Origin: Burkholderia cenocepacia
Lineage (GTDB): Bacteria; Pseudomonadota; Gammaproteobacteria; Burkholderiales; Burkholderiaceae
DNA length: 64,000 nucleotides
Direction of reading: 5' to 3'
Assembly (NCBI RefSeq): GCF_014211915.1
Contig: NZ_CP060042.1
Location: 1-64,000 of the forward strand
Shown: in pieces, positions 1-64,000 of the stretch
How the letters are laid out: each line of letters begins with the position of its first letter
How positions within the stretch are numbered: the first letter of the stretch is position 1
Notes under the pieces: model-generated
Database searches by the model: none
What the model was told of the DNA's origin: nothing
Seen by the model: only the letters and a program-made list of their open reading frames with translations
Program-made: the position numbers and the translations under genes

Positions 1-174
1 GTGTTCACGGGACTCATCGCGTACGACACGCAACGCATTAAGCGTATCTACATAGCGGGCGAAGAGGGCAAGATCGCCGGCAAGAAGGCGATCATGGGAG
101 CGCTTGCGCTCTATCTCGACTTTCTCAACCTGTTCCTGATGCTGATGCGGCTCTTCGGCAGCCGCCGCAGCTAG
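1..174 (+). CDS. Bax inhibitor-1/YccA family membrane protein, C-terminal part
   Basis: The open frame enters from the left edge and ends at the TAG at 172-174, giving the last 57 residues of a protein. The piece contains a GLIAYDTQ-like segment, a positively charged loop, then a hydrophobic stretch ending LFLMLMRLFGSRR. This order (transmembrane end, YDTQ, final hydrophobic helix with LDFLNLFL) is typical of the BI-1/YccA/YbhL integral membrane family, thought to act in membrane and protein-quality homeostasis. The start lies outside the window. The family call is good; the exact subfamily cannot be told from this piece. Confidence 0.75.
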   Translation: MFTGLIAYDTQRIKRIYIAGEEGKIAGKKAIMGALALYLDFLNLFLMLMRLFGSRRS

Positions 175-707
175 GCGAGCGCTTGCGGATCGGGACAGGG
201 AGCCGTGCGGCGGGCCCCGGCGGGATCACCGCCGGAGCAAGCTGGGGCCGGGATGAATCTGGCCCCGCCGCCCGCCACCGGTCGCACATCACGTCGGTTT
301 GGTTTTAACGTTGACGCCGCCCGACGCCTCGAGCGCGGCGAGTCGGGCATCAACCGATCGAAGCAGACCAGCTGCGGCGAATCGCTCCTACTCATATGGA
401 AGGTATCAACTTGCGCGGCACCTTCAATTTCCCAGTGGCGCCCTATGCGAAGCGGATCCTGCCGAGTACCGCGGCCGACAACGCCATCGCGTCGTCCAGT
501 CAGCGAGCCTAACAAGAAGGCCCTTTCGGGGCTGCTTGCAAGCTGGCAGTGATGGAATTTCGGGTCGACACAACCTGCCGACAAAGACCACGACCCGTCA
601 AGCAAGGGGGTAGACAGTATCACGTTGATTTATATGGATATTTATTCGGGCCGCAAGACAAAGCCTTACTGGGCCTAAAGGCGGCTGACCGGAAAAATGC
701 GCGGAAA
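175..707. other. Stretch without a convincing gene
   Basis: No open frame here has recognisable protein features. A 38-codon frame (397-513, starting MEGINLRGTF) could be the tail of a decayed gene but has no ribosome binding site that I can see. The right end abuts the broken end of an IS3-type transposase, so part of the stretch may be insertion-sequence or flanking debris. Confidence 0.4.
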
Positions 708-1346
708 TTAAGGGCACCCCTTTTGCCACGGACTGCCGGGCGCGATGAAGGCCGGGCCGATTTCAGCATCTCGCAGCCAGCGCATGACCTTGGCAGCGGT
801 AAATTCGGCGCCGTTGTCCGACCGAACGAATGCGGGCTTGCCGTACAGCCGCATCAGTCGCGACAGCGTCAGAATCACATCCTGCGACCGCAGGCTGGCG
901 TCGACCTCGATCGCCAGGCACTCGCGGGTGTATTCGTCGATCACGCAAAGCATCTTCAACGCCCGCCCATCCACCAGTTGATCGTGCACAAAGTCGTAAC
1001 TCCATACCGAATTGGGTTGTGTCGCACCGGGCAGGCGAATGTCGTTACCACAACGACGACGGCGAGGACGCCGCCGCGGAATGTTGAGCTGCAAGGCTCG
1101 CCACATTCGCCGCACGCGCGATTCGCCCAGCGCCAGCCAAGCCGACATCCGCCGGTAGCCGAAGCGCGGCACTTCCTGAGCAGCCGCGATCAGTCGCTCG
1201 CCCAGGCTCCGATCCTTCTCCGGTTGCTTGAGCGTATAGGTTGCCACCCGGCGACTCAGCCCCAGGTAGCAACATGCCTTGCGTTGCGAGAGCCCCCGCC
1301 GAGTCAGGACTTCCAGCGCTTCGCGCCGGCCCGTCGGGGTGCTCAT
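708..1346 (-). pseudogene. IS3-family transposase OrfB, C-terminally truncated
   Basis: This is the DDE catalytic subunit of an IS3-type transposase, made as an OrfAB fusion by -1 frameshifting in intact elements. An HTH_21-like region is followed by the integrase core: VWSYDFVHDQ with the first Asp, then FVRSDNGAEF with the second Asp. The frame ends at GSPWQKGCP where the family normally continues as GSPWQNG.VESFNGKLRDE and supplies the catalytic Glu. About 70-80 residues are therefore missing and the protein cannot be active by itself. The truncation point lies at a junction with unrelated sequence to the left. Confidence 0.8.
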
Positions 1347-1606
1347 TTTTTTCGGCTGAATTCCTTCAGGCCGTCGATCACCAGCATCTGCTCGGCGATC
1401 AGGCGCTTGAGCCGATCGTTCTCCGATTCCAGCTCCTTAAGTCGACGCGCGTCAGCCACGTCCATCCCGCCGAACTTGTTGCGCCAACGATAGAAGGTCT
1501 GTTCCGAGATGTTGTGGCGCTTGCACAGATCCTTCACCGGCTCATCCCGGCTCTCGGCCTCTCGCAAGATGCGGATGATCTGCTCGTCGGTAAATCGCTT
1601 CTTCAT
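1343..1606 (-). CDS. IS3-family transposase OrfA
   Basis: An 87-residue DNA-binding subunit of the IS3 transposase. It begins MKKRFTDEQIIRIL, has a helix-turn-helix (VKDLCKRHNISEQTFYRWRNKFGG, about residues 24-47) and a C-terminal heptad-like leucine zipper (LKELESENDRLKRLIAEQ) used for multimerisation. A GGAGAA ribosome binding site lies just before the ATG at 1606. The stop overlaps the orfB start in ATGA, beside a slippery A7 run. It is full length for the family, but the partner orfB is truncated, so the element is probably immobile unless helped in trans. Confidence 0.85.
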   Translation of the reverse strand: MKKRFTDEQIIRILREAESRDEPVKDLCKRHNISEQTFYRWRNKFGGMDVADARRLKELESENDRLKRLIAEQMLVIDGLKEFSRKK

Positions 1607-1642
1607 CGAGTTCTCCTTGCCTCTAGGATAAAAGAGAACTCA

Positions 1643-1864
1643 CTTGCCAAATGGCTACAAGAAACGCCTCAGGTCATCAGCGGCTGGACGATCGGTGTCT
1701 GCCGTGTACGCGACAAGTGGGTCGTCGAGCTATGGGATGGAACATCTCTCCATGCCACCGTCGACTCGCCGATCGCGGCCGCCCGGCTTCATCGGGAAAT
1801 CGTCGCTGGAGCGAACTCGAACACACGCGACGATGTCGACGATCAGCACGAGATTTCAAGCTGA
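1643..1864 (+). pseudogene. Fragment of an unknown gene interrupted by the IS3 element
   Basis: Directly right of the IS3 element an open frame runs to the stop at 1862-1864 with about 73 residues of protein-like composition (KWLQETPQVISGW, RDKWVVELWDG, AAARLHREIV). It has no start of its own because its upstream part lies inside IS sequence. I do not recognise the family. Most likely it is the 3' remnant of a gene that the IS entered; it may also be chance. Confidence 0.35.
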
Positions 1865-1916
1865 TGAGGTCGAGTGCCCGGCAGCGGCCGGGCCCGGCAC
1901 GTCAATTTCCGCGGCG

Positions 1917-2219
1917 TTATTCCGCGTCCGAAATCAGAAATCGATTGCGGTTCTTCGCATCAGCAATCCAGTGCGGTGCCTTCCCACGTCCGCTCCAGGT
2001 GGCACCGGTCTTCGGATCACGATACTTCGGTGCGATCGGGGCACGTGCGCTCGGCGCTGCTGCACGCCGGCGACCGAAGAGTTGGTCGGGCGTGATGCCG
2101 TATTCGGCGATCTGTTCGCGAATCGTGGTGATGACGCTGTCAAGCTCAGCAAGCCGCGCTTCTTCGGCTTGCCGTGCCAGCGCCTCTGCTTGGGCCTTCA
2201 GCTCGAGATAGGTAGCCAT
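1917..2219 (-). CDS. H-NS-like nucleoid-associated protein
   Basis: A 100-residue protein of the short H-NS/MvaT-analogue type common in Burkholderia. Residues about 1-45 form an N-terminal coiled coil (MATYLELKAQAEALARQAEEARLAELDSVI) for oligomerisation; the C-terminal part contains YRDPKTGATWSGRGKAPHWI, the AT-hook-like DNA-binding motif of the family. I chose the ATG at 2219 because the coiled coil starts there; a longer frame to 2285 adds an atypical leader. Such proteins silence AT-rich, horizontally acquired DNA. A second family member lies at 28921-29253 on the other side of the payload, so the plasmid brings its own silencers. Confidence 0.85.
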   Translation of the reverse strand: MATYLELKAQAEALARQAEEARLAELDSVITTIREQIAEYGITPDQLFGRRRAAAPSARAPIAPKYRDPKTGATWSGRGKAPHWIADAKNRNRFLISDAE

Positions 2220-2324
2220 AAATGTGGAAAAGTTTCCTTTGAGAGATAGCTCCGGAGAGAGCGGTTCATTATATCCGCGCGCCAAAGCGGTTTATGTCGC
2301 TTCGTGAGTCGAGCGTCCCTTATT

Positions 2325-2522
2325 TCACTTTAGAAAGTGCGGCAGCAGTGTCGCGAGGCCGCCGACCATACCGACAATCCCGGCGGCTATTCCAGCAGTC
2401 CGATTGATCCTTCCAAAAAGATAGATAAGTGCTGTGACAACAGCGATCCAGGCAATGCCGTAGCCCAAGATCTCCAGCAAACCTGTTCCGGGCGAGAGAA
2501 TGCTCCGAGGTTCCAATTCCAT
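2325..2522 (-). CDS. Small membrane protein, unknown function
   Basis: A 65-residue frame beginning MELEPRSILSPG with two predicted membrane helices (LLEILGYGIAWIAVVTALIYLF and a Gly-rich AGIAAGIVGMVGGLATLL) separated by a short basic loop. The ATG at 2522 is preceded by AAGGTGGGCAAC, a good ribosome binding site; a GTG nine bases further upstream is the alternative start. No family recognised. It stands alone between the H-NS-like gene and an ISNCY element. Confidence 0.55.
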   Translation of the reverse strand: MELEPRSILSPGTGLLEILGYGIAWIAVVTALIYLFGRINRTAGIAAGIVGMVGGLATLLPHFLK

Positions 2523-2605
2523 GTTGCCCACCTTTTTGATAGCAATCCGAACTATTTTACATAACTAAACTTAACGAACTCGTACATGTTACGGCTATTT
2601 AGTAA

Positions 2606-4166
2606 TGTCTGGTTTGAGCCAGTTAGAAATGTCCGGTTCAGACCTGCCGCAGGCGCATGCTGTCGAGGCGCAACGCGGTGGAGCCTGCCATGAACAAGCC
2701 CGGCCTGGTCACGATCAGCATGAACGAACTGCAACGCGTCAAAGTCATCGAATCGGTGGTCGAAGGACGACTCACCGGCGTTCGTGCAGCCGAGCAACTC
2801 GGACTGACCGAGCGCCAGGTGTCGACGCTGAAACGCCGCTTTGAAGCGGCCGGCGCAGCCGGTCTGATTTCAGCCAAGCGTGGCAGACCGAGCAACCGGC
2901 AGTTGCCGATGAACCTGCGAGCGAGAGCCATCGCGATCATCCGCGAGCGCTACGCCGATTTCGGCCCGACCCTGGCTTGCGAGAAGCTTCACGAATGCCA
3001 CGGCATTTTGCTGGCCAAGGAGACGGTGCGCCAATGGATGTATGCCGCCGGGCTTTGGGTGCCGCGTGCGCAGCGGCCGCCGAAGGTCTATCAGCCGCGC
3101 AATCGACGGGCGTGCTACGGCGAACTGATCCAGATCGACGGGAGCGATCATCGCTGGTTCGAGGATCGGGCGCCGGCGTGCACATTGCTGGTGTTTGTCG
3201 ATGACGCCACCAGTCGTCTGATGGCGTTGCACTTTACAGCCACTGAATCGACATTCAGCTACTTCGAGGCAATCGATAAGTATCTGAAGGCGCATGGCAA
3301 GCCGGTCGCGCTCTACAGCGACAAGGCCAGTGTGTTTTACGTGAAGGACCGTTCGGCAACAGCGGGCAAAGGCGTCACGCAGTTTGGTCGCGCACTGTAC
3401 GAGCTCAATATCGAGACGTTCTGCGCGAATTCGAGTCAGGCCAAGGGGCGTGTCGAGCGTGCCAACAGTACGCTGCAAGATCGGCTCGTCAAGGAGCTGC
3501 GACTTCGCGGCATCAGCACGTGGGAGGCCGCCAATGCTTATGCCCCCTCCTTCATCGCCGACTTTAACCGGCGATTTTCCAAGCCGCCGGCGAGCGATCA
3601 CAACGCACATCGCCCGATCCGTGAGGGCGAAGATTTACGGCAGATCCTGGCTTACCGGGTGCCACGCAAGATCACCAATGCGCTCACGGTGCAGTACGAC
3701 CGCGTGATGTACTTGTTGCAGGACACGGCGGAGAATCGTCGCCTGATCCATCAATACGTTGAAGTCGTCGAGTATCCCGACGGTACGATCGAGGTTCAGG
3801 CCGACGGCACGGTATTGCCGTACACGGAATACGACCGGATCACGAAGATCGACCAGGGTGCCGAGGTCGACAACAAGCGACTCTCGCATGCGCTTGCCGT
3901 GGCACGTTCCGTGCAAGAAATGCGTGATGATCGGCGCGCATCGGGCTCGCCTTCACGGACGCATATTGGCGAAGCGGTACGAGCGAAAAAGGCACTTCAG
4001 GGACTGAAAAAACAGCGCGCACTCGAGGTGGCCGATCTGAACCGGGCGATCCGCGATGTGAGCGCGAAAGAGATTGGGGGGCGGGGGCGGCTTCGCCGCC
4101 CCACCCCAAAATCATCAACCAAATCACGGCAAAACCAGACATTTCTATCTAGCCGGCCCCCGGACA
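2606..4166 (+). mobile_element. ISNCY (IS1202-type) insertion sequence
   Basis: The element contains one transposase gene and ends in imperfect inverted repeats. The left end starts TGTCTGGTTTGAGCC and continues TTAGAAATGTCCGGTT; the right end, read inward on the minus strand, starts TGTCCGGGGGCC and continues ATAGAAATGTCTGGTT. The two blocks TGTCYGG and AGAAATGTCYGGTT are shared by both ends, so the boundaries 2606 and 4166 are well supported. No target-site duplication is evident on the flanks. A third, unpaired copy of the inner end motif lies just outside at 4198-4214. Confidence 0.75.
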
Positions 4167-4171
4167 TCTGA
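2690..4171 (+). CDS. ISNCY-family transposase
   Basis: A full-length transposase of about 490 residues. The N-terminus (MNKPGLVTISMNELQRVKVIESVVEGRLTGVRA, then ERQVSTLKRRFEAAG) is a helix-turn-helix that binds the element ends. The catalytic core shows the DDE-type pattern QIDGSDHRWFEDR, ALYSDKASVF and a downstream SSQAKGRVERANSTLQDRLV segment carrying the Glu. The ATG at 2690 follows a GGAGCC sequence and matches the usual family start; an upstream ATG at 2657 is the alternative. Coding extends through the right inverted repeat. It appears intact and could be active. Confidence 0.85.
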   Translation: MNKPGLVTISMNELQRVKVIESVVEGRLTGVRAAEQLGLTERQVSTLKRRFEAAGAAGLISAKRGRPSNRQLPMNLRARAIAIIRERYADFGPTLACEKLHECHGILLAKETVRQWMYAAGLWVPRAQRPPKVYQPRNRRACYGELIQIDGSDHRWFEDRAPACTLLVFVDDATSRLMALHFTATESTFSYFEAIDKYLKAHGKPVALYSDKASVFYVKDRSATAGKGVTQFGRALYELNIETFCANSSQAKGRVERANSTLQDRLVKELRLRGISTWEAANAYAPSFIADFNRRFSKPPASDHNAHRPIREGEDLRQILAYRVPRKITNALTVQYDRVMYLLQDTAENRRLIHQYVEVVEYPDGTIEVQADGTVLPYTEYDRITKIDQGAEVDNKRLSHALAVARSVQEMRDDRRASGSPSRTHIGEAVRAKKALQGLKKQRALEVADLNRAIRDVSAKEIGGRGRLRRPTPKSSTKSRQNQTFLSSRPPDI

Positions 4172-4214
4172 ATCTGGCCTTGACAGTACATTGTAGTGGC
4201 TAGATTGAAATGTC
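4138..4214. repeat. Inverted repeat formed by an IS end and a solo IS-end remnant
   Basis: GACATTTCTATCTAGCC (4138-4154) inside the right end of the ISNCY element is matched by GGCTAGATTGAAATGTC (4198-4214) outside it: a 17-bp inverted repeat with one mismatch. The outer copy has the orientation of a left end, so it is best read as the leftover of another, related element that was lost. Confidence 0.6.
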
Positions 4215-4248
4215 CGCTTTGGGGGTGCGGCGGAATTCTTGGACTGGG

Positions 4249-4482
4249 TTATGTCGTCAGCCCGAGACTCTCCCGGTACTCAATCGGACTGAGTGCGCCA
4301 AGCGAGATCTTGCTCCGTTTCTCGTTGTACCAGCGAATGTACGAGTCGACGACCTCGATGAATAGGTCGGTGGTGATGGTCTGTCAGTCTCGAGAGTAAA
4401 ACAGTTCCGTTTTCAGCCGTCCCAAGAAGCCTTCGCACGCCGCGTTATGGGGCGAGCAGCCCTTGCACGACATTGAACGGAT
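4249..4482 (-). pseudogene. IS3-family transposase remnant with internal stop
   Basis: The minus strand encodes the C-terminal quarter of an IS3-type OrfB: NAACEGFLGRLKTELFY with the catalytic Glu region, then a continuation (QTITTDLFIEVVDSYIRWYNEKR.K, GALSPIEYRESLGLTT) to the normal stop at 4249. Between RD and QT the expected Trp codon TGG is TGA, so the frame is interrupted at 4384-4386. Everything upstream is missing, replaced by an IS66-type fragment. The last ~75 bases recur nearly identically at 6808, on the far side of pehA. Confidence 0.7.
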
Positions 4483-4660
4483 CAGATTGGCCTCCCGTAT
4501 CCGGGTAAGCCAGCCTGGCCAACGATAGTGACGCGCCGGGTTGCAAGCATGCTTCGACCAGGCGGCGTTTCCCATCTGGATCGAACGACCGTTTGCCGTG
4601 CGGCGAAACGTGCATCACCTTCAGGGGCAGGTAAACGAGGTCAATCGTGTCAGCTGTCAT
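4483..4660 (-). pseudogene. IS66-type small ORF (TnpA-like) remnant
   Basis: Residues such as SFDPDGKRRLVEACLQPGASLSLARLAY match the N-terminal helix-turn-helix region of the small accessory proteins of IS66-family elements. After about 55 residues the similarity ends at a junction with IS3 sequence, so this is a fused fragment. A 10-bp perfect inverted repeat, GCGTCCGCAA/TTGCGGACGC, lies just upstream at 4668-4677 and 4685-4694. Confidence 0.5.
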
Positions 4661-4803
4661 CGTGGTTGCGTCCGCAAGTGTGAGTTGCGGACGCAATCGT
4701 GGATCGATTCAGCAGTGCCGGCTAGGTGCGGAGGATTTCGCGCTTACGCATCAGGCGTTTTGATCCTAATTTGGCCCCTACCGAAGACGTGTCCCCATGT
4801 CGC

Positions 4804-6180
4804 TCAAATCTGCGCAGGGATCGTGATGCTGCTCGGGCAGGACAGCGTCGCGCCGGTATCCGGAATCCCCACTACTTGTCCGTTCGAACCGGTCGAGGTC
4901 GTCGCGCTGCTGTGGCTGCCCAGTTGCAATTCGCCGTCGGTCACGGAGAAGGCCTTACCGCCACTGATCTGGCTATTGGTGATGCTGATTCCCGTGTCGC
5001 CCGATTTTGGCACGCCCATCAGGCTGTTCGAGAGCCCGATTATGGCGCCTTGCTGCTTGGTGGCGGTGGCGATCACGTTGTCGATGGTGACGTTGGCGAT
5101 GATCGGCAGGGCGCCGCCGGTGCCCGAGGCGTAGGCGTAGGTGAACAGGAAGGGCTGCTGGACGTTGCGCATGCAGGTGTTCCGGTAGGTCACGCCGGTG
5201 GTGGCACCGCTGTCCTTGGCGGTCTGGTCGGTCTTGATCCGGTAGCCGTAGTCGGTGCCGCTGAACTGCATCGTGTCGACCGTCACCTGCGAGACGCCGG
5301 GCTTGGCGAGCGTGGTGCCGGCCGCCTCCTGGCCGCCGATCGAGATGCCATGACCACCGCCCACCACGCAATGGCTGACGTTGACGCTCGAGGTGGCCGC
5401 CCCGCCCGCGTTTGACTTGATGGCGATATCGTCGTCGCCGGTGTCGAGCAGACAGTTCTTGATGGTCGCCGTCTGGGTGCCGATGATGTCGATCGCGTCG
5501 GTGTTCGGCGCGAGATCGTCACCGCTGGCATTGCGGTTCGGATTCGCGTAGATCCACACGCCGTCGATCGTGACGTTCTTCGAGCCCGATTCAATCACCA
5601 GTTGCTCCTTCGGCGAGTTGCGGATGATCAGTGCGCTGCCGGTAGCATTGGACGAACTCGGGAAGGCCACGATCGACTGCGATTTGCCGGCATCGGTGAA
5701 GTTCGAGCCAATCTGCAGGTTTGAGCCGGTGATGGCGATCAGTTTGGGCCGGGCCGTATTGTTCTGCCCGACTGCGGCAGGCCAGTAGTCCTGTCCGTCG
5801 CCGTCGATCGCGCCGGTGCCGGTAATGGTCAGGTTGCTCAGATTGCTGCCGGTCAGCATTGCGCCGCTCGAGGGCTGCGCGGGCGAGCCCTTCAGCGTGA
5901 AGCCCTTCTCCAACTTCAGCACGATATTGCTGGCGAGATTCACGCTGGTGATGACCGCCGTCGAGATGCCGTTGTTGCTGGCCAGGTCGACCAGGCCCGG
6001 ACTGCTGCTGGTGCCGCTGGCGGCGCACTGTTGGATGGCGTTCTGCAGATTCGTGGTGTTGGTGCTGGCCGAACTGCTCCACTGCGGCGTGCAGGTGGCC
6101 GCTTGTGCGGACGCTTGCACGGCGAGCGCGGCCAAGGCGGAGAGCATTAGGACGAGGCGCGTGCTGCTTTTGCCTTTCAT
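4804..6180 (-). CDS. pehA: Secreted polygalacturonase (GH28 pectinase)
   Basis: A 458-residue enzyme that hydrolyses alpha-1,4-galacturonosyl links in plant pectin. A signal peptide (MKGKSSTRLVLMLSALAALAVQASAQA) exports it, consistent with type II secretion. The right-handed beta-helix body carries all four GH28 signatures: NTD (226-228), the Asp pair in DTGDDD (246-251), GHG (276-278) and RIK (314-316), so it should be catalytically competent. It stands alone, flanked on both sides by tails of the same IS3 element, which suggests acquisition as a passenger. Plasmid-borne polygalacturonase has been described in onion-rotting Burkholderia cepacia (established knowledge); the match here is by family and context only. 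Confidence 0.93.
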   Translation of the reverse strand: MKGKSSTRLVLMLSALAALAVQASAQAATCTPQWSSSASTNTTNLQNAIQQCAASGTSSSPGLVDLASNNGISTAVITSVNLASNIVLKLEKGFTLKGSPAQPSSGAMLTGSNLSNLTITGTGAIDGDGQDYWPAAVGQNNTARPKLIAITGSNLQIGSNFTDAGKSQSIVAFPSSSNATGSALIIRNSPKEQLVIESGSKNVTIDGVWIYANPNRNASGDDLAPNTDAIDIIGTQTATIKNCLLDTGDDDIAIKSNAGGAATSSVNVSHCVVGGGHGISIGGQEAAGTTLAKPGVSQVTVDTMQFSGTDYGYRIKTDQTAKDSGATTGVTYRNTCMRNVQQPFLFTYAYASGTGGALPIIANVTIDNVIATATKQQGAIIGLSNSLMGVPKSGDTGISITNSQISGGKAFSVTDGELQLGSHSSATTSTGSNGQVVGIPDTGATLSCPSSITIPAQI

Positions 6181-6807
6181 TGGTTTTCCTTGTATTTAAA
6201 ATAAGAGAGCGAAATAGGTGCAGCCGGCAAGCAGTGGGGGGGTAACCTATGAGTCGCAATTCGCCGCCGGACGAACCTCGGCCGGGACACAACACGTATC
6301 CCAGGATACTGCTCAGGGCCTCGGATTTTTCTCGAATCCCTGCGCACTAACACGGATCGGTGACCATAATGATCCTCAGTTGAGAACGTCGGCAAAGTGA
6401 TGGCACTGACGGGAGTGCGAGCAGCAATCACAATGGCGCCTCTGTTTATGCGATAACCAGGCGTCAAACAAGTTGCATCTCCCGGCGGCCCCTCATGTAC
6501 AAAGCAATTTATGACATATGGCTTTCAAATTCACTTAATTATACGCTGCATAGTCATTGACGTGCATCCAGCAACCGCAGATTTTTGATCAAACAATAAA
6601 TAAAAGATGCAATAGCTCTAAATCAAATATCGACTCTCCAGTCGCGCCCTCATTCTCGCCGCACTAGCAAAATTCCGGAGTTCTTTTTGAAATTCATCGA
6701 TCAAACTCTTACGCGAATATTAATATTCGTCGTTTTTTGTAATTATTTTGAAAATTTAGGTCTCTCTTCTGTATGCACTAGTAATAACTGCATAGACATA
6801 CGATCGG
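6181..6807. other. AT-rich upstream region of pehA
   Basis: About 630 bases without a credible gene. The part from about 6500 to 6800 is clearly AT-richer than its neighbours (for example AAATTCACTTAATTATACG and TTAATATTCGTCG), as expected for a foreign promoter region and a target for H-NS-like silencing. I see no certain promoter elements. It ends at the duplicated IS3 tail. Confidence 0.5.
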
Positions 6808-6880
6808 TTATGTCGTCAGCCCGAGACTCTCCCGGTACTCAATCTCACTGAGTGCGCCATGCGAGAACTTGACCGAACCA
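6808..6880 (-). repeat. Second copy of the IS3 transposase tail flanking pehA
   Basis: The sequence from 6807 repeats that from 4248 for roughly 70 bases (shared TATGTCGTCAGCCCGAGACT, then CTCCCGGTACTCAATC and CTGAGTGCGCCA) with a few substitutions. On the minus strand it encodes the same ending, IEYRESLGLTT and stop. The two copies are in the same orientation and bracket the polygalacturonase gene. Confidence 0.75.
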
Positions 6881-7080
6881 AGGTGATGCTGATCGCCGAG
6901 ATGGGTTGGAAACCCGGGCGTGCAGCGTAACGGATCGGTCTGAGCGTTCGCCAAGTCAACCCGCTGATGCGGCGCTATCAGGAAGTCGATGACGGAGGCT
7001 GGCTCGTGAATTCGCCGCCGACGTCGTCGGCCGAAGGTCTGCCAGCCGCGAGCGCGTCGGGCACGTCCGGCCTCGGGGTA
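6859..7080 (+). pseudogene. ISNCY-type transposase remnant
   Basis: From the ATG at 6859 the frame reads MRELDRTKVMLIAEMGWKPGRAA, an in-frame TAA, then RIGLSVRQVNPLMRRYQE: this is the N-terminal helix-turn-helix region of ISNCY transposases with a nonsense codon. About 50 bases later a shifted frame reads RRRPKVCQPRARRARP, corresponding to the PPKVYQPRNRRA segment of the intact transposase at 2690-4171. It is a heavily deleted relic. Confidence 0.6.
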
Positions 7081-7150
7081 AAGACGCATTGTCACCGATT
7101 TATGGTGTGCGCACTGTCAGCACTGGTCTTCGTCCATCGCCCAACCTGCC

Positions 7151-8158
7151 ATGCCGTACACCTCGTTGCCGCCCGCGACAACCGGCGACTCTTCGACCGA
7201 CGGGATGCCGTTCATCCGGCGCTTCACCTGCAATGACGTCGACAGCCTCGCCGAATGCACGCACGGCTGGTCGATCCACCTCGATCAGCTCTCGCCTGGG
7301 CCTTTCCAGGGTACCGTCCATGCGATCCGCCTCGACGAGATGCAGCTCCTGAGGGAACGCGTGAATCGCTCGCTGCTGAAACGCGGCGACCAGTGCGCCG
7401 GTAGCACGTCGTTCAGCATCCCGCTGGAAACCTCAGGCACCGGATACTGCGGCGGCTCACCGCTGCGCGACAAAGCGCTGCTTGTCTCCAGCGGCACATC
7501 GCTGCCGGAGTTGCGCACCCCGGACCACCAGGACGTCGTATTGCTGACTGTCCCAACCGATACGCTTCGCAGGCTGGTATGGCTCGGCGATAACGATGGC
7601 GAAGCCGGCGGAACGCCGTCTAGCGAAACCAGCATCGCGCGCGTGCCGGTGGCCCGCTACGAAGCGTTGAAATCCTTGCTGGTAGCGGGTTTCAGCGCTG
7701 CAGACACGTCGGAGCAGCGCCTTGCGCGTCTGCAGACGCGCAAGGCGCTGCGCGACACTATTCTGATCGAACTCGTCGACGCGCTTGAAGCGGCCGGCCG
7801 ACCCGTTCGGCTCGATCCATCCGCGCGGCGTCGCATCGTCGACCGCGTGCGCGAGCTCGTGATCTCGCAGCCCGGCGTTCCACTGACCGTGCTCGACGTA
7901 TGCCGTGCGGTGGGCGCGAGCCGGCGCAAGCTGCAGTACTGCTTCGAGGAAATCCTCGGCACGCATCCTGCGTGGTACTTGCGTGTGGTACGGCTCAACT
8001 CGGTGCGTCGCGAACTGCGCGAACATTCCCCGGCGAGCGCTTCGGTCAGCGACGTCGCGTGCCGCTGGGGCTTCTGGCACCTGAGCCGATTCGCGTCGCA
8101 CTACCGGGAACTGTTCGGCGAACTGCCGTCCGATACGCTCAAACGCCCCCCACGATAA
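7151..8158 (+). CDS. AraC-family transcriptional regulator
   Basis: A 335-residue regulator. The first ~220 residues are a ligand-sensing domain of the type found in EutR/FeaR-like activators; the last ~100 carry the double helix-turn-helix (LTVLDVCRAVGASRRKLQYCFEEILGTHPAWYLRVVRLN and SVSDVACRWGFWHLSRFASHYRELFGELPSD). The start at 7151 gives the longest frame; a start at 7205 (MPFIRRF) is possible, and neither has an obvious ribosome binding site. It precedes, in the same direction, an outer-membrane protein, a transporter and an amidase, so it probably activates that cluster in response to its substrate. Confidence 0.85.
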   Translation: MPYTSLPPATTGDSSTDGMPFIRRFTCNDVDSLAECTHGWSIHLDQLSPGPFQGTVHAIRLDEMQLLRERVNRSLLKRGDQCAGSTSFSIPLETSGTGYCGGSPLRDKALLVSSGTSLPELRTPDHQDVVLLTVPTDTLRRLVWLGDNDGEAGGTPSSETSIARVPVARYEALKSLLVAGFSAADTSEQRLARLQTRKALRDTILIELVDALEAAGRPVRLDPSARRRIVDRVRELVISQPGVPLTVLDVCRAVGASRRKLQYCFEEILGTHPAWYLRVVRLNSVRRELREHSPASASVSDVACRWGFWHLSRFASHYRELFGELPSDTLKRPPR

Positions 8159-8236
8159 TTACCAAAAGCGGATAACGCGCCGGATTTTGACGTTCCTAGA
8201 CTCCGTACACATTTCAACTGTACGGGAAACGGCACG

Positions 8237-9067
8237 ATGAAAGTCCTCAGGCGCCCGCATGGCGTGCGGCACTGTCGCACACGCACCACCGTCGTCGCGA
8301 TCGGCACATTGGCGGCAACGCTCGCCACACGCTTCGCGTACTACTCGACGCACACGATGCGCAACGGCGGCAATGCCGACTTCTCATTAACAGCCGCGTC
8401 GTGGAGCCTCGCATACATCAGAATGACAAACGCGAGGCTGTTCGGCGCGAACGTCGGCTTCGGCGCGATCGTGCCGTTCCTGAATCTGAACGGGCACGTG
8501 AACGTACCGACGCCCGCCGGAACGCTCGCAATGTCGGCCGATCCGACCAATATCGGCGATGCGGATTTCCAGCCGCTGATTCTCGCGTGGACTTTGCCTA
8601 ATCTGTTCGTCAACGTCGCACTCCAAGTGCAGGCGCCAACGGGAGCCTATCGGTCCACTCGACTTTTCAATCCTGGCGTCAACCACTGGACCTTCTCGCC
8701 GATCATCGGCGCAACGTACATCACCGACAGCGGATTCGAAATCTCGACCAGCATCGAGGTCGATCAGAACACGACGAACCGTGCAACGAACTATCGAAGC
8801 GGCACCGGGTTCCGCCAGGAATTCGCGCTCGGACAGCACATCGGCCCGTTCACCGCCGGCCTCGGCGGCTACATCGAGCGGCAACTGAGCAACGACCACG
8901 GCCCGAATGTCGACGGCAACCGCGCGCACGTGAACGCGCTGGGCCCCGCGATCAGCTATGTCGAACCGGGAAAGCCGGCGGTATGGCTGCACGTTTACAA
9001 GGAATTCGGTGCGCAAAACCACGCGCAGGGGTACCAAATCGCGCTGCGTGCCGCGCTGTCGTTCTGA
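8237..9067 (+). CDS. SphA/MetA-pathway-like outer-membrane protein, N-terminus altered
   Basis: A 276-residue protein of the family annotated as SphA or phenol meta-pathway transporter (COG4313-like): FAYYSTHTMRNGG, LAYIRMTNARLFGANVGFG, NVALQVQAPTGAY, NHWTFSPIIGATYITDSGFEISTS, FRQEFALGQHIGPFTAGLGGY, AVWLHVYKEFGAQN. These amphipathic strands indicate an outer-membrane beta-barrel used for uptake of hydrophobic or aromatic compounds. The usual signal peptide followed by a VYDFGAGMLPP-like segment is missing: the frame begins with a basic stretch (MKVLRRPHGVRHCRTRTT) and enters the barrel after ~30 residues. Export may be impaired. It is followed 22 bases later by an MFS gene. Confidence 0.7.
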   Translation: MKVLRRPHGVRHCRTRTTVVAIGTLAATLATRFAYYSTHTMRNGGNADFSLTAASWSLAYIRMTNARLFGANVGFGAIVPFLNLNGHVNVPTPAGTLAMSADPTNIGDADFQPLILAWTLPNLFVNVALQVQAPTGAYRSTRLFNPGVNHWTFSPIIGATYITDSGFEISTSIEVDQNTTNRATNYRSGTGFRQEFALGQHIGPFTAGLGGYIERQLSNDHGPNVDGNRAHVNALGPAISYVEPGKPAVWLHVYKEFGAQNHAQGYQIALRAALSF

Positions 9068-9089
9068 TGTTCTGATTCGGGAGCAGTCG

Positions 9090-10319
9090 ATGAATCCGCT
9101 TTCTTCCACGCATACCGCGCCATATTCACGTGCCGCTAGGCAAGCCGGCGCCAGCCAGGGTGCTGTGCTGCTGCTCGGCAGCAGTCTCACCGTAATGGGC
9201 GCAGTCATGATCGCGCCGATCCTGCCGAAACTCGCGGCGGACTTCGTGCCAGCCAACCCGCGCCTCGCCGCACTCGTGCCGCTCGTCGCGACGGGCCCCG
9301 CCCTTGCGATCGCGCTGTGCGCGCCGCTCGCCGGCTGGCTTGCCGATCGCGTCGGACGCAAGATGCTGCTTTTGCTAGCAACGCTCGTGTACGGGCTGGT
9401 CGGCGCTGCGCCGGCATGGCTCGACAGTTTCACCGCGATCCTCGTCTGCCGGTTCGCGCTCGGCGCCGCGGAAGCGTGCGTGATGACGTGCTGCACGACG
9501 TTAATCGGCGACTACTGGCACGGTGAACAACGGGTGCGCTACGTGAACCGGCAGGTCGTCACGATCGGTGTCGTCGGCACGATTTTTTTCGTGCTCGGCG
9601 GCGCGGCCGGCGAGCACGCATGGCGCTATCCGTTCTATCTTTACCTGCTGCCGATCCTGCTCATACCTGCGATTGCCGCCCTGCTGTGGGAGCCGCTGCG
9701 TCATGGTCGGCCCGCCGAGCCGGGCGACGGCGGCACGCCGCTGTCCGGCGGCAAGCTCGCGTCGACGCTCGCCATTGGCTATCTGCTGATCTGCGTCGGA
9801 ATGGTCAGTTCCTTCGTGGTCCCGGTGCAGATGCCGCAGCTGATGATCGACATCGGGCAGCACTCGTCGACGATGATCGGTGCGGTCTCGGGTATCGGTT
9901 TGCTTTCGACGCTGGCCGGCTCCATCGCATGGCCATGGTTGCGCGACTCGCTCGGCCGGCGCTTCGTCAATGTCGCGCTCCTTGTGCTGCTTGCGGTGGG
10001 TCTGTATCTGCTTGCGAGCGCCAATACGGTGCCGGCCATCGTCGTGGCGGTCGTGATTCACGGCTTCGGCGGCGGCATGCTGGTCCCAAACGCAATCCTG
10101 CCGCTGATGCGCAGGCTATCGCTCGCGATTCGTGGCCGCGCCCTGGGCGGTTTCACAGCCGCGCTCTATTTGGGCCAGTTCCTCAGCCCGTTGGTCGTGC
10201 TCGGATGTGCACAGGCGTTCGGCGGACTGCGTCCCGCAATCGTCTCCATCGCGTCCGGTACAGCCGCCACGGCACTGCTGTGGTTGCTGCCGGCATTTCG
10301 TAGCCGCGGCGACGATTGA
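9090..10319 (+). CDS. MFS transporter
   Basis: A 409-residue inner-membrane transporter with twelve hydrophobic segments. The first half has the MFS signature loop GWLADRVGRKMLL between helices 2 and 3 (about residues 80-95) and an N-terminal PILPKLAADF motif typical of drug:proton or metabolite permeases; the second half has RDSLGRRFVNVALL. The ATG at 9090 is preceded by CGGGAGCAG and fits the hydrophobic start. It lies between the SphA-like porin and the amidase in the same direction and most likely moves the cluster's substrate or product across the inner membrane. Confidence 0.85.
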   Translation: MNPLSSTHTAPYSRAARQAGASQGAVLLLGSSLTVMGAVMIAPILPKLAADFVPANPRLAALVPLVATGPALAIALCAPLAGWLADRVGRKMLLLLATLVYGLVGAAPAWLDSFTAILVCRFALGAAEACVMTCCTTLIGDYWHGEQRVRYVNRQVVTIGVVGTIFFVLGGAAGEHAWRYPFYLYLLPILLIPAIAALLWEPLRHGRPAEPGDGGTPLSGGKLASTLAIGYLLICVGMVSSFVVPVQMPQLMIDIGQHSSTMIGAVSGIGLLSTLAGSIAWPWLRDSLGRRFVNVALLVLLAVGLYLLASANTVPAIVVAVVIHGFGGGMLVPNAILPLMRRLSLAIRGRALGGFTAALYLGQFLSPLVVLGCAQAFGGLRPAIVSIASGTAATALLWLLPAFRSRGDD

Positions 10320-10355
10320 TCCACTCCCATTGTCTTGTTCTCGAACGATAGACCT

Positions 10356-11800
10356 ATGAAAGATTTCCAAACGCTCATCGCCACGCATGATGGCATCGCG
10401 CTCGCGGCGCTCGTTCGCGAGAAAGAAGTAACGCCGACGGAACTGCTGGACGCCGTCCTCGCCAGTCTCGACGCGATCAACCCCTCGCTGAATGCCGTCG
10501 CAGAGCGCCTCGACGAAACGGCCAGACTAGCCGCATCGACCATCACTGGCCACGAGAGCGTACTCGCCGGTGTCCCGACACTCATCAAGGACCTTTTCAT
10601 GCCGGTGCGCGGCGCACGCATGGCGAACGGATCGTTCCTGTTCGGCGACTACCGGCCCGACTTCGACGGCGAACTCGTGGGGCGCCTACGGCGCGCGGGC
10701 ATACCGATCGCTGGAACCTCGCTGTCGCCCGAACTGGGCACGTCGTTTTGCACCTCCTCAGCGCGTTTCGGCGTCACACGCAATCCGTGGAATCCGCATG
10801 TGAGCGCCGGCGGATCGAGCGGCGCCGCGGCAGCGCTTGTCGCCGCGCGCGTGCTGCCGTTCGCGCACGGCAACGACGGCGGTGGCTCGCTGAGGGTGCC
10901 CGCGTCCTGCTGCGGCGTGTTCGGATTGAAGCCGACACGCGGCCGAACGCCGAATGGCCCGATGATCGGCGAAGGATGGGCCGGCATGGCCATCAACCAC
11001 GCGATCACGCGCTCGGTTCGCGACAGCGCCGCCCTGCTGGACCTGACCGCGGGTGCCGATACCGGCGCGCCCTATGCGGCGCCATGCCAACCGGAGACGT
11101 TTCTCGCGGCCACGCAGCGCGATCCGCGGCCGCTAAAAATCGCCGTGATCGAGCAAGCGCCACCGTGGCCGCTTCATCCGGCCTGCCGACCCGCACTCGC
11201 ACATACCGTCGCGTTGCTGCGCTCGCTCGGACACCACGTCGAGCCGCTCGATAGTCCGGTCGATTCGGAGGCGTTCTATGACCGTGTATTCACGATCATC
11301 GGCGCACAAACGCGTGCGCTGGTCGACATGATAGGCAACCAGCGCGGACTTCCGGTGCGCGACGGCGAAATCGAGGCCCGCACCCGTATCATCCTGCGGG
11401 AGAAAGGCAATGCAAGCGGCGCCGAATACGCGAGCGCCGTCGACTGGATCCATGCATTGGGCCGGACGTTCGGCCGGTTGATGGAGCGCTACGACGTGCT
11501 GCTAACGCCGACGCTCGCAATGCCGCCGCTTGCGCCGGCCGAACTTGCGACCGCGGACGACACGCAGTCGTTGAGCGAAGTCATCGATCGCGCGCATCGG
11601 TTTTCTCCGTTCACGGCATGGTTCAACGCGACCGGTCAGCCCGCGATGTCGGTGCCGCTTTACTGGGACGAGCAAGGCCTGCCGATCGGCAGCCATTTCG
11701 CGGGGCGTTCGGCGCAGAGTCGCTGCTGTTCTCGCTCGCCGCGCAGCTTGAGCGCGCTGCACCGTGGGCGGATCGGATCCCCCGCTTTGCGTTTGACTGA
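10356..11800 (+). pseudogene. Amidase-signature enzyme with a C-terminal frameshift
   Basis: An amidase-signature (AS) hydrolase cleaving a carboxamide. The Ser-cisSer-Lys triad region is visible: Lys in PTLIKDLF, and the serine motif SAGGSSGAAAALVAARVLPFAHGNDGGGSLRVPASCCG. The frame from 10356 stays in phase to about 11707, then a T appears to be missing in CGTTCGGC: the +1 frame continues FGAESLLFSLAAQLERAAPWADRIPRF to a stop at 11800, the usual ending. As written, the sequence instead runs out of phase to 11834 with an unrelated tail. The catalytic core is intact, so partial activity is possible; the indel may also be an assembly error. Confidence 0.8.
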
Positions 11801-11883
11801 CGGTCCGGTGAACTTCCTGGCTGCAGGCGACTGAGTGCACGGGCGCGTTTGGCGAGCCGAGCGCAGGGCACCATGCGCGTCCG

Positions 11884-12756
11884 TCAGGCGTCGCGCCGGA
11901 CCATCGCCGCCGGCATGACCGGGTTGCGCAACACGCCGAGCCGCTCGATCTCGACTTCGCAGACGTCTCCGGCTTTCATCCAGAGCTGCGGTTCGCGCGC
12001 CATCCCGATACCGGCAGGCGTGCCCGTGACGATCACATCGCCGGCCTGCAGCGTCATCACGTCACTCAGCAGCACGACCAGCGTCTCGACATCGAAGATC
12101 ATGTCCGACGTCGACGCCTCCTGCACGACCGCCCCGTTCAGGCGCGTCTGGATCTTCAGCCCCTTGCAGCCGCGCGGCAGTTCGTCGGCCGTGACGAACC
12201 ACGGCCCGAATGCCCCCGTCCCGTCGAAGTTCTTACCCATCGTCCATTGCGGCGTGCGGAACTGGTAATCACGCAGCGTGGCGTCGTTGAAAATCGAATA
12301 GCCGGCGACGTGATCGAGCGCCCGCTCGCGCGCTATGCTGCGTCCGCCCTTGCCGATCACCGCCACTAGTTCGCCCTCGTAGTCGAGTTGGGACGATTGC
12401 GCCGGCAGCGCGATCGGGTCGCCATGGCCGATCAGGCTCGACGCAAACCGCGCGAATACGGTCGGATAGGCCTGCTTCGCAAACCCGGTCTCGGTCGAGT
12501 GGTCGAGGTAGTTCAATCCGACACAGACGATCTTGCCTGACCGTCCGAACGGCGGCAGCAAGCGCACCGCCTCGAGATCGACCGGCGCGCCGCGCGCGAG
12601 AAGCGCGCCCACTTCGGCAAGATCAGCGCCGTGCGCCAGCAGCGCATCCAGATCGCCCGGATAGGCGGTGTCCTCGGCGGTCAGCCCGAACCATCGCCCG
12701 CCGTGCTCCACCGCGATGCCGCGGTGCCCATCCTTTTTATAGACTGCAAATCGCAT
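11884..12756 (-). CDS. Fumarylacetoacetate hydrolase (FAH) family protein
   Basis: A 290-residue protein. The N-terminal ~70 residues form the small domain; the FAH catalytic domain follows: KIVCVGLNYLDHSTE, YEGELVAVIGKGGRSI with metal-binding Glu residues, and GYSIFNDATLRDYQ with the metal-binding Asp, ending VIVTGTPAGIG. Enzymes of this group act as 2-keto-4-pentenoate hydratases, decarboxylases or acylpyruvate hydrolases at the end of aromatic or keto-acid catabolism. It is convergent with the amidase gene and separated from it by about 80 bases, so it probably belongs to the same pathway but has its own promoter. Confidence 0.88.
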   Translation of the reverse strand: MRFAVYKKDGHRGIAVEHGGRWFGLTAEDTAYPGDLDALLAHGADLAEVGALLARGAPVDLEAVRLLPPFGRSGKIVCVGLNYLDHSTETGFAKQAYPTVFARFASSLIGHGDPIALPAQSSQLDYEGELVAVIGKGGRSIARERALDHVAGYSIFNDATLRDYQFRTPQWTMGKNFDGTGAFGPWFVTADELPRGCKGLKIQTRLNGAVVQEASTSDMIFDVETLVVLLSDVMTLQAGDVIVTGTPAGIGMAREPQLWMKAGDVCEVEIERLGVLRNPVMPAAMVRRDA

Positions 12757-12900
12757 CGCACACTCCTTGCTCGCCGTCCATGAAGTCGCCGACTACGCCT
12801 TCAATGTCCTGTTGGAGCACCGCTGGAGGCAGCGGTAGCCCCTCCTTCATCACGTTTCCGTCGCCCATGTACTGCTAGCGCGCGTACATCCAAACAGCCA

Positions 12901-13671
12901 TCATTTGCGCACGGCCATCACCCCCGCATCCACATTCCAGATGGCACCGGTTACCCACGAGGTCTTGTCTGAAAGAAGGAAGACGATCGTGTTTGCAACG
13001 TCTTCGGGCGTACCGACGCGTCCGAGCGGATGAAACGACTCGAGCGCTTTCATCGCACCGGCAATGTCTTCCTTCGCCATGAAGCCTTCATAAATCGACG
13101 TCTGTACGATCGCCGGCGAGACAGCATTCACTCGGATACCCGCATCGGCGAGTTCAATCGCGAGATTGCGCGTGAGCGCGTGCAGACCTGCTTTTGCCAT
13201 GGAATACGCCGATGCCGCGGAGTCGCCCAGCGCTGCCTGGGCTCCGATCGACCCGACGTTCACGATAGCGCCTTGGAGCTTCGCAGCGAGCATGTTCCTG
13301 ACCACGTCCCGCGTAATGAAGAAAGTGGCACGATTGAGCGACAGGTACATGTCGTAATCAGATTCTTCGTGGTCGATGAAGGCCTTCGGAGCAAAGATGC
13401 CCGCGGAATTCACCAGAAGCGAAATATCTTTGTGATTCGCGTTGATCTCCGAGCGAATGGCGTTCATGCCTTCCTCTGTCATGAGGTTCGCCGCAATCAC
13501 GGAGACCGGACCGAGCCCGCTCAGTTCGGCACGGACCGCTTCAGCTTTGTCTTTCCTGTTTCCCGTCAAGACGACGCTACCGCCGCTTTTCAGCACTTGT
13601 TTGGCCGTTGCGAGCCCGATACCGCTGGTGCCACCGACGACAAGAAGTTTCTTACCGGAAAAATCGTTCAT
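12901..13671 (-). CDS. Short-chain dehydrogenase/reductase (SDR)
   Basis: A 256-residue classical SDR. The NAD(P)-binding motif is VVGGTSGIGLATAK (residues about 10-23), followed by an NSAG motif (LLVNSAGIF), the catalytic Ser region (VGSIGAQAAL) and YSMAK with the active Tyr and Lys; the C-terminus GAIWNVDAG fits the family. An Arg/Asn pair after the second strand (TGNRKDK) suggests NADP preference. It lies downstream of the OsmC gene in the same direction (about 145 bases apart), so it may be part of the same TetR-controlled stress response. The substrate is unknown. Confidence 0.88.
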   Translation of the reverse strand: MNDFSGKKLLVVGGTSGIGLATAKQVLKSGGSVVLTGNRKDKAEAVRAELSGLGPVSVIAANLMTEEGMNAIRSEINANHKDISLLVNSAGIFAPKAFIDHEESDYDMYLSLNRATFFITRDVVRNMLAAKLQGAIVNVGSIGAQAALGDSAASAYSMAKAGLHALTRNLAIELADAGIRVNAVSPAIVQTSIYEGFMAKEDIAGAMKALESFHPLGRVGTPEDVANTIVFLLSDKTSWVTGAIWNVDAGVMAVRK

Positions 13672-13816
13672 TTTGGCTTCCTTAATTTAAATGTCTGGAT
13701 CAGTTCCGCATGCGCGGCCGCGCCAACGCGGACATTACTCGTCTTGCCGCGTCCATGAATCAGCTCGCCTCGCGGAGAACGCAGAACGCGGCCGGTTTCG
13801 CAAGCACCTCCGCTGG

Positions 13817-14371
13817 TTAGCCTTCGCGGACTTCGAGAGTCGAGACCATGCGGATCGCCTTCGAGAAATTCGCGAGGTTGACCGAAGTTTTCGTCACGAC
13901 CCGGTGCAACTCCTCGACACGCTCGCGCGAAGCGTCCGTGTGCAGGCGAACGACATAGCTCACTTCGTCGTATCCCGGGTTCACGCTCTCGTCGAGCCCG
14001 AGGAAACCGCGCAAGTCCAGCTCACCATCGGTCTCGATTTCCAGACTGTGGACAGTGATCCCCATCGCGGCGGCGTTGACCACGTATCCGACCGTCAAAC
14101 AAGCGTTGAGCGCGGCCATGAGCAGCTCTTGCGGATTAGGCGCGCTATTCATGCCCAAAAGCTGGGTGGGTTCGTCCGCTGCGATTTCGAAATGCCGCTG
14201 GTGAGTCACCCCGCCCAGCTCATAGTGGCTGACAGTCGCCACGGAACGCGTCTGGTGTTCCCATTTCGTCTTGACGTTGAAGCGCGCGTTTCGCTTCGTG
14301 GGGTCCGTGGCGACTTCTTGCGCGAATTGCTGCAAAGCCGGCACATCGATTCCGTTCGGGTGGGTAGTCAT
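13817..14371 (-). CDS. OsmC-family protein
   Basis: A 184-residue OsmC/Ohr-fold protein, a group of thiol peroxidases that reduce organic hydroperoxides. The first active-site region is present (MAALNACLTVGYVVNAAAMG, one Cys), with the typical upstream NPQELLMAA motif. The second conserved Cys expected in the C-terminal half is not seen: the corresponding segment reads HRVVTKTSVNLANF. This places it among single-cysteine OsmC-like proteins whose chemistry is less certain. An 18-bp palindrome that recurs twice in this cluster lies 58 bases upstream of its start, so it is probably repressed by the TetR protein encoded next door and divergently. Confidence 0.85.
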   Translation of the reverse strand: MTTHPNGIDVPALQQFAQEVATDPTKRNARFNVKTKWEHQTRSVATVSHYELGGVTHQRHFEIAADEPTQLLGMNSAPNPQELLMAALNACLTVGYVVNAAAMGITVHSLEIETDGELDLRGFLGLDESVNPGYDEVSYVVRLHTDASRERVEELHRVVTKTSVNLANFSKAIRMVSTLEVREG

Positions 14372-14428
14372 CTGCTGGTCCTCCTAGGAGCGCTCTCGCG
14401 CAGGGAAAAGTTCAAACACGCGGCAAGC

Positions 14429-14446
14429 CTACCATCTAGTTGGTAG
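14429..14446. promoter_or_regulatory. TetR operator, copy 1 (OsmC side)
   Basis: CTACCATCTAGTTGGTAG is an imperfect 18-bp palindrome upstream of the OsmC gene. It matches the consensus CTACCAACTAGTTGGTAG formed with copies at 14650 and 15386. Its place before a minus-strand gene in the same cluster as a TetR regulator makes it a probable operator. Confidence 0.8.
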
Positions 14447-14641
14447 CTTCACAAGGGCATTTCTCGTCCTTGTAGTCGTGACGCTCCTTCGAGATTGATC
14501 GGACGAATTTGCCGCGCTGCCCGCTCAATGAAAAAATGCACGAGGTCGGTTAGTGCAATTGGGGACACGTTCCTCTACCATCTGCTTGCGGGGCGTCCCT
14601 GCAAGGTTGGCCCGCTGCGAAGACGAGATGCGCCGTCATGC

Positions 14642-14670
14642 TTGACAAAAAACCAACTAGTAGGTAGACT
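14642..14670 (+). promoter_or_regulatory. tetR promoter with embedded operator, copy 2
   Basis: TTGACA (14642-14647) and TAGACT (14665-14670) are separated by 17 bases, a near-consensus sigma-70 promoter. The spacer is filled by operator copy 2, AAACCAACTAGTAGGTAG (14650-14667), so repressor binding would block polymerase directly. This supports negative autoregulation of the TetR gene. Confidence 0.8.
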
Positions 14671-14729
14671 CCGCTTGCAGTGATTCGCTGGGTTCGTTCA
14701 ATTGAAGATGGCAGTGTGCCGGAGGATGC

Positions 14730-15293
14730 ATGGCAGTAGGTACGCGCGACGCGTTGGTTCAAGCTGCAGAAGGCCTGATGCGCTCGAGGGGTTATGCCGC
14801 CTTCAGTTATGCGGATCTGGCCGAAACCGTTGGCATCCGGAAGGCAAGCATTCACCATCACTTCCCGACGAAGGAAGATCTGGGCGTTGCGATTGTGGAA
14901 GCCTATGTCGCGAGAGTGGTGGAAGCGTTCGAGCGAATCGACCGCGAGAATGAGGACTTCTGGGGCCGCTTGAACGGATTTTTCGATACCTTTCGCGCCA
15001 GCAGTGATGGAAGCCTGCTCCCGCTCTGCGGTGCGCTTGCCGCCGAGATGGCTGCTTTGCCGCCCGAACTGCAGAAGCTCACGCACCGGTTTTTCGAGCT
15101 GCAACTGCGCTGGCTGACCAGGGTCATCGACAAGGGCATCAGCGACGGTGAGATCCCCGCCGGTGTGGGGAGCTGCCAGAAGGCGTATCAGGTATTGAGC
15201 GTTCTAGAGGGAGCCAGCTTTGTCGAGTGGGCCATGAAGAACGGCGAAACGCTCGACCGCGGCATCATTCGACTCATCGTCTCCGCAGCATAA
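14730..15293 (+). CDS. TetR/AcrR-family repressor of the thiol-stress cluster
   Basis: A 187-residue TetR-type protein. Residues about 5-50 are the DNA-binding domain (RDALVQAAEGLMRSRGYAAFSYADLAETVGIRKASIHHHFPTKEDLGVAIVEAY); the remainder is an all-helical ligand domain with two conserved Cys (LPLCGALAAEM and GSCQKAY) that could sense thiol-reactive electrophiles. It is transcribed divergently from OsmC and upstream of the AhpD-like operon. Operator palindromes lie in all three promoter regions. In the thiosulfinate-tolerance clusters of onion pathogens the regulator is also a TetR protein (established knowledge); equivalence here is inferred. Confidence 0.88.
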   Translation: MAVGTRDALVQAAEGLMRSRGYAAFSYADLAETVGIRKASIHHHFPTKEDLGVAIVEAYVARVVEAFERIDRENEDFWGRLNGFFDTFRASSDGSLLPLCGALAAEMAALPPELQKLTHRFFELQLRWLTRVIDKGISDGEIPAGVGSCQKAYQVLSVLEGASFVEWAMKNGETLDRGIIRLIVSAA

Positions 15294-15385
15294 AAAGGGG
15301 ATCGCTTCCCCAAACGATTCATCGTTGCACCCAGCGCCAGAGCCGTTTTCCGCGTGAACATGGCTCTTTTATTTGAGTATTTACC

Positions 15386-15403
15386 CTACCAACTAGTTGG
15401 TTG
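15386..15403. promoter_or_regulatory. TetR operator, copy 3 (AhpD-like operon)
   Basis: CTACCAACTAGTTGGTTG, an 18-bp near-perfect palindrome, lies 16 bases before the start of the AhpD-like gene. It is the best match to the shared consensus and probably controls the operon that runs to the terminator at 19656. Confidence 0.8.
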
Positions 15404-15419
15404 TTATTTGGAGAAAACC

Positions 15420-15761
15420 ATGGAAAACTGGACTGAAACAATCGGCGCCGTCACCCGTCGCGTGCATGAACTCGCACGGTACACCCCGGACACGCTCAAA
15501 GGCGTTGGTTTGCTCGGTGCCGCCGGCGCCAAGACAAATCATCTCGACGCAAAGACGCGAGAGCTGATTGCGTTGGCAGTCGCTGTCACAACACGCTGCG
15601 ACGGCTGCATCGCTTTTCACGCGGCAGAAGCCAACAAGCTCGGTGTGACGAAGGAAGAAGTCGCAGAAGCACTTGGTGTCGCCATCAATCTCAATGCCGG
15701 CGCCGCTGTGGTCTATAGCACTCATGTGCTCGACGCGCTGGACCATCTCGGTCGCGAGTAA
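15420..15761 (+). CDS. AhpD-like carboxymuconolactone decarboxylase family protein
   Basis: A 113-residue alkylhydroperoxidase-D-type protein. The active-site signature is complete: a Glu, twelve residues on the first Cys, CDGC, and a His four residues later (RELIALAVAVTTRCDGCIAFHAAEA), the proton-relay arrangement of AhpD. Such proteins reduce peroxides or disulfides through the CxxC pair. I use the ATG at 15420, behind GGAGAAAACC, because the frame upstream of it contains the operator. It opens the operon AhpD-like, FrnE-like, alkene reductase, C-S lyase, tautomerase. Confidence 0.9.
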   Translation: MENWTETIGAVTRRVHELARYTPDTLKGVGLLGAAGAKTNHLDAKTRELIALAVAVTTRCDGCIAFHAAEANKLGVTKEEVAEALGVAINLNAGAAVVYSTHVLDALDHLGRE

Positions 15762-15830
15762 ATGTCCTACCCGGCGCTGCCGCTGCGAGCGGAGCGCCAC
15801 GAGGCAGCAATTTCTAGCTGAGGATGAAAC

Positions 15831-16511
15831 ATGAAGCGGGTCAATGTAGAAGTGTGGTCGGACTTTGTCTGCCCCTGGTGCTGGATCGCAAAACGACGCC
15901 TGGAAAAAGCGATAGAAGGCGTGACGCAGCACGTCGACGTGGTCGTGACACACAAGTCCTACCGTCTTGCGCGAGGCATGGTTCCGACTGGCTTTACAGA
16001 CGCGCTTTATGCCAAGTTCGGAAACCCGACAGCAGCGCAAAGAATGATGGATGCGGTGTGCTCGGCCGGAGCCCAGGAAGGTCTGAACTACCGATTCGAG
16101 ACCATGCGCTTTGGCGATACGAGCGACGCGCACCTACTCGTCAAAAGTGTCCAAACGTCCGAAGACAAACAACGGATGATCGAAGCGATCTACCGGGCCG
16201 CGACGACCGACGGGATTGACATCTTCGATAGAGCCGCGCTCATCGACCTTGCGAAGAGCATCGGCATTTCTGCTGCGTCGCTCTCCTTCGACGATCGCGA
16301 GATGGTGTCCGAAATCGCGCGAGATGAAGCAGAGGCAAATCGAATCGCAAATGGCGTTCCGCTGTTTGTCTTCAACAACCGAACGTACCTCTCGGGCGCA
16401 CGTGAAGTCGCCGTGTTCGAAAAAGCGTTGTTCGACTCCGCCGAGAACGTACCGGACGAAAGCGAAGACACCGGAGGCATGAGCTGCAGCATTGACGGGT
16501 GCGCTCACTAG
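15831..16511 (+). CDS. FrnE/DsbA-like thiol:disulfide oxidoreductase
   Basis: A 226-residue cytoplasmic protein of the DsbA-like thioredoxin-fold group (FrnE type). The CPWC active site sits at the N-terminus (VWSDFVCPWCWIAKRRL) and the conserved cis-Pro region near the C-terminus (ANGVPLFVFNNRTYLSGA). The end, GGMSCSIDGCAH, adds a second Cys pair that could bind metal or take part in disulfide exchange. No signal peptide is present. It would repair or form disulfides under oxidative or thiosulfinate stress. It follows the AhpD-like gene by 69 bases in the same direction. Confidence 0.88.
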   Translation: MKRVNVEVWSDFVCPWCWIAKRRLEKAIEGVTQHVDVVVTHKSYRLARGMVPTGFTDALYAKFGNPTAAQRMMDAVCSAGAQEGLNYRFETMRFGDTSDAHLLVKSVQTSEDKQRMIEAIYRAATTDGIDIFDRAALIDLAKSIGISAASLSFDDREMVSEIARDEAEANRIANGVPLFVFNNRTYLSGAREVAVFEKALFDSAENVPDESEDTGGMSCSIDGCAH

Positions 16512-16663
16512 GCAGGCAGCCCCCCATTCACAAGGTATCGATTCTTTCCGGACTGACCGAAATGCGCGTGAAGCAGATTCCCGGCTGTTAGATAGCCGTC
16601 CGTTTCATTTCGCATTTAACCCGACACTCACCAGCGCCCTGGCGCACCTACATTTTGAGCAAC

Positions 16664-17773
16664 ATGATGAGTAAATTGTTTACGCCCTACGATCTCTCCG
16701 GGACGCAGCTCGCCAACCGCGTCGTCATGGCACCGATGACGCGTACGCGTACGCCCGATAACATTCCCAACGATCTCACCGCGCTCTACTACGCGCAGCG
16801 TGCTTCCGCCGGCTTGATCATCACCGAAGGTCTTCCGGTGTCCGAAGAGGGCCGCGGCTATCTGTATACGCCGGGTCTGTACACCGACGAGCAGACGGAA
16901 GGATGGCGGAAGGTCACCGACGCCGTGCACAAAAAGGGCGGCAAAATCTTTGCCCAGCTCTGGCACGTTGGCCGGCTGTCCCACGTTTCCATCCAGCCTG
17001 GCAATGCGGCTCCGGTGTCGTCGGGCGAAGTGCCGGCGACCACGACCATGGTCTACGCGTGGGTAGAACCCGGCAAGGAGGGCCCGGTCCTCCCGAGTGT
17101 GCCGCGTGCGCTGACCACGGACGAAGTGCAACGTGTCACTCAGGACTTCGTTGCATCCGCGCGTCGGGCGATGGACGCAGGCTTCGACGGCGTGGAAGTG
17201 ATGGCGGCCAATGCCTTCCTGTTCGACCAGTTCCTGAGCAGCGCGCTGAACACCCGCACCGACCAATATGGTGGTTCCATCGCTAATCGTCAGCGCTTTT
17301 TGCTGGAGACGATCGACGCCCTGGCAGACGCCATTGGCGGTGAAAAGGTGGGCGTGCGGGTCTCGCCGTTCGGGCGCATCTACGATATGGAGGCCTTCGA
17401 AGGGGAAGCGGATGCGTGGGCGAGCATGGCCTCGGCCTTGAACGAACGGAAGCTGGCGTTCGTGCACCTGAACTATCAGACGACCATTTCTGCAGCAGGT
17501 ACTCCGGATGGCTTTGGTGCGGCCTTTCGCAAGGCCTACCAAGGCACGCTGATCGGCGCCGGCGGCTTCACGCAGGAGCTCGCCGAAGCCGAACTGGCGA
17601 AGGGAGAACTTGACCTGATCGCGTTCGGCACGGCCTTCATTTCCAATCCCGATTTGGTGGAGCGGATGAAGAACGGTTGGCCGCTCACGGAGCCCGATCG
17701 GTCGACCTTCTATGGCGTCATTGGTGCCAAGGGCTACACCGATTATCCGACTTTCGAGCAGGAAACCGCGTAA
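16664..17773 (+). CDS. Alkene reductase, old yellow enzyme family (NemA-like)
   Basis: A flavoprotein of about 369 residues that reduces activated C=C bonds with NAD(P)H. FMN-barrel motifs are clear: VVMAPMTRTR, ITEGLPVS, QLWHVGRLSH, LSSALNTRTDQYGGSIANRQRF, GVRVSPFGR, IGAGGFT, IAFGTAFISNPDL. The substrate-binding pair, normally His-x-x-Asn (in a VEVHGAN-type motif), reads VEVMAAN: the Asn (183) is kept but His is replaced by Met (180), which may change substrate choice. The start is one of two adjacent ATGs, 16664 or 16667. Related reductases occur in bacterial thiosulfinate-tolerance clusters, which fits its place here. Confidence 0.9.
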   Translation: MMSKLFTPYDLSGTQLANRVVMAPMTRTRTPDNIPNDLTALYYAQRASAGLIITEGLPVSEEGRGYLYTPGLYTDEQTEGWRKVTDAVHKKGGKIFAQLWHVGRLSHVSIQPGNAAPVSSGEVPATTTMVYAWVEPGKEGPVLPSVPRALTTDEVQRVTQDFVASARRAMDAGFDGVEVMAANAFLFDQFLSSALNTRTDQYGGSIANRQRFLLETIDALADAIGGEKVGVRVSPFGRIYDMEAFEGEADAWASMASALNERKLAFVHLNYQTTISAAGTPDGFGAAFRKAYQGTLIGAGGFTQELAEAELAKGELDLIAFGTAFISNPDLVERMKNGWPLTEPDRSTFYGVIGAKGYTDYPTFEQETA

Positions 17774-18153
17774 TCGGACTGAAATACCGACGCATCATTC
17801 CGGTCCCCGACATGAACGCGAGATGAGGTACGGCGGGCTCGGACTGCTTGCATGGGAAGTCTCCGAATCAACTTTTCCAAGTCGTTCGAAGTGCTTCCCA
17901 TCGGCATTTAATAGCATCAGAAGATCTGGCGAAACTTGGCCGGCCGACCGTGATCCGGGCCGGTCAACGCGTCGCCTCAGGTTGCATGCCACATTCAGAC
18001 TCCCCATCGACGTCAATGCAGGCCTTCGAAACTGTTGCGCGTCATGGGACCGAAAGGTCAAGCGGATATGCCGTCGTCCGTCGGTGCGATAGACCAACAG
18101 CTGCATCGCGCGAGGCTCGTTGAATGCTTGATTTCGTACATGGAGAATCCAGT
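17774..18153. other. Gap inside the thiol-stress operon
   Basis: About 380 bases between the alkene reductase and the C-S lyase genes. No credible gene, no operator copy and no clear terminator was seen. It may hold a secondary promoter for the lyase gene. Confidence 0.4.
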
Positions 18154-19362
18154 ATGGGCTATAACTTTGATCGCTCGATCTCCCGCCGCAACACAAATGC
18201 AATGGCGGAGGAAGGTTTCGCGAATTATCTGTTCGGAGCGGATGCACCTGCACTTGCACTCGAGATGCCGAGAGAAGAGCTGATATCGATGTGGGTCGCC
18301 GACATGCAATTCGCCGCCCCCGATGCCGCCATCGATGCCATTACCGAGCGCCTCAAACATCCCATCTTCGGCTACACGGCGGACCTGGACGAGCAGCTCT
18401 ATCAGGCTTTCCACTCCTGGTGTGCGCAACGATACAGCTGGCATTTCGCTCGCGAGGAAATGCAGGTCTCACTCGGCGTCATACCAGCCCTCTTCGCACT
18501 CGTAGAATATGTGTGCCGCCCCGGCGACAAAGTGCTTAGTCTGACGCCGGCCTATGGATACTTCAAACACGCGGCGCTTCAGCGCGATCGCGAATTCGTG
18601 ACGTCGCGCATGCTCGCATCCGACGACGGCAAGTACTCGATCGACTTTGAGGACTTCGAAGCGAAAGTTAGCGATCCGGCGGTGAAGCTCTTTTTCCTCT
18701 GCCACCCTCACAATCCGACCGGCCGGATCTGGACAAGCGACGAGCTGCGCCGAATGGGTGAACTCTGCATCGCAAACGGTGTGAAGATTGTTTCTGACGA
18801 GATCCATTGCGACTTGCTAAGAACCGGAAATGCACACACGCCGTTGGCGAAGTTGTTCCCGGGTAGCCCGGACATCATCACGTGCATGGCCGTTAGCAAG
18901 ACGTTCAATCTGGCAGGAATGATGATCGCGACCGTCATCATCCCGGATCCGGAATTGCGCTCAGAATGGAAACGGCGCCACTACCCGTTCGTGAACCCGC
19001 TCAGTCTCGCCGCCGCCATCGGTGCGTACCGCGATGGCGCTCCGTGGTTGGATGCGCTGCGGCTGTATCTGGACGAGAACTTCGCCCTGACTCAACGCTT
19101 TGTGAGCGATCACTTGCCAAAAGCAAAATTTCGCGTTCCGGAAGCGACTTATCTGGCGTGGATCGACCTACGGACCTATTTCGACGATTCAGTCAACCTC
19201 ACGCGTTTCTTTCTTGAAAAATCAGGCGTCGTTCTGGAAGGCGGAGAGATGTTCGTCGAGAACGGCGACCGCAGAGTGCGACTCAATCTTGCGTGTCCGC
19301 GGGCGCAGCTTCGGCTGTCCCTCGAACGAATCCGAGATGCAATTGTGAAGCAATACCATTGA
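18154..19362 (+). CDS. MalY/PatB-type PLP-dependent C-S lyase
   Basis: A 402-residue fold-type I aminotransferase-like enzyme of the MalY/PatB group, which cleaves C-S bonds of cysteine conjugates such as cystathionine or S-alkyl-cysteines to pyruvate, ammonia and a thiol. Family marks are MWVADMQFAAPDA, FGYTADLDEQLYQAFHSWCAQRY, HPHNPTGRIWTSDEL, VSDEIHCDLL and the PLP lysine in MAVSKTFNLAGM. The ATG at 18154 has TGGAGAATCC in front. In alliaceous plants S-alkyl-cysteine derivatives abound, so a role in onion-sulfur chemistry is plausible (inference). The tautomerase gene follows after 58 bases. Confidence 0.9.
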   Translation: MGYNFDRSISRRNTNAMAEEGFANYLFGADAPALALEMPREELISMWVADMQFAAPDAAIDAITERLKHPIFGYTADLDEQLYQAFHSWCAQRYSWHFAREEMQVSLGVIPALFALVEYVCRPGDKVLSLTPAYGYFKHAALQRDREFVTSRMLASDDGKYSIDFEDFEAKVSDPAVKLFFLCHPHNPTGRIWTSDELRRMGELCIANGVKIVSDEIHCDLLRTGNAHTPLAKLFPGSPDIITCMAVSKTFNLAGMMIATVIIPDPELRSEWKRRHYPFVNPLSLAAAIGAYRDGAPWLDALRLYLDENFALTQRFVSDHLPKAKFRVPEATYLAWIDLRTYFDDSVNLTRFFLEKSGVVLEGGEMFVENGDRRVRLNLACPRAQLRLSLERIRDAIVKQYH

Positions 19363-19420
19363 ATCAAGCCGACGTAAGGCAAGACAGCAGCATCAATTCA
19401 AACGAACTAAAGGAACACTT

Positions 19421-19639
19421 ATGCCGCTCATTAACGTAAAAGTCATCGAAGGCGTTTTCTCCGCAGCCGACAAGGAAAAGATCATTTCTACCCTTACCGA
19501 CGCAATGGTGTCGATCGAGGGCGAAAGCATGCGGCCCGTTACCTGGGTTATCGTTGAAGAAGTAAAGAGCGGTGACTGGGGCATTGCCGGCAACGCACTA
19601 ACAACCGAGAGGGTTAAGGCACTGGCCGCAGGCCAGTAA
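19421..19639 (+). CDS. 4-oxalocrotonate tautomerase family protein
   Basis: A 72-residue small tautomerase. The initiator Met is followed by Pro (MPLINVKVIEG), the catalytic N-terminal base of the family, with the usual beta-alpha-beta layout and VTWVIVEEVKSGDWGIAGN for the second strand. A GGAAC sequence precedes the ATG. Members use Pro-1 for keto-enol tautomerisation or hydration of unsaturated acids. It is the last gene before the strong terminator at 19656, which closes the TetR-controlled operon. Confidence 0.88.
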   Translation: MPLINVKVIEGVFSAADKEKIISTLTDAMVSIEGESMRPVTWVIVEEVKSGDWGIAGNALTTERVKALAAGQ

Positions 19640-19655
19640 CTGGCTGGCCCTGAAC

Positions 19656-19707
19656 GGGCTCCAGCGGCAGTGAAGCGACCATCGCTTATGCCGTTGGAGC
19701 CCTTTTT
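19656..19707 (+). terminator. Rho-independent terminator of the thiol-stress operon
   Basis: GGGCTCCAGCGGCA (19656-19669) pairs with TGCCGTTGGAGCCC (19689-19702) over 14 positions with one G-T, followed by TTTTT. It lies 17 bases after the tautomerase stop. Confidence 0.9.
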
Positions 19708-20668
19708 CATTGCTTCCACGGCATGCTACCTATAACGCGCAGCCAGCTCGATAGATCGAGTGGGCCCGGTCACCGCTCCGAATTTCAACAGCCGCCCAGT
19801 GCCAAAGTGAGCATGACGACAAGAGGCGCCTGAGATCACAATAACCAATCCGCCGATCTTTGCGGCGGCTTGCGCGTCAAACGGCAGCGGCAGGTCGGGC
19901 GTGATCGTCATGCGGGCTTGCTGCGTGATTTTCGCCTCGGTCGCTACACTGCTACAGCGATGGTGAGAACCCCACAGCCGAGAACGGATCGTAGGTTGAC
20001 ACCGGGTGCGAACATGCCAGAGGGTTCCATGGGGACGCCCTCCCGTTTATAAGCACTCGAAACTACTTTACATAACAGATACTAACATCGGCACTGGTAC
20101 ATTTAGAATGTCTTGCGTCCAACTTCATGGCGCGGCCATTTCGGCACAACATTGAATTCCGTAGATGTACAGAGTGCGCCACTCCTGAACTCTAGCAATC
20201 CAGGTATCGTTGTATCGTCGATGTTCTGACATGCGTCTGCAACAGTCGCCACATTGCCCGCAGACCGCCCGCAAGCCGAGCCGCAGCATACACTACGCCA
20301 TAGTCGAAATCGATGCTCATTTTGATCTCTCGCTATTTTTACTTCTACCGCTCCGCGAGGGCATGAAGTTGCGCCAAGTATGACCGACACGTCGACGTTC
20401 GCCACAGCTCAATGCGTCGATGCCGCGACAGATCCTCAGATCAGAAAACAGCAGCTCATAAAATCAAATTTTCAAACAATTCGCCCGATTGATTCTCCAT
20501 GAAACCGGTCGGCATCACGCCTAGGCAACAGCCGCAACCACAAAGAAGCCTACCACGTCGCGTAGAATATTAAATAATTTTAAATTCTCACAACACCCTC
20601 CCTTCTGAACTACTCTTGGCAACTCAGATGTTGCAAAATTCATTTTTAAATTTTTACCAGGAGAGAAA
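19708..20668. other. Intergenic region before the T6SS cargo
   Basis: About 960 bases with no supported gene. Short frames (19726-19911 minus, 20103-20405 minus) show no family features. A segment near 20058-20115 (AACTACTTTACATAAC, then TAAC, GTACAT and TTTAGAATGTC) resembles the one at 2551-2610 just left of the ISNCY element. From about 20430 the composition becomes AT-rich, leading into the AT-rich toxin gene. Confidence 0.45.
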
Positions 20669-22129
20669 ATGGGCCTCGATCTCGGGAAATTAATAAAAGG
20701 TGTTGCGCAAGACGTCGGGCACAAAATCGAAAAAGCAGCAAATGGCGCCGCGCATGCTGTCGAAAATGCAGTAAAGGACACCGTGCATGCAGCAGGGACT
20801 GCCGTGGGAGAGCTTTCCAAGCTCCCAGAACACGTTCAAGATACAATATCCACCCTAACAAAGAAAAGAAAAAAAACCTCCCTCACGGTAAGAATCCACA
20901 ACCAATGGGGATCATCAATTAAAAACGTTTCACTTGCGCATCGCTACCTCGAAAAACTTCCAAATGTCCCCATAGTCGGCCAGATCACTTCCCTCTTTGG
21001 TTTTTGCCCGCAATCGATGTCGATATCAATCTACAACCGGTTATATGCTGACAAATTAGATAATGAGAGAAAATCAAAATCGTCCGAAGTTGAATTTTAC
21101 GTCTACGGCGGCAATACCGGAAATGATTATTGGATTATTAAGTTCGAGGCAGATGGGAAAATATGGTCCCATGACGGCGAACTAACTCACACCCTCACCC
21201 ACAAGGATCACGAAGCATCCGGAGGGGAAATTGTTTGTCATATAGTAAAAGACAGTGGTCATCCGAAAATTCGTATAACGACACCAAGCAGCACAGAATG
21301 TTTTGCCCTTCAAGGATATCCACTCCCGTCGGACGACGCGCGTCCTGTATATGCAATCGCACACAAGTGCAACCGCACCCATGACGTAGCACATGCAATA
21401 CATCTCGGATACAACGCCGTCGAGTGCGATCTGGAGTACGATAAAAAGAGTGGCGTCATGCATGTAAATCATACCACCATTGAAGCACTGAATATTGGCC
21501 CCGGCTTAAAACTTGATGAGTGGCTAGACCAAGCAAAGGAAATCCTAGATCTTTATCCAGACGAATTTAATCTCATTATCTTCGATAGCAAATTTGCCGC
21601 CGAACTCAACGCGGAGGAGAGCAGCAAAATTTTTGTTGACATCAGAAAAAGAATCAGAGATAAACTAAACACCAGAACGAGATCAATCAATTTAATATTC
21701 TCAATATCGAAATTCGAAAAACGATTTGCATTCGATAAGATCCACGGAGATCTACTCGACAATGAAGGCATCGCCATCGATGAAAGTGACAATCCTGAAG
21801 AAGTAGAAAAGTACTTTAAATCTATAAATTGTAGAAACGTTTGGTATGGAGATGGAATTTTTGTTGCTGGCACGAAGAAGATAGACGAACCCATTAAAAC
21901 CGGAGTTCGTCTGCGAGACGAACACAAAATAATTAAAAAGGTCTACGCTTGGACCCTCAAGGATCCTGATTCCATAAAGAGGTTTTTTGTCAATTACAAA
22001 GTGGACGGCGTTTTCACCAATCCGGAAGGACTTTTCGATGGGTCTAGCGCCGAATTAAGCCTAATTCGCAACGAAAGATCCATTAGACTCTCTAAGAGAG
22101 GAGATAAACCTTTCGAAGTTCACAAGTAA
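20669..22129 (+). CDS. Sphingomyelinase D/phospholipase D-like toxin, probable T6SS effector
   Basis: A 486-residue protein whose C-terminal ~265 residues match the GDPD-like TIM barrel of spider and bacterial sphingomyelinase D toxins. Catalytic residues line up: H232 (YAIAHK), E252 and D254 (VECDLEYD), H268 (HVNH), D306 and K308 (IFDSKF), W428 (KVYAWTLKD), then VDGVFTNPEG. Residues ~1-65 are an Ala-rich amphipathic helix region; ~70-205 form a beta-rich domain of unknown type. No signal peptide is present. The ATG follows AGGAGAGAAA. The gene is far more AT-rich than its neighbours, a sign of transfer. It stands upstream of vgrG, so delivery by type VI secretion is the likely use (inference). 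Confidence 0.8.
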   Translation: MGLDLGKLIKGVAQDVGHKIEKAANGAAHAVENAVKDTVHAAGTAVGELSKLPEHVQDTISTLTKKRKKTSLTVRIHNQWGSSIKNVSLAHRYLEKLPNVPIVGQITSLFGFCPQSMSISIYNRLYADKLDNERKSKSSEVEFYVYGGNTGNDYWIIKFEADGKIWSHDGELTHTLTHKDHEASGGEIVCHIVKDSGHPKIRITTPSSTECFALQGYPLPSDDARPVYAIAHKCNRTHDVAHAIHLGYNAVECDLEYDKKSGVMHVNHTTIEALNIGPGLKLDEWLDQAKEILDLYPDEFNLIIFDSKFAAELNAEESSKIFVDIRKRIRDKLNTRTRSINLIFSISKFEKRFAFDKIHGDLLDNEGIAIDESDNPEEVEKYFKSINCRNVWYGDGIFVAGTKKIDEPIKTGVRLRDEHKIIKKVYAWTLKDPDSIKRFFVNYKVDGVFTNPEGLFDGSSAELSLIRNERSIRLSKRGDKPFEVHK

Positions 22130-22799
22130 AATAGATCGAAATTACTATCTATCTGATTTTCACTTGGTGGGCGGAAGCCCCACTCTCCGACCACCAAGCA
22201 ATTGCATCAGCTCGCCGACATCGCTTCTCCCCTTTAAGAGCCTCTAACACAAGCAACCAACAAATCTCGAACAGATCACCACGGCAGCTAGCGCAAGCAA
22301 AGCGACATGAATATCGCGGCACCGTTCGAAGTAGCGCTGCATTTTCCGGCCTTTCGTCGACGTAGATGAAGGCTCGCGGCCGGATTTCGCGCAACAGAAA
22401 TTGGCCGCCAAGCTGCGCAACCCTTACCGACGAATCGAGTAGCGGCATCGATGTCCGGTACGGGTCATCCCGTCCATCAGTCCCATATTTCCCTTACTCC
22501 TGCGAAACACTGCGCCGAATCTATCCCGAATGAACCGATGTTCGCTATCGAGGCACTCATACTGGAGCGCATGTGTCATTTTTCTTTCGAACTTAATTAT
22601 GAAAGATCGTTAAATTCGCACGACAGGTACAATACCGGCTGGTACGATCGAGTCAAGCATCGGCGTCCGGTTTGTTCCTGCGACTCGCTTTAGGGACAAG
22701 CCATAAAGTTAACGATGCCCAGAGGGGAATGGCGAGGGCCATAGCTGTTCCCTTTCGCCTCCGCGCTGCGCGGAAAACTCAAACAATATTGAGAGAAAA
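22130..22799. other. Gap between toxin gene and vgrG
   Basis: About 670 bases without a credible gene on either strand. In particular no immunity-like frame follows the sphingomyelinase-D-like gene. The right part carries the ribosome binding site region of vgrG (GAGAGAAAA). Confidence 0.5.
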
Positions 22800-25585
22800 A
22801 TGGTACTCAAACCACCTGCGCTCGGGGAACTCAAATTTCGCGAGCTGTACGACGCGATTCATCGGGGTTTGCTTCAGCGCAACCGCCTGCTGAAGCTGGA
22901 CACGCCGCTGGGACAGAACGCACTGATTCCGCTGCGTGCGCGTGGCACGGCCCGGATTGGCCGTGACTATAACTGGACACTCGATGTCGCGTCGCTGCGT
23001 GACGACACCGCCCTGCTGTCGTTGATGCACCAGCCAGTCACCCTATGGATTCAGCAGGCCACTGCCCCGTTTGCCGATTCCGTCTATCGTCCAATCCACG
23101 GCTTCGTGCACCGGGTCGGCTACCTGGGCGGGGACGGTGGGCTCTCAACCTACCAGCTCGAATTTTCGTCGGCGCTGGTGTTCCTGGGGGCACGCGTAAT
23201 GACGAGGGGTGGCTCGAACAGACGGCGCAGGACATCGTATCCGACCTCCTCAATCGCTACCCGCAGTTGCAGGGCCGATTCCGCTTCAACCTGAATCGCG
23301 AGCCGTCGGTGCGCTCGTGGTGCCGGCAAAGTGAAACCGATCTTCATTTCTTTCACCGCCTGCTCGAAGACGAAGGCTGGTATTGCTACTGGGCACACGA
23401 GCCGGTCCGGGACGGCGAGACACCCAAGACCACGCTGGTTATTGTCGACCAGGTCGCGGCGCTCCCCGATGCGAAGCCGGCCGATTTCGTGCACGGCGCT
23501 GGCGACAACGAGGCCGTGAACGGGTTCACACACTGGGCGGCGATGCAGACACTGCAGAGCATGCGGTACGAGTCCAGCTCGTTCGATTACAAGCGCCCGT
23601 CTTCCCGCTTTGAAGCGGCGAGTGCGCTCGCGTCGGTCAGTTACGTCACGGACGACGGCCGGCACCAGGCGGAGCAAAACCGGATTCCGAATGCGCCGAT
23701 GACGGTCTATGAGCCGACCGCGTATGGCTATCCGGATTCTGACAGCGGCGGCGCCCGCGCCCGCCGGCGCGTACAGGGCTGGGACGCACGCGCCCGGCGC
23801 TACTTTGGGGTCGGCGGTCTACGCTGGCTTGATGCGGGATCGCGCTTCGTGCTCAACGACCACCCGCGCCATCCGGAACGCGACGACGCCGACCGAACGT
23901 TCCTGGTGGTCGAGGCGCGCTGGTGTATCGAGAACAACGTGCCAATCGGCCAGCCGCTGACCGAATTCCCGCTCAGCCTGCGTGCGGCGCTGGCCGAGCA
24001 GCAGGCCGCACACGGCGCGCGCTTCTCGACGCCGGGCCACGCCGAGGACGGTATGGCCGGCTTCTTCGTGCTCGAGATCGAGGCGCAGGACGCGCGGGTC
24101 GAGTTTCGCAGCCCGTTCGACCATCCGAAACCGGCGATGTCGATTGAGCATGCGCTCGTCGTTACGCAGCAGGGCATCGAGGCCTGGTCGAACGAGAGGA
24201 ACCAGGTCCGCGTGCATTTTGCGTGGGACCGAAAAAATCCGGACGGCGCGTTCAATGCGTCGCCCCTGCTGTCGTCGATGCAGTCCGATACGGGCAACGG
24301 GTACGGCGCGGTGCACGTTCCGCGTGCGGGCGAATGGGTGCTCATCGGTTACTGGAGCAATGACTGTGATAAGCCGTTTATTTTGGGGCGTGTCAACGGC
24401 GGCACGACACCATCGCCATGGCACACGAACGTGCTGCTTTCAGGGTTCCAGTCGCAGGGCTTCGGCAACACCGGCGCGTACAACGCGTTCGTGCACGACG
24501 ACGCGACGAACCAGGGCGGAACGCGGCTCATCAGCTACACGGGCAAGAGCTACGCGGCGCTCACGCAGGGCTACCTGATCCAGCAGGACGGCAATACGCG
24601 CGGTCGGTACCTGGGCCAAGGGTTCGTACTGCACGCCGACGAATACGGTGCAGTGCGTGCGAGCAAGGGCCTGTCGATCAGCACGCACTTGAAAGGATAC
24701 GATGACGAACAGCTCAGCGTCGACGAAGCCCGCACGCGGCTGCAGCAGGCCGGAATGCTGGTGGAGTCGCTGTCGAGCGCCAGCACGACCGCGCAGGCCG
24801 AATCGCTACAGGCGGGCCAGGATGCGCTGAAGGACCTGGCGACAGCGGTACAAAAGCCGGCGTCAGGGCAGACGTCGGGCGGCGTCACGGCCGGTGGCGG
24901 CACCGGCAACGCGAACAGCTTCGCGAAGCCCGTGATCGTGATCGCGACCCCGGCGGACTTTGCTGCCCTCGCGGATCGTTCCGCGCACGTTGTCGCGGAA
25001 GCGGAAATCAACGTGGTCAGCGGTGAGAACACCCACCTGGCGAGCGGCAAGTCGCTTATCGCGGCCGCTGCGGAGAAGATCAGCCTGTTCGTACAGAAGG
25101 CCGGAATGAAGCTGTTCGCTGCGAAGGGGCCGATCGAGGTGTCCGCGCACACCGACGAAATCAAACTGAACTCGGCCAAGGATACGTCGCTGTTCAGCAA
25201 AAAGCGGATCGTGATCGAGGCGACCGAGGAACTGATCTTCAAGTGCGGCGGCTCGTACATCCGAGTCACGAAGGATGGCATCGAGGACGGCACGCGCGGC
25301 GGCCGCACCATCAAATCAGCATCGTTCAGCCGACAGGGACCGAGCTCAGTCGCCGAGCACATGAATAGCTTGCCGACGGCCAAGTTCAACGATCCGTATG
25401 TCCTGCGCGATCGCATCAGCGGCGAGGTGCTGAAAAACCACCCGTACGAGCTGATTCGCGGCGATGGAACAAAGTTGTCCGGGATGACAAACGAGCTGGG
25501 GCAAATCACCGAGCAGAAGAGCGAGGATATCGAGAAGCTAGCGGTGCGCGCGTTGCGGCCGACGCCGACCGGTCCTGCAGCATGA
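22800..25585 (+). pseudogene. vgrG: Type VI secretion spike protein VgrG, frameshifted as written
   Basis: The first frame (from ATG 22800) gives the VgrG N-terminal gp27-like region (LLKLDTPLGQNALIPLRARGTARIG, QPVTLWIQQA, GFVHRVGYLGGDGGLSTYQLEFSSALVFLGAR). At about 23191-23197 (GCACGCGTAATGAC) one base seems lost: the next frame carries on at once with RNDEGWLEQTAQDIVSDLL, QSETDLHFFHRLLEDEGW, the gp5-like part (VHFAWDR, GEWVLIGYW) and a long C-terminal DUF2345-like beta extension. Repaired, the protein would be about 928 residues and normal. It forms the spike that carries the effectors encoded around it. A single-base assembly error is as likely as true inactivation. Confidence 0.85.
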
Positions 25586-25620
25586 ATCCGATAATCGATG
25601 CTCGAATTTGACGAACGACA

Positions 25621-27561
25621 ATGAGCGATAACACAAATCAAAGCGGCGGCAACTCGGACTTTAGCGACGACACCGAACAAGTGGTGCGACAGGTTGGTCG
25701 CACGGACAAGGACGGCGCGTCGGTCGGGCACTTCACGCTGACGCCGGCAAGCGACACGCGGCAAAAGGAACTGCTGTGCGACGTACGACCGATCATTCCG
25801 GTGATCTTCCTCCCGGGCGTGATGGGCTCGCCCTTGGTCAACAAGGACACCGGCGAAGATATTTTTTTTCCGCCGAACACGGACGGCATGCTCGGGAAAG
25901 CAGGCGCATTACCGGCTCTGCTCGGCATGTGGTTCAGGGGCGCGTCCACACGGGAAACGCTGTACGATCCGACCGTAGCCCAGGTGACCCCGTTTGGTCC
26001 CATCCGCGCCGGCAAGCTCCAAAAGGATGACAAGGAAGATCAGTATGTCGACGAGGCAGAGGCACGTCGACGCGGCTGGGGCTCGGTGTATCGATCGAGC
26101 TATCAACCGATGCTGGCGTGGCTCGAGGAGCAACTGAACGAGCCAAAGTATATGGGTAAGCACAAGGGGGCTTGGATCGAAACCGACCCCGACGGCACGG
26201 AGTGGACGCTCAAGCCCGTGCTCGGCACCGAGCCGGCCGACTACGGGGCGACCGACGCCGGCGCGCAAAAACGCGGCCAGGCGATCACGGAAGAGTGTGC
26301 CGAGTTCGAGCACTTCGCGAAATACCGGTACCGCGTGTATGCGATCGGCTACAACTGGCTGCAATCGAATGAGAAGTCGGCAAAAGACGTGATCGAAGGA
26401 TTGGACGTCGAGGACAAGAAAACCGGCAAGAAGATGCGCTTGATGGGCATCAAGGAGATCATCGCCGAAAACCATAGTGGCAAGGCAATCATCCTGACGC
26501 ACTCGATGGGCGGGCTAGTCGCGCGTATGGCAATTGCGATGCATGGCGCAGCGGGCCTAATGCACGGCGTTTTCCATAACGTACTGCCGGCGACCGGCGC
26601 ACCGATTGCAGCGAAGCGGTTCCGCACCGGAGGCGGCAGCGAGGGCGGGATAAACGGTTTCATCAATGGCGCCCTGCTCGGAAGTGATGCGGACGAGTTT
26701 GTGGCAGTGGCCGCGAACGCGCCGGGGCCGCTGGAATTGCTCCCGATGCCCGATTACCACAATGGCGATCCGTGGTGGATCTTTGCCCGGCTCGATGGCA
26801 CCCCGGTGATGAAGCTCCCGCAGCAGGGCGACGTATACAACGAGGTGTACATAAACCAAAAATGGTACGGCTTAGTACCGGAGCAATCGACTTCGTTGCT
26901 CGACCCGGCTGGCATCGTCCAAAAGCGACTCGATAACCAGCCAGTAAAAATGTCCCTTTCTGAGAACTTTGCGAAAACGATGCTTTTTGTAGTGCGCAAT
27001 CAGGAAAAAATAAAAGATACATACCACGATAAAACATACGTAGCATATGGGGATGGAGCACTGACACCCAAGGCATCAACCGCATCGAGTGAGGGGAACG
27101 CCAAACCCAAGATGGAGAAAAGCGAGAAGCTCGACGATCTGTTGGCATGGGGTACGGTGATCTGGAAAGGGAATATACCGCCCGACGTGACGGAGGAAGA
27201 ACTGCGCGCCGCGCGGTTCCTGGGCGAGAAACACGACGACTCCCACACCGGGACGCTGCGCGTACACCTGGACTCGCGCAATGTCACCATCGAATTCGAG
27301 GTGCAGAAGGTAGCGAAACTCCCTCCAGGCAGCGACGCGCCCGATCCACAAAAAAATGGCATCGTGCCGGGTGATGGAACTGTGCCGGTCTGGTCGGCCG
27401 AAGCCCCCGCGCACAGCGCGGAGGGTGGCGCGGCCCGCGGAATACAAATGGTCTTTGACCAAGGAGGCTATGTGCATCAGGACAGCTATAAACATCCATG
27501 GGCGCGCTGGGCGCTGCTCTACAGCATCGTGCAAATCGCGAAGGATGCACCGGCATGCTGA
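25621..27561 (+). CDS. T6SS lipase effector, alpha/beta hydrolase (Tle4-like)
   Basis: A 646-residue hydrolase with an LCAT-like entry (PVIFLPGVMGSPLVN, about residues 59-73) and a nucleophile elbow THSMGGLVAR. A candidate acid is in DGTVPVWS and a candidate His in GGYVHQDSYKHP near the C-terminus. It has no signal peptide, as expected for a cargo loaded on VgrG. It lies directly after vgrG (35 bases) and overlaps by seven bases the gene for a Tli4-like immunity lipoprotein. On this ground I place it with type VI phospholipase effectors of the Tle4 kind, which attack the membrane lipids of rival bacteria; the exact Tle class is not certain. Confidence 0.8.
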   Translation: MSDNTNQSGGNSDFSDDTEQVVRQVGRTDKDGASVGHFTLTPASDTRQKELLCDVRPIIPVIFLPGVMGSPLVNKDTGEDIFFPPNTDGMLGKAGALPALLGMWFRGASTRETLYDPTVAQVTPFGPIRAGKLQKDDKEDQYVDEAEARRRGWGSVYRSSYQPMLAWLEEQLNEPKYMGKHKGAWIETDPDGTEWTLKPVLGTEPADYGATDAGAQKRGQAITEECAEFEHFAKYRYRVYAIGYNWLQSNEKSAKDVIEGLDVEDKKTGKKMRLMGIKEIIAENHSGKAIILTHSMGGLVARMAIAMHGAAGLMHGVFHNVLPATGAPIAAKRFRTGGGSEGGINGFINGALLGSDADEFVAVAANAPGPLELLPMPDYHNGDPWWIFARLDGTPVMKLPQQGDVYNEVYINQKWYGLVPEQSTSLLDPAGIVQKRLDNQPVKMSLSENFAKTMLFVVRNQEKIKDTYHDKTYVAYGDGALTPKASTASSEGNAKPKMEKSEKLDDLLAWGTVIWKGNIPPDVTEEELRAARFLGEKHDDSHTGTLRVHLDSRNVTIEFEVQKVAKLPPGSDAPDPQKNGIVPGDGTVPVWSAEAPAHSAEGGAARGIQMVFDQGGYVHQDSYKHPWARWALLYSIVQIAKDAPAC

Positions 27562-28595
27562 CGCGTATTGGCCGACTCCTCGTTTTAGTGGCGGGCGTGT
27601 GCGCCTGTTCGATTACGTTTTCAGGTGAACCAACGATGACGAATCCCTTGCTGTCCAAGCCGCGCCCGTGGTGCATCGGGCGCTTCGTATTTGACCGGCC
27701 AGTGGCAAGCAAAATTACCAATCAACGATACGCATTTTGGGGGAACAAACTAGAGACGCAGCACAATGCATCTCCTGGCGAGTATCAAGCCAAAGTCGAC
27801 GCCGCGGAAAAAAAATACCGCACTGAAAGACGATTTGATCCTGCAAATCCAAGAAGTCAATCGAGCCCTGTCTGGCTTGAGAAAGCATTTTCTCCGACAA
27901 AGACTTCAAAGGTTTTCGCTTATCAAGAGGGAATCGCAAAGGCTGCGAAATTGCCCTTTGATACGGATGGTTATATTTACGAAAACAACACCTTGTTCCA
28001 TACAACTGGGTCATTTGGCTCAGGTGGCTTGGACAAGTTCGAGCCTGTGTATTCTGACCTCTATCGTCGCATCAAGACACGCGATAACTGGTCGGTCCCA
28101 ACCGAAACGGGATTCTGCTTCGACGGCGGAATCGCCACGGGGTCGTCAACCTACACCGAGGAGGTCAGCCAGTCGTTTGCACTGATGCCAGGGCGACCGG
28201 CGCTGCTGGTGATCCAGATGCGTGATGCCGTCGACGTCGACCAGAAGTCGCCACTGACAAAGACTCTTCCTGAGCTGCGCTCGAAGATGGATCGCATCTC
28301 GAGCGGCAGCTACCGCATTCTGCGACAAGGCAAGCGCACGGTGGCCGGGATGGATGCCGAGGAAGTGCTGTTCGCGCTGAAGGAAGGCGAGATTACGTCC
28401 TATCGCTTCTACCTGCTCGCGCCGGGCGATCCGAGCACAGTGGCGAAACCGCATACGGCTATTCAGTTGCTGCTCGGTGCGAGCAGCCCCGATTTGACGC
28501 CCGACGAGGCAACGTCACCGGTCGATGAAGCCGGCGCACTGCAAACGTGGGAGACGTTGCTGAACAGCCTACGTCTCCGACCAGGTGCAGTCTAA
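27555..28595 (+). CDS. Tli4-like T6SS immunity protein
   Basis: A 346-residue protein starting MLTRIGRLLVLVAGVCAC, a hydrophobic export signal with a Cys that may be a lipidation site, so it acts in the periplasm. The C-terminal half (GRPALLVIQMRDAVDVDQ, MDRISSGSYRILRQGKRTVAGMDAEEVLFALKEG, SYRFYLLAPGDPS) has the pattern of the Tle-cognate immunity 4 C-terminal domain. Overlap with the lipase gene (ATGCTGA) indicates translational coupling, typical of an effector and its antidote. It should bind and block the lipase. Confidence 0.8.
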   Translation: MLTRIGRLLVLVAGVCACSITFSGEPTMTNPLLSKPRPWCIGRFVFDRPVASKITNQRYAFWGNKLETQHNASPGEYQAKVDAAEKKYRTERRFDPANPRSQSSPVWLEKAFSPTKTSKVFAYQEGIAKAAKLPFDTDGYIYENNTLFHTTGSFGSGGLDKFEPVYSDLYRRIKTRDNWSVPTETGFCFDGGIATGSSTYTEEVSQSFALMPGRPALLVIQMRDAVDVDQKSPLTKTLPELRSKMDRISSGSYRILRQGKRTVAGMDAEEVLFALKEGEITSYRFYLLAPGDPSTVAKPHTAIQLLLGASSPDLTPDEATSPVDEAGALQTWETLLNSLRLRPGAV

Positions 28596-28606
28596 GCGGG
28601 CCCGCC

Positions 28607-28894
28607 ATGCGACGATACGACATAGTGAAAGGTGACACGACGACCCTCGGCGGTATCGTCCAAGGCGGCGATAGCGCCGATCTGATCGGCGGTCGCGAAC
28701 AGGCCTACGAGCGCGATCCGGTGTGGTGCCCTGTCTGCAAGACGTTGGGTAAAATCGAGTGCACCGGTCCGCGGATATCCACCACGGGGCCGGACGGACG
28801 AGAAGCAGCGTTGAGCGATGATCTGTGCGTGTGTCAGTGCCCGACACCGCCTCGCCTGGTCGCCTCGCAATCGGTCTCGTATATCGACGTTTGA
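28607..28894 (+). CDS. PAAR-domain spike tip protein
   Basis: A 95-residue protein of the PAAR type, which caps the VgrG trimer and sharpens the T6SS spike. It begins MRRYDIVKGDTTTLGGIVQGG, carries the Cys pair in WCPVCKTLGKI and ends with CVCQCPTPPRLVASQS, resembling the zinc-binding tip of PAAR proteins. It follows the immunity gene by 11 bases and closes the cargo module vgrG, effector, immunity, PAAR. Confidence 0.8.
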   Translation: MRRYDIVKGDTTTLGGIVQGGDSADLIGGREQAYERDPVWCPVCKTLGKIECTGPRISTTGPDGREAALSDDLCVCQCPTPPRLVASQSVSYIDV

Positions 28895-28920
28895 TCCAAC
28901 GCGGTTCACCACTGAAAGTC

Positions 28921-29253
28921 ATGGACGCCCCTACCCTGCCCGCCCTCCGCGCCGAACTCGACGCGCTGAATATCGAACTGGCCCGCGTCCGGGCGCAGGA
29001 AAAAAAGGCCGCGCTGGCCGCCTTCAAGGAACAGGTCACGCTGTACGACATTACCCAGCAGGAAGTGCTGTCGGCACTAGGCTATCTGCAGCCGAAGCGC
29101 CGCCGCGCGGCCGCCCAATTCTACGACCCGTCGTCGGGTCGCAGCTGGTCGGGGCGCGGCCCGCGGCCGAAGTGGCTCGTCGGCAAGAACCTTGACGACT
29201 ACCGGATCGACCGGGTACCGCAGCCTTGGTGGCCGGGCGAAGAAGCGGCGTGA
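28921..29253 (+). CDS. H-NS-like nucleoid-associated protein (second copy)
   Basis: A 110-residue protein with an N-terminal coiled coil (LRAELDALNIELARVRAQEKKAALAAFKEQV) and the DNA-binding motif YDPSSGRSWSGRGPRPKWLVGKNLDDYRI. It differs clearly in sequence from the family member at 1917-2219. The ATG at 28921 is preceded by the weak sequence GAAAGTC. It sits between the T6SS cargo and the defence-like block, where it may silence newly acquired AT-rich genes such as the toxin gene. Confidence 0.85.
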   Translation: MDAPTLPALRAELDALNIELARVRAQEKKAALAAFKEQVTLYDITQQEVLSALGYLQPKRRRAAAQFYDPSSGRSWSGRGPRPKWLVGKNLDDYRIDRVPQPWWPGEEAA

Positions 29254-29438
29254 GGTCAGCAGCATCCCAGGTTGTGGGTTGACTGGTGCCGCGCGCAGTA
29301 TTTCCTCTGCAAGACGGGCACCGTCACGAGTCAGCACGAAGAAGAACCAGACACGATCCGCGCGATGCGCCGGACGCGCGGGTCTAACGAGAGAATTGCC
29401 GCTGCCATTGCCGAACTGACAAGGTCCGGCGATATCGC

Positions 29439-32400
29439 TCAAACGGTCAGGGCTTCAGCAGGGTCCTCGGCCTGACGTGCCGGCTCGCTCGCTCGCCATA
29501 TCACATAGAGAGTGCTGACGCGTCCGCTTCCCTCCTCATACGCGCTGAACGCGTGCGGAATCTCCCGTGGTTGGTCCCGCCATGACGTCCCCGTCTCGCC
29601 CTCCTTCTGAGACCGATAGTACGGCACCGACCTCCCCTCGTATCGCTTACGAATGGCGCTACCGATGTCAGCACGGTTCGACATGAAGTCCTGTCCGCTG
29701 TGCGGCGGGAAGACGACACTCGCCAGACCGTGTTCACGAGCGAGATCAATCGCAAGATCGAAGTACGCATCCACTACCGAATTGGGTTCATGGCTGGCAA
29801 CCATCGATACAGTCGGGTTGATAGCACGAATAATCAGCGACGGACGCATCGAATCGATAGCGTCTACGATCTCCGAATACAGCAGCGCCATCCCGGCGAG
29901 CTGGCCGGTCATTGGATCGAAGACCACCAGATGCGCGTGACGAGTCTCAGCCCACATCGTCGTGTTGCCGCCGCTGCAGAGTCCCATCGCCTGTTTCGCG
30001 AAGAAGGCGGCTGGCCGCTTGGAGACAAAGGCATGGAGCGTCGACTGATGCGCTGCATCGCGCTGCGTCTTAAATTTCCGCTTCTCCCGCTCGCTCCAAC
30101 CACGGTAAACCTGCAAAACCTTCTGGCGTGTTCGCGCGAGCGCATTGACTAACATCGCATGGGCGTCCGCGTCCTCGCTCGTGCTCTTGTCCAGACGCAA
30201 CGAGAGATCGCGTGCCTCCGTCGCGCTCAACCTCGAGACGAATTGTTCCTGTCCGGCATCGAGCGCGTCCGGTAGGACGATTCGGAAGAAGTCATGCAAT
30301 TCACCGATTTCGCGATGAGCGACCGCGCTTTCGTCATCGAGATCGGACATCGCCTCTAGCCGCCGCGTCACCCATTCTTTAACCTGCTCATCGGCGGCGG
30401 CGGCGGCAAGCAGGACGCCGAGATGACGATGCAGCATGTGCTGGTCGGCAAGCGGATTGGCTAACAGGCTGCCGCGAAGGTGCTTGGCCGCGTCAAACAC
30501 ACTGATGTCCGCTTCGGAGAATCGGCGCGCAAACCGGGCGGCAACGGCGAGCGCTGCCAATCCAGCGTGGTCGAGCGGCCGGCTGACGCGAAACGTGTTG
30601 CGCTGCCAACGCATCAGGTAAGGCTCGTCGCGATACCACCGCTGCCATGGGGTGTCGTCGACGCGTACGCGGGTCCAATACTCCTGAACCGAGGTGGCCG
30701 CCACGCCATACGTCAAGGCGATCGCTTCCGCTTCCAGGTCCGAGAGCACCGGACCGGTTGGCCCTCTTCCACGCGCTGTCTCTGCGATCAGCGGCCGGAA
30801 GACCGACAGCAGCGCCGACATTGACGACTCCGCCTGCGACGTGGTTTCCAGCAAGCTGCGCAGCAGCACGCCATGCGTTGCGTTCAGCATGACAGGCAGA
30901 AACGGCTTGAGTGCCTCCCGTTCACGGAACTCAGCCTGGCGACGCGCTTTGTGATACGCCTCCCAACTTTCGTCGGTACGGTCGACGGGCGACGCGATGA
31001 GTGGGCGAACGCGAGCAGAAACGACGTCCGCGAGACATTTTCGATTTCCCTCTAGGACCGCGAAATTCCTGCGTCGAAAGGCATCTTCGATCAGGACACG
31101 CTCCGCGTCGTCGAGGATCCGCGGACCAGCATAATCTTTTACGCCCCAAGCGTCGGCATAAAACCAGTCGTACAGTGCCCGAATATCGGTCAAACCTTGC
31201 TCCTCGACCACATAGCGCAGCAACGCGGGACCTATGTCCATCGCGAATAGCCGTTGATTCAATGCGTCAAGAGTCTTTGCCGGCATCCGCTCGGCGAGGT
31301 ATTCCAACGATTCAACGTTCCCGCGGCGATGCGCGCGCACCGCCCAATTTGCCACCTCCGCTGCCGCGCCCCGGTTATTCAACGGTCCAACCACGGTCAG
31401 CAATTTGTCCAGAGACCAGCAAGAAACGACGGGATAGGCTGAATGAAAGGCGGCAATCGAAGCGCGATCGTCGTAACCATGTCGGGCGATGACGTCGAGG
31501 TACTGTTTGAGGAGTTCATCGCGACCATGCAAGACGTAGTTCTGGTTGTGCGCGATATCAGCCGGAGTCAGCCCGGCGCCCACCAGACAATCGAGATGCG
31601 CGACGGACGCCGTGTTGGACTTCGCGACCTGTACCAGAAACTCTCGCGCGTCGACCAGATCATCGAGCGAGGCACCGTGCGCGCGCATCCAGGTCACCAC
31701 TTCGACGGGTGCTGCATGCGTGAGATCTAGCAACGTTCGGAAGCGCTGGATGTCGTCAGCGGTCCGCGCGCCGATTGTGTCGAGGATGAAATGCCAATGG
31801 TCAATTTCGGTATCCCAAAGCCGACGTCCAACTGCATCAAAGAGGCCCGCGACATCGACAAGGCCACGGGCGTGACACAATGACAGGACGAACGATAGTC
31901 GAACCGCGTTGAAGCTGTAGGGGTGGTTGAGGATCTCGGGGATTCGCGACTTCGGCATACCTGCCGACTTCAACACGCGCGCCATCTCGCGCAGATCACC
32001 GACGTCGATTTTCAGGGTGGTGTCGGAGTAGTACGAGTTGCGGGTGGGCAGCCAACGGAGGTCGCCCAGTCGTTCAAGGATGCCCTCGTCGATCAAAGCG
32101 TGAACCACGTCTTGCTCATATGTTCGACGGACGGCGTGCCACGTGTCGGGAATGGCGGTGACATCGTTCAGACCAAGCCGCATCAGCACATCGATGTCGG
32201 TGCGCTCCAACCCGAGCAGGCCGTCGTAAGCCGACGCACGGCGGGCGAGAGGCAATGCACGTAAGGTGCGATCGATGCCACTGGAGTAGGACGACCGGAT
32301 CGGCCACACCGGTGCGACGTGGCGTTCGAATACATACGCGCGGCCCAAATACGAGCGTATGCGCCTAAGCAGCGCCCGACCAGCCAGCAGTCGCACACGG

Positions 32401-32756
32401 GTCGGGATGTACGGCGTGACTAGCCCCGACAGCAGAATCAACCACAAGGGTCGCGCCATGGGTACATAAGCCGGGATCCCCAACGCCTTGCGCATCATGG
32501 GCATATGTTCCGGGTTCGGCTTCCAGCGCAATTCAAACACGATTTTATCGCGGAGTGCCTCGAGGCCGTGGCGCGCCTGGCGCCATGGGTGTAGCGGTCT
32601 TTCGTCCTCATCGTTTTCATACCAGAACGACGTTGACCGATCGGCGGCGGCGGCCTTACTGCTGATCGCGCTCAGTTGCTCTGCCCGCCATACGCGATAC
32701 GCGTGTTGGAACGCCAGCTTCTGCTGACGAGAGGGTCGTCGGATCGGCCACGTCAT
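29439..32756 (-). CDS. Large protein of unknown function (1,105 residues)
   Basis: A single long frame of good coding quality. No family is recognised with confidence. Residues up to about 300 are basic and rich in Arg and Trp with a hydrophobic patch (LWLILLSGLVTPYIP); the middle is helical with repeated Leu/Ala-rich segments; the last ~170 residues (FFAKQAMGLCSGGNTTMWAETRHAHLVVFDPMTGQLAGMALLY, IIRAINPTVSMV, AREHGLASVVFPP) resemble a GNAT-like acetyltransferase fold, though without a certain acetyl-CoA loop. It starts 88 bases from, and divergent to, a HEPN-motif protein, suggesting a joint system with a shared promoter region. Confidence 0.7.
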   Translation of the reverse strand: MTWPIRRPSRQQKLAFQHAYRVWRAEQLSAISSKAAAADRSTSFWYENDEDERPLHPWRQARHGLEALRDKIVFELRWKPNPEHMPMMRKALGIPAYVPMARPLWLILLSGLVTPYIPTRVRLLAGRALLRRIRSYLGRAYVFERHVAPVWPIRSSYSSGIDRTLRALPLARRASAYDGLLGLERTDIDVLMRLGLNDVTAIPDTWHAVRRTYEQDVVHALIDEGILERLGDLRWLPTRNSYYSDTTLKIDVGDLREMARVLKSAGMPKSRIPEILNHPYSFNAVRLSFVLSLCHARGLVDVAGLFDAVGRRLWDTEIDHWHFILDTIGARTADDIQRFRTLLDLTHAAPVEVVTWMRAHGASLDDLVDAREFLVQVAKSNTASVAHLDCLVGAGLTPADIAHNQNYVLHGRDELLKQYLDVIARHGYDDRASIAAFHSAYPVVSCWSLDKLLTVVGPLNNRGAAAEVANWAVRAHRRGNVESLEYLAERMPAKTLDALNQRLFAMDIGPALLRYVVEEQGLTDIRALYDWFYADAWGVKDYAGPRILDDAERVLIEDAFRRRNFAVLEGNRKCLADVVSARVRPLIASPVDRTDESWEAYHKARRQAEFREREALKPFLPVMLNATHGVLLRSLLETTSQAESSMSALLSVFRPLIAETARGRGPTGPVLSDLEAEAIALTYGVAATSVQEYWTRVRVDDTPWQRWYRDEPYLMRWQRNTFRVSRPLDHAGLAALAVAARFARRFSEADISVFDAAKHLRGSLLANPLADQHMLHRHLGVLLAAAAADEQVKEWVTRRLEAMSDLDDESAVAHREIGELHDFFRIVLPDALDAGQEQFVSRLSATEARDLSLRLDKSTSEDADAHAMLVNALARTRQKVLQVYRGWSEREKRKFKTQRDAAHQSTLHAFVSKRPAAFFAKQAMGLCSGGNTTMWAETRHAHLVVFDPMTGQLAGMALLYSEIVDAIDSMRPSLIIRAINPTVSMVASHEPNSVVDAYFDLAIDLAREHGLASVVFPPHSGQDFMSNRADIGSAIRKRYEGRSVPYYRSQKEGETGTSWRDQPREIPHAFSAYEEGSGRVSTLYVIWRASEPARQAEDPAEALTV

Positions 32757-32844
32757 TTCACACGTCCAATGATGAGGAAAAGTCTAAAGAATAGCGTGGA
32801 TACGGCGACACCTATGCGCCGGAAATTCCGCACGCCGCGTGGTG

Positions 32845-33894
32845 ATGACCTTCGTGGCCGGCCTTCCAGCTCAGACGTTAAGATATTGGTTTCTCGATCG
32901 AGGCTTGCCATCAGCGGAGGCCGTGGACGTGCGTACGATGACACAACAGGTTGCATGCGCCAGGGCGCGCGGTCTCGCTGCCCAATTCGGCTACTATCCA
33001 GTGCGCTGCGACATCCAGAACGGTCGCTTCTCGGTGGAAACGCTCCCCGATCTTGACAGTCGCGTCGCAGACGTAGCCGAGAACGAAAACGTCCACAGCG
33101 GTTGGATCTATGCGGGCGCAGAGCAGGTTCGGGATTTCATGACAGGCAACGTCACCGTGATGCCATACAGCGCGCGCGTCTTCCCGTTACCGAAGACCCA
33201 TGTGCTCACAATTAAAAAATGTGAGAGTCGCGATCACCTCGAGTTAGTCGTCTGGTGTCTATCGTTTTTCATCGGCATGCGACTGACCACAACAGAGGCA
33301 GGCTTCCTCGACGCAACGCCTGTCGAGCCAGGCAAACTCGTCGACTTTTCTCTGGGTCGATACACCGTCGAGGACGTCATCGTGATTGCGCTGAATTTCT
33401 TGGACGCTTATCGAAAGACGCCGCCCGCATACAAGATCCTCCCAGCAGTCATACATGCACTGTTCTTGGCACAGTATCCGCAGAGTCTGGACTTCGAACG
33501 ATTTCAGTATCTCTACATGGCCCTGGACGCGTGCTACAAGCTGATGACAGTCAACGATACCCCGCCATCCCGTTCTGGTCACGCTGCGCGTATCCAGTGG
33601 ATGTGCGAGAAATTTACTGTTCCCGTACCCGAATGGGCCAAAGTCGAAAAAAAGTCGTCGCCACTATCGATCGTCCGCAACGACGCCATCCACGAAGGGC
33701 TCTTCTTCAATGTCCCGTTGGGATTCGCGATTTACGGCGGCGGCGTTCCCAACGCTTATAGAGGCAACGTGCCACTGGAAATGCGGGCACTTGTTTGTCG
33801 GCTGCTGGTCGGCGTTCTTGTCGGGCCATCGCTTCAGTACGTCAGCACCCCAGTCGATACCCGACAGCGGTACGCGCTCGACCGGCCCGCGTAA
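32845..33894 (+). CDS. HEPN-motif protein, candidate RNase
   Basis: A 349-residue protein of unknown family. Near the C-terminus is the motif R278-N-D-A-I-H283 (SIVRNDAIHEGLFF), the Rx4-6H signature with a polar residue after Arg that marks HEPN ribonucleases; the preceding helices (FERFQYLYMALDACYKLM, HAARIQWMCEKF) fit a HEPN bundle. The N-terminal ~200 residues are unlike anything I recognise and may be a sensor. GTG codons at 32839 and 32842 precede the ATG at 32845. It is divergent to the 1,105-residue protein. A role in abortive defence is an inference from motif and neighbours. Confidence 0.6.
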   Translation: MTFVAGLPAQTLRYWFLDRGLPSAEAVDVRTMTQQVACARARGLAAQFGYYPVRCDIQNGRFSVETLPDLDSRVADVAENENVHSGWIYAGAEQVRDFMTGNVTVMPYSARVFPLPKTHVLTIKKCESRDHLELVVWCLSFFIGMRLTTTEAGFLDATPVEPGKLVDFSLGRYTVEDVIVIALNFLDAYRKTPPAYKILPAVIHALFLAQYPQSLDFERFQYLYMALDACYKLMTVNDTPPSRSGHAARIQWMCEKFTVPVPEWAKVEKKSSPLSIVRNDAIHEGLFFNVPLGFAIYGGGVPNAYRGNVPLEMRALVCRLLVGVLVGPSLQYVSTPVDTRQRYALDRPA

Positions 33895-33977
33895 GGGGCG
33901 CAACATTACAGCAGCGCAGCAACCGAATCCCATCCGCCTCAACCTGCGAGATCAATCTCGCTCCCCCGATTGCATCA

Positions 33978-34778
33978 CTATAGGGAACCCAGACGCGCGG
34001 GGATCTCGTCGTCGGGATAGAGGTGCATCGCCGTCACAACGCCGGCCACTCCTTCGAGATCGGGAAACAGCACGGCGCGGCTGACGCCGGCGATCTTGAG
34101 CTCCGTGCGCATTCGCCCGAACGCACGCGCCGGGATCCTCACGTAGTGCAGTCGGTCCTTATACGCCTGATTCGAGTCGAGCGAGACGAAACTGATCCCC
34201 GCGTCGTTGGCGTGAGCCCGATGCAGACTGAACCATCCATCCTGTGCCGCAATCCGACGGGACACGTGCCGCGGCTTGAGAAGCGGCGTACGCTCAACCG
34301 AGAGAGCATCTGCCCGCTCGTAATCACGGATCAGATCCTGTCCGGTGTAGCGCAGGATCCAGACTGCGGCGTCCGGGGCGCGTCGGCGCCCCTTCGATGG
34401 CGCCGCGGGCTGATGAATCGCGAACCAGAGCGCGGCAAGCGCACTCCCGCTCCAGTCGAGCAAGCGGGTCGGCATATTGTGATGTTGCGCGATCGCCAGC
34501 CAATCCGCATCGCCGAGATCGACGGTCGATTCGAGATGCGGTATCGCCCGTTCTTTGAACTCCCGCAACATCGCCTGCTCGGTGTCCGCCCACACGCGCG
34601 GGTGTCGCGCGATGCTCGGCTTCAGCACCCACTGCTCCTCGCGCTGACCTCGGAACAGGAACTTCGTACCGCCGTCAACGTGCCGGTTAATCGCCTGAAG
34701 GTAACTCGCAAGACTGCTGACGGTCGCGATGTGCTGTTCGGCGCGGCCGGTGAGGGAATAATCGTTCGGTTGTCGCAT
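33978..34778 (-). CDS. FRG-domain protein
   Basis: A 266-residue protein with the FRG domain: KFLFRGQREEQWVLKPSIAR near residues 38-57, then LAIAQHHNMPTRLLDWSGSALAALWFAIHQP and AAVWILRYT. FRG domains occur in bacterial toxins and phage-defence loci; their activity is not firmly known. It is the last gene of a same-strand run that starts at the recombinase gene (37832-39688), eight bases after a small gene, and most likely is co-transcribed. Confidence 0.85.
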   Translation of the reverse strand: MRQPNDYSLTGRAEQHIATVSSLASYLQAINRHVDGGTKFLFRGQREEQWVLKPSIARHPRVWADTEQAMLREFKERAIPHLESTVDLGDADWLAIAQHHNMPTRLLDWSGSALAALWFAIHQPAAPSKGRRRAPDAAVWILRYTGQDLIRDYERADALSVERTPLLKPRHVSRRIAAQDGWFSLHRAHANDAGISFVSLDSNQAYKDRLHYVRIPARAFGRMRTELKIAGVSRAVLFPDLEGVAGVVTAMHLYPDDEIPARLGSL

Positions 34779-34785
34779 AGCGCCC

Positions 34786-35034
34786 TCATGCAGCTGGCGT
34801 CAGCTTCGCGTATGCGATCTTTTCGAGGCGGAAACGATCCGCGCGTGCTTCGGCGGACTGCGATGCCCCCTGATTGTCAACGAGCGCCTCCCACAGCGCG
34901 AATGCGCCACGGGCCTCCCCCACCGCGAGCCCCAGACCATAGCTGCCGAATTCGCAACTGGCGGCACGCTGCATCGCGTCTTGGATCTCGCGCTCGGCGC
35001 GTTTGGTGATCTGTTCGTAGGTCAGGCTGTTCAT
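34786..35034 (-). CDS. Small protein, paralogue of the gene at 40123-40371
   Basis: An 82-residue acidic protein (LTYEQITKRAEREIQDAMQ...ARGAFALWEALVDNQGAS). It shares length, order and the core pattern ARGAFxLWxxxVxxQG with the 82-residue product at 40123-40371, so both belong to one family. No known function. A GAGGGA sequence precedes the ATG. It lies seven bases upstream of the FRG-domain gene and is probably translated with it. Confidence 0.65.
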   Translation of the reverse strand: MNSLTYEQITKRAEREIQDAMQRAASCEFGSYGLGLAVGEARGAFALWEALVDNQGASQSAEARADRFRLEKIAYAKLTPAA

Positions 35035-35203
35035 GTGTGGTCCCTCGGGTGATTGTATAGGTCGTGTTGTGCCACGGCCCCGGCATGGGTGTCCGGGGTT
35101 CCCTCCGCTGCGTATCGTCTCGTGCGGACGCTTCGCACTGGAACCCGACGATCGCGAGCAATTTCACATGCAGCGCGTCGACACGCTCGCTTCGATGCGA
35201 ATT

Positions 35204-36148
35204 TTATAGGCCGCCTTGATGCTCCGGCTCATGGACATCGAGGATTGAGGGTGACACGATCGCGGCGCGTAAGACAAATGCGGTGAGCTCGCGCGCCCGC
35301 TCGGCATCGATCGTCCCCGCAGCACCTTGATGGGAGAGTTCGGATCGGGCGTCATACAGCGTAGCGGCCAACTTCGCCTTCTCAGCGGCGTCTGGTCGGG
35401 ATTGTCCTGCCTGATCAGCCGCACGAATCACCAGCGCGCGGAGCGCCGCTTTATGGGATACCCGCTTGAGGTTCCCCAATGCCCCTACGATACCCGGATC
35501 ACCCAGATCATTCGCCTCTCGAATCTTCTCCTCGATCCATCGGACAACGTTCTCGTCTCGCTTTGCCTGCGTTGACAGGGAATCGAGGATCGTCATGTAC
35601 GTCAAGAACTTCGTCCGCGGCAGATTCTCGTAACTTGCCACCATCCATAGTTCCAAGGCAGCCAACAACCGCTCGTCGGAAACGGGCGGGCACTGATTGA
35701 GCCCTTCCAATAAGCCGGCGGAATAGCGGACCGTTCCATACCCGCCAGCCCACAGCGGAGAGGAAATCTGATCGGCAGGAACCAGTGTGATCTCGGGCCC
35801 GTTAAAGATCGCTCGCCCTACCGCAGACGTCTGTGCTTTTTGCGGCTCGGAAGCCGGAATGCTCAGAACAACATTCCCAACGGCGCCCGCAAATACCGAG
35901 AAGGCTGGGATTCGCGCACGAAGGGTTTCTATGAGGCGCTGAGCGTCTGACTCGTTCATCGCGTCGAACAACAGCCAGTGGGTCCACTCTCTGGCCATAT
36001 CGGTCGGTTCGCCGATGGCAGGAGCCGCAAACAAAGTCGCGCGATGTCCGAATAGCGTCACGGAAGCACCGGCGGCCTGCGAAAAGTCGCCGCCGCGCAT
36101 CTCAAACGGCACATGTAGCCGGAATTGTTCTTGTTCAATGGTGGTCAT
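35204..36148 (-). CDS. ApeA-like HEPN protein
   Basis: A 314-residue protein. The C-terminal region reads KLAATLYDARSELSHQGAAG, with R268 and H273 forming the HEPN Rx4-6H motif in the YDxRSxxxH form typical of ApeA-like HEPN domains; a helical segment with FLTYMTILDSLSTQ lies before it. The N-terminal ~150 residues look beta-rich. A good ribosome binding site (AAGGAAAAC) precedes the ATG. ApeA-type HEPN proteins cleave RNA in phage defence (established for the named family); assignment here rests on motif only. It follows the DUF4238-like gene closely. Confidence 0.65.
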   Translation of the reverse strand: MTTIEQEQFRLHVPFEMRGGDFSQAAGASVTLFGHRATLFAAPAIGEPTDMAREWTHWLLFDAMNESDAQRLIETLRARIPAFSVFAGAVGNVVLSIPASEPQKAQTSAVGRAIFNGPEITLVPADQISSPLWAGGYGTVRYSAGLLEGLNQCPPVSDERLLAALELWMVASYENLPRTKFLTYMTILDSLSTQAKRDENVVRWIEEKIREANDLGDPGIVGALGNLKRVSHKAALRALVIRAADQAGQSRPDAAEKAKLAATLYDARSELSHQGAAGTIDAERARELTAFVLRAAIVSPSILDVHEPEHQGGL

Positions 36149-36160
36149 GTTTTCCTTCGA

Positions 36161-37027
36161 TCACGTTGCGTCGGCTGCGGCCACGCAGTCGTCAGGAAAG
36201 AGATTGACGCTGAACCGCGGTTGCATTCGCGAATGCATATATTGACGTCCGCTATAGGCAACGAAGCAACGGGTCCAATCATGCGCGATGACGAATCGAC
36301 GGCTGTGCACCAACGCTGTCAGATTGATGATCTTCATCACGTTCGGCCGTGCAACGTCGATGTCCGACGCACCGAGTAAGGCCAGAGTCGGCGTCAGGGG
36401 AATATAGAAATTCGCTGGCGTATCGGGCACCAGAAATTCCCCCGCGTCCGGGCTCGCGTGGCACAAGCGCCACTCCAACGCACCCTGCTCCCTCATGGCC
36501 ATCATGATCCCATGTTCAATATGAAGCCCAGTGGCCTGACGACTCGGTATCGAATTCTCTTCGTCAATGTAGAGCGTATGCCAGGCCTCCAGGCGCTCCT
36601 TAAAATCCCAGGTCAGATCTGGAGTGCCGCGGCCGGCATTGAACTTGACTGCAGGTTCGGGACTATCAGCGTATCTTGCTCGCCCTTGCCAGAGTGCGTA
36701 GAACCGCGTGATCAGCCGGTGATTCAAACTCAGCCACCGCGTGTCGCCCTTTATCAGCCGCTCGGCGAGCGACTGAAAATCACCTTCGATGCTTGCACCA
36801 AAGCCCCCTTCGGCCCGCTGATCCCACACGTGGTTGGCACAAAAGAGCTTGTTCCCGGCATCGACGTTGTAGATGACCTTCTTCGCAGCAAGACTGAGCG
36901 CCGACAAACCCGTGTTCGGATTGCGGAACCGCTCAATGCTTGCTCGCGGGAAAATGTGCTGGTTTCGCGTGAGCTGGTGCGGATTTCCCGGTTGAACCGG
37001 CTCGGGCTTATGCTTGGTCTGTTCCAT
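36161..37027 (-). CDS. DUF4238-like protein
   Basis: A 288-residue protein. It has an N-terminal RNQHIFPRASIERFRNPNTGL segment and a later FLVPDTPANFYIPLTPTLALLG segment, in the order seen in DUF4238 proteins (a HYVPxFYLRxF start and a TSDNPV-like middle), a family often found in defence islands. Activity unknown. Twelve bases separate its stop from the HEPN gene start, so the two are probably co-transcribed and may act together. No clear ribosome binding site precedes the ATG at 37027. Confidence 0.6.
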   Translation of the reverse strand: MEQTKHKPEPVQPGNPHQLTRNQHIFPRASIERFRNPNTGLSALSLAAKKVIYNVDAGNKLFCANHVWDQRAEGGFGASIEGDFQSLAERLIKGDTRWLSLNHRLITRFYALWQGRARYADSPEPAVKFNAGRGTPDLTWDFKERLEAWHTLYIDEENSIPSRQATGLHIEHGIMMAMREQGALEWRLCHASPDAGEFLVPDTPANFYIPLTPTLALLGASDIDVARPNVMKIINLTALVHSRRFVIAHDWTRCFVAYSGRQYMHSRMQPRFSVNLFPDDCVAAADAT

Positions 37028-37142
37028 GGGTAATCGATGAACGTGTGTACAGCCAGGTTTGGCGCATCGGCCTGGCGTGACTGCAAAGTCGCGCGACGTG
37101 TCGGAGAGCCCCCTTAGTAGGCTGTCGAGGTCCTCGCCTCAA

Positions 37143-37835
37143 TCAAGGCTGGGGACGGAGAATCAGCATTGGCCTGTGTCGCCGCTCGTCGTGGCAGATC
37201 GTTACTCGCTCGAGCGGCTCAGCGATTGTCCAGCCAGACATGCCGGCCGCAAGCACGGTGAGTCGCACGGTGTGGGCGTCACAGTCGTGGATTCGCGCTT
37301 CGATCTGGGAGCGCGCGCCGGGCGCATGCGTCGGATTGTCGAAGCGTCGGCCGATTGCTTCGACGGTGATCGGCTGATCTCTCATCCGCAGGATCGCTCC
37401 GGCCTTCTCGTTGCGACTCGCGATAAGCTTGTCGAATTGCTCCGCAGACGCCTTAACCGACTCTGAGCCGACTCGAACGTATGCCGGCCCGGTGAAATGT
37501 GGCCGCCCGTCGCTCGAGCTGACGACGACCGCCACGACCGTCTTTTCATCGATCGTAAATGCATGGGACTCGTAGCTACGGATGGGTGGGTAGCAGTCGT
37601 TGGCAGCCTCTCGCACGCGCTTCTGGACGCTATCGGAGTTAGCTACGCCCGTGATCATGCCGCCTTTGTCAGCGACACCAATGAAAAGAATGCCGACGCG
37701 GCCTGACTGAATGGTGTTGGCAAAGGCACTCAGCGTCTGTCGCAATTCGTCTCCCTTTACGCCTTCCGATTTACGCTCTACCAGCTGATCTTCATGGTCG
37801 CCGAGGCGTTGCCGCAGTTCGTCATCGGTCATCAT
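37143..37835 (-). CDS. Schlafen AlbA_2-domain protein
   Basis: A 230-residue protein. The N-terminal half shows the AlbA_2/Schlafen pattern: EDQLVERKSEGVKGDELRQTLSAFANTIQSGRVGILFIGVADKGGMITGV, with Glu and Lys residues in VERKS and the Asn in AFANT. Schlafen-type domains bind or cut RNA or act as regulators, and occur in anti-phage loci. The C-terminal ~90 residues are unfamiliar. Its start overlaps the stop of the recombinase gene (ATGATGA, with GGAGGACGTCG in front), so it is coupled to the recombinase and is the first gene of the defence-like run. Confidence 0.75.
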   Translation of the reverse strand: MMTDDELRQRLGDHEDQLVERKSEGVKGDELRQTLSAFANTIQSGRVGILFIGVADKGGMITGVANSDSVQKRVREAANDCYPPIRSYESHAFTIDEKTVVAVVVSSSDGRPHFTGPAYVRVGSESVKASAEQFDKLIASRNEKAGAILRMRDQPITVEAIGRRFDNPTHAPGARSQIEARIHDCDAHTVRLTVLAAGMSGWTIAEPLERVTICHDERRHRPMLILRPQP

Positions 37836-39688
37836 CGACGTCCTCCGTTGTCACGAGCCAAACGTGCATGATATTTCGCTGCCTCGCGACGCATTCGGGC
37901 CTCTTCCGGCGACACGTAGATCGACGTCGTGCCGAGCGACGCGTGGCCGAGCGTGCGCTGTACGACCTCGAGCGCGACACCGGCGGCCAGCATCTGCGTG
38001 CCGACCGTGTGCCGGAACGCATGGGGTGAGGTGCTGGCCAGCTTACGCCGCTGCGATTCAGTCAGGTCCGGCATCACGTCGAGCAGCTGCGCGACCGCCC
38101 ATTTCGTGAGCCCGCGCGCGCCACGCACCGAGTATCCCCCTCCGGATACGCCGCTTGCGCCCTCTTCCTCATTGTCGACAGATTCCCCGAATTTCTCTCG
38201 CGCCCGCGGCGTCGGCGGGATGACCAGCGGCGCCACCAGCGGCAGGTCCGGCACCTTCGCCGCGGCTGCCGCGTCGAAATCCTCACCGCGATCGCGCCAA
38301 TGCCCGCGGAGGGCGTCGACACATTCGTCGCTGATCGGCACGTAGCGTTGCTTGTTGCCCTTGCCAATCACCTCGAGCAACCAACTGGCCGGCGTGTCGT
38401 CCTCCGCCGGCATCCAGACGAGTGCCCCTCGCGTCGCCGCGGCCGCCTCGGCGATCCGCAGGCCGCCATCCCCCATGAGCAACAGCAGCGCCCGCGCGGC
38501 GCGCCAGCGCGGCCCACTCGGGCCCTGCAACTCGCTCCGTTCGGCCAGTGTTGCGCGCACGCGCGTCCAGAGCTCGAGCGGTAGCGCCCGCTCGACCTGC
38601 AGCTTGCGCACGCGCCTGACCACACTCGGATCCGAGACCGCCTCCCAAGGATTTCCGGCCAGGTACCGGACTGCCACCAGCCATGTGAAGGCTGCGCGGA
38701 TCGTGCGCACCGCGTAGCGTTGGCTTTCCGGTGACAGGCCGCCCGGCGCGAACGGCCGCCACTGGCGGCTCGTGCGCGCGACCGGCGGTCCGGTAAAGCG
38801 TTCGCCCGGCGCAGCGAGAAACGCCTTGTACGCTTCGCAATCCTCGACCCGCATTGACGACAGCGCGACGCCGCGTTCCGCCACGCACCACAGCACGAGG
38901 CGCTCGAGCTCCTTCTTGTAGACCCGTTGCGTCGCGGGCCGATCGTCGTATCGGTGCAGGTACGCGCGTATCGCATCCAGATCGTGCAAAGCGCCCAAAT
39001 ACGCGAACACGGGTGCCCGGTTGGCACCGTGGGCGCCGGACAGCTCGACCGGAAGTGTCAGGCGCTCGAGCGGGGCCAGCTGCCCGGCGCCGGCGGTGAC
39101 GCTTGTAGCCGTCGGCGCGAGCGCGTCGCCGGCGTCGACGCCGACCTCGACGGCCGCGCCGATCGACGACGCGTGACGCCGCAACCAGGCGGCCAGCACG
39201 CGGGCGCGACCGACGCCGATACGGGGCACCGATCGCCACCACTGGCCGCCGCGGCGGTTCACGAACGCGACGAGGTCGCCGAGCGTGCGGATCCCCTCGC
39301 CTTCCAGGCGCGCGGCGATGAGCGGCCGGAACCAGCGGCCTACTGGGTGATCGCACTGCGGCAGCGCTATCGCCCACTGCCCGGCCACCTGCTCGATCAG
39401 CTGCAGCGACACGGGCGTCAGGCGCGGCTCGCCGTATTTCTCGATCGCCGCCTGCAGGTGGGATTTCAATACGGGCGAACCATCGCGCAGCGCGGCCGCG
39501 ACCAGGTCGTCGCGCATCGTGCGCAGCAACTGCGCGACGTCGACCGGCTCGTCCGCATCGCGGTCGAAGTACAGCCGCTCGATCGTCTCGATCGGCAGGC
39601 CTTTCACGCGCGCGCGCAGCGCCGTGAATTCGGTACGGCTGTAGCTGCGCAACGGCATCTGGGCCAGTTGCTGGGGGCGGTTCGCCAT
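37832..39688 (-). CDS. Tyrosine recombinase with N-terminal DUF3701-like region
   Basis: A 618-residue integrase-type protein. The first ~200 residues are a DUF3701-like extension (QMPLRSYSRTEFTALRARVKGLP ... GIRTLGDLVAFVNRRGGQWWRSVPRIGVGRARVLAAWL, a helix-hairpin-like segment). A SAM-like core-binding domain follows (TQRVYKKELERLVLWCV). The catalytic domain has GDGGLRIAEAAAATRG with the first Arg, then HAFRHTVGTQMLAAGVALEVVQRTLGHASLGTTSIYV with HxxR, His and the nucleophile Tyr. It heads the run of defence-like genes and has a relative at 62009-63700; the two could resolve plasmid multimers or move the DNA between them. Confidence 0.88.
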   Translation of the reverse strand: MANRPQQLAQMPLRSYSRTEFTALRARVKGLPIETIERLYFDRDADEPVDVAQLLRTMRDDLVAAALRDGSPVLKSHLQAAIEKYGEPRLTPVSLQLIEQVAGQWAIALPQCDHPVGRWFRPLIAARLEGEGIRTLGDLVAFVNRRGGQWWRSVPRIGVGRARVLAAWLRRHASSIGAAVEVGVDAGDALAPTATSVTAGAGQLAPLERLTLPVELSGAHGANRAPVFAYLGALHDLDAIRAYLHRYDDRPATQRVYKKELERLVLWCVAERGVALSSMRVEDCEAYKAFLAAPGERFTGPPVARTSRQWRPFAPGGLSPESQRYAVRTIRAAFTWLVAVRYLAGNPWEAVSDPSVVRRVRKLQVERALPLELWTRVRATLAERSELQGPSGPRWRAARALLLLMGDGGLRIAEAAAATRGALVWMPAEDDTPASWLLEVIGKGNKQRYVPISDECVDALRGHWRDRGEDFDAAAAAKVPDLPLVAPLVIPPTPRAREKFGESVDNEEEGASGVSGGGYSVRGARGLTKWAVAQLLDVMPDLTESQRRKLASTSPHAFRHTVGTQMLAAGVALEVVQRTLGHASLGTTSIYVSPEEARMRREAAKYHARLARDNGGRR

Positions 39689-39691
39689 GGT

Positions 39692-40120
39692 TCAGCCCGC
39701 AGGAATGGGGGATACGACCGTGTCGGCCGTGGTGACGCGCTGTAGCCGCTCGAACGCGGCGACATAGCGATGCATCGGTACCGCGGCCAGCTGCGCGTCC
39801 AGCCGCGCGAGCACATGCTCTACCGCGGCGCGCTCGAGGTCGGTCAGCGAGCCCGACTCGCCACGCTCGGCGCGGTCGGCGCAGTCGTGGAGCACCGCCT
39901 CGGCCCGTCGATAGGGTGCCGCCTCGTTCGGGTCGAGGAAGTACGCGAGGTAGATCGCATTCAAGAGCGTGGCCAGCTGCGTGACGTCGTCGCTCGCGTT
40001 GCGCAGTGCAGCCAGCGCAACGTGGTGCGTCAGCTGGATCCGACGCAGTTCGGCGGCCGGGATCGGCAGCAGCTGCGCCCGAGTGAGCGGCCGGCGGTTA
40101 CGGGAGGTGGCTTTTCGCAT
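39692..40120 (-). CDS. Conserved plasmid protein, unknown function
   Basis: A 142-residue protein (MRKATSRNRRPLTRAQLLPIPAAELRRIQLTHHVALAALR ... AAVEHVLARLDAQLAAVPMHRYVAAFERL). It is mostly helical. Similar small proteins with a basic N-terminus and a VPMHRY motif recur on Burkholderia mobile elements, to my knowledge without assigned role. The start is the ATG at 40120; a TTG two codons upstream is less likely. It ends three bases before the recombinase start, and both run on the minus strand. Confidence 0.65.
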   Translation of the reverse strand: MRKATSRNRRPLTRAQLLPIPAAELRRIQLTHHVALAALRNASDDVTQLATLLNAIYLAYFLDPNEAAPYRRAEAVLHDCADRAERGESGSLTDLERAAVEHVLARLDAQLAAVPMHRYVAAFERLQRVTTADTVVSPIPAG

Positions 40121-40122
40121 GA

Positions 40123-40371
40123 TCAAGATGGGTGGGAAAGGGAAGCGTCGACCACGGCGGCCAGGCGCACCACATCCGCCTCATAGGTCGGCCGCTCGCC
40201 CGCCGCAAATCCCTGCCGGGCGACCTCGCGCCACAGGTTGAACGCGCCCCGCGCAATGGTTCGCGCGACGTCTGGCGCGACTGCCGCATTTCCATACACC
40301 GGATTCGACAATGCGCGGTAGTCGCGAATCTGCCACTCGGCGAGTTCCGTGAACTGTAGATACGACATCAT
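40123..40371 (-). CDS. Small protein, paralogue of the gene at 34786-35034
   Basis: An 82-residue protein (MMSYLQFTELAEWQIRDYRA ... ARTIARGAFNLWREVARQGFAAGE). It shares its length and the ARGAFxLWxxxxxQG core with the product at 34786-35034. Function unknown. It overlaps neither neighbour but is packed tightly between them on the same strand. Confidence 0.65.
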   Translation of the reverse strand: MMSYLQFTELAEWQIRDYRALSNPVYGNAAVAPDVARTIARGAFNLWREVARQGFAAGERPTYEADVVRLAAVVDASLSHPS

Positions 40372-40404
40372 GATTGAGGATCCTATTGCAGTGGCCGATC
40401 GATT

Positions 40405-41286
40405 TCAGGGCCGAGCGTCAACGGGTGCTGCGCGGGCCGCGGCGAGCACGATCTGGCGGCATTGCTCGGCATCTGCACAGGCCCGATGACGGGCCGCGAA
40501 TGTCCCGGCGCCGAGCATCAGCGCGGCGTCGGCCAGACTGAGCCAGCGACCGGCCCAGCCGTTCAGCAATTCCATCGTGCATTCAACGCGCAGCGCAGGC
40601 AACGTCACGCCGTGGGATCGCGATGTTTGGTATAGCAAACGCTCATCGAACGCACCGTTGTGGGCGATCAACAGTCGGCCGGCGAGCAGCTCGGCCACCT
40701 GCGGACCGATCGTGTTCCAGGCGGGCGCGCCGGCGACGTCCGCGTCGGTGATTCCGTGGATCTCCGTCGCAGCCGCAGGTATCGGCATGGCAGGCTTCAC
40801 GAGCGTGTCGATCAGCACGGCGCCGGCGCGATCGAGAATCGCGATCTCGACGATCGCCGCCTGGTGATCCAGGCCGGTCGTTTCGGTGTCGATGAACAGC
40901 GGATCAGCTGCCAGCCACTCGTTCGCGGTGATGTGGAGGCCGCGGGCCGCTTCGTCACGCTTCTCGCGCGCGACATCCTCAAGGCAGGCGTCGCAGCATC
41001 CGTGTCGATCCAGCCATTCGATTAGGGTGCGCGTGCCGCAGATCGTGCATGGCCGGGTACCCGCCAGTGCCCGGCCGGCTGCGAGCGCGGCCGCTTGAGC
41101 GGGACTCGGCGCGCGAGCCGCGCGCATCGGCACCGTCGACGCAGGCTCGTAAAGCGCGATCCAAGTATGGCCCTGCCAGTAGTGCGCAACCGGTGCCTGG
41201 CCATCGGCCAGATTGCGCCGCGCCTGCTTCAGCTCGGTTTTCGTCTGCAGCTCGAGCGGCGCTGTGGCTCGGTTCGGGTAGCGCAT
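40405..41286 (-). CDS. DnaQ-like 3'-5' exonuclease with N-terminal zinc-finger region
   Basis: A 293-residue protein. After ~75 residues a CTICGT...CCDAC cysteine cluster suggests a zinc finger. The exonuclease domain of DEDDh type follows: Exo I LFIDTETTGLD, Exo II LIAHNGAFDERLL and Exo III HRACADAEQC. It would trim DNA (or RNA) 3' ends, possibly in plasmid repair or transfer. It is part of a long minus-strand run of plasmid genes. The stop and start are separated from neighbours by short gaps (about 30 bases), consistent with one transcript. Confidence 0.85.
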   Translation of the reverse strand: MRYPNRATAPLELQTKTELKQARRNLADGQAPVAHYWQGHTWIALYEPASTVPMRAARAPSPAQAAALAAGRALAGTRPCTICGTRTLIEWLDRHGCCDACLEDVAREKRDEAARGLHITANEWLAADPLFIDTETTGLDHQAAIVEIAILDRAGAVLIDTLVKPAMPIPAAATEIHGITDADVAGAPAWNTIGPQVAELLAGRLLIAHNGAFDERLLYQTSRSHGVTLPALRVECTMELLNGWAGRWLSLADAALMLGAGTFAARHRACADAEQCRQIVLAAARAAPVDARP

Positions 41287-41316
41287 CGGGTCGCTCTCAG
41301 GGTGCCTTGCCGGGTG

Positions 41317-41652
41317 TCACTGGACCGTCTCGGTGTGAGCCGACCCGAAGGCTTTGGCCCAGCTCTCGTCCGTGACGTTGTCGAGCGTGGCAATCGCCGC
41401 CGCGCGCGACGCATCGATGGTCGACGCCTCGCTCTTCGGCACATGCATGCCTGTCAGCACGTCGGAAACCGCATAGCACGGGAGATCATCGCGCCCGATA
41501 ATCGCGTGGACGGCCCAAGTCCGTCCGCGGTGCTCGAACGGTATGCCGATCACATCGACATCGCCCGCGCGCATGGCGAGCGTGAACACCACGCCGTTGA
41601 CATATTGTGGCGCCGGCCTCGCCGGCGGCTTCTTTTCGTTAGTGCGAGCCAT
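41317..41652 (-). CDS. Hypothetical plasmid protein
   Basis: A 111-residue frame starting MARTNEKKPPARPAPQYVNGVVFTLAMRAGDVDVIGIPFEHRGRTWAVHAI. The basic, Pro-rich N-terminus followed by beta-rich sequence shows no known family. The ATG at 41652 is preceded by AGGAGTGTGCTG, a good ribosome binding site; the longer frame to 41712 overlaps the upstream gene. Confidence 0.6.
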   Translation of the reverse strand: MARTNEKKPPARPAPQYVNGVVFTLAMRAGDVDVIGIPFEHRGRTWAVHAIIGRDDLPCYAVSDVLTGMHVPKSEASTIDASRAAAIATLDNVTDESWAKAFGSAHTETVQ

Positions 41653-41662
41653 CAGCACACTC

Positions 41663-41908
41663 CTAATCGACCTGATTGAGAATTTCGACGTCGAAGCCGA
41701 CCGGCCAACCATGGGTACGGACCTGCAACACGTCCTCGGCGATCAATTCCGGGACAACGTCGTGGTAGTCCTCATCCTGCGGCGTGATCATCACGATCGC
41801 GCTCGGCACACCTTTCGCCGCGGCGATCTGCCCGGCCAGCCGCTTCAGCTCGGCGGTCCATTGACCAACCTGGCGCGCAAGGATCTGCTGCTCGTCATAC
41901 GTTTTCAT
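41663..41908 (-). CDS. Hypothetical plasmid protein
   Basis: An 81-residue protein (MKTYDEQQILARQVGQWTAELKRLAGQIAAAKGVPSAIVMITPQDEDYHDVVPELIAEDVL). An N-terminal coiled-coil-like helix is followed by a short alpha/beta part. Its start overlaps the stop of the gene upstream (41905-41908), so the two are translationally coupled. Not recognised. Confidence 0.6.
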   Translation of the reverse strand: MKTYDEQQILARQVGQWTAELKRLAGQIAAAKGVPSAIVMITPQDEDYHDVVPELIAEDVLQVRTHGWPVGFDVEILNQVD

Positions 41909-42294
41909 CGTTGAGTTTCCTCGTCAGTTCTCGGGTCAATGACGTCGCCGAATGCCGGCGACAGGCGTTCCACATCGTACTTGCCCAACACGCGACCTAA
42001 GCGCATGCCCACGGTCGATCGACCGATCTTTTCCAGGTAGATCATCGCGCCGGCGCACATACTTTCCTGACCGCTTGCGACGTAGTGGCCGTCGTCATCC
42101 CACTCACCGCCTGTACGTGCGTTGTGGACAGTCTTGTGGCAGTGAAATGTGCTGTGATCGTTGCGCACCAGTCGTTCGATGATTCCCTCCAGGCGACCCG
42201 GCGCGAGCATGATCGCGTCGTGCTTGCGGAACGGGCAGTTCTCGCACGGGCGACGCAGCTTGAAATAGTTGTCGAGGGCGGCGCTCATTGGCAT
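41905..42294 (-). CDS. Hypothetical protein with a Cys-rich N-terminus
   Basis: A 129-residue protein starting MPMSAALDNYFKLRRPCENCPFRKHDAIMLAPGRLEGIIERLVRNDHSTFHCHKTVHN. The CENCPFR motif, the later FHCH and a further Cys (ESMCAGA) could form a metal site. Similar CPFR proteins occur in phages and plasmids, to my knowledge without known role. The start is 42294 or the Met two codons later. It overlaps the next gene by four bases. Confidence 0.65.
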   Translation of the reverse strand: MPMSAALDNYFKLRRPCENCPFRKHDAIMLAPGRLEGIIERLVRNDHSTFHCHKTVHNARTGGEWDDDGHYVASGQESMCAGAMIYLEKIGRSTVGMRLGRVLGKYDVERLSPAFGDVIDPRTDEETQR

Positions 42295-42299
42295 TGTTC

Positions 42300-43385
42300 T
42301 CAAAACCCGTATTGATCGTCGCCCCAGCGGCGCAGCACCCGGTAGTCGTGCTCGGGCAGCACGATCAGGCCCGCCTCGGCCGCCTCGAGCACGCGCTCCA
42401 TCTGCCCGCTCAGGATCAGGTTGCCGTGCAGACCGTAGAAGTACCAGGCGAAGCGATGGCCGATGCGCTCGTCGAACTGCGTCAGCTTCCCGTACAGGCT
42501 GTACACGTCCAGCTTCGCGGTGTTCTTCAGCGCCGCGATCTTGCGCGTGTGGGTCCAGCGCGGTATGAAGTCCATCTCCCGGCCGGTACGCGGATCGGTG
42601 TTGTCCTGGGTGCTGAAAACCCACCGCTGACAGATGCGCTCGCCGGCCTGGCCGGCGCTTGACGCAGCCCAGTCGTCGAAGAAGCGGCGGCCGCGCCATT
42701 GTTGGTTGTCGTAGCCCGGCGTGAGCTCGCGCACACTGACCACCCGCGATTCGCCCGTGTCGAGGTTCCGCTCGACCAATTCCCGATCGCCATCGCGCTG
42801 CCGGCGCTCGTTATAAGTCGTCTCGGCGAGCGCCGCAAAGTGCTTCATGTCGATCACCGCCTCGAGCCGATAGCGCGGCGATCCGAGCGTGCGCCGCTCG
42901 AACCGTTCGACCGGCATGTCGTGCCAGCCGGAGCGCAATTCATGCAGATCCGGCAAGCGCCGCGGCGTGCTGCGTGGAAACACTTCGCGCTCGACGAATT
43001 CCTGTTCTTCCCAGATTTCGAGCTGCACGAAATTGTCCTGGTCACCGCCACGGTCAAATACGAAGCAGTGCAACAGCGGCTGGACCTCGACCAACTGGTA
43101 ACCGGAATCCCGGTGCGCGAGCAACACGTCCTCCACCGAGCCGCCGTGCGCGTCGAGCTGGGCGCCGATCCACGCGTGATAGTCGGCTGCGATCTCGCGG
43201 CCGTCTGCATCGATCACGCGGGCCGGCCGTTCAGAGAACTCGTCGCGTGTGACCGCGTAGCGCGCGCCGCGATAGTCGGTGCGCGTCGCAAACGTGGTCA
43301 GCAACGCGGCGTGCTTCGACGTGACCGGGGTCGCCGCGACGACCGTCGCGAGCACGTCGGTCTGCAGTTCGTATTCTTTGCGCAT
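42300..43385 (-). CDS. Conserved plasmid protein, unknown function
   Basis: A 361-residue protein without a recognised domain. It has many aromatic and charged residues (YELQTDVLATVVAATPVTSKHAALLTTFATRTDYRGARYAV, FDRGGDQDNFVQLEIWEEQEFVEREVFP, RWTHTRKIAALKNTAKLDVYSLYGKLTQFDERIGHRFAWYFYGLHGN). No signal or membrane segment. It lies in the co-directional run of plasmid genes, five bases before the gene at 41905-42294. Confidence 0.65.
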   Translation of the reverse strand: MRKEYELQTDVLATVVAATPVTSKHAALLTTFATRTDYRGARYAVTRDEFSERPARVIDADGREIAADYHAWIGAQLDAHGGSVEDVLLAHRDSGYQLVEVQPLLHCFVFDRGGDQDNFVQLEIWEEQEFVEREVFPRSTPRRLPDLHELRSGWHDMPVERFERRTLGSPRYRLEAVIDMKHFAALAETTYNERRQRDGDRELVERNLDTGESRVVSVRELTPGYDNQQWRGRRFFDDWAASSAGQAGERICQRWVFSTQDNTDPRTGREMDFIPRWTHTRKIAALKNTAKLDVYSLYGKLTQFDERIGHRFAWYFYGLHGNLILSGQMERVLEAAEAGLIVLPEHDYRVLRRWGDDQYGF

Positions 43386-43412
43386 TGCGCGCTCCTGTCA
43401 GAGTGAGTCGGG

Positions 43413-43754
43413 TTACCAGCCAATCTGCCGGGCCAGGTAATCGGGATCGACGGCGAGCCAGAGCGCATGGGGCTCGTGCTCGGCGCCGGCACGCAACAGA
43501 ACCTCGACGCCCTTTTTCCCCCACTTCGTGCGGGGCGTGATGCCGACAACTTGATCGGTGCGCAAGAAGTGCGGCCCGCTGTCGTCGACGATCCGAACGG
43601 CGATCGGCTTGGTCGCGCCGATCCGGTGATGGACCTTGCCGGCCACGATCACGTAGCGAAACGGGTCATCGCGGCTCGTGCCGGGGAACAACCGCTGCGC
43701 GTCGGCCAGCTGCGAATCGGACAACTCGTCGTAGGTCTTGGTGATCTCGGTCAT
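43413..43754 (-). CDS. Hypothetical plasmid protein
   Basis: A 113-residue protein starting MTEITKTYDELSDSQLADAQRLFPGTSRDDPFRYVIVAGKVHHRIG. Not recognised. The ATG at 43754 is chosen because the upstream extension is basic, low-complexity and out of keeping; GAGAGCGAGACC precedes it. Same strand and spacing as its neighbours. Confidence 0.6.
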   Translation of the reverse strand: MTEITKTYDELSDSQLADAQRLFPGTSRDDPFRYVIVAGKVHHRIGATKPIAVRIVDDSGPHFLRTDQVVGITPRTKWGKKGVEVLLRAGAEHEPHALWLAVDPDYLARQIGW

Positions 43755-43859
43755 GGTCTCGCTCTCTCGATTCCTTGTCGGCGGGCAGGTGCTCGTGGGA
43801 GCAGTCGCGCGCGCGGTAAGTCTGCCCAATGCCCGCCCCTCTCGGGGCGGGCGGGCTTA

Positions 43860-43967
43860 TCAGTGGAGCATCGGTCCGTACAGCAGGCCCAGCTTGATGC
43901 TCCAGTACAGCAGTTCGACGCCGGCGGCTGCGCAGTTCAGCCAGAGAGTCACCGTTTCGAGTTTCAT
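43860..43967 (-). CDS. Very small membrane protein (35 residues)
   Basis: The frame MKLETVTLWLNCAAAGVELL continues YWSIKLGLLYGPMLH and stop. One hydrophobic segment covers most of it. An AAAGGG sequence lies about ten bases before the ATG. A GC-rich hairpin (CCCGCCCC/GGGGCGGG, 43832-43851) follows its stop. It fits the gap between two genes of the run, but its shortness leaves real doubt. Confidence 0.4.
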   Translation of the reverse strand: MKLETVTLWLNCAAAGVELLYWSIKLGLLYGPMLH

Positions 43968-44067
43968 CGGGGCACACCCTTTTCCAGTTGATGTGCCCCG
44001 TATAGGCGTTCAAGAAGAGGATGCCTGCGGTGCCGGCGCGTTATTTCGGCAAAACCGAATCGTTCCT

Positions 44068-44550
44068 CTAATCCTGCGGGTTCTGCATACCGTGTCGCTG
44101 CGCGATCTCGCCCTTCCATACCGCTTCGAACGCGGCCTGATATCTGGGCGCCAGCACATCCCAGCTGTCCGGATAGTCGGCCGGCAGCGCCGCCCGCAAT
44201 CGGGTATAGAGCGCTTCGCCCGAAGTCGCCGCCGATACGGGGCGAGCGTCGCGCGGCACGCCCGCGGCAACATCGGTGCTCGGTCCGCCCGCTGCGTGAT
44301 CGGCGCCGTCAACTTCGCGCAGCAATGCACGGGCGCCGGCCAGCTCGCCGTAGACGTGTTCCATCGCAGCGGTCCAGCCATGCGCGAAGGCGGGCTTTCC
44401 GATCTCGCCGTAGCCTACCGTTTCCGGCACGCCTGCTTTCACGGCCTCGAGCACGTTGCGCAGCTCGTTGAGCACGCCACTATGGGTGTAGAGACCCGCG
44501 CGGCTCAGTTGAGCGTCTGCGTTGGCGATTGCTTCGGTTCGGGTGGTCAT
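44068..44550 (-). CDS. Hypothetical plasmid protein
   Basis: A 160-residue, mainly helical acidic protein (MTTRTEAIANADAQLSRAGLYTHSGVLNELRNVLEAVKAGVPE ... SWDVLAPRYQAAFEAVWKGEIAQRHG). Two ATGs lie in tandem; 44550 has better spacing to GGAGACC than 44553. No domain recognised. It belongs to the minus-strand run below the XRE regulator. Confidence 0.6.
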   Translation of the reverse strand: MTTRTEAIANADAQLSRAGLYTHSGVLNELRNVLEAVKAGVPETVGYGEIGKPAFAHGWTAAMEHVYGELAGARALLREVDGADHAAGGPSTDVAAGVPRDARPVSAATSGEALYTRLRAALPADYPDSWDVLAPRYQAAFEAVWKGEIAQRHGMQNPQD

Positions 44551-44573
44551 CATGGTCTCCGGTATCGGGGCAT

Positions 44574-44780
44574 TCAGGCGGCAGCGACTTTCGCGGCACA
44601 TGCTTCGGCCACGGCGCGTGCGTCGGACGCCCACGCGGTCGCGCCGGCCTCGTCGGCCGCGTTGCGCAGGAAGTGCGCGGCGTCCTGCCAGTCGCCGGCG
44701 GCCACGGCTTTCCACGCGAGCCGGCAGCGCGTTACCTGGTCGTCGGGGGCGTCCAGCAGCAGGTCGTAAGCGGTTTTCAT
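44574..44780 (-). CDS. Small hypothetical protein
   Basis: A 68-residue Ala-rich protein (MKTAYDLLLDAPDDQVTRCRLAWKAVAAGDWQDAAHFLRNAADEAGATA). A CCAGGAGCGACG ribosome binding site region precedes the ATG at 44780. It is read in a frame shared with a longer spurious frame that overlaps the XRE gene. Its stop is followed after 23 bases by the next gene. Confidence 0.6.
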   Translation of the reverse strand: MKTAYDLLLDAPDDQVTRCRLAWKAVAAGDWQDAAHFLRNAADEAGATAWASDARAVAEACAAKVAAA

Positions 44781-44806
44781 CGTCGCTCCTGGTGAATGCG
44801 TTTCGG

Positions 44807-45529
44807 TCAGCCGCGCGGCGCGCGCTGCTCGAGGTGAATCACGTTCGCGCGCGCAAAGCTCACGCGCTCGCCGAGGCAGAACCCGGCGAATTCCTCCGCG
44901 CCGGGCGCGTCGACAAACTCGACGACGATCGCCCCGTAGCCGTCGCTCTCGCGTTCTGCGCGGCTCGCGTCGCTCGACACGGTAGTCACGATCGCGCGCA
45001 GGCGCGGCCCGGTGCGCGGCTGCAACTCGACCACGTCGCCGCGTTCGATCGTGTCGCGCGGCGCGTCGCGCCGGTAATCCCAGTCCCGCGTGAGCGCCGG
45101 GGCCGGCGCGAAGTCCTCCGTAAAGCGGGCGCCCCACACGCGTCGCAGCAGCTGCCATGAAGCGATCGGCATGCTGCCCTGCCCGGCCTCCCAGCGCTGC
45201 ACCTGGCGCTCGGTGACGCCCACACATGCGGCCACGTCGACCTGCGTGCGACCGTGCCTCAGGCGCAGCTGGCGCAGCGCCTCGGCAGTCGGCGCCGGCC
45301 CCTTGTCGGCCGGACGCGTCGCGCCGGGGCCGAGCGGGTCGCCGGCGAACCCCGGCGTCAGGCCGGCGAGCGCCTCGCTCTCATCCCATTCGAGTCCGGT
45401 AGCCTCGCCGCAGCGCGGGCACAGCACGGCTTCGCCGTGATAGGTGCCGTCCGGCCGGCGCGTGTCGCCGCGGTACCCGCACGCGCCGCAGCGGATCGCA
45501 TACCGCACGCCGGTCGTGTCTTGTTGCAT
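44807..45529 (-). CDS. XRE-type regulator with a zinc-ribbon-like N-terminus
   Basis: A 240-residue protein. The N-terminus has two CxxC pairs (IRCGACGYRG and VLCPRCGEA) that form a zinc-ribbon-like unit. The middle is a Cro/CI-type helix-turn-helix (LRQLRLRHGRTQVDVAACVGVTERQVQRWEAGQGSMPIASWQLL). The C-terminal ~100 residues are beta-rich and unknown. This order resembles MqsA-like regulators. A near-perfect 16-bp inverted repeat overlaps its predicted promoter (45548-45596), so it probably represses itself and perhaps the long run of genes below it. I start at the Met at 45529; the longer frame would read through the operator. Confidence 0.8.
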   Translation of the reverse strand: MQQDTTGVRYAIRCGACGYRGDTRRPDGTYHGEAVLCPRCGEATGLEWDESEALAGLTPGFAGDPLGPGATRPADKGPAPTAEALRQLRLRHGRTQVDVAACVGVTERQVQRWEAGQGSMPIASWQLLRRVWGARFTEDFAPAPALTRDWDYRRDAPRDTIERGDVVELQPRTGPRLRAIVTTVSSDASRAERESDGYGAIVVEFVDAPGAEEFAGFCLGERVSFARANVIHLEQRAPRG

Positions 45530-45547
45530 CAGGGGCTCCGTTAAAGC

Positions 45548-45596
45548 CGACAAAATGTCGTGCAGGTCAGCATAGCACGACATTCTGTCGTGTCAA
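45548..45596 (-). promoter_or_regulatory. Promoter and operator of the XRE regulator
   Basis: Read on the minus strand, TTGACA (45591-45596) and TATGCT (45569-45574) are 16 bases apart. CGACAAAATGTCGTGC (45548-45563) and GCACGACATTCTGTCG (45575-45590) form an inverted repeat with 15 of 16 pairs; the right arm fills exactly the promoter spacer. A bound repressor would therefore shut the promoter. Confidence 0.85.
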
Positions 45597-45640
45597 GCAC
45601 TCTTATAAAGCGCCTGTCGGGGTTTTCAAGCATTAAACGC

Positions 45641-45668
45641 AATGCCGATAAGAGGAGTTATCGGCATT
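45641..45668. repeat. Perfect 11-bp inverted repeat
   Basis: AATGCCGATAA (45641-45651) and TTATCGGCATT (45658-45668) with a six-base centre. No T-run follows on either strand, so a protein-binding site or RNA hairpin is more likely than a terminator. Confidence 0.6.
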
Positions 45669-45681
45669 GAAAACGCGCCAC

Positions 45682-45704
45682 AAAAACCCGGCCGCAGCCG
45701 GGTT
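45682..45704 (-). terminator. Rho-independent terminator
   Basis: On the minus strand ACCCGGC and GCCGGGT pair around a short loop and are followed by TTTTT. It lies directly after the stop of the small membrane protein gene at 45715-45915. Confidence 0.8.
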
Positions 45705-45714
45705 CGCCAGTCGC

Positions 45715-45915
45715 TTAGGACCGCAGGATCAGGTACGCGGCGACGAACGGCATGTTCGCGGCGGCGATCGCCGCCAGCGGGTGAACCAGCCCGTAGCTCG
45801 CTGGCCACACGACCGAGAGCCCGCGGTCGACGCACGCCAGCGCGATCAGCGTCGCTCCGGCCGCCACGCCCCTGCCCCACCCGCCTTTCTTGAACTGCCA
45901 GGCTGTCAGATTCAT
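45715..45915 (-). CDS. Small membrane protein
   Basis: A 66-residue protein with two hydrophobic segments (GVAAGATLIALACVDRGLSVVW and LAAIAAANMPFVAAYLILRS) after a basic amphipathic start (MNLTAWQFKKGGWGR). GGATCTCGACA precedes the ATG. No known family. It is the last gene before a terminator and runs in the same direction as the three genes to its right. Confidence 0.65.
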   Translation of the reverse strand: MNLTAWQFKKGGWGRGVAAGATLIALACVDRGLSVVWPASYGLVHPLAAIAAANMPFVAAYLILRS

Positions 45916-45963
45916 TGTCGAGATCCTCTGGATTCACACGATGGATGCTATCGTGCCGGCCGC

Positions 45964-46323
45964 TCACGCAGCGGGCTCGCCGTCCGGCAGTTCGGGGTCC
46001 GGCAGGAACGACACCTGTCCGGGCGGGATGACGAAGCTCGGCAACCAGTCGTCGAGCGCCGTACACACGCGCTCGTAGGCCGCGTCGAGCCCGGAACCCT
46101 CCGGTGCGTTGGGGGCGTCCGGAAACAGGCGCCGGCCGGTCTCGATCATGTCGTCATCGAGGAAGCCGTACCGCCCCTTTTGCAGCATGGTCCACAGCGC
46201 ATCGTAGCGCTCGGCCTCGAGGGACATCAGACCGACCGACATCGCGTCGGCGATCCGGAATTTCATGTAGCCGATGCACCACTCGAGGAACATCTGCTGG
46301 ACAGCCGTCATCGGCGTTGTCAC
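45964..46323 (-). CDS. Hypothetical plasmid protein
   Basis: A 119-residue acidic protein (TPMTAVQQMFLEWCIGYMKFRIADAMSVGLMSLEAERYDALWTML ... ERVCTALDDWLPSFVIPPGQVSFLPDPELPDGE). I prefer the GTG at 46323, which follows GGAGATGGCGAA; an ATG at 46311 is the alternative. Not recognised; probably co-transcribed with the small membrane protein gene. Confidence 0.6.
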   Translation of the reverse strand: MTTPMTAVQQMFLEWCIGYMKFRIADAMSVGLMSLEAERYDALWTMLQKGRYGFLDDDMIETGRRLFPDAPNAPEGSGLDAAYERVCTALDDWLPSFVIPPGQVSFLPDPELPDGEPAA

Positions 46324-46402
46324 TTCGCCATCTCCTTCGCCACGCACACGTCTCGCAGGACCGCCATCGGCATACCTGATGCGCCTGGCCGTCGGCCGGC
46401 GC

Positions 46403-46543
46403 TTATTGCTCGCCCCGGGACGCGTTGACCGTGCACACGATGCACGCGGCGAACGTTACTACCGCCGGTACGTTCCAGCCGAGCGCGAGGCACCCGACAG
46501 TCAATGAAAGGGCAAAAACCGCCGCACCGCTGAATCCGTTCAT
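46403..46543 (-). CDS. Small two-helix membrane protein (46 residues)
   Basis: MNGFSGAAVFALSLTVGCLA is followed by a short turn (LGWNVP) and a second hydrophobic segment (AVVTFAACIVCTV), then a polar tail ASRGEQ and stop. AGGAGCGGGGG precedes the ATG with ideal spacing, which is the main reason to accept it. Confidence 0.6.
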   Translation of the reverse strand: MNGFSGAAVFALSLTVGCLALGWNVPAVVTFAACIVCTVNASRGEQ

Positions 46544-46624
46544 CCCCCGCTCCTATTCTGTTCTCAGGCGCACTGCCGTGCGTCGGTGGCGCCCATCGCG
46601 CCCCCCGGTGGCCGCCATGCCGCG

Positions 46625-47035
46625 TTACGTTGCCGATCGCAGCCAGTTTTCGACCGGGAGCCCGGCGACTCGGGTGAATTCAGCCGTGTTGTCGGTGACC
46701 AGCACGGCGTCGACGGCCAGCGCGTGAGCGGCGATCAGCATGTCGTTGGCGCCGATCAGCTGCCCTTGCTTTTCGAGCTCGGCCCGCAGCCGCCCGTAGC
46801 AGCGGTCCGCGTCGGGCTGCAGCGGCAACACGGTCAAGCTCGCGAGCAGTTGCTCGACGCGCTGCGCGAGCGTTGACGAGCCGCGCTTCCAGACGCCGAA
46901 TCGCAGTTCCGCAGCGACGACGATCGAGGTGCACACTTGCTCCGGCGGGGTCTCTCCAATCCGCGTGGCGCATGCGCCGCGCGGGTCGCGGATCACGTTC
47001 GACAGTATGTTGGTGTCGAGCAAATACAGCGTCAT
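46625..47035 (-). CDS. vapC: VapC-type PIN-domain toxin
   Basis: A 136-residue PIN-domain RNase. Acidic active-site residues are in place: LLDTNILSNVI (Asp), VAAELRFGV (Glu), GANDMLIAAHALA (Asp) and VTDNTAEFTRV (Asp). VapC toxins cleave tRNA or rRNA when freed from their antitoxin. It overlaps the vapB gene upstream by four bases (ATGA), the normal toxin-antitoxin arrangement, and should stabilise the plasmid by killing cells that lose it. Confidence 0.92.
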   Translation of the reverse strand: MTLYLLDTNILSNVIRDPRGACATRIGETPPEQVCTSIVVAAELRFGVWKRGSSTLAQRVEQLLASLTVLPLQPDADRCYGRLRAELEKQGQLIGANDMLIAAHALAVDAVLVTDNTAEFTRVAGLPVENWLRSAT

Positions 47036-47274
47036 TCGATGTCCACCGGCTCAGGCGGAAGGTCCTCGATGTCCGGAAAGGTTTCGTCCAGCGGGGCCCA
47101 TTGGGCGAACAGCTCACGCAAGGGTGCCGCTTCCACGGGTTCAATGATCAAGCGGCGGCCTTCCCGGTGGATGGTGACCTCCGAGACCGGCAGCTCGAAT
47201 TCGCGCGGGATCCGCACGGCCTGGCTGCGCCCGTTGCGAAACAAGCGCGCGTGGCGGGCGTCATGGGTTGGCAT
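47032..47274 (-). CDS. vapB: VapB-type antitoxin
   Basis: An 80-residue AbrB/SpoVT-fold antitoxin (MPTHDARHARLFRNGRSQAVRIPREFELPVSEVTIHREGRRLIIEPVE). The N-terminal swapped-hairpin part binds operator DNA and the C-terminal acidic tail (LDETFPDIEDLPPEPVDIE) neutralises VapC. The Met at 47274 follows AGGTACCCC. Upstream the sequence ATGGCATATGCCACAGCATAT contains overlapping ATATGC/GCATAT dyads that could be the autoregulatory operator. Confidence 0.9.
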   Translation of the reverse strand: MPTHDARHARLFRNGRSQAVRIPREFELPVSEVTIHREGRRLIIEPVEAAPLRELFAQWAPLDETFPDIEDLPPEPVDIE

Positions 47275-47395
47275 GGGGTACCTCCAATTCAAACGGGATG
47301 GCATATGCCACAGCATATACAAGCCGACGCGAATTCGCAATGCGCTCATGTCGATGTCGGCGCATCGATCGATCGGTCTGTCTGCTTGGAGTAAA

Positions 47396-48363
47396 TCACT
47401 TGCTGTTGCGGGCCCGTTTCAGTTCAAGTGGGTCTTCGCGGGTCACGGTCCGTGCAGGCTTGTCGGCGCGCAGCCCGCGAAACGACGGATGACGCAACTG
47501 TCCGGTCGGCGTCCACTCGAGAAACGCTACTTCGGCAACGAGCTCCGGCTTCAGCCAGTGGAACTCGCGATCGGCTTCGGGTTCCGGCGCGCGGACGAAC
47601 GGCGAGCGCTGGCGGCCCAAGGATGAAAGGCGGTCTTCGAATTCCCGTGCCTAGCGGGGCGCGAAGCGCGGCGCGACGTGTCCGACGTAACGCAGCTGTC
47701 CGCCCTCCTCGTACACACCGAGCAGAACCGCTCGCACGCCCCCGGTGGCGCCCTTACGGCGCGAAAATCCGCCAATGACGAACTCCTGGCGTTTACTGCA
47801 TTTGAGTTTGATCCAGCGGTCCGATCTTCCTGAGCGATACGGCGCGTCCACCCGCTTGCCCATGATTCCCTCTAGGCCGAGGGCACACGCCGAGGCCAGC
47901 ATGGCGTCAGGGTCGGCATCGATCGCCTCAGAGAAGCGCACCTCGTCCCGAGAATTTCGGCAACGAGCTTCGTCAGCGTGGCGCGGCGTTCACGCCACGT
48001 CCACGGCCGGAGATCATTGTTGTTAAGCCACATCAGGTCGAGGACGACAAGCGAAATCCCCGCAGTTCGACGTCTATCAAACGCATTCTGCAGGCCGTTG
48101 AAGTTTGGGCGCCCTTCTGTATCGAACCAGACGGCCTCCGCGTCAATCCATGCACGGTTGACCGGCAATCGTTCAAGGACGGACCTCAGGTGCGGTAGTC
48201 GGGCGGTCCAGTCGTGGCCGTTCCTGGTGAAGATTCGAACGTCACCAGCGTCGATACGCGCGAGCATCCGGTAGCCGTCGAATTTGATCTCATATCCCCA
48301 CTCTCCCGACGTTGGGGGTTCTGCAGCAAGCACAGCAAGCGACGGCTCGATGAATTCCGGCAT
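47396..48363 (-). pseudogene. ATP-dependent DNA ligase (LigD ligase domain) remnant
   Basis: Three frames carry successive parts of a LigD-type ligase. From the Met at 48363: EIKFDGYRMLARI with the adenylated Lys, then WIDAEAVWFD. The frame shifts near 47945, continuing MLASACALGLEGIMGKRVDAPYRSGRSDRWIKLKC and FVIGGFSRRKGATGGVRAVLLGVYE. A stop at 47651 and another shift lead to LKPELVAEVAFLEWTPTGQLRHPSFRGLR, the usual C-terminus. With at least two frame breaks and no polymerase or phosphoesterase domains attached, it is a decayed copy of an end-joining ligase gene. Confidence 0.85.
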
Positions 48364-48502
48364 GCGTCCATTTCTGGCTACTGGCGTCCGGGCACGGATG
48401 CCGCGCTCACTTGTCCACCGCCCCATATGCCCTCCTCGCTTTGCAGGTATGTGGGCAATCTATATGCCCGTTGCATGGGGCATTTGACTAGGCCAGGCCG
48501 GT

Positions 48503-48739
48503 CTTGGCTCGATCCAAGATCGGCCGTACAGAGGGTGAATGCACTCTTCAGGGTCGGTGGCAAGCGTAACCACCCCAATCTCAATGAACTGCTTCCGTGG
48601 GATCTTGGCTCGAGCCAACCCTTGGACATCTTGTGAGACTCCCTATAGAAACCCGTCTTGGCTCGAGCCAAGACTGTTTAGAAGTGCGGTTCATTGCTAA
48701 TCATCCAACATCGGATCTGCGATCTTGGCTCGGGCCAAG
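48503..48739. repeat. parS: parS-like palindrome cluster
   Basis: Four copies of the 16-bp palindrome CTTGGCTCGAGCCAAG lie upstream of parA: 48503-48518 (one mismatch), 48604-48619 (one), 48657-48672 (perfect) and 48724-48739 (one). A fifth copy is inside parB at 49692-49707. Position and symmetry mark them as the centromere sites bound by the plasmid's ParB. Confidence 0.88.
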
Positions 48740-48882
48740 TCGGTGGCATTTTTGCTCCGAATCGTTGTTCCTTGACCACATTTTGTAAAGGTCACAAAAA
48801 AATATAGCTATTTGATTGACTTATTTTGACTGAAGAATAAAACTCCGATCGTTGAAACAAACACTTTCCAGTGGAGGATGAA

Positions 48883-49554
48883 ATGGTCATAACGATTGGG
48901 GCGGAAAAAGGAGGTGTTGCTAAGACGCGGTTAGCAACGCACATTGCAGCCCTGGCTGCCGCGGAAGACGTGGATGTCGTTCTTCTGGATACTGATAAGC
49001 AGGGGTCTGCGATGAGTTGGTCGCGAATTCGAAACGAGGAGGGCGTTACACCTGCCATTCCAGTGCTCGCTCTCCCGGCTAATCCGGCCCGGGAACTGGC
49101 AAACCTTGCCAACAAGTACACCCTCGTCGTGGTTGACATCGGCGCGCAGAACTATCGGACGATGCTCGAATGCGCACTGTTATCCGATCTCGTGCTGGTC
49201 CCCTGCGGGCCTGATCAACAAGAAGTGGAGTCGACCCTGAATGTCTTCGCGACCCTTAAAGACATGGGGCCGCGGCACGAAAGCGGTGAGATTCCAGCAT
49301 ACGTGGTGCTCACTCGGGTGTCGCCGGTAGAAGGATCGAAGGCGACTGCGGAATTGCGGGCATATTTGAAAAGCGAAGACATTCGACTTTTCGATTCCCA
49401 GATTCCGCAGAGAGAAGCTTGGCGTGCGACCGGCAAGACCGGCAGGGCCGTTCATGAGCTGAAGGGCCGTGATCGGTCGAAGAAGGCGATCGATGAGATG
49501 GAGGCGGTCTATCGGGAAATCATTGAGCGGATCAACGGGGCGGAGGTCGAATAA
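48883..49554 (+). CDS. parA: ParA-type partition ATPase
   Basis: A 223-residue ParA/MinD-family ATPase of the short (type Ib-like) kind without an N-terminal DNA-binding extension. The deviant Walker A is ITIGAEKGGVAKTRLATHIA; the Walker A' region is VVLLDTDKQGSAMSWS, and VVVDIGAQNYRTM the Walker B region. The usual Gly-Lys-Thr ending reads AKT. The ATG at 48883 follows GGAGGATGAA. It drives segregation by forming a gradient on the nucleoid. Its stop overlaps the parB start by one base (TAATG), and the parS sites lie directly upstream. Confidence 0.92.
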   Translation: MVITIGAEKGGVAKTRLATHIAALAAAEDVDVVLLDTDKQGSAMSWSRIRNEEGVTPAIPVLALPANPARELANLANKYTLVVVDIGAQNYRTMLECALLSDLVLVPCGPDQQEVESTLNVFATLKDMGPRHESGEIPAYVVLTRVSPVEGSKATAELRAYLKSEDIRLFDSQIPQREAWRATGKTGRAVHELKGRDRSKKAIDEMEAVYREIIERINGAEVE

Positions 49555-50519
49555 TGGCTACATTTCGGAAAAAAGCGGTAGCGGTCGAGAGGGTTGCCGC
49601 AGTGGAGGATGCAGCTTCGTCGGCTCCGATCGTCGGCGATCCGCGCATGGCGCCGTCGTTGGCGACTATCTCGCAGCTTAGGGGCGGAGAGGTTGGCTCG
49701 AGCCAAGGTGCCACGATGTACGAAATTGGGCAGACATATGAAGTTCCAATTGGCAAAATTAAATCAAATTCTGTCAATCCGAGAGCCATCTATACAGCTT
49801 CTGCTGTATCCGAGATGGCAGAGTCCCTAACGGCCCGCGGGCAAGGCCAATCGGCGAGCGCGTATGTCGATGAAGCAGGCGACATCGTGCTCATTGACGG
49901 AGAGAGGCGCCTTCGTGGTGCTCGAGCGGCCGGGCTGCCGACGTTGCGGGTAGAGATTCGTCCTAAACCAGCAAGTGAGCGGGAACTGTATGAGGAAGCG
50001 CGCGCTGCCAACGTGGAGCGTAAGGATCAAAGCCCGCTCGATGACGCGCTCAAGTGGAAAGAGCTGCTTTCGCGGAAGATTTATCCGACACAAGTGGCTT
50101 TGGCCAAAGCGCTCAATCTCGGGGAAGACCATGTAAGTCGGACTCTGTCGCTCGCTCAACTGCCAAGCAGGATTGTTCAAGCCGCCGCCGAGTATCCGGA
50201 ACTTCTCTCTCTCAAAATGCTGAACGCAATTCGGGAGTTCTGGGAAGTGAAAGGGGAAGAGGAGACCCTCGAACTCGTCTTCGATGCTGCTAAGACCGGG
50301 ATCGGGTACCGCGACGTCGCCGCTCGCAGAAAGGCTGCGGCAAAAGGGACGGTTAAGCGGCCGCGGTCTACGCGCGAGCAACTGTCGTTCCGTGGGGCAA
50401 AGGGAGAGTTCAAGTCGTTCGAGGAGGATGGCCGGATCGAGTTGAAGCTGAAGGGTTTGGCTCCGGACGTCGCGGCAGAGATCAGCGAAAAAATCTTGGC
50501 CCTTTTTCCAAAGGAATAG
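49554..50519 (+). CDS. parB: ParB-type partition protein
   Basis: A 321-residue ParB/KorB-like protein. The N-terminal nuclease-like domain has the family motif GDIVLIDGERRLRGARAAG; the central helix-turn-helix is PTQVALAKALNLGEDHVSRTLSLAQLP; the C-terminus (GRIELKLKGLAPDVAAEISEKILALF) serves dimerisation. It should bind the CTTGGCTCGAGCCAAG sites upstream of parA and the one inside its own gene (49692-49707), nucleating the partition complex. It is transcribed with parA. Confidence 0.92.
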   Translation: MATFRKKAVAVERVAAVEDAASSAPIVGDPRMAPSLATISQLRGGEVGSSQGATMYEIGQTYEVPIGKIKSNSVNPRAIYTASAVSEMAESLTARGQGQSASAYVDEAGDIVLIDGERRLRGARAAGLPTLRVEIRPKPASERELYEEARAANVERKDQSPLDDALKWKELLSRKIYPTQVALAKALNLGEDHVSRTLSLAQLPSRIVQAAAEYPELLSLKMLNAIREFWEVKGEEETLELVFDAAKTGIGYRDVAARRKAAAKGTVKRPRSTREQLSFRGAKGEFKSFEEDGRIELKLKGLAPDVAAEISEKILALFPKE

Positions 50520-51244
50520 GGCGACTGTTAGACCGTGAAGAGTGTCTCCTGGATGACGCTGGAGGACATCGCTCACGTGACCGGGTAGGACACACGACTA
50601 TCGGTTATGCAGCGATGGGAGCCAGCGTCACCTCGTATTTTGGACTCGTCTCTGGAGCGATGGAGGGTGGCGTTCTTCCAGCGATGCTCTATATGGGACG
50701 GGCATGAGCGTGAGAGTGTGTACTCACCTTGCTCGGGGGGCAGCTTGACGGTGTCGTGTCGTTCTTCCAGCGATGCTGATAGGGCGCGGTCGTTCCTCCA
50801 GCGATGGTCGAGATGCCCTTTCTGTCCTGTACTGTCGTTCTTCCAGCGATGATTTGCCATGCCGACGCTGCTCTGTTGGCGCATAGGTATCGTGCTTACA
50901 ACGATGGATAGGTCGATTAGAAAAAGATTAAAAGAAGATTAGGCGCTGTGGACAACAGTGGTAGCGGATTGATTGTAAAGGCGTTTTTTGCAAGGGCCGC
51001 TCGCTGGAAGAACGATAGTGGCATCGCTGGCGATACGAGTGTTGCCTCGCTGGAGGCACGATTGACCACGCTGGAAGCACGATAGGGACATCACGCTGGA
51101 GGAACGAGGAACATCGCTGCAGTGACGAATGCGCCGTGGTACATCGCTGGAGGCACGATAGTCCCGTAGTTTTTTTGCTGAACCATCGCTGGAGAGACGA
51201 GACAAGGGTCTTGATGGCGCAATTCACGTACTTATACTTCTCGC
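50520..51244. other. oriV: Iteron origin of replication (TrfA-type)
   Basis: Two arrays of a ~16-bp iteron face each other. Left array, plus orientation, consensus CGTTCTTCCAGCGATG: 50671, 50760, 50791, 50836, 50891, plus partial copies near 50603 and 50654. Right array, inverted (CATCGCTGGARGMACG): 50998, 51022, 51045, 51066, 51091, 51112, 51142, 51184, mostly 21-25 bases apart, that is, about two helical turns. Between them lie an AT-rich run (50917-50940) and TGTGGACAA (50947-50955), one base off a DnaA box. The initiator gene follows immediately. This is the expected layout of an iteron-controlled origin. Confidence 0.88.
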
Positions 51245-52102
51245 ATGGCAAATTCCATCGTCGACCAGGTGAAAGCGATCGCAGCACGCGCTAGCAGCGC
51301 GGGTGTGGAAACGCAATCTCATCCGACACAGATTCCACTGTGGCCGGCGAACGTTCGTGGGATGCCAAACGCCCTCGCGCGCTCGGCTCTGTTCAACGTG
51401 AACAAATCGAATGCGCCGCGTAGCCGAATGGAGAAGGCGCTGATCGCAAGCGTTGATGGCGTCGAAATTTCGTTTAGCGGGGAAGAGCTTAGACAGGACG
51501 ACGCGGACGTCTTTCTTGAAGTACTTCACTTGGCCCGGGATACTCAGCTGAACGAGAAGGTGGAATTCACTGGCTACAGTGTGTTGAAGTCGCTTGGCTG
51601 GGGCACGTCGGTAAAGTGTTACGACAGGCTCGTGACGACGCTGGAGCGGCTGCAGGCGGGGCAAGTCAAGGTTCGCTTCACGGGCAATAAAAAGGGGTTT
51701 GTCGGGTCGCTGATCCGTAAATTCCTGTGGAAGGAAGGCACCGAAACGGGAACTGACGGGAAGACGCGATGGGTCGCGTACGTGGAACCCGAAATCGTTG
51801 CGCTATTCTCTGACGACGACTACACGCGGCTGGCCCGCGAGCAGCGTCAGCGACTGCGATATGAGTTGTCGAAGTGGTTGCATACGTACTACCACACGCA
51901 TGCAGTGCCTTTCGCGCATTCCGTCCGTTTCCTTCATCGTCAGTGCGGTTCGCAGACGAAAGAGTTGTTCCACTTTCGCGCGAACTTGAAGAAGGCACTC
52001 GACGAGCTCGTGAAAGAAGGCTTCTTGGTCAGTTGGACCATTGATAAGTCTGACCTTGTGCATGTTGTACGAGCATCGTCACGCGGTGCTATAGCGGCCT
52101 GA
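51245..52102 (+). CDS. trfA: TrfA-family plasmid replication initiator
   Basis: A 285-residue initiator of the TrfA type known from IncP plasmids: PLWPANVRGMPNALARSALFNV, VEISFSGEELRQDDADVFLEVLHLARD, YSVLKSLGWGTSVKCYDRL, SLIRKFLW, WVAYVEPEIVALFSDDDYTRL, LRYELSKWLHTYYHTHAVPFAHSV, GSQTKELFHFRANLKKALDELVKEGFLVSW. The two winged-helix domains of such initiators bind iterons and open the origin. It lies next to the double iteron array. No strong ribosome binding site is visible before the ATG at 51245, which may keep its level low; high iteron occupancy would also limit copy number. Confidence 0.93.
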   Translation: MANSIVDQVKAIAARASSAGVETQSHPTQIPLWPANVRGMPNALARSALFNVNKSNAPRSRMEKALIASVDGVEISFSGEELRQDDADVFLEVLHLARDTQLNEKVEFTGYSVLKSLGWGTSVKCYDRLVTTLERLQAGQVKVRFTGNKKGFVGSLIRKFLWKEGTETGTDGKTRWVAYVEPEIVALFSDDDYTRLAREQRQRLRYELSKWLHTYYHTHAVPFAHSVRFLHRQCGSQTKELFHFRANLKKALDELVKEGFLVSWTIDKSDLVHVVRASSRGAIAA

Positions 52103-52259
52103 AGTGCGAGTGGCAAAGGTAAACGGCTGCAATCGTAGTCCGACGAGGATCGCTGGTGTTGGTGGTCTGCTGTATTCGTGATGGATTAAGATCAAGAAGT
52201 AATCTTGCTTGCAAGCCCGGTTTTTTGCTTTTTTGCTCGTCCAAGGGAGCGCCAGACAA

Positions 52260-53042
52260 ATGGGCGGTGGCCGATACGACCAAAGGTTGGTGGTAATACT
52301 GGCATGCATGGCAAGCTTCTCGGTATCAGCGGCTTCCGTGTGTCGATTGGGTCCTAATAGTGCTCGTCCGCCGTGGGCGCCTCGGATTGAGGCACCCTTT
52401 AAGGCTTTTCACATCGGCGATCCGCCGCATATGAAGCCAACTCCGTTTAAATTGAACGACGGGTTGTCGCCTTTACGCGCGAGGACTTGTATTGACGGCG
52501 CATCAAAGCCCATCTATCTGAACGTCGAAGCCCACGGAGAAACTGGCGTCATTGACGTTGCATCTGGGTCATGCCTGGATACGTTCGTTCCTAGGGCCGA
52601 GATTTCAAGCGGATGCGAGGGGGCTCCGAATTGCTCGTCGATTCATTGGGAGAATTGGTGTTACGAGGACGGGAAGCCGTCGTACATAGGATTTCAGGGC
52701 AATCTCTCAAATCGAGGGATGTACTATGTTGAATCGGCATCAGCCGATGACGCGACCGTGTTCGTTAGAGGCTCGGGTCGATTCCTTATTGATCGAGGTC
52801 GAATTGAGCGGACGTTTTTGCTGTCATCAGTGAAGTCTCAGCGGCTGCTCGTATGTTCGAATTTCCCTCGACTTGTTATATCTGTCTCGAGCGATCCTTT
52901 TGGACGTCATCAAAGTGGGCAGATGACCGCGTCCTCTACCTGTACCGCAGTCGAAGGAAATGCGGTGTGGGTACAGTCACCCGTTGAAGGCGCACATCTT
53001 CAATACAGCGGGACATATCAGTTGCTTAAGTCCGAAAAATGA
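52260..53042 (+). CDS. Secreted Cys-rich protein, unknown function
   Basis: A 260-residue protein. The start at 52260 (after AAGGGAGCGCCAGACAA) gives an N-terminal signal peptide, MGGGRYDQRLVVILACMASFSVSAAS. The mature part holds several Cys (SVCRLG, RTCIDG, GSCLDTF, SGCEGAPNCSSIHWENWCYEDG) that probably form disulfides in the periplasm or outside. No family recognised. It stands alone between trfA and the convergent dnaE2. Confidence 0.6.
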   Translation: MGGGRYDQRLVVILACMASFSVSAASVCRLGPNSARPPWAPRIEAPFKAFHIGDPPHMKPTPFKLNDGLSPLRARTCIDGASKPIYLNVEAHGETGVIDVASGSCLDTFVPRAEISSGCEGAPNCSSIHWENWCYEDGKPSYIGFQGNLSNRGMYYVESASADDATVFVRGSGRFLIDRGRIERTFLLSSVKSQRLLVCSNFPRLVISVSSDPFGRHQSGQMTASSTCTAVEGNAVWVQSPVEGAHLQYSGTYQLLKSEK

Positions 53043-53090
53043 CCGGACTAGCTTCGTCAAGTCGCATTTGATTGAGCTTCCGTTCGTCGA

Positions 53091-56000
53091 TCAACAGAAC
53101 TCCCGCGCCGTGGTCGGCAGTGCACCGAGCAACTCGGTCCTGTCGACGAGTTTGCTCGCGATCAGGTGTCGCACTTTCCCTTCAGCCTGCCAGACGCCGT
53201 AGACCGCGAGCAACGCGGCGCCGAGCGCCTCCTTCCGAAACTTCTCCAGCAGGCCGGGCCAGAGGATCACGTTGACTTGGCCCGTCTCGTCCTCGAGCGT
53301 CATGAACAGGACGCCGTTCGCCGTGCCCGGACGTTGCCGAACGGTGACCAATCCGCACGCGCGCGCGAGCTGGCCGCTGCGCAATGTCGCCAGCTGCTCG
53401 GCCGACTGCAGGCGATCGAGCGCGAGGCGATCGCGCAGTAGCGCCAGGGGATGCCGGCCGAGCGTGAAGCCCATCGCTCGATAGTCCGTCACGATCTCGT
53501 GGCCCTCCGATGCTTGAGGCAGCGCCGGCACCGCGTCATCGCGTTCGGTACCGCGCAGCAGATCTCGATCAGGCACGGCAGCGGCCGCGAGCCAAAGCGC
53601 CGCGCGTCGGTTGCCGCCGGCGAGCGAGCGAAGGGCGTTCGCGCGTGCGAGCACCTGCAGGTCGTGCCGATCGAGCCGCGCGCGGCGCGCGAGGTCCGCG
53701 ACGTCGACGAATGGCCACGCTGCGCGTGCGAGCTCGATGCGGCCGGCGACGTCCTCGCGCATGCCGCGCAACAGCGAGAAGCCGAGGCGCACGGGTGCCG
53801 AAGTCGTCGGCCCTTCGATCGTTGAATCCCATGTGCTCACGTTGACGTCGACAGGCAGCACCTCAACGCCGCGGCGTCGCGCGTCCTGCAGCAGCTGCGA
53901 GGGCGTGTAGAAGCCCATCGGCTGGCTGTTGAGCAGGGCGGCCAGGAACACAGCAGGTTCGTGTCGACGCAGCCAGGCGCTCGAGTAGACGAGCAGCGCG
54001 AAACTGGCCGCGTGGCTTTCCGGGAAGCCGTACTCGCCGAAGCCTTTGATCTGCGCAAAGATGGATTCCGCGAACTCGCGGTCGTAGCCGCGCTCGAGCA
54101 TGCCGCTCACGAGACGCTCGTGGTACGGCTCCAGTCCACCCTTGCGCTTCCATGCCGCCATCGCGCGGCGCAGCTGGTCGGCTTCGCCGGCGGAGAAGCC
54201 GGCCGCCAGCATCGCGACCTGCATCACCTGCTCCTGGAAGATCGGCACGCCGAGCGTGCGCGCCAGTGCCTTCTCCATGCTTTCCGACGGAAACGTGACG
54301 GGCTCCAATCCTTGGCGCCGGCGCAGAAACGGATGCACCATCCCACCCTGCACCGGGCCCGGCCGCACGATCGCGACTTCGATCACCAGATCGTAGAAGC
54401 ACTGCGGCCGCAGGCGCGGCAGCATCGACATCTGCGCGCGCGATTCCACCTGGAACACGCCCATGCTGTCGCCGTCGCACAGCATGTCGTAGGTCGCCTT
54501 GTCCTCGGCCGGGATGTCCTGCAGTTCGAACGTCTCGCCTCGTTTTTCGGAAATCATGTCGAGCGCGCGGCGCACCATCGACAGCATTCCGAGGGCTAAG
54601 CAATCGACCTTCAAGATGCCGAGGGCCTCGATGTCGTCCTTGTCCCACTGGATGATCGAGCGGTCCTCCATCGCTGCATTCTCGACCGGTACGAGTCGGG
54701 TGAGCTTGCCGCGGCTGATCACGAAGCCGCCCGAGTGTTGCGACAGGTGCCGTGGGTAGCCGAGCAGCTGCGCGGCAAATCCGGCCCACTGCTGGTTCAG
54801 CGGCGCTCCGGGATCTAGGCCGGCCTCGGCAAACCGCTGCAGCAGATCGGCGCGCGAGTCGAACCAGTGATGCTGCTTTGCCACTCGCTCGACGATCGCC
54901 GGATCCACGCCGAGCGCCTTGCCGGCTTCCCGCAACGCGCTGCGCGGCCGGTACGTCGTGACGGCGGCCGTCAGCGCTGCGCGATCGCGGCCGTACTTAC
55001 GGTAGATATACTGCATAACGATTTCGCGTTTTTGATGCTCGAAGTCGACATCTATGTCCGGTGGACTATTGCGTTCTTTGCTGATGAAGCGCTCGAACAG
55101 CATCGATTGTCGTGACGGGTCAACTTCGGTCACGCCAAGGCAATAGCAGACCGCCGAGTTGGCCGCCGAGCCGCGTCCCTGGCACAAGATTCCTTGCTCG
55201 CGCGCGAACTGCACGATGTCGTAAACGGTCAGGAAATACGCCTCGTAATGCATGTCCGCGATCAGCTGCAGTTCGTGCTCGATCTGCGCCTGGACGTCGA
55301 CCGGGATGCCGGCGGGGAAGCGCCGCCGCGCGCCGATGTAGGTCTGCTCGCGCAGGTACGTCGCCGGGTCAGTGCCGGCCGGTACCAGTTCGTCGGGATA
55401 CTCGTATTTGAGGTCGTCGAGCGAGAACGTGCAGCGCCGCGCGACGCGTACGGTTTCCTCGAGCGCGCCGGCGGGATAGAGGTTGGCGAGCCGCAGGCGC
55501 GATCGCAGGTGACGCTCCGCGTTCGGTGCGAGCTCGTACCCGCACTCCGTTACCGGTCGGCCGACGCGAATTCCCGTCAGCACGTCTTGCAGCGGCTTGC
55601 GCGACCGAACGTGCATCAGCGGCCAGCTGGTGGCCACCACAGGCACGCCGTGGCGTGCGGCGACGCGTTCAATGACACCGCGATGGATATCGTCCATCGC
55701 ACGCGCATGCAGCGTGAGCGCGACCCATGCGCGATCGCCGAACACGCGCGCGAACCATTCGACTTGCGCGTCCAGGCGCTGCTCGTTGGCCGGGAAGTCG
55801 GGCGACAGGATCGCGATGCAGTCGGGCAGGTTCCGGAGGTGGGTGTACGGCGTTTCCGGATGCTCGAGATCAAGCGGCGCTAGGCGGTACGTGCCTTTCA
55901 TGCTGCGCATCCGGCCAAGCGAAATGAATTCGCAGAGGTTGCCGTAACCGTCGCGATTCATCGCCAGCGCGGTGAAGGCGAGCGCGGGCGAGCCGTCGGC

Positions 56001-56240
56001 GGCCGTCAGCCGGAAGTGCGAGCCGATGATCAGCGGCATGTTCGCCGCCTTCGCTTCGACGTGGGCGCGCACGACGCCGGCGAGCGAGCACTCGTCGGTG
56101 ATTGCGATCGCGCTGTACCCGAGCTGCGCCGCGCGCGCGACGTATTCCTCCGCGCGCGATGCACCGTGCAGGAACGAGAAATCGGAGGCGACCTGAAGTT
56201 CCGCGTATGCGGGCAGGGCGCCGAAACTGCCGGCGTCCAT
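53091..56240 (-). CDS. dnaE2: Error-prone DNA polymerase DnaE2
   Basis: A 1,049-residue C-family polymerase, the translesion member of the ImuA-ImuB-DnaE2 mutasome. The N-terminal PHP domain (VASDFSFLHGASRAEEYVARAAQLGYSAIAITDECSLAG), the polymerase Asp motif NSPPDIDVDFEHQKREIVMQYIYRKYGR, the third Asp region LKVDCLALGMLSMVRRALDM, helix-hairpin-helix segments and an OB-fold (QVNVILWPGLLEKFRKEALGA) appear in order. It lacks the tau-binding tail of DnaE1. It follows imuB by five bases and is under the LexA box upstream of imuA. Confidence 0.95.
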   Translation of the reverse strand: MDAGSFGALPAYAELQVASDFSFLHGASRAEEYVARAAQLGYSAIAITDECSLAGVVRAHVEAKAANMPLIIGSHFRLTAADGSPALAFTALAMNRDGYGNLCEFISLGRMRSMKGTYRLAPLDLEHPETPYTHLRNLPDCIAILSPDFPANEQRLDAQVEWFARVFGDRAWVALTLHARAMDDIHRGVIERVAARHGVPVVATSWPLMHVRSRKPLQDVLTGIRVGRPVTECGYELAPNAERHLRSRLRLANLYPAGALEETVRVARRCTFSLDDLKYEYPDELVPAGTDPATYLREQTYIGARRRFPAGIPVDVQAQIEHELQLIADMHYEAYFLTVYDIVQFAREQGILCQGRGSAANSAVCYCLGVTEVDPSRQSMLFERFISKERNSPPDIDVDFEHQKREIVMQYIYRKYGRDRAALTAAVTTYRPRSALREAGKALGVDPAIVERVAKQHHWFDSRADLLQRFAEAGLDPGAPLNQQWAGFAAQLLGYPRHLSQHSGGFVISRGKLTRLVPVENAAMEDRSIIQWDKDDIEALGILKVDCLALGMLSMVRRALDMISEKRGETFELQDIPAEDKATYDMLCDGDSMGVFQVESRAQMSMLPRLRPQCFYDLVIEVAIVRPGPVQGGMVHPFLRRRQGLEPVTFPSESMEKALARTLGVPIFQEQVMQVAMLAAGFSAGEADQLRRAMAAWKRKGGLEPYHERLVSGMLERGYDREFAESIFAQIKGFGEYGFPESHAASFALLVYSSAWLRRHEPAVFLAALLNSQPMGFYTPSQLLQDARRRGVEVLPVDVNVSTWDSTIEGPTTSAPVRLGFSLLRGMREDVAGRIELARAAWPFVDVADLARRARLDRHDLQVLARANALRSLAGGNRRAALWLAAAAVPDRDLLRGTERDDAVPALPQASEGHEIVTDYRAMGFTLGRHPLALLRDRLALDRLQSAEQLATLRSGQLARACGLVTVRQRPGTANGVLFMTLEDETGQVNVILWPGLLEKFRKEALGAALLAVYGVWQAEGKVRHLIASKLVDRTELLGALPTTAREFC

Positions 56241-56245
56241 GACGA

Positions 56246-57724
56246 TCAGCCGAAGAGGCCGTGAAGGAAAAAGCGGGATTCGCTTTCGTCACTGGCCGTC
56301 GGCCGCTCCTTGTAGATCCAATAGCAGACGCCGTGGTCGTCCTCGGCAACGAAGTAGTCGCGCGTCACGGTCTGCCCGTCCTGCCAGCCGCCTTCGATGC
56401 GCTCGCCGGGCGATACCATGCGCAGCGGCGTGCCGTAGAACGGCCGATGCTGGCGCGTGAGCAGCGGTACAGGCTTGGCAAGCAACCAGGCCGGGCGCGG
56501 CAGATCCGCCGGCAGCGGCGACGGCTTCGGCGCGTCGCGCATCGGCACCCATCGCGCGGCCGGCTCCGGACGGTAGTCGGCCATGGGAGCCGGGACGAGC
56601 ACGTTCTCGGCGCCGAGCCGTGCGGTCAGCAGTTCGAGCAACCGCGCGTGATCCTGCGGCGTGCCGCCGGGCTCCGGGAACAGCGAGTCGCTCGGCGCGG
56701 CCGCTTCCTGCACGCTGCGGGCGACCAGGCGCACCGCAATCACGGGCCCGGCGAGCTCGACGTGGCCGAGCCGCTCCTTGACCAGTCGCGTCAGGTGTTC
56801 CTCGAAGCGGGTAGGGGCGCCCAATGCGATCTCGATCTCGGTCGGCGCGATCGCGTCCCGCCCGCGCTCGTGCTCGAGCAGCAGCGCGAACGCGGCGACG
56901 TCCAGTTGCTTCGCGGTGAGCAAGCCGGTCAGCTGCAGGATCAGCCGGCGCGCGACGAACAGCAGCGCCTCGGCGTGTTCGACGCGATCCATCAGTTCAA
57001 CACGCGTGTCGAACGACGGCGGCATTTCGAGCCAGTCGTAGGCGGCCGGCGCGGTGCCGGCGACGTGATCGAGCCAGTCGAGCAGATGCGTGCCGCAGCG
57101 CTTTTTCAGTCCGGCGCGTGGCAAGCGCTGCAGATCGGCCAGCGTTTCGCAGCCGAGATCCTCAAACCAGTTCGCGTAGCGCCGCGCGTCCGGCGCCACG
57201 ACGAGCGGCGCGCGCGCGAGCGCGCGGCGCAGCGATCGGGCGGACAGCGCGAGGCCGCCGCGCAGGCCGCGGGCAACGACCCACGCGGCCGGGCCCGACG
57301 ACGCGACGGATATCGCCGCGGTGACGCCGAACGACGCGACGACGTCGCGCACGCGCTGGCGCAGCGCGCGGATGCCGTGGAAGAGGCGCAGGCTCGCCGT
57401 CACGTCGAGCAACACCACGGCTTCGTCGGCGTCGACGACGTTTGGCGTAAATTGGAGGAGCGCATATGCAACCCCGAGCACGAGCTCGCGCTCGCGCGCG
57501 GCGTCGCGCTCGCGGATCTGCGCGTCCGGCGCGAGGGACAGCACGCCACCGCGGCGCATGCCGGCGACCACGCCGAGCGCACGCGCGGCGCGATCGAGCG
57601 CCACGACGCGGCCGCCCTCGAGCACGACGAGTCCGCGCGCATCGTCAGGCGACGGCACCGGCGATCGCGGCCGGAACACTTCTAGGGTCAGATGGCATAA
57701 ATGCACGCCGAGAAAGACTGCCAT
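56246..57724 (-). CDS. imuB: ImuB, Y-family polymerase-like mutasome subunit
   Basis: A 492-residue Y-family-like protein that bridges DnaE2 and the beta clamp rather than polymerising itself. It begins MAVFLGVHLCHLTLEVFR, has the palm segment EAVVLLDVTASLRLFHGI in which the second catalytic acidic position is not conserved, a helix-hairpin-helix (LADLQRLPRAGLKKRCGTHLLDWLDHVAG) and the family's C-terminal region ending GVCYWIYKERP. Its start lies inside the 3' end of imuA (80-base overlap), so translation of the two is probably coupled. Confidence 0.92.
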   Translation of the reverse strand: MAVFLGVHLCHLTLEVFRPRSPVPSPDDARGLVVLEGGRVVALDRAARALGVVAGMRRGGVLSLAPDAQIRERDAARERELVLGVAYALLQFTPNVVDADEAVVLLDVTASLRLFHGIRALRQRVRDVVASFGVTAAISVASSGPAAWVVARGLRGGLALSARSLRRALARAPLVVAPDARRYANWFEDLGCETLADLQRLPRAGLKKRCGTHLLDWLDHVAGTAPAAYDWLEMPPSFDTRVELMDRVEHAEALLFVARRLILQLTGLLTAKQLDVAAFALLLEHERGRDAIAPTEIEIALGAPTRFEEHLTRLVKERLGHVELAGPVIAVRLVARSVQEAAAPSDSLFPEPGGTPQDHARLLELLTARLGAENVLVPAPMADYRPEPAARWVPMRDAPKPSPLPADLPRPAWLLAKPVPLLTRQHRPFYGTPLRMVSPGERIEGGWQDGQTVTRDYFVAEDDHGVCYWIYKERPTASDESESRFFLHGLFG

Positions 57725-58361
57725 GGCGGTTCAACAAAATCGGCGAGGGGGACAGGGGAACGAACAGCGGCGTGTCGCGTGCCGGCCCGCGGCGCTTCAC
57801 GAACGTTATGTCGATGCCGTCACGCTTGGGCGCCAGCGCGAGCCTCAAAGGCGCCGGCGACGCGTCGCGCGCGGCGGCCGTCGGCCGGAAGAGGTAGAAC
57901 AGCGCCTGGCAGCTCTGCGCCGCGAGGTTGAGTCGCCGCAATGCGTCCGCACGGACATGCGGCTGCCAGAGCAGCACGGCAGCGCAGGTGCCGGCGCGCA
58001 GCGCCTGTTCGGCAGCCCACAGCGCGTCGGCCGTGCGCGGCGCCGGCAGCGTCACGAACCCGGACGGGTCGATGCCCCAATACGCGAGCGCCAGCGGTTG
58101 CAGAGCGTGCGGCGGCTGGATCAGCATGACCGGCTTGCCGGCCGCGCGCGAGAGCACCGGCGCCAGCAGCCGCAGCTCGCCGATGCCAGGCTGTGGCGCG
58201 AGCAATTCGATCAGCGCGCCGGCTGGCCAGCCGCCGCCGGGCAGTTCGGCCGTCAGTTCCGGATGGCCCGTGTCGACGCCGCGCACGCTCGAGCGTGCCA
58301 GCTGACTGGCGCGCCAAAGGGCCGGATGTATGGCTTCAGGATGGGCGAGGGCGGGGTGCAT
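57645..58361 (-). CDS. imuA: ImuA, RecA-like mutasome subunit
   Basis: A 238-residue SulA/RecA-like protein of the SOS mutasome (MHPALAHPEAIHPALWRASQLARSSVRGVDTGHPELTAELPGGGWPAGALIELLAPQPGIGELRLLAPVLSR). It modulates DnaE2/ImuB action in error-prone repair. The start at 58361 was chosen because a perfect LexA-type box lies 20 bases upstream and the longer frame is a shadow of the SRAP gene. The family usually has about 200-250 residues, so it is full length. The C-terminal part beyond ~210 residues overlaps imuB. Confidence 0.9.
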   Translation of the reverse strand: MHPALAHPEAIHPALWRASQLARSSVRGVDTGHPELTAELPGGGWPAGALIELLAPQPGIGELRLLAPVLSRAAGKPVMLIQPPHALQPLALAYWGIDPSGFVTLPAPRTADALWAAEQALRAGTCAAVLLWQPHVRADALRRLNLAAQSCQALFYLFRPTAAARDASPAPLRLALAPKRDGIDITFVKRRGPARDTPLFVPLSPSPILLNRHGSLSRRAFMPSDPRSVPAAIAGAVA

Positions 58362-58380
58362 GGGGTCGGTTACGCAAAAT

Positions 58381-58396
58381 ACTGTATGTTTGTACA
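58381..58396 (-). promoter_or_regulatory. LexA (SOS) box upstream of imuA
   Basis: CTGTATGTTTGTACAG fits the proteobacterial LexA consensus CTGT-N8-ACAG exactly and lies just upstream of the imuA start. It places imuA-imuB-dnaE2 under DNA-damage control by the host LexA. The AT-rich sequence around it (TACTGTATG, GTACAGTATATGAC) would hold the promoter. Confidence 0.92.
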
Positions 58397-58434
58397 GTAT
58401 ATGACAGAGATAACCGCCCCTCCAACCCCCGCGT

Positions 58435-59346
58435 TTACGCTGCGAGCTGGTGCTCGTAGTACGGCCGCTCGCGGTCGGCCAGGATCTCGCGTAGCTGCGC
58501 ACGCCGGGACGGGTCCGGTGCGAGCCAGGCGTCGACGTTCGAGGACTTGATCGGCACGATGCATCGGTCGTGGCCAGCTGCAGCCACTTCCGGCGGTGGG
58601 TCGTCGGTGATCGCCGCGAACGACCATAAGTCGCCGCCGCCCGGGATCTCGGTGCGCGTCCACAGGCAGGCGACCTGCATGTATTGCGGCGGCGTCGGGT
58701 CGAAGCGAAGCACGACATTCTGGCCGTCGCGCTTCACGTTTTCGAAAAAAGCGTCGACGAGCAAGAGGCCATGCGTGAAACCGAAGACCTTGCGCCAGGC
58801 GGTACTGAGCGAATCGGCCCTCGCGTTATAGCTTCCGTTCTTTTGCTTCTCGTCCGCTTCGCTCCAGCCCGGTATACGGCATCGATACCGCATCGGCACG
58901 ACCATGCGCTTGCCGTCGACCTCGATCAGCACGGGTGCATACCAGCCGGGGAAGATTCGCGAATCACGCTCCTGCAGGTCCTGCCGGCGGAGATCGTCGA
59001 GCCCGCGCGTCGCCGCATCGATCTTGTCCGTGGCGATCCGAACGTCCTCGCTCGCCTTCTTCGTGATCTTCACGGCGAGCTTCTTCTCGGCCGCGGCGAG
59101 CCGCGCTCGCTGCTCGAACAGTTCGGTCTCCAGCTTCCGTGTTCGCTGGCTTCGATACGCAGCGATCGCGGCCGAGATTTCATCATCGACACCAGCGAAT
59201 GCTGCGTCGACCGCTTTCGGGATCTTGATGTCGGCGCCGGATGCGCGCGCGAAAAAGATGCGCCGGAACGTCTCGATGTCCATGTCGGCGCCGTAACGTC
59301 GGACGTACTCTCGATAGTTCGCCTGGATCTTGGCCGAGTAGCACAT
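58435..59346 (-). CDS. SOS response-associated peptidase (SRAP/YedK family)
   Basis: A 303-residue SRAP protein that links covalently to abasic sites in single-stranded DNA. Key residues are seen: Cys-2 after the initiator Met (MCYSAKI), Asn in GSYNARADSL, Glu in LLVDAFFENV, and His in AAGHDRCIVPI. Relative to YedK it has an insertion of about 90 residues after residue ~40, largely a charged coiled coil (LETELFEQRARLAAAEKKLAVKITKKASEDVRI). The Met at 59346 is required by the Cys-2 chemistry. It is adjacent to the imu operon and reads the same way, so SOS function is coherent, though I see no LexA box of its own. Confidence 0.9.
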   Translation of the reverse strand: MCYSAKIQANYREYVRRYGADMDIETFRRIFFARASGADIKIPKAVDAAFAGVDDEISAAIAAYRSQRTRKLETELFEQRARLAAAEKKLAVKITKKASEDVRIATDKIDAATRGLDDLRRQDLQERDSRIFPGWYAPVLIEVDGKRMVVPMRYRCRIPGWSEADEKQKNGSYNARADSLSTAWRKVFGFTHGLLLVDAFFENVKRDGQNVVLRFDPTPPQYMQVACLWTRTEIPGGGDLWSFAAITDDPPPEVAAAGHDRCIVPIKSSNVDAWLAPDPSRRAQLREILADRERPYYEHQLAA

Positions 59347-60042
59347 CGTCGTCTCCCATAACCATTGCTCTTCCAACAGAGTATCGCGCTCAGGCACGGG
59401 CTGAACAGAATTGTGCGGATTCCACGAGGGTTGAGGGCGGCCCCGTTCTTGTAGACATGGGGGCATGGAGTGGCAGGGGAAAATTTCGGCGGGGGCGATC
59501 CGCTTGACCGTTAGTTGCGTAATCAGATTGTCCCCCCTCTCTGAAAGCTAAGCTGCCGGGGATAGTCGACGGTGCTTGCGGGCAGCCGGGCGCGCACGCG
59601 CGCGCGCTGATTTCGGGGTGCGGCTCTGACGCGCCCCGAAATCTTTTGTCGCGCCGTTAGCGGTGCGGCGGCCAGCGGCCGCCGTAGCGCTTACGGCCTG
59701 CCGGTGGAAAGCGCGTGCAGCCCGTGGGGGTTTCCTGCCAAGCGGGCGGAGCCCGCGTGATACCGCGGCATAGCCGCGGCTGGATTTGGAGGGGTAGGTA
59801 GGATCTGTGTCCTGAATAAGAGCCGACACTTAAATACGATCGGACCCGACATTTAAATGCTTTTATCCACAGCGCTGCACGCGGCGATCGCAAAATCGTG
59901 CAATCGCCGGCGCTTTTTCCGCCTGCAGGGCCCCGCGCGCGCGCGGGAAATGCCGGCAAATCGGCCATCCGGACGTGCGGGTGCCTCGCTTGCGCGATAG
60001 GGGGAAGGTGGTCAGGTTAGAGAACCGGCCGCAGCGCGCCGG
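59347..60042. other. Candidate CIS/oriR region of the RepA replicon
   Basis: About 700 bases without a gene, directly downstream of repA on its strand. It contains several GC-rich dyads (GATTTCGGGG/CCCCGAAATC at 59609-59643; GGCGGCC/GGCCGCC; CCGCGGC/GCCGCGG), a perfect DnaA box TTATCCACA at 59863-59871, and AT-richer sequence beside it (ACACTTAAATACG, CATTTAAATGC, a short palindrome). In IncFII-like replicons the origin with its DnaA box lies roughly 150-250 bases after repA; here the distance is about 172 bases. Confidence 0.65.
59609..59647 (+). terminator. Hairpin followed by T-run
   Basis: GATTTCGGGG (59609-59618) pairs perfectly with CCCCGAAATC (59634-59643) and is followed by TTTTG. 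It looks like a rho-independent terminator for plus-strand transcription, or a structural element of the CIS region that halts polymerase after repA, since the dyad works on both strands. Confidence 0.55.
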
Positions 60043-60945
60043 CTAAACGGAATCGCCGGGTGGGGCGAGCTGCCGCCGAGCGGCGGCATAGAGGGTGTCC
60101 CGATCCCAGTCCGGGTGCGCGTGCAGCAGTTCGCCGACACGCAGCTTGATCGCACGGTCAAGGTCGGCCGCATCGCGCTGTGCGGCATCCGCTGCTGCAG
60201 CCTGGCGCCGGGCGCGTGCCTCGATGCCGGCGAGTTGCTCGACGAGCTGCGCGCCCAGCGCCGAACCCTGCTGCGTTCGCTTGCGCTGCTGGTTCGCGCG
60301 GCGCTGTGCACGCAGGTGCGCGCGCGTGCGTTCGTGCCGCAGCCATTTGCCGAGCCCGAACGCCTCGAAGAGCGTCGACGTCAGATACTTGATCGACGCG
60401 ACGCCCTTGTACCGCACCCCTTGCTCGGTTTCCTCGAGTTCGCACTGGCGCCGCACCTTCACCAGCCGAGCCTTCTGCAGGTCGCGCAGCGCGCGCTCGG
60501 CACGGCGCTCCGACAGGCCAGCCTGGGCCGCCAGGTACGGCAGCGTGAAATCGATCCAGCCAGCCGCGCCCGGCACACCGATGCGCATCGTGCGCAAGTC
60601 GCAATACTTGATCATCGCGCGCGCGAGCTGCACGCACGCGAGACGTCGCTCGCTGCGCTGCTGCCGATGGCTGCCGTTCGCCGCGTTCAGCTGCGCGAGC
60701 CACTGCGCGGGCTTGTCAAGGTAGCGCGACAGGCGAGTCTTGAGCTCGCGCAGAATCCGCGGTGCGTTCGCCGGCGCCGGCGACGGGATGTCGTCGGGCC
60801 ACACGCGCTCGGGCAGCACCGTCTTGGCGACGCGCATGCGGTGCGCGCCGATCGGCGCGGCCGCAGCCGTCGGCTGATCAGGCGCGCCCACGCCGACAGG
60901 ATTGGACCGGTCGGGCAGAAGCGGATCGAGGAAAGGGAAATTCAC
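60043..60945 (-). CDS. repA: Plasmid replication initiator RepA (IncFII-like)
   Basis: A 300-residue initiator resembling the RepA group of IncFII/IncL-type plasmids. The core is QQRSERRLACVQLARAMIKYCDLRTMRIGVPGAAGWIDFTLPYLAAQAGLSERRAERALRDLQKARLVKVRRQCE, a winged-helix DNA-binding unit, followed by SIKYLTSTLFEAFGLGKWLRHER and a long basic coiled-coil tail. I choose the GTG at 60945 because a 51-codon leader frame ends nine bases before it; the open frame extends upstream to a TTG at 61029. The leader peptide, antisense RNA candidate upstream and DnaA box downstream together support antisense-controlled replication. Confidence 0.8.
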   Translation of the reverse strand: MNFPFLDPLLPDRSNPVGVGAPDQPTAAAAPIGAHRMRVAKTVLPERVWPDDIPSPAPANAPRILRELKTRLSRYLDKPAQWLAQLNAANGSHRQQRSERRLACVQLARAMIKYCDLRTMRIGVPGAAGWIDFTLPYLAAQAGLSERRAERALRDLQKARLVKVRRQCELEETEQGVRYKGVASIKYLTSTLFEAFGLGKWLRHERTRAHLRAQRRANQQRKRTQQGSALGAQLVEQLAGIEARARRQAAAADAAQRDAADLDRAIKLRVGELLHAHPDWDRDTLYAAARRQLAPPGDSV

Positions 60946-60953
60946 GCGCGAAC

Positions 60954-61109
60954 CTATCGGCAGCCGCGCTCCCTGTCGATCGACGTCGATCGATCGGATG
61001 TTCGTGAATGTGTTGTCCGGTGTCGGCAACGACAGTCGTCGACGGCCCCTGCTGGCGCAGTGCGCTGCGCGTCTCGGGAGTATTTCCCGCCCTCGGTCTT
61101 TCGATTCAT
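60954..61109 (-). CDS. Candidate RepA leader peptide
   Basis: A 51-codon frame (MNRKTEGGKYSRDAQRTAPA ... RERGCR) ends with TAG at 60954-60956, just before the repA GTG at 60945. In IncFII-type plasmids translation of such a leader (Tap, RepY) is coupled to repA and is blocked by the antisense RNA. The peptide sequence itself shows no conservation that I can judge, so the call rests on position. Confidence 0.45.
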   Translation of the reverse strand: MNRKTEGGKYSRDAQRTAPAGAVDDCRCRHRTTHSRTSDRSTSIDRERGCR

Positions 61110-61151
61110 CTGGCGCTCAATTTATGATGGTTGTGGTCACACAGATGTCGC

Positions 61152-61179
61152 TTGACAGCGAAAAGAGCTTCGATAGAAT
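61152..61179 (+). promoter_or_regulatory. Strong promoter of the antisense RNA candidate
   Basis: TTGACA (61152-61157) and TAGAAT (61174-61179) are 16 bases apart, close to the sigma-70 consensus, and point away from repA, that is, antisense to its leader. Confidence 0.8.
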
Positions 61180-61185
61180 CGGCTT

Positions 61186-61262
61186 CGTTGTGGTGTTGCC
61201 GATTGCTCTTTCTCCGTCGCGCTTCATCTTGAAGAGCCCCCGTCCGTCAACGGGGGTTTTTC
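61186..61262 (+). ncRNA. Candidate antisense RNA (ctRNA) controlling repA
   Basis: A transcript from the promoter at 61152 would start near 61186 and end in a strong rho-independent terminator: CCCCCGT (61237-61243), a six-base loop, ACGGGGG (61250-61256), then TTTTT. The ~75-base RNA has a second possible stem, GCTCTT (61205-61210) with AAGAGC (61232-61237), which would expose a pyrimidine-rich loop. No open frame fits. It lies upstream of repA on the opposite strand, where CopA-like antisense RNAs of IncFII replicons are found. Its target would be the repA mRNA leader. Confidence 0.7.
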
Positions 61263-61282
61263 ATTTGTGCGGACGATTTCCG

Positions 61283-62064
61283 TTAAGCGACGTCGTGCCG
61301 ATTAGGCGAGCTGCGTCGACTGTTCGGCCAGTAGTGCACGGTAAGGCGCGGACCTCGCGTCACGCGAAATCCAGCCGGCACTACCTGGCCCGAGAGGTGC
61401 AGCGTGAACTCACCGCGGGGGGCGATGCGCGCAGCGAGACGAATCTCCTCGTGCCACGCTTCGTTGTAGTCGTCCGGGATCCGCGTCCGCCCCCGAAGGC
61501 GTGCCACATCACCAGCACCATGCCGCTGAAGCCGATCGCGGTCCAAGCAAGGCCGTCGACCACAGCACGCAGTTCGGTTTCGCTGGCGTTCAGGATTTGA
61601 TGCGCGAGATGCGCGAACCCGGCCGGATTGGTTGCCCATGACAGGCCCGCGAAGGCGAAGATCGCGAGCGGTATGCACAGTGCGGTGTACGCGAGCTGGC
61701 ACAGCACGGCGCCGGCATAGCTGAGGATCGACGCGACACGCAGATCCCATTGCCGCTCCTGCGCGAGTTCGTGCTCGATGCGACGGACGACGTGCTCGGG
61801 CACTTCAGCCGCCGGCACATCATTGAGCCGTAACTCCCAAACAGTGGCCTCGGTTATCGTCACGGAGGGTCGGTCAACCGCCTGCTGCCGGCGCCATCGA
61901 TTTGTCGCTTTGAGAGGGTCGGCCGGGATTCGTGAAATTTTCGCCAAAATTGCCTTATCCAACTGATCTATAAGGGGAATTTCGCCCCTCGATCGAGTCG
62001 GCCGTACGCTAGACTTTGCGTGCCTCAAATGCCTGATCGAACTGCCGCGCCCGCCGGATCTCAT
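61283..62064 (-). pseudogene. Membrane protein gene with a frameshift
   Basis: The first frame encodes a soluble segment (LIDQLDKAILAKISRIPADPLKATNRWRRQQAVDRPSVTITEATVWELRLNDVPAAEVPEHVVRRIEHELAQERQWD) and three hydrophobic stretches (ILSYAGAVLCQLAYTALCIPLAIFAFAGLSW, AHQILNASETELRAVVDGLAWTAIGFSGMVLVMWHAF). In the G-run at about 61490-61494 one G seems lost; the next frame continues RTRIPDDYNEAWHEEIRLAARIAPRGEFTLHLSGQVVPAGFRVTRGPRLTVHYWPNS to a stop at 61283, a coherent ending. The true start is uncertain: ATG 62064 would overlap the recombinase gene; TTG 61962 would not. Function unknown. Confidence 0.55.
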
Positions 62065-63700
62065 CGCCGTGCAGGTAGGTCGACGTCGTCGAGATCGACG
62101 CATGACGGAGATTGTCGCGCACCATGATCAGCTCGGAGCCACGGGCCAGCGCGTGCGTCGCGTGTGTGTGCCGCATCCAGTGTGGGCTTGCGCGCCGAAG
62201 CTTCTCGGCCGTTGCGGGCCGTTCATCCTGGATCGCGTCGGCCGCAAACCGAAAGAAGCGCCGCAGCACGCGCCAGAGCCGTGTACTCTCGATGCCGGCG
62301 CCGTCCTCCTCGAGGTTCGCGACCAGCGGTGTGGCTGGGTCCCAGCGGGACGGCGTCACCGGCAGCCCTCGCTGTACGAGAGACTGATCGAGCGCGGATC
62401 GCGCCAGCGCAGGCAACGCCACCTTGCCGAGTTTGCCGCCCTTGCCGATTACGTGCAGCCAGTGATCGCCATGTTCGTCGCGCCGGATGTCGCCGAGTGT
62501 GGCGCCGACGAGCTCACTGGCACGCAGGCCGGTCGCGTAACCGAAGTCGAGTAGGAAGCGCAGACGGTGCGCGGCCGGCGCGCCCCAGCCATACGACCAC
62601 TCCAGCCCGTCAGCCAGTGCGCGGATCAACAGCCACTCGCCTTCGGTGAAGCCACGGGCAACATCCAGCCCCGTACGCGCCGCGGCACCGCGCACCTTGA
62701 CGCCCGCAAACGGATTCGCCAGCACATAGCGCTGCTCGACCAGCCAGCGGAACATCGCCGACAGGACCGTGAGCGCATACGCTGCCGAACGTGCCGACAG
62801 TGGGCCGCTGAACGGACGCCATTCGACACTGTGCCGCGGCCGCGACGGTCCGACCCAACGCTCGCGTGGCGTTGGTCGCCGCAAGAAACCGCGATAGGCG
62901 ATCGCATCGTCGGTCGTCAGCGACGACAACGGCCGGCCGCGTTCGACAATGGCCCACAGGATCAGCCGCTCGGCCTCTTTCCGATAGGCGCGCTGGGTAG
63001 CTGCCGACTCGTGAAGCGAAAGCCAGGACTGGATGGCCTCATAGTCGTTCGACGCGCTCAGCAGACAGGCCACCTGCGGTGCCCGGAACTGCCCGCGCGA
63101 TCCGTCGACCTCATGCGGCACGCGAATCTGCTCCCACGGCACGATGACGCTGGATGGTGCAGAGGCGATCAACTCGCGTGCCCGTTCGGTCAGCGCCGGA
63201 TGCGCGGCGAAGAACGCTTCGACATGCCGCGCGCCGGCGACGCCGAGACCGTCGATCGCTGACCACCAGCGGCGGCGTCGCGGAATCCGTACGGTCAGGT
63301 CCGCGAGCGTTCGGATGCCGTGGGCCCGCAGGGCCGCGACGACGCGTGGCGGTAACCATGCGCCGATTTCGTCCGAGATGTGCGGCTCGGGCACGGGGAG
63401 ATGACGCAGCGCGTCTATCGCCCGGGCAACGACGTCCGCCGATGCGTTTGAGGGACGGTCGACGAACGCAGCAGCGAGATCTTCCCGGTGACGCACTCGC
63501 GCGTACGCGACGAGCCGCCGGCGAATTCGGCCGAGGATGCTACGCGACGACGCGCCGGATGCCCGCCGGTCGCCAAGATAGCGGGCAACAGCGGCACGCG
63601 CGTGCAGCCCGGCGTACCAGCTGCGCAGTGCCGCAAGCTCCGCTTCGTCAGGGAAGGCGTGCTTGATCTCGTCGACGGAGCGGGTCTCACGCGTTTTCAT
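62009..63700 (-). CDS. Tyrosine recombinase with N-terminal DUF3701-like region (second)
   Basis: A 563-residue integrase-type protein of the same architecture as the one at 37832-39688: DUF3701-like N-terminus (ELAALRSWYAGLHARAAVARYLGDRRASGASSRSILGRIRRRLV ... GIRTLADLTVRIPRRRRWWSAIDGLGVAGARHVEAFFAAHP), SAM-like core-binding domain (TQRAYRKEAERLILWAIVERG) and catalytic domain with ATGLRASELVGATLGD (Arg), HWMRHTHATHALARGSELIMVRDNLRHASISTTSTYL (HxxR, His, Tyr). The sequences are clearly diverged, so it is an old paralogue rather than a recent duplication. It ends close to the broken membrane-protein gene. Confidence 0.88.
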   Translation of the reverse strand: MKTRETRSVDEIKHAFPDEAELAALRSWYAGLHARAAVARYLGDRRASGASSRSILGRIRRRLVAYARVRHREDLAAAFVDRPSNASADVVARAIDALRHLPVPEPHISDEIGAWLPPRVVAALRAHGIRTLADLTVRIPRRRRWWSAIDGLGVAGARHVEAFFAAHPALTERARELIASAPSSVIVPWEQIRVPHEVDGSRGQFRAPQVACLLSASNDYEAIQSWLSLHESAATQRAYRKEAERLILWAIVERGRPLSSLTTDDAIAYRGFLRRPTPRERWVGPSRPRHSVEWRPFSGPLSARSAAYALTVLSAMFRWLVEQRYVLANPFAGVKVRGAAARTGLDVARGFTEGEWLLIRALADGLEWSYGWGAPAAHRLRFLLDFGYATGLRASELVGATLGDIRRDEHGDHWLHVIGKGGKLGKVALPALARSALDQSLVQRGLPVTPSRWDPATPLVANLEEDGAGIESTRLWRVLRRFFRFAADAIQDERPATAEKLRRASPHWMRHTHATHALARGSELIMVRDNLRHASISTTSTYLHGDEIRRARQFDQAFEARKV

Positions 63701-64000
63701 GATCGCCAGTTTAGATGCATTTCGATGATGGGCAGATAATAACTCTTATCAGTCCAGCATCGTGCGTACACGTATGCTCGCTTTTCAGTCGCGCTCGTTA
63801 CTCGGCCAGTACCCGCGGAATTGGCTAGCTTTATCGGCTCAACCCGCTTTGCCCCAAGGAAACAGATGCCGACGCGCAGGAAGCGCCGACTGAACCACCG
63901 AGTCGACACGGTGAGCGGGCCCTGAGATGGACACGCATTGACTGAGTCGCTTCGGTGCGGATTCAACAGCAAATCCTGAGGACTTGACAGGCCCAAAAGT
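63701..64000. other. Right-edge region upstream of the recombinase
   Basis: No supported gene. The first ~70 bases are AT-richer (TAATAACTCTTATCAG) and probably hold the recombinase promoter. Short frames further right show no family features. Confidence 0.4.

What the first reader, a model, noticed from the sequence alone, without database searches (positions are those of the whole stretch)
29439..37835. Candidate undescribed defence island coupled to a recombinase
From the recombinase gene leftward, with short gaps or overlaps, come a Schlafen/AlbA_2-like gene (overlapping ATGATGA), a DUF4238-like gene, a HEPN gene (RSELSH), a small gene and an FRG-domain gene, all on one strand. Beyond them lie a divergent HEPN-motif gene (RNDAIH) and a 1,105-residue unknown. 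AlbA_2, HEPN, FRG and DUF4238 are all recurrent in anti-phage loci. The combination, led by a DUF3701-type recombinase, matches no named system I know.
Basis: partly seen in the sequence, partly recalled or inferred. Interest (0 to 1): 0.8.

Follow-up and report, generated by a model that had tools for sequence, protein, structure and literature searches.

The report
Mix-and-match defence genes beside plasmid recombinase
This stretch of a Burkholderia plasmid is probably not one new immune system but a swap zone next to a DNA-recombining gene, where separate virus-defence-type genes are exchanged between plasmids and even the tail end of the recombining gene gets replaced.

Summary
Family models confirm the DUF3701 recombinase, AlbA_2, DUF4238 and FRG genes; motif conservation and a fold comparison support the first HEPN. 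The second 'HEPN' rests on a motif that 71% of shuffles contain.

The single-system reading fails. Relatives carry separable blocks with sharp edges: recombinase+[HEPN-small-FRG], +[AlbA_2-DUF4238], +[DUF4238], +[ApeA]. Only NC_008545.1 carries both the HEPN and AlbA_2 genes. DUF4238 is a known one-gene anti-T7 system.

The recombinase link is real: FRG lies beside DUF3701 recombinases, intact or decayed, in 6 of 7 plasmid records examined, one only 63% identical.

Most unusual: 26 recombinases end in 24 different C-terminal tails; homology usually stops within 30 nt of one codon, and two inter-block junctions keep recombinase 3'-end remnants. Cargo may insert into the recombinase's own 3' end. 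Against this: no synonymous-site conservation there, a third junction without remnant, and homologous exchange as a workable alternative.

The parts
37832..39688 (-). DUF3701 tyrosine recombinase; anchor of the swap zone
   Evidence: Pfam DUF3701 1.1e-25, Phage_integrase 4.6e-16; 241 plasmid records at E<=1e-60
37832..37875 (-). variable 3' end of the recombinase gene: where homology to other plasmids stops
37143..37835 (-). AlbA_2 (Schlafen-type) gene, block 1
   Evidence: Pfam 2.4e-16; absent from L003 and L051
37040..37085 (-). worn remnant of a recombinase 3' end between AlbA_2 and DUF4238 (compared by eye with L051 and L045)
36161..37027 (-). DUF4238 gene, block 2
   Evidence: Pfam 29.4 bits, cut-off 27; directly after the recombinase in L051
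36173..36178 (.). junction DUF4238 | HEPN block, no recombinase remnant
35204..36148 (-). HEPN-type protein with N-terminal beta-rich domain, block 3
   Evidence: conserved RSxLSH, model and VIA-align matches to HEPN
34786..35034 (-). small 82-aa gene, block 3; relatives precede FRG or Abi_C-type genes
33978..34778 (-). FRG gene, block 3 (PADLOC candidate PDC-S15)
   Evidence: Pfam 9.4e-24, PADLOC 4.3e-83, LFRGQ motif invariant in 8 compared
32839..33894 (+). unknown gene with RNDAIH; HEPN unproven
29439..32756 (-). 1,105-aa helical protein with GNAT-like C-terminal region; separate block

Best explanation
A modular cargo hot spot on Burkholderia plasmids, anchored to a DUF3701 tyrosine recombinase. 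The cargo is a set of independent abortive-infection-type genes: AlbA_2; DUF4238; a HEPN-small-FRG block; and, farther on, an unrelated 1,105-aa gene. Blocks are gained, lost and exchanged at the recombinase's 3' end, so that each block brings its own last codons of the recombinase gene. Shown by sequence comparison: gene content, block structure, recombinase link, tail replacement. Inferred: how blocks move (homologous exchange through the shared recombinase, helped by IS elements, or site-specific insertion), that HEPN cuts RNA and FRG consumes NAD+ on infection, that the small protein controls the effector gene behind it, and any anti-phage effect.
For: Block-wise sharing with recurrent edges. 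AlbA_2 more alike between window and L004 at fourfold sites (104/120) than the recombinase (273/369, Fisher p 0.0039) or DUF4238 (84/124, p 0.00045). Different cargo behind related recombinases: HEPN-small-FRG, AlbA_2-DUF4238, DUF4238, ApeA-like (PDC-S58 4.4e-89), DUF3800. FRG-recombinase proximity in 6 of 7 plasmid records examined plus genome G057. DUF4238 known as a single-gene defence; Frg described as an ART-superfamily putative NADase effector.
Against: No phage test exists here. PADLOC matches are not enriched after the recombinase: at least 3 of 38 ORFs after it against 2-5 of 38 before it (member overlap not resolved). Most genes right after the recombinase in relatives have no known family. 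FRG relatives also sit on chromosomes without a recombinase (L139, L140) and beside respiratory genes (L137).
Confidence: 0.6

Rival explanations
1. Self-targeted cassette array: the recombinase itself inserts circular cassettes into a site in the last codons of its own gene. Each insertion swaps its C-terminal tail and pushes the old 3' end to the far side of the new cassette, integron-like.
For: 24 different tails in 26 recombinases; in 56 pairs at least 83% identical over the last 300 nt the likeliest break is 0-12 nt after the HA codon in 40 and 13-30 nt in 11. L051 and L052 are 94.7% identical up to the site and unrelated after it. A displaced recombinase 3' end lies behind the ApeA block in L045 and, worn, behind AlbA_2 in window and L004, and is the live end in L051.
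Against: Synonymous sites at the 3' end are less conserved (0.53-0.56) than the gene mean (0.65), unlike a bound DNA site. Junction 36176 and the L047/L048 insertion carry no remnant. Other recombinase fragments start elsewhere in the gene. Only two remnant junctions, and pairs are not independent.
Confidence: 0.28
2. The genes are plasmid-stabilising toxin-antitoxin modules beside a resolvase, as in Tn3-family transposons, with no main role against phage.
For: Tn3 toxin-antitoxin pairs mostly lie directly upstream of the resolvase gene (PMC7157771, passages); FRG lies directly upstream of the recombinase in L134 and G057; a small gene precedes FRG or Abi_C-type genes. DUF3701 recombinases fall with TnpR of Tn4401 (PMC8138268, passages).
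Against: DUF4238 alone blocks T7; no known antitoxin family matches the small gene. The two roles are not exclusive.
Confidence: 0.25
3. One multi-gene defence system.
For: Shared strand and a 4-nt overlap.
Against: Only NC_008545.1 has both the HEPN and AlbA_2 genes; blocks occur apart.
Confidence: 0.05

Closest known systems
Defence hot spots of P2-like phages and P4-like satellites (PMC9122126; start of abstract and one passage seen)
   Same: Interchangeable defence genes at a fixed place in a mobile element; includes a DUF4238 gene
   Different: Here on plasmids and next to, partly inside, a recombinase gene whose tail changes with the cargo
Toxin-antitoxin pairs beside resolvases of Tn3-family transposons (PMC7157771; passages seen)
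   Same: Small-gene/effector modules next to a resolvase-type recombinase
   Different: No transposase annotated in the 24-kb stretch; effectors are mostly downstream and of other families
Integrons with gene cassettes
   Same: Variable cassettes next to a tyrosine recombinase
   Different: Integron-integrase model scores 31.7 bits against a cut-off of 265; blocks of several genes; attC not searched for
Gamma-Mobile-Trio islands (recalled; only papers that mention them were listed)
   Same: Tyrosine recombinase with defence cargo
   Different: GmtY model 25.1 bits against a cut-off of 340
Phage Mx8, attP inside its integrase gene (recalled; not found in the listing)
   Same: Attachment site within the recombinase gene, so that integration changes its C-terminus
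   Different: A phage integrating once; here repeated replacement by cargo blocks is proposed, not shown

Membership tests
PADLOC candidate PDC-S15 (FRG) | FRG domain and PDC-S15 profile | tested here: met
   Pfam 84.6 bits, cut-off 25; PADLOC E 4.3e-83
PADLOC candidate PDC-S15 (FRG) | anti-phage or NADase activity | not testable with these tools
   needs the bench
DUF4238 single-gene defence | DUF4238 domain | tested here: met
   29.4 bits, cut-off 27
DUF4238 single-gene defence | protection against T7 | not testable with these tools
   published for another member
HEPN (gene 35204-36148) | HEPN fold with conserved R-x4-H | tested here: met
   moderate Z for a helical domain, no Pfam match
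HEPN (gene 32839-33894) | HEPN fold with conserved R-x4-H | tested here: inconclusive
   motif expected by chance; fold not predicted
ApeA (gene 35204-36148) | ApeA_NTD1 and HEPN_Apea domains | tested here: not met
   no Pfam match; profile comparison with the L045 ApeA-like protein found nothing
Integron | integron-type integrase | tested here: not met
   TIGR02249 31.7 bits, cut-off 265
Integron | attC sites | not tested
   no attC search was run
Tn3-family transposon | DUF3701/TnpR-subgroup recombinase | tested here: met
   grouping from PMC8138268
Tn3-family transposon | Tn3 transposase beside it | tested here: not met
   none among the 29 annotated features of the 24-kb stretch; terminal repeats not searched
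Gamma-Mobile-Trio | GmtY recombinase | tested here: not met
   25.1 bits, cut-off 340

The most novel reading that the evidence does not exclude
A self-targeting cassette system: a DUF3701 plasmid recombinase uses the last codons of its own gene as the insertion site for defence cassettes, so every acquisition rewrites the recombinase's C-terminal tail (perhaps tuning or locking the enzyme) and leaves the previous tail as a scar ahead of the older cassette: an integron-like archive of defence genes of a different design.
Probability: 0.28. Interest if true: 0.82.

Novelty: new variant of a known kind. Interest (0 to 1): 0.5.

Why it matters
It offers a marker gene for finding plasmid defence cargo (241 plasmid records carry the recombinase at E<=1e-60), with many neighbouring genes of unknown function as candidates. 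If the recombinase acts on its own 3' end, that would be a new way to build gene-cassette arrays and would tie cassette acquisition to a change in the enzyme itself. The small 82-aa gene that directly precedes FRG in three plasmids and Abi_C-type genes in three others suggests a control partner shared by unrelated effectors.

Tried and rejected
Single-system reading: rejected on block structure. DUF4238 search in genome contigs: 10 stretches matched a pattern, none confirmed. Remnant scan of the recombinase 3'-end core in the fetched loci (L001, L002 and L008-L037 left out): one clean inter-block remnant, in L005 and L045 (the same plasmid type). Genus-wide pattern search with up to one mismatch: 27 places in 19 of 65 genomes, against 5 for the reversed control pattern; of the 18 places looked at some are normal gene ends, some fragments that start elsewhere in the gene or carry internal deletions, some chance matches, so they do not support one fixed site. 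L056/L057 looked like a fresh cassette but is an insertion sequence with inverted ends. Wobble-site conservation as a test for an att site came out negative at the 3' end; the peak at codons 46-51 is probably codon usage. PADLOC enrichment after the recombinase was not found once ORFs before it served as control; both 38-protein sets were hand-picked from annotated loci, and the first left out the window's own recombinase-side genes (AlbA_2, DUF4238, HEPN, small, FRG). Foldseek gave nothing at E<=0.001 for either model. Promoter- and terminator-like sites: no more than in shuffles. Profile comparison of the HEPN family with the ApeA-like protein: nothing. Literature: 'DUF3701'+'integrase' 1 paper; six terms on integrase/phage defense/cargo/attachment site/Burkholderia/plasmid 0 papers; two of 'FRG domain', HEPN, 'tyrosine recombinase' 8 papers, none of whose listings describes this. 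I claim absence from print no further than these.

Full report

MODULARITY. Relatives match the window in blocks. L003 (CP011920), its unnamed twin L049 and, broken by insertion sequences, L005 (CP072607) share 33975-36178 (HEPN-small-FRG) and recombinase sequence; L003 and L049 lack AlbA_2 and DUF4238. L004 (CP073707) shares 36176-39694 (recombinase, AlbA_2, DUF4238) but not HEPN-FRG. L051 (genome G043) has DUF4238 directly after the recombinase. L007 (B. arboris) matches the 1,105-aa gene (29464-32868) without the FRG, HEPN, DUF4238 or AlbA_2 genes. Of 7 plasmid records with the HEPN gene and 6 with AlbA_2, NC_008545.1 is the only one in both. At fourfold sites the AlbA_2 gene of window and L004 is more alike (104/120) than the recombinase (273/369) or DUF4238 (84/124) on either side, so the blocks differ in history.

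THE RECOMBINASE END. I compared 26 recombinases (known duplicates left out). They are alike up to AK(Y/F)HA near the C-terminus and then end in 24 different tails. In the 56 pairs at least 83% identical over the last 300 nt, the likeliest breakpoint lies 0-12 nt past the HA codon in 40, 13-30 nt in 11, before it in 2, and beyond 150 nt in 3 pairs that share cargo. The pairs are not independent; the breaks at +28 involve L056, where the comparison with L057 shows an insertion sequence. In L045 the ApeA block is followed by a displaced recombinase 3' end in front of a DUF4238 gene; in window and L004 a worn copy of the same 3' end, matched by eye, lies between AlbA_2 and DUF4238; in L051 that 3' end is the live end of the recombinase. 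DUF4238 thus has three different left neighbours joined within about 15 nt. This fits insertion into the recombinase's own 3' end. Against it: synonymous sites there are less conserved (0.53-0.56) than the gene mean (0.65); the junction at 36176 has no remnant; the L047/L048 insertion has none; other fragments of the gene start elsewhere. Homologous exchange anchored in the shared recombinase is the more cautious account.

CARGO. After the recombinase in relatives lie an ApeA-like gene (L045: PDC-S58 E 4.4e-89; ApeA_NTD1 and HEPN_Apea in the set), a DUF2971 gene two places on (L004: PDC-S31), a DUF3800 gene (L040), and many genes without a family. One further protein of the set matches SLFN_AlbA_2 (member not named). 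PADLOC matched at least 3 of 38 ORFs after the recombinase and 2-5 of 38 before it, among them AbiJ in 2. So defence-type genes lie on both sides.

FRG AND ITS COMPANIONS. I examined 7 of the 15 plasmid records with an FRG relative at E<=1e-30. DUF3701 recombinases lie near FRG in 6: intact in window, L003 and L134 (B. glumae, FRG 4 bp before a 63%-identical recombinase); as fragments in L005, L135 (B. ubonensis, about 1.2 kb away) and L136 (B. cepacia, right after FRG); none in L137. Genome G057 has Abi_C - FRG - recombinase - ApeA_NTD1 fragment. Two chromosomal FRG genes, L139 and L140, have no recombinase in 10-11 kb. Within 1.5 kb before FRG lie HEPN+small (window), Abi_C (G057, L135), a YhcG-type nuclease (L114 = the L136 plasmid type, L116) or PIN (L115); L134's neighbour has no family. 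Relatives of the small gene occur in 7 plasmid records at E<=1e-8: right before FRG in 3, right before an Abi_C-type gene in 3 (L047, L048; L042's has no Pfam match but is 51% identical to L047's), and in B. anthina inside a longer predicted ORF.

MECHANISM. Shown: gene content, block structure, tail replacement, recombinase link. From passages of published work: DUF4238 as a single protein protects against T7 (PMC9122126); Frg belongs to the ART superfamily and might act as an NADase (PMC9503650); DUF3701 recombinases fall with TnpR of Tn4401 (PMC8138268); Tn3 toxin-antitoxin pairs mostly lie just upstream of the resolvase (PMC7157771). Inferred: HEPN cuts RNA and FRG depletes NAD+ in infected cells; the small gene controls the effector behind it; the recombinase resolves or rearranges the plasmid and may move the cargo. 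Recalled: that Abi_C belongs with HEPN folds, that ApeA is an anti-phage HEPN protein, and the Mx8 and Gamma-Mobile-Trio comparisons.

VERDICT. Not an undescribed single system, but a real recombinase-anchored swap zone of defence-type genes with an unusual edge inside the recombinase gene. New variant of a known kind; interest 0.5.

Noticed in passing
window 34786-35034; L042:9862-10110, L047:9743-9979, L048:10495-10740: A small 82-aa gene family directly precedes FRG in 3 plasmids and Abi_C-type genes in 3 others (gaps -1 to 10 nt). Candidate shared control partner of unrelated effectors.
   Followed up: partly
window 40123-40371: A second 82-aa small ORF upstream of the recombinase, 38% identical to the one before FRG.
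   Followed up: partly
window 29439-32756: The 1,105-aa protein looks like helical repeats with a GNAT-like C-terminal region; low-confidence model.
   Followed up: partly
L065 (genome G057, contig C183): Abi_C - FRG - recombinase - truncated ApeA_NTD1 gene, with an AAA_21 ATPase gene beyond: a second, 63%-identical recombinase lineage with related cargo.
   Followed up: partly
recombinase codons 46-60 (5' part of window 37832-39688): Synonymous identity of 0.85-0.91 against a gene mean of 0.65 at LLRTMRDD; probably codon usage, but a DNA element inside the gene is not excluded.
   Followed up: partly
L083 (G047), L087 (G061): Two recombinase 3'-end fragments of about 100 nt start at nearly the same point of the gene, away from any intact recombinase in the fetched stretch.
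   Followed up: no
window about 23045-29253: Type VI secretion genes beside the region: VgrG, an alpha/beta hydrolase, a Tli4-type immunity protein and PAAR (annotation of the matching record).
   Followed up: no
window 62039-63397: Another tyrosine recombinase relative, 37% identical, on the same plasmid.
   Followed up: no
L137: A 44%-identical FRG gene follows cytochrome ubiquinol oxidase genes in B. multivorans, a setting that does not look like defence.
   Followed up: no
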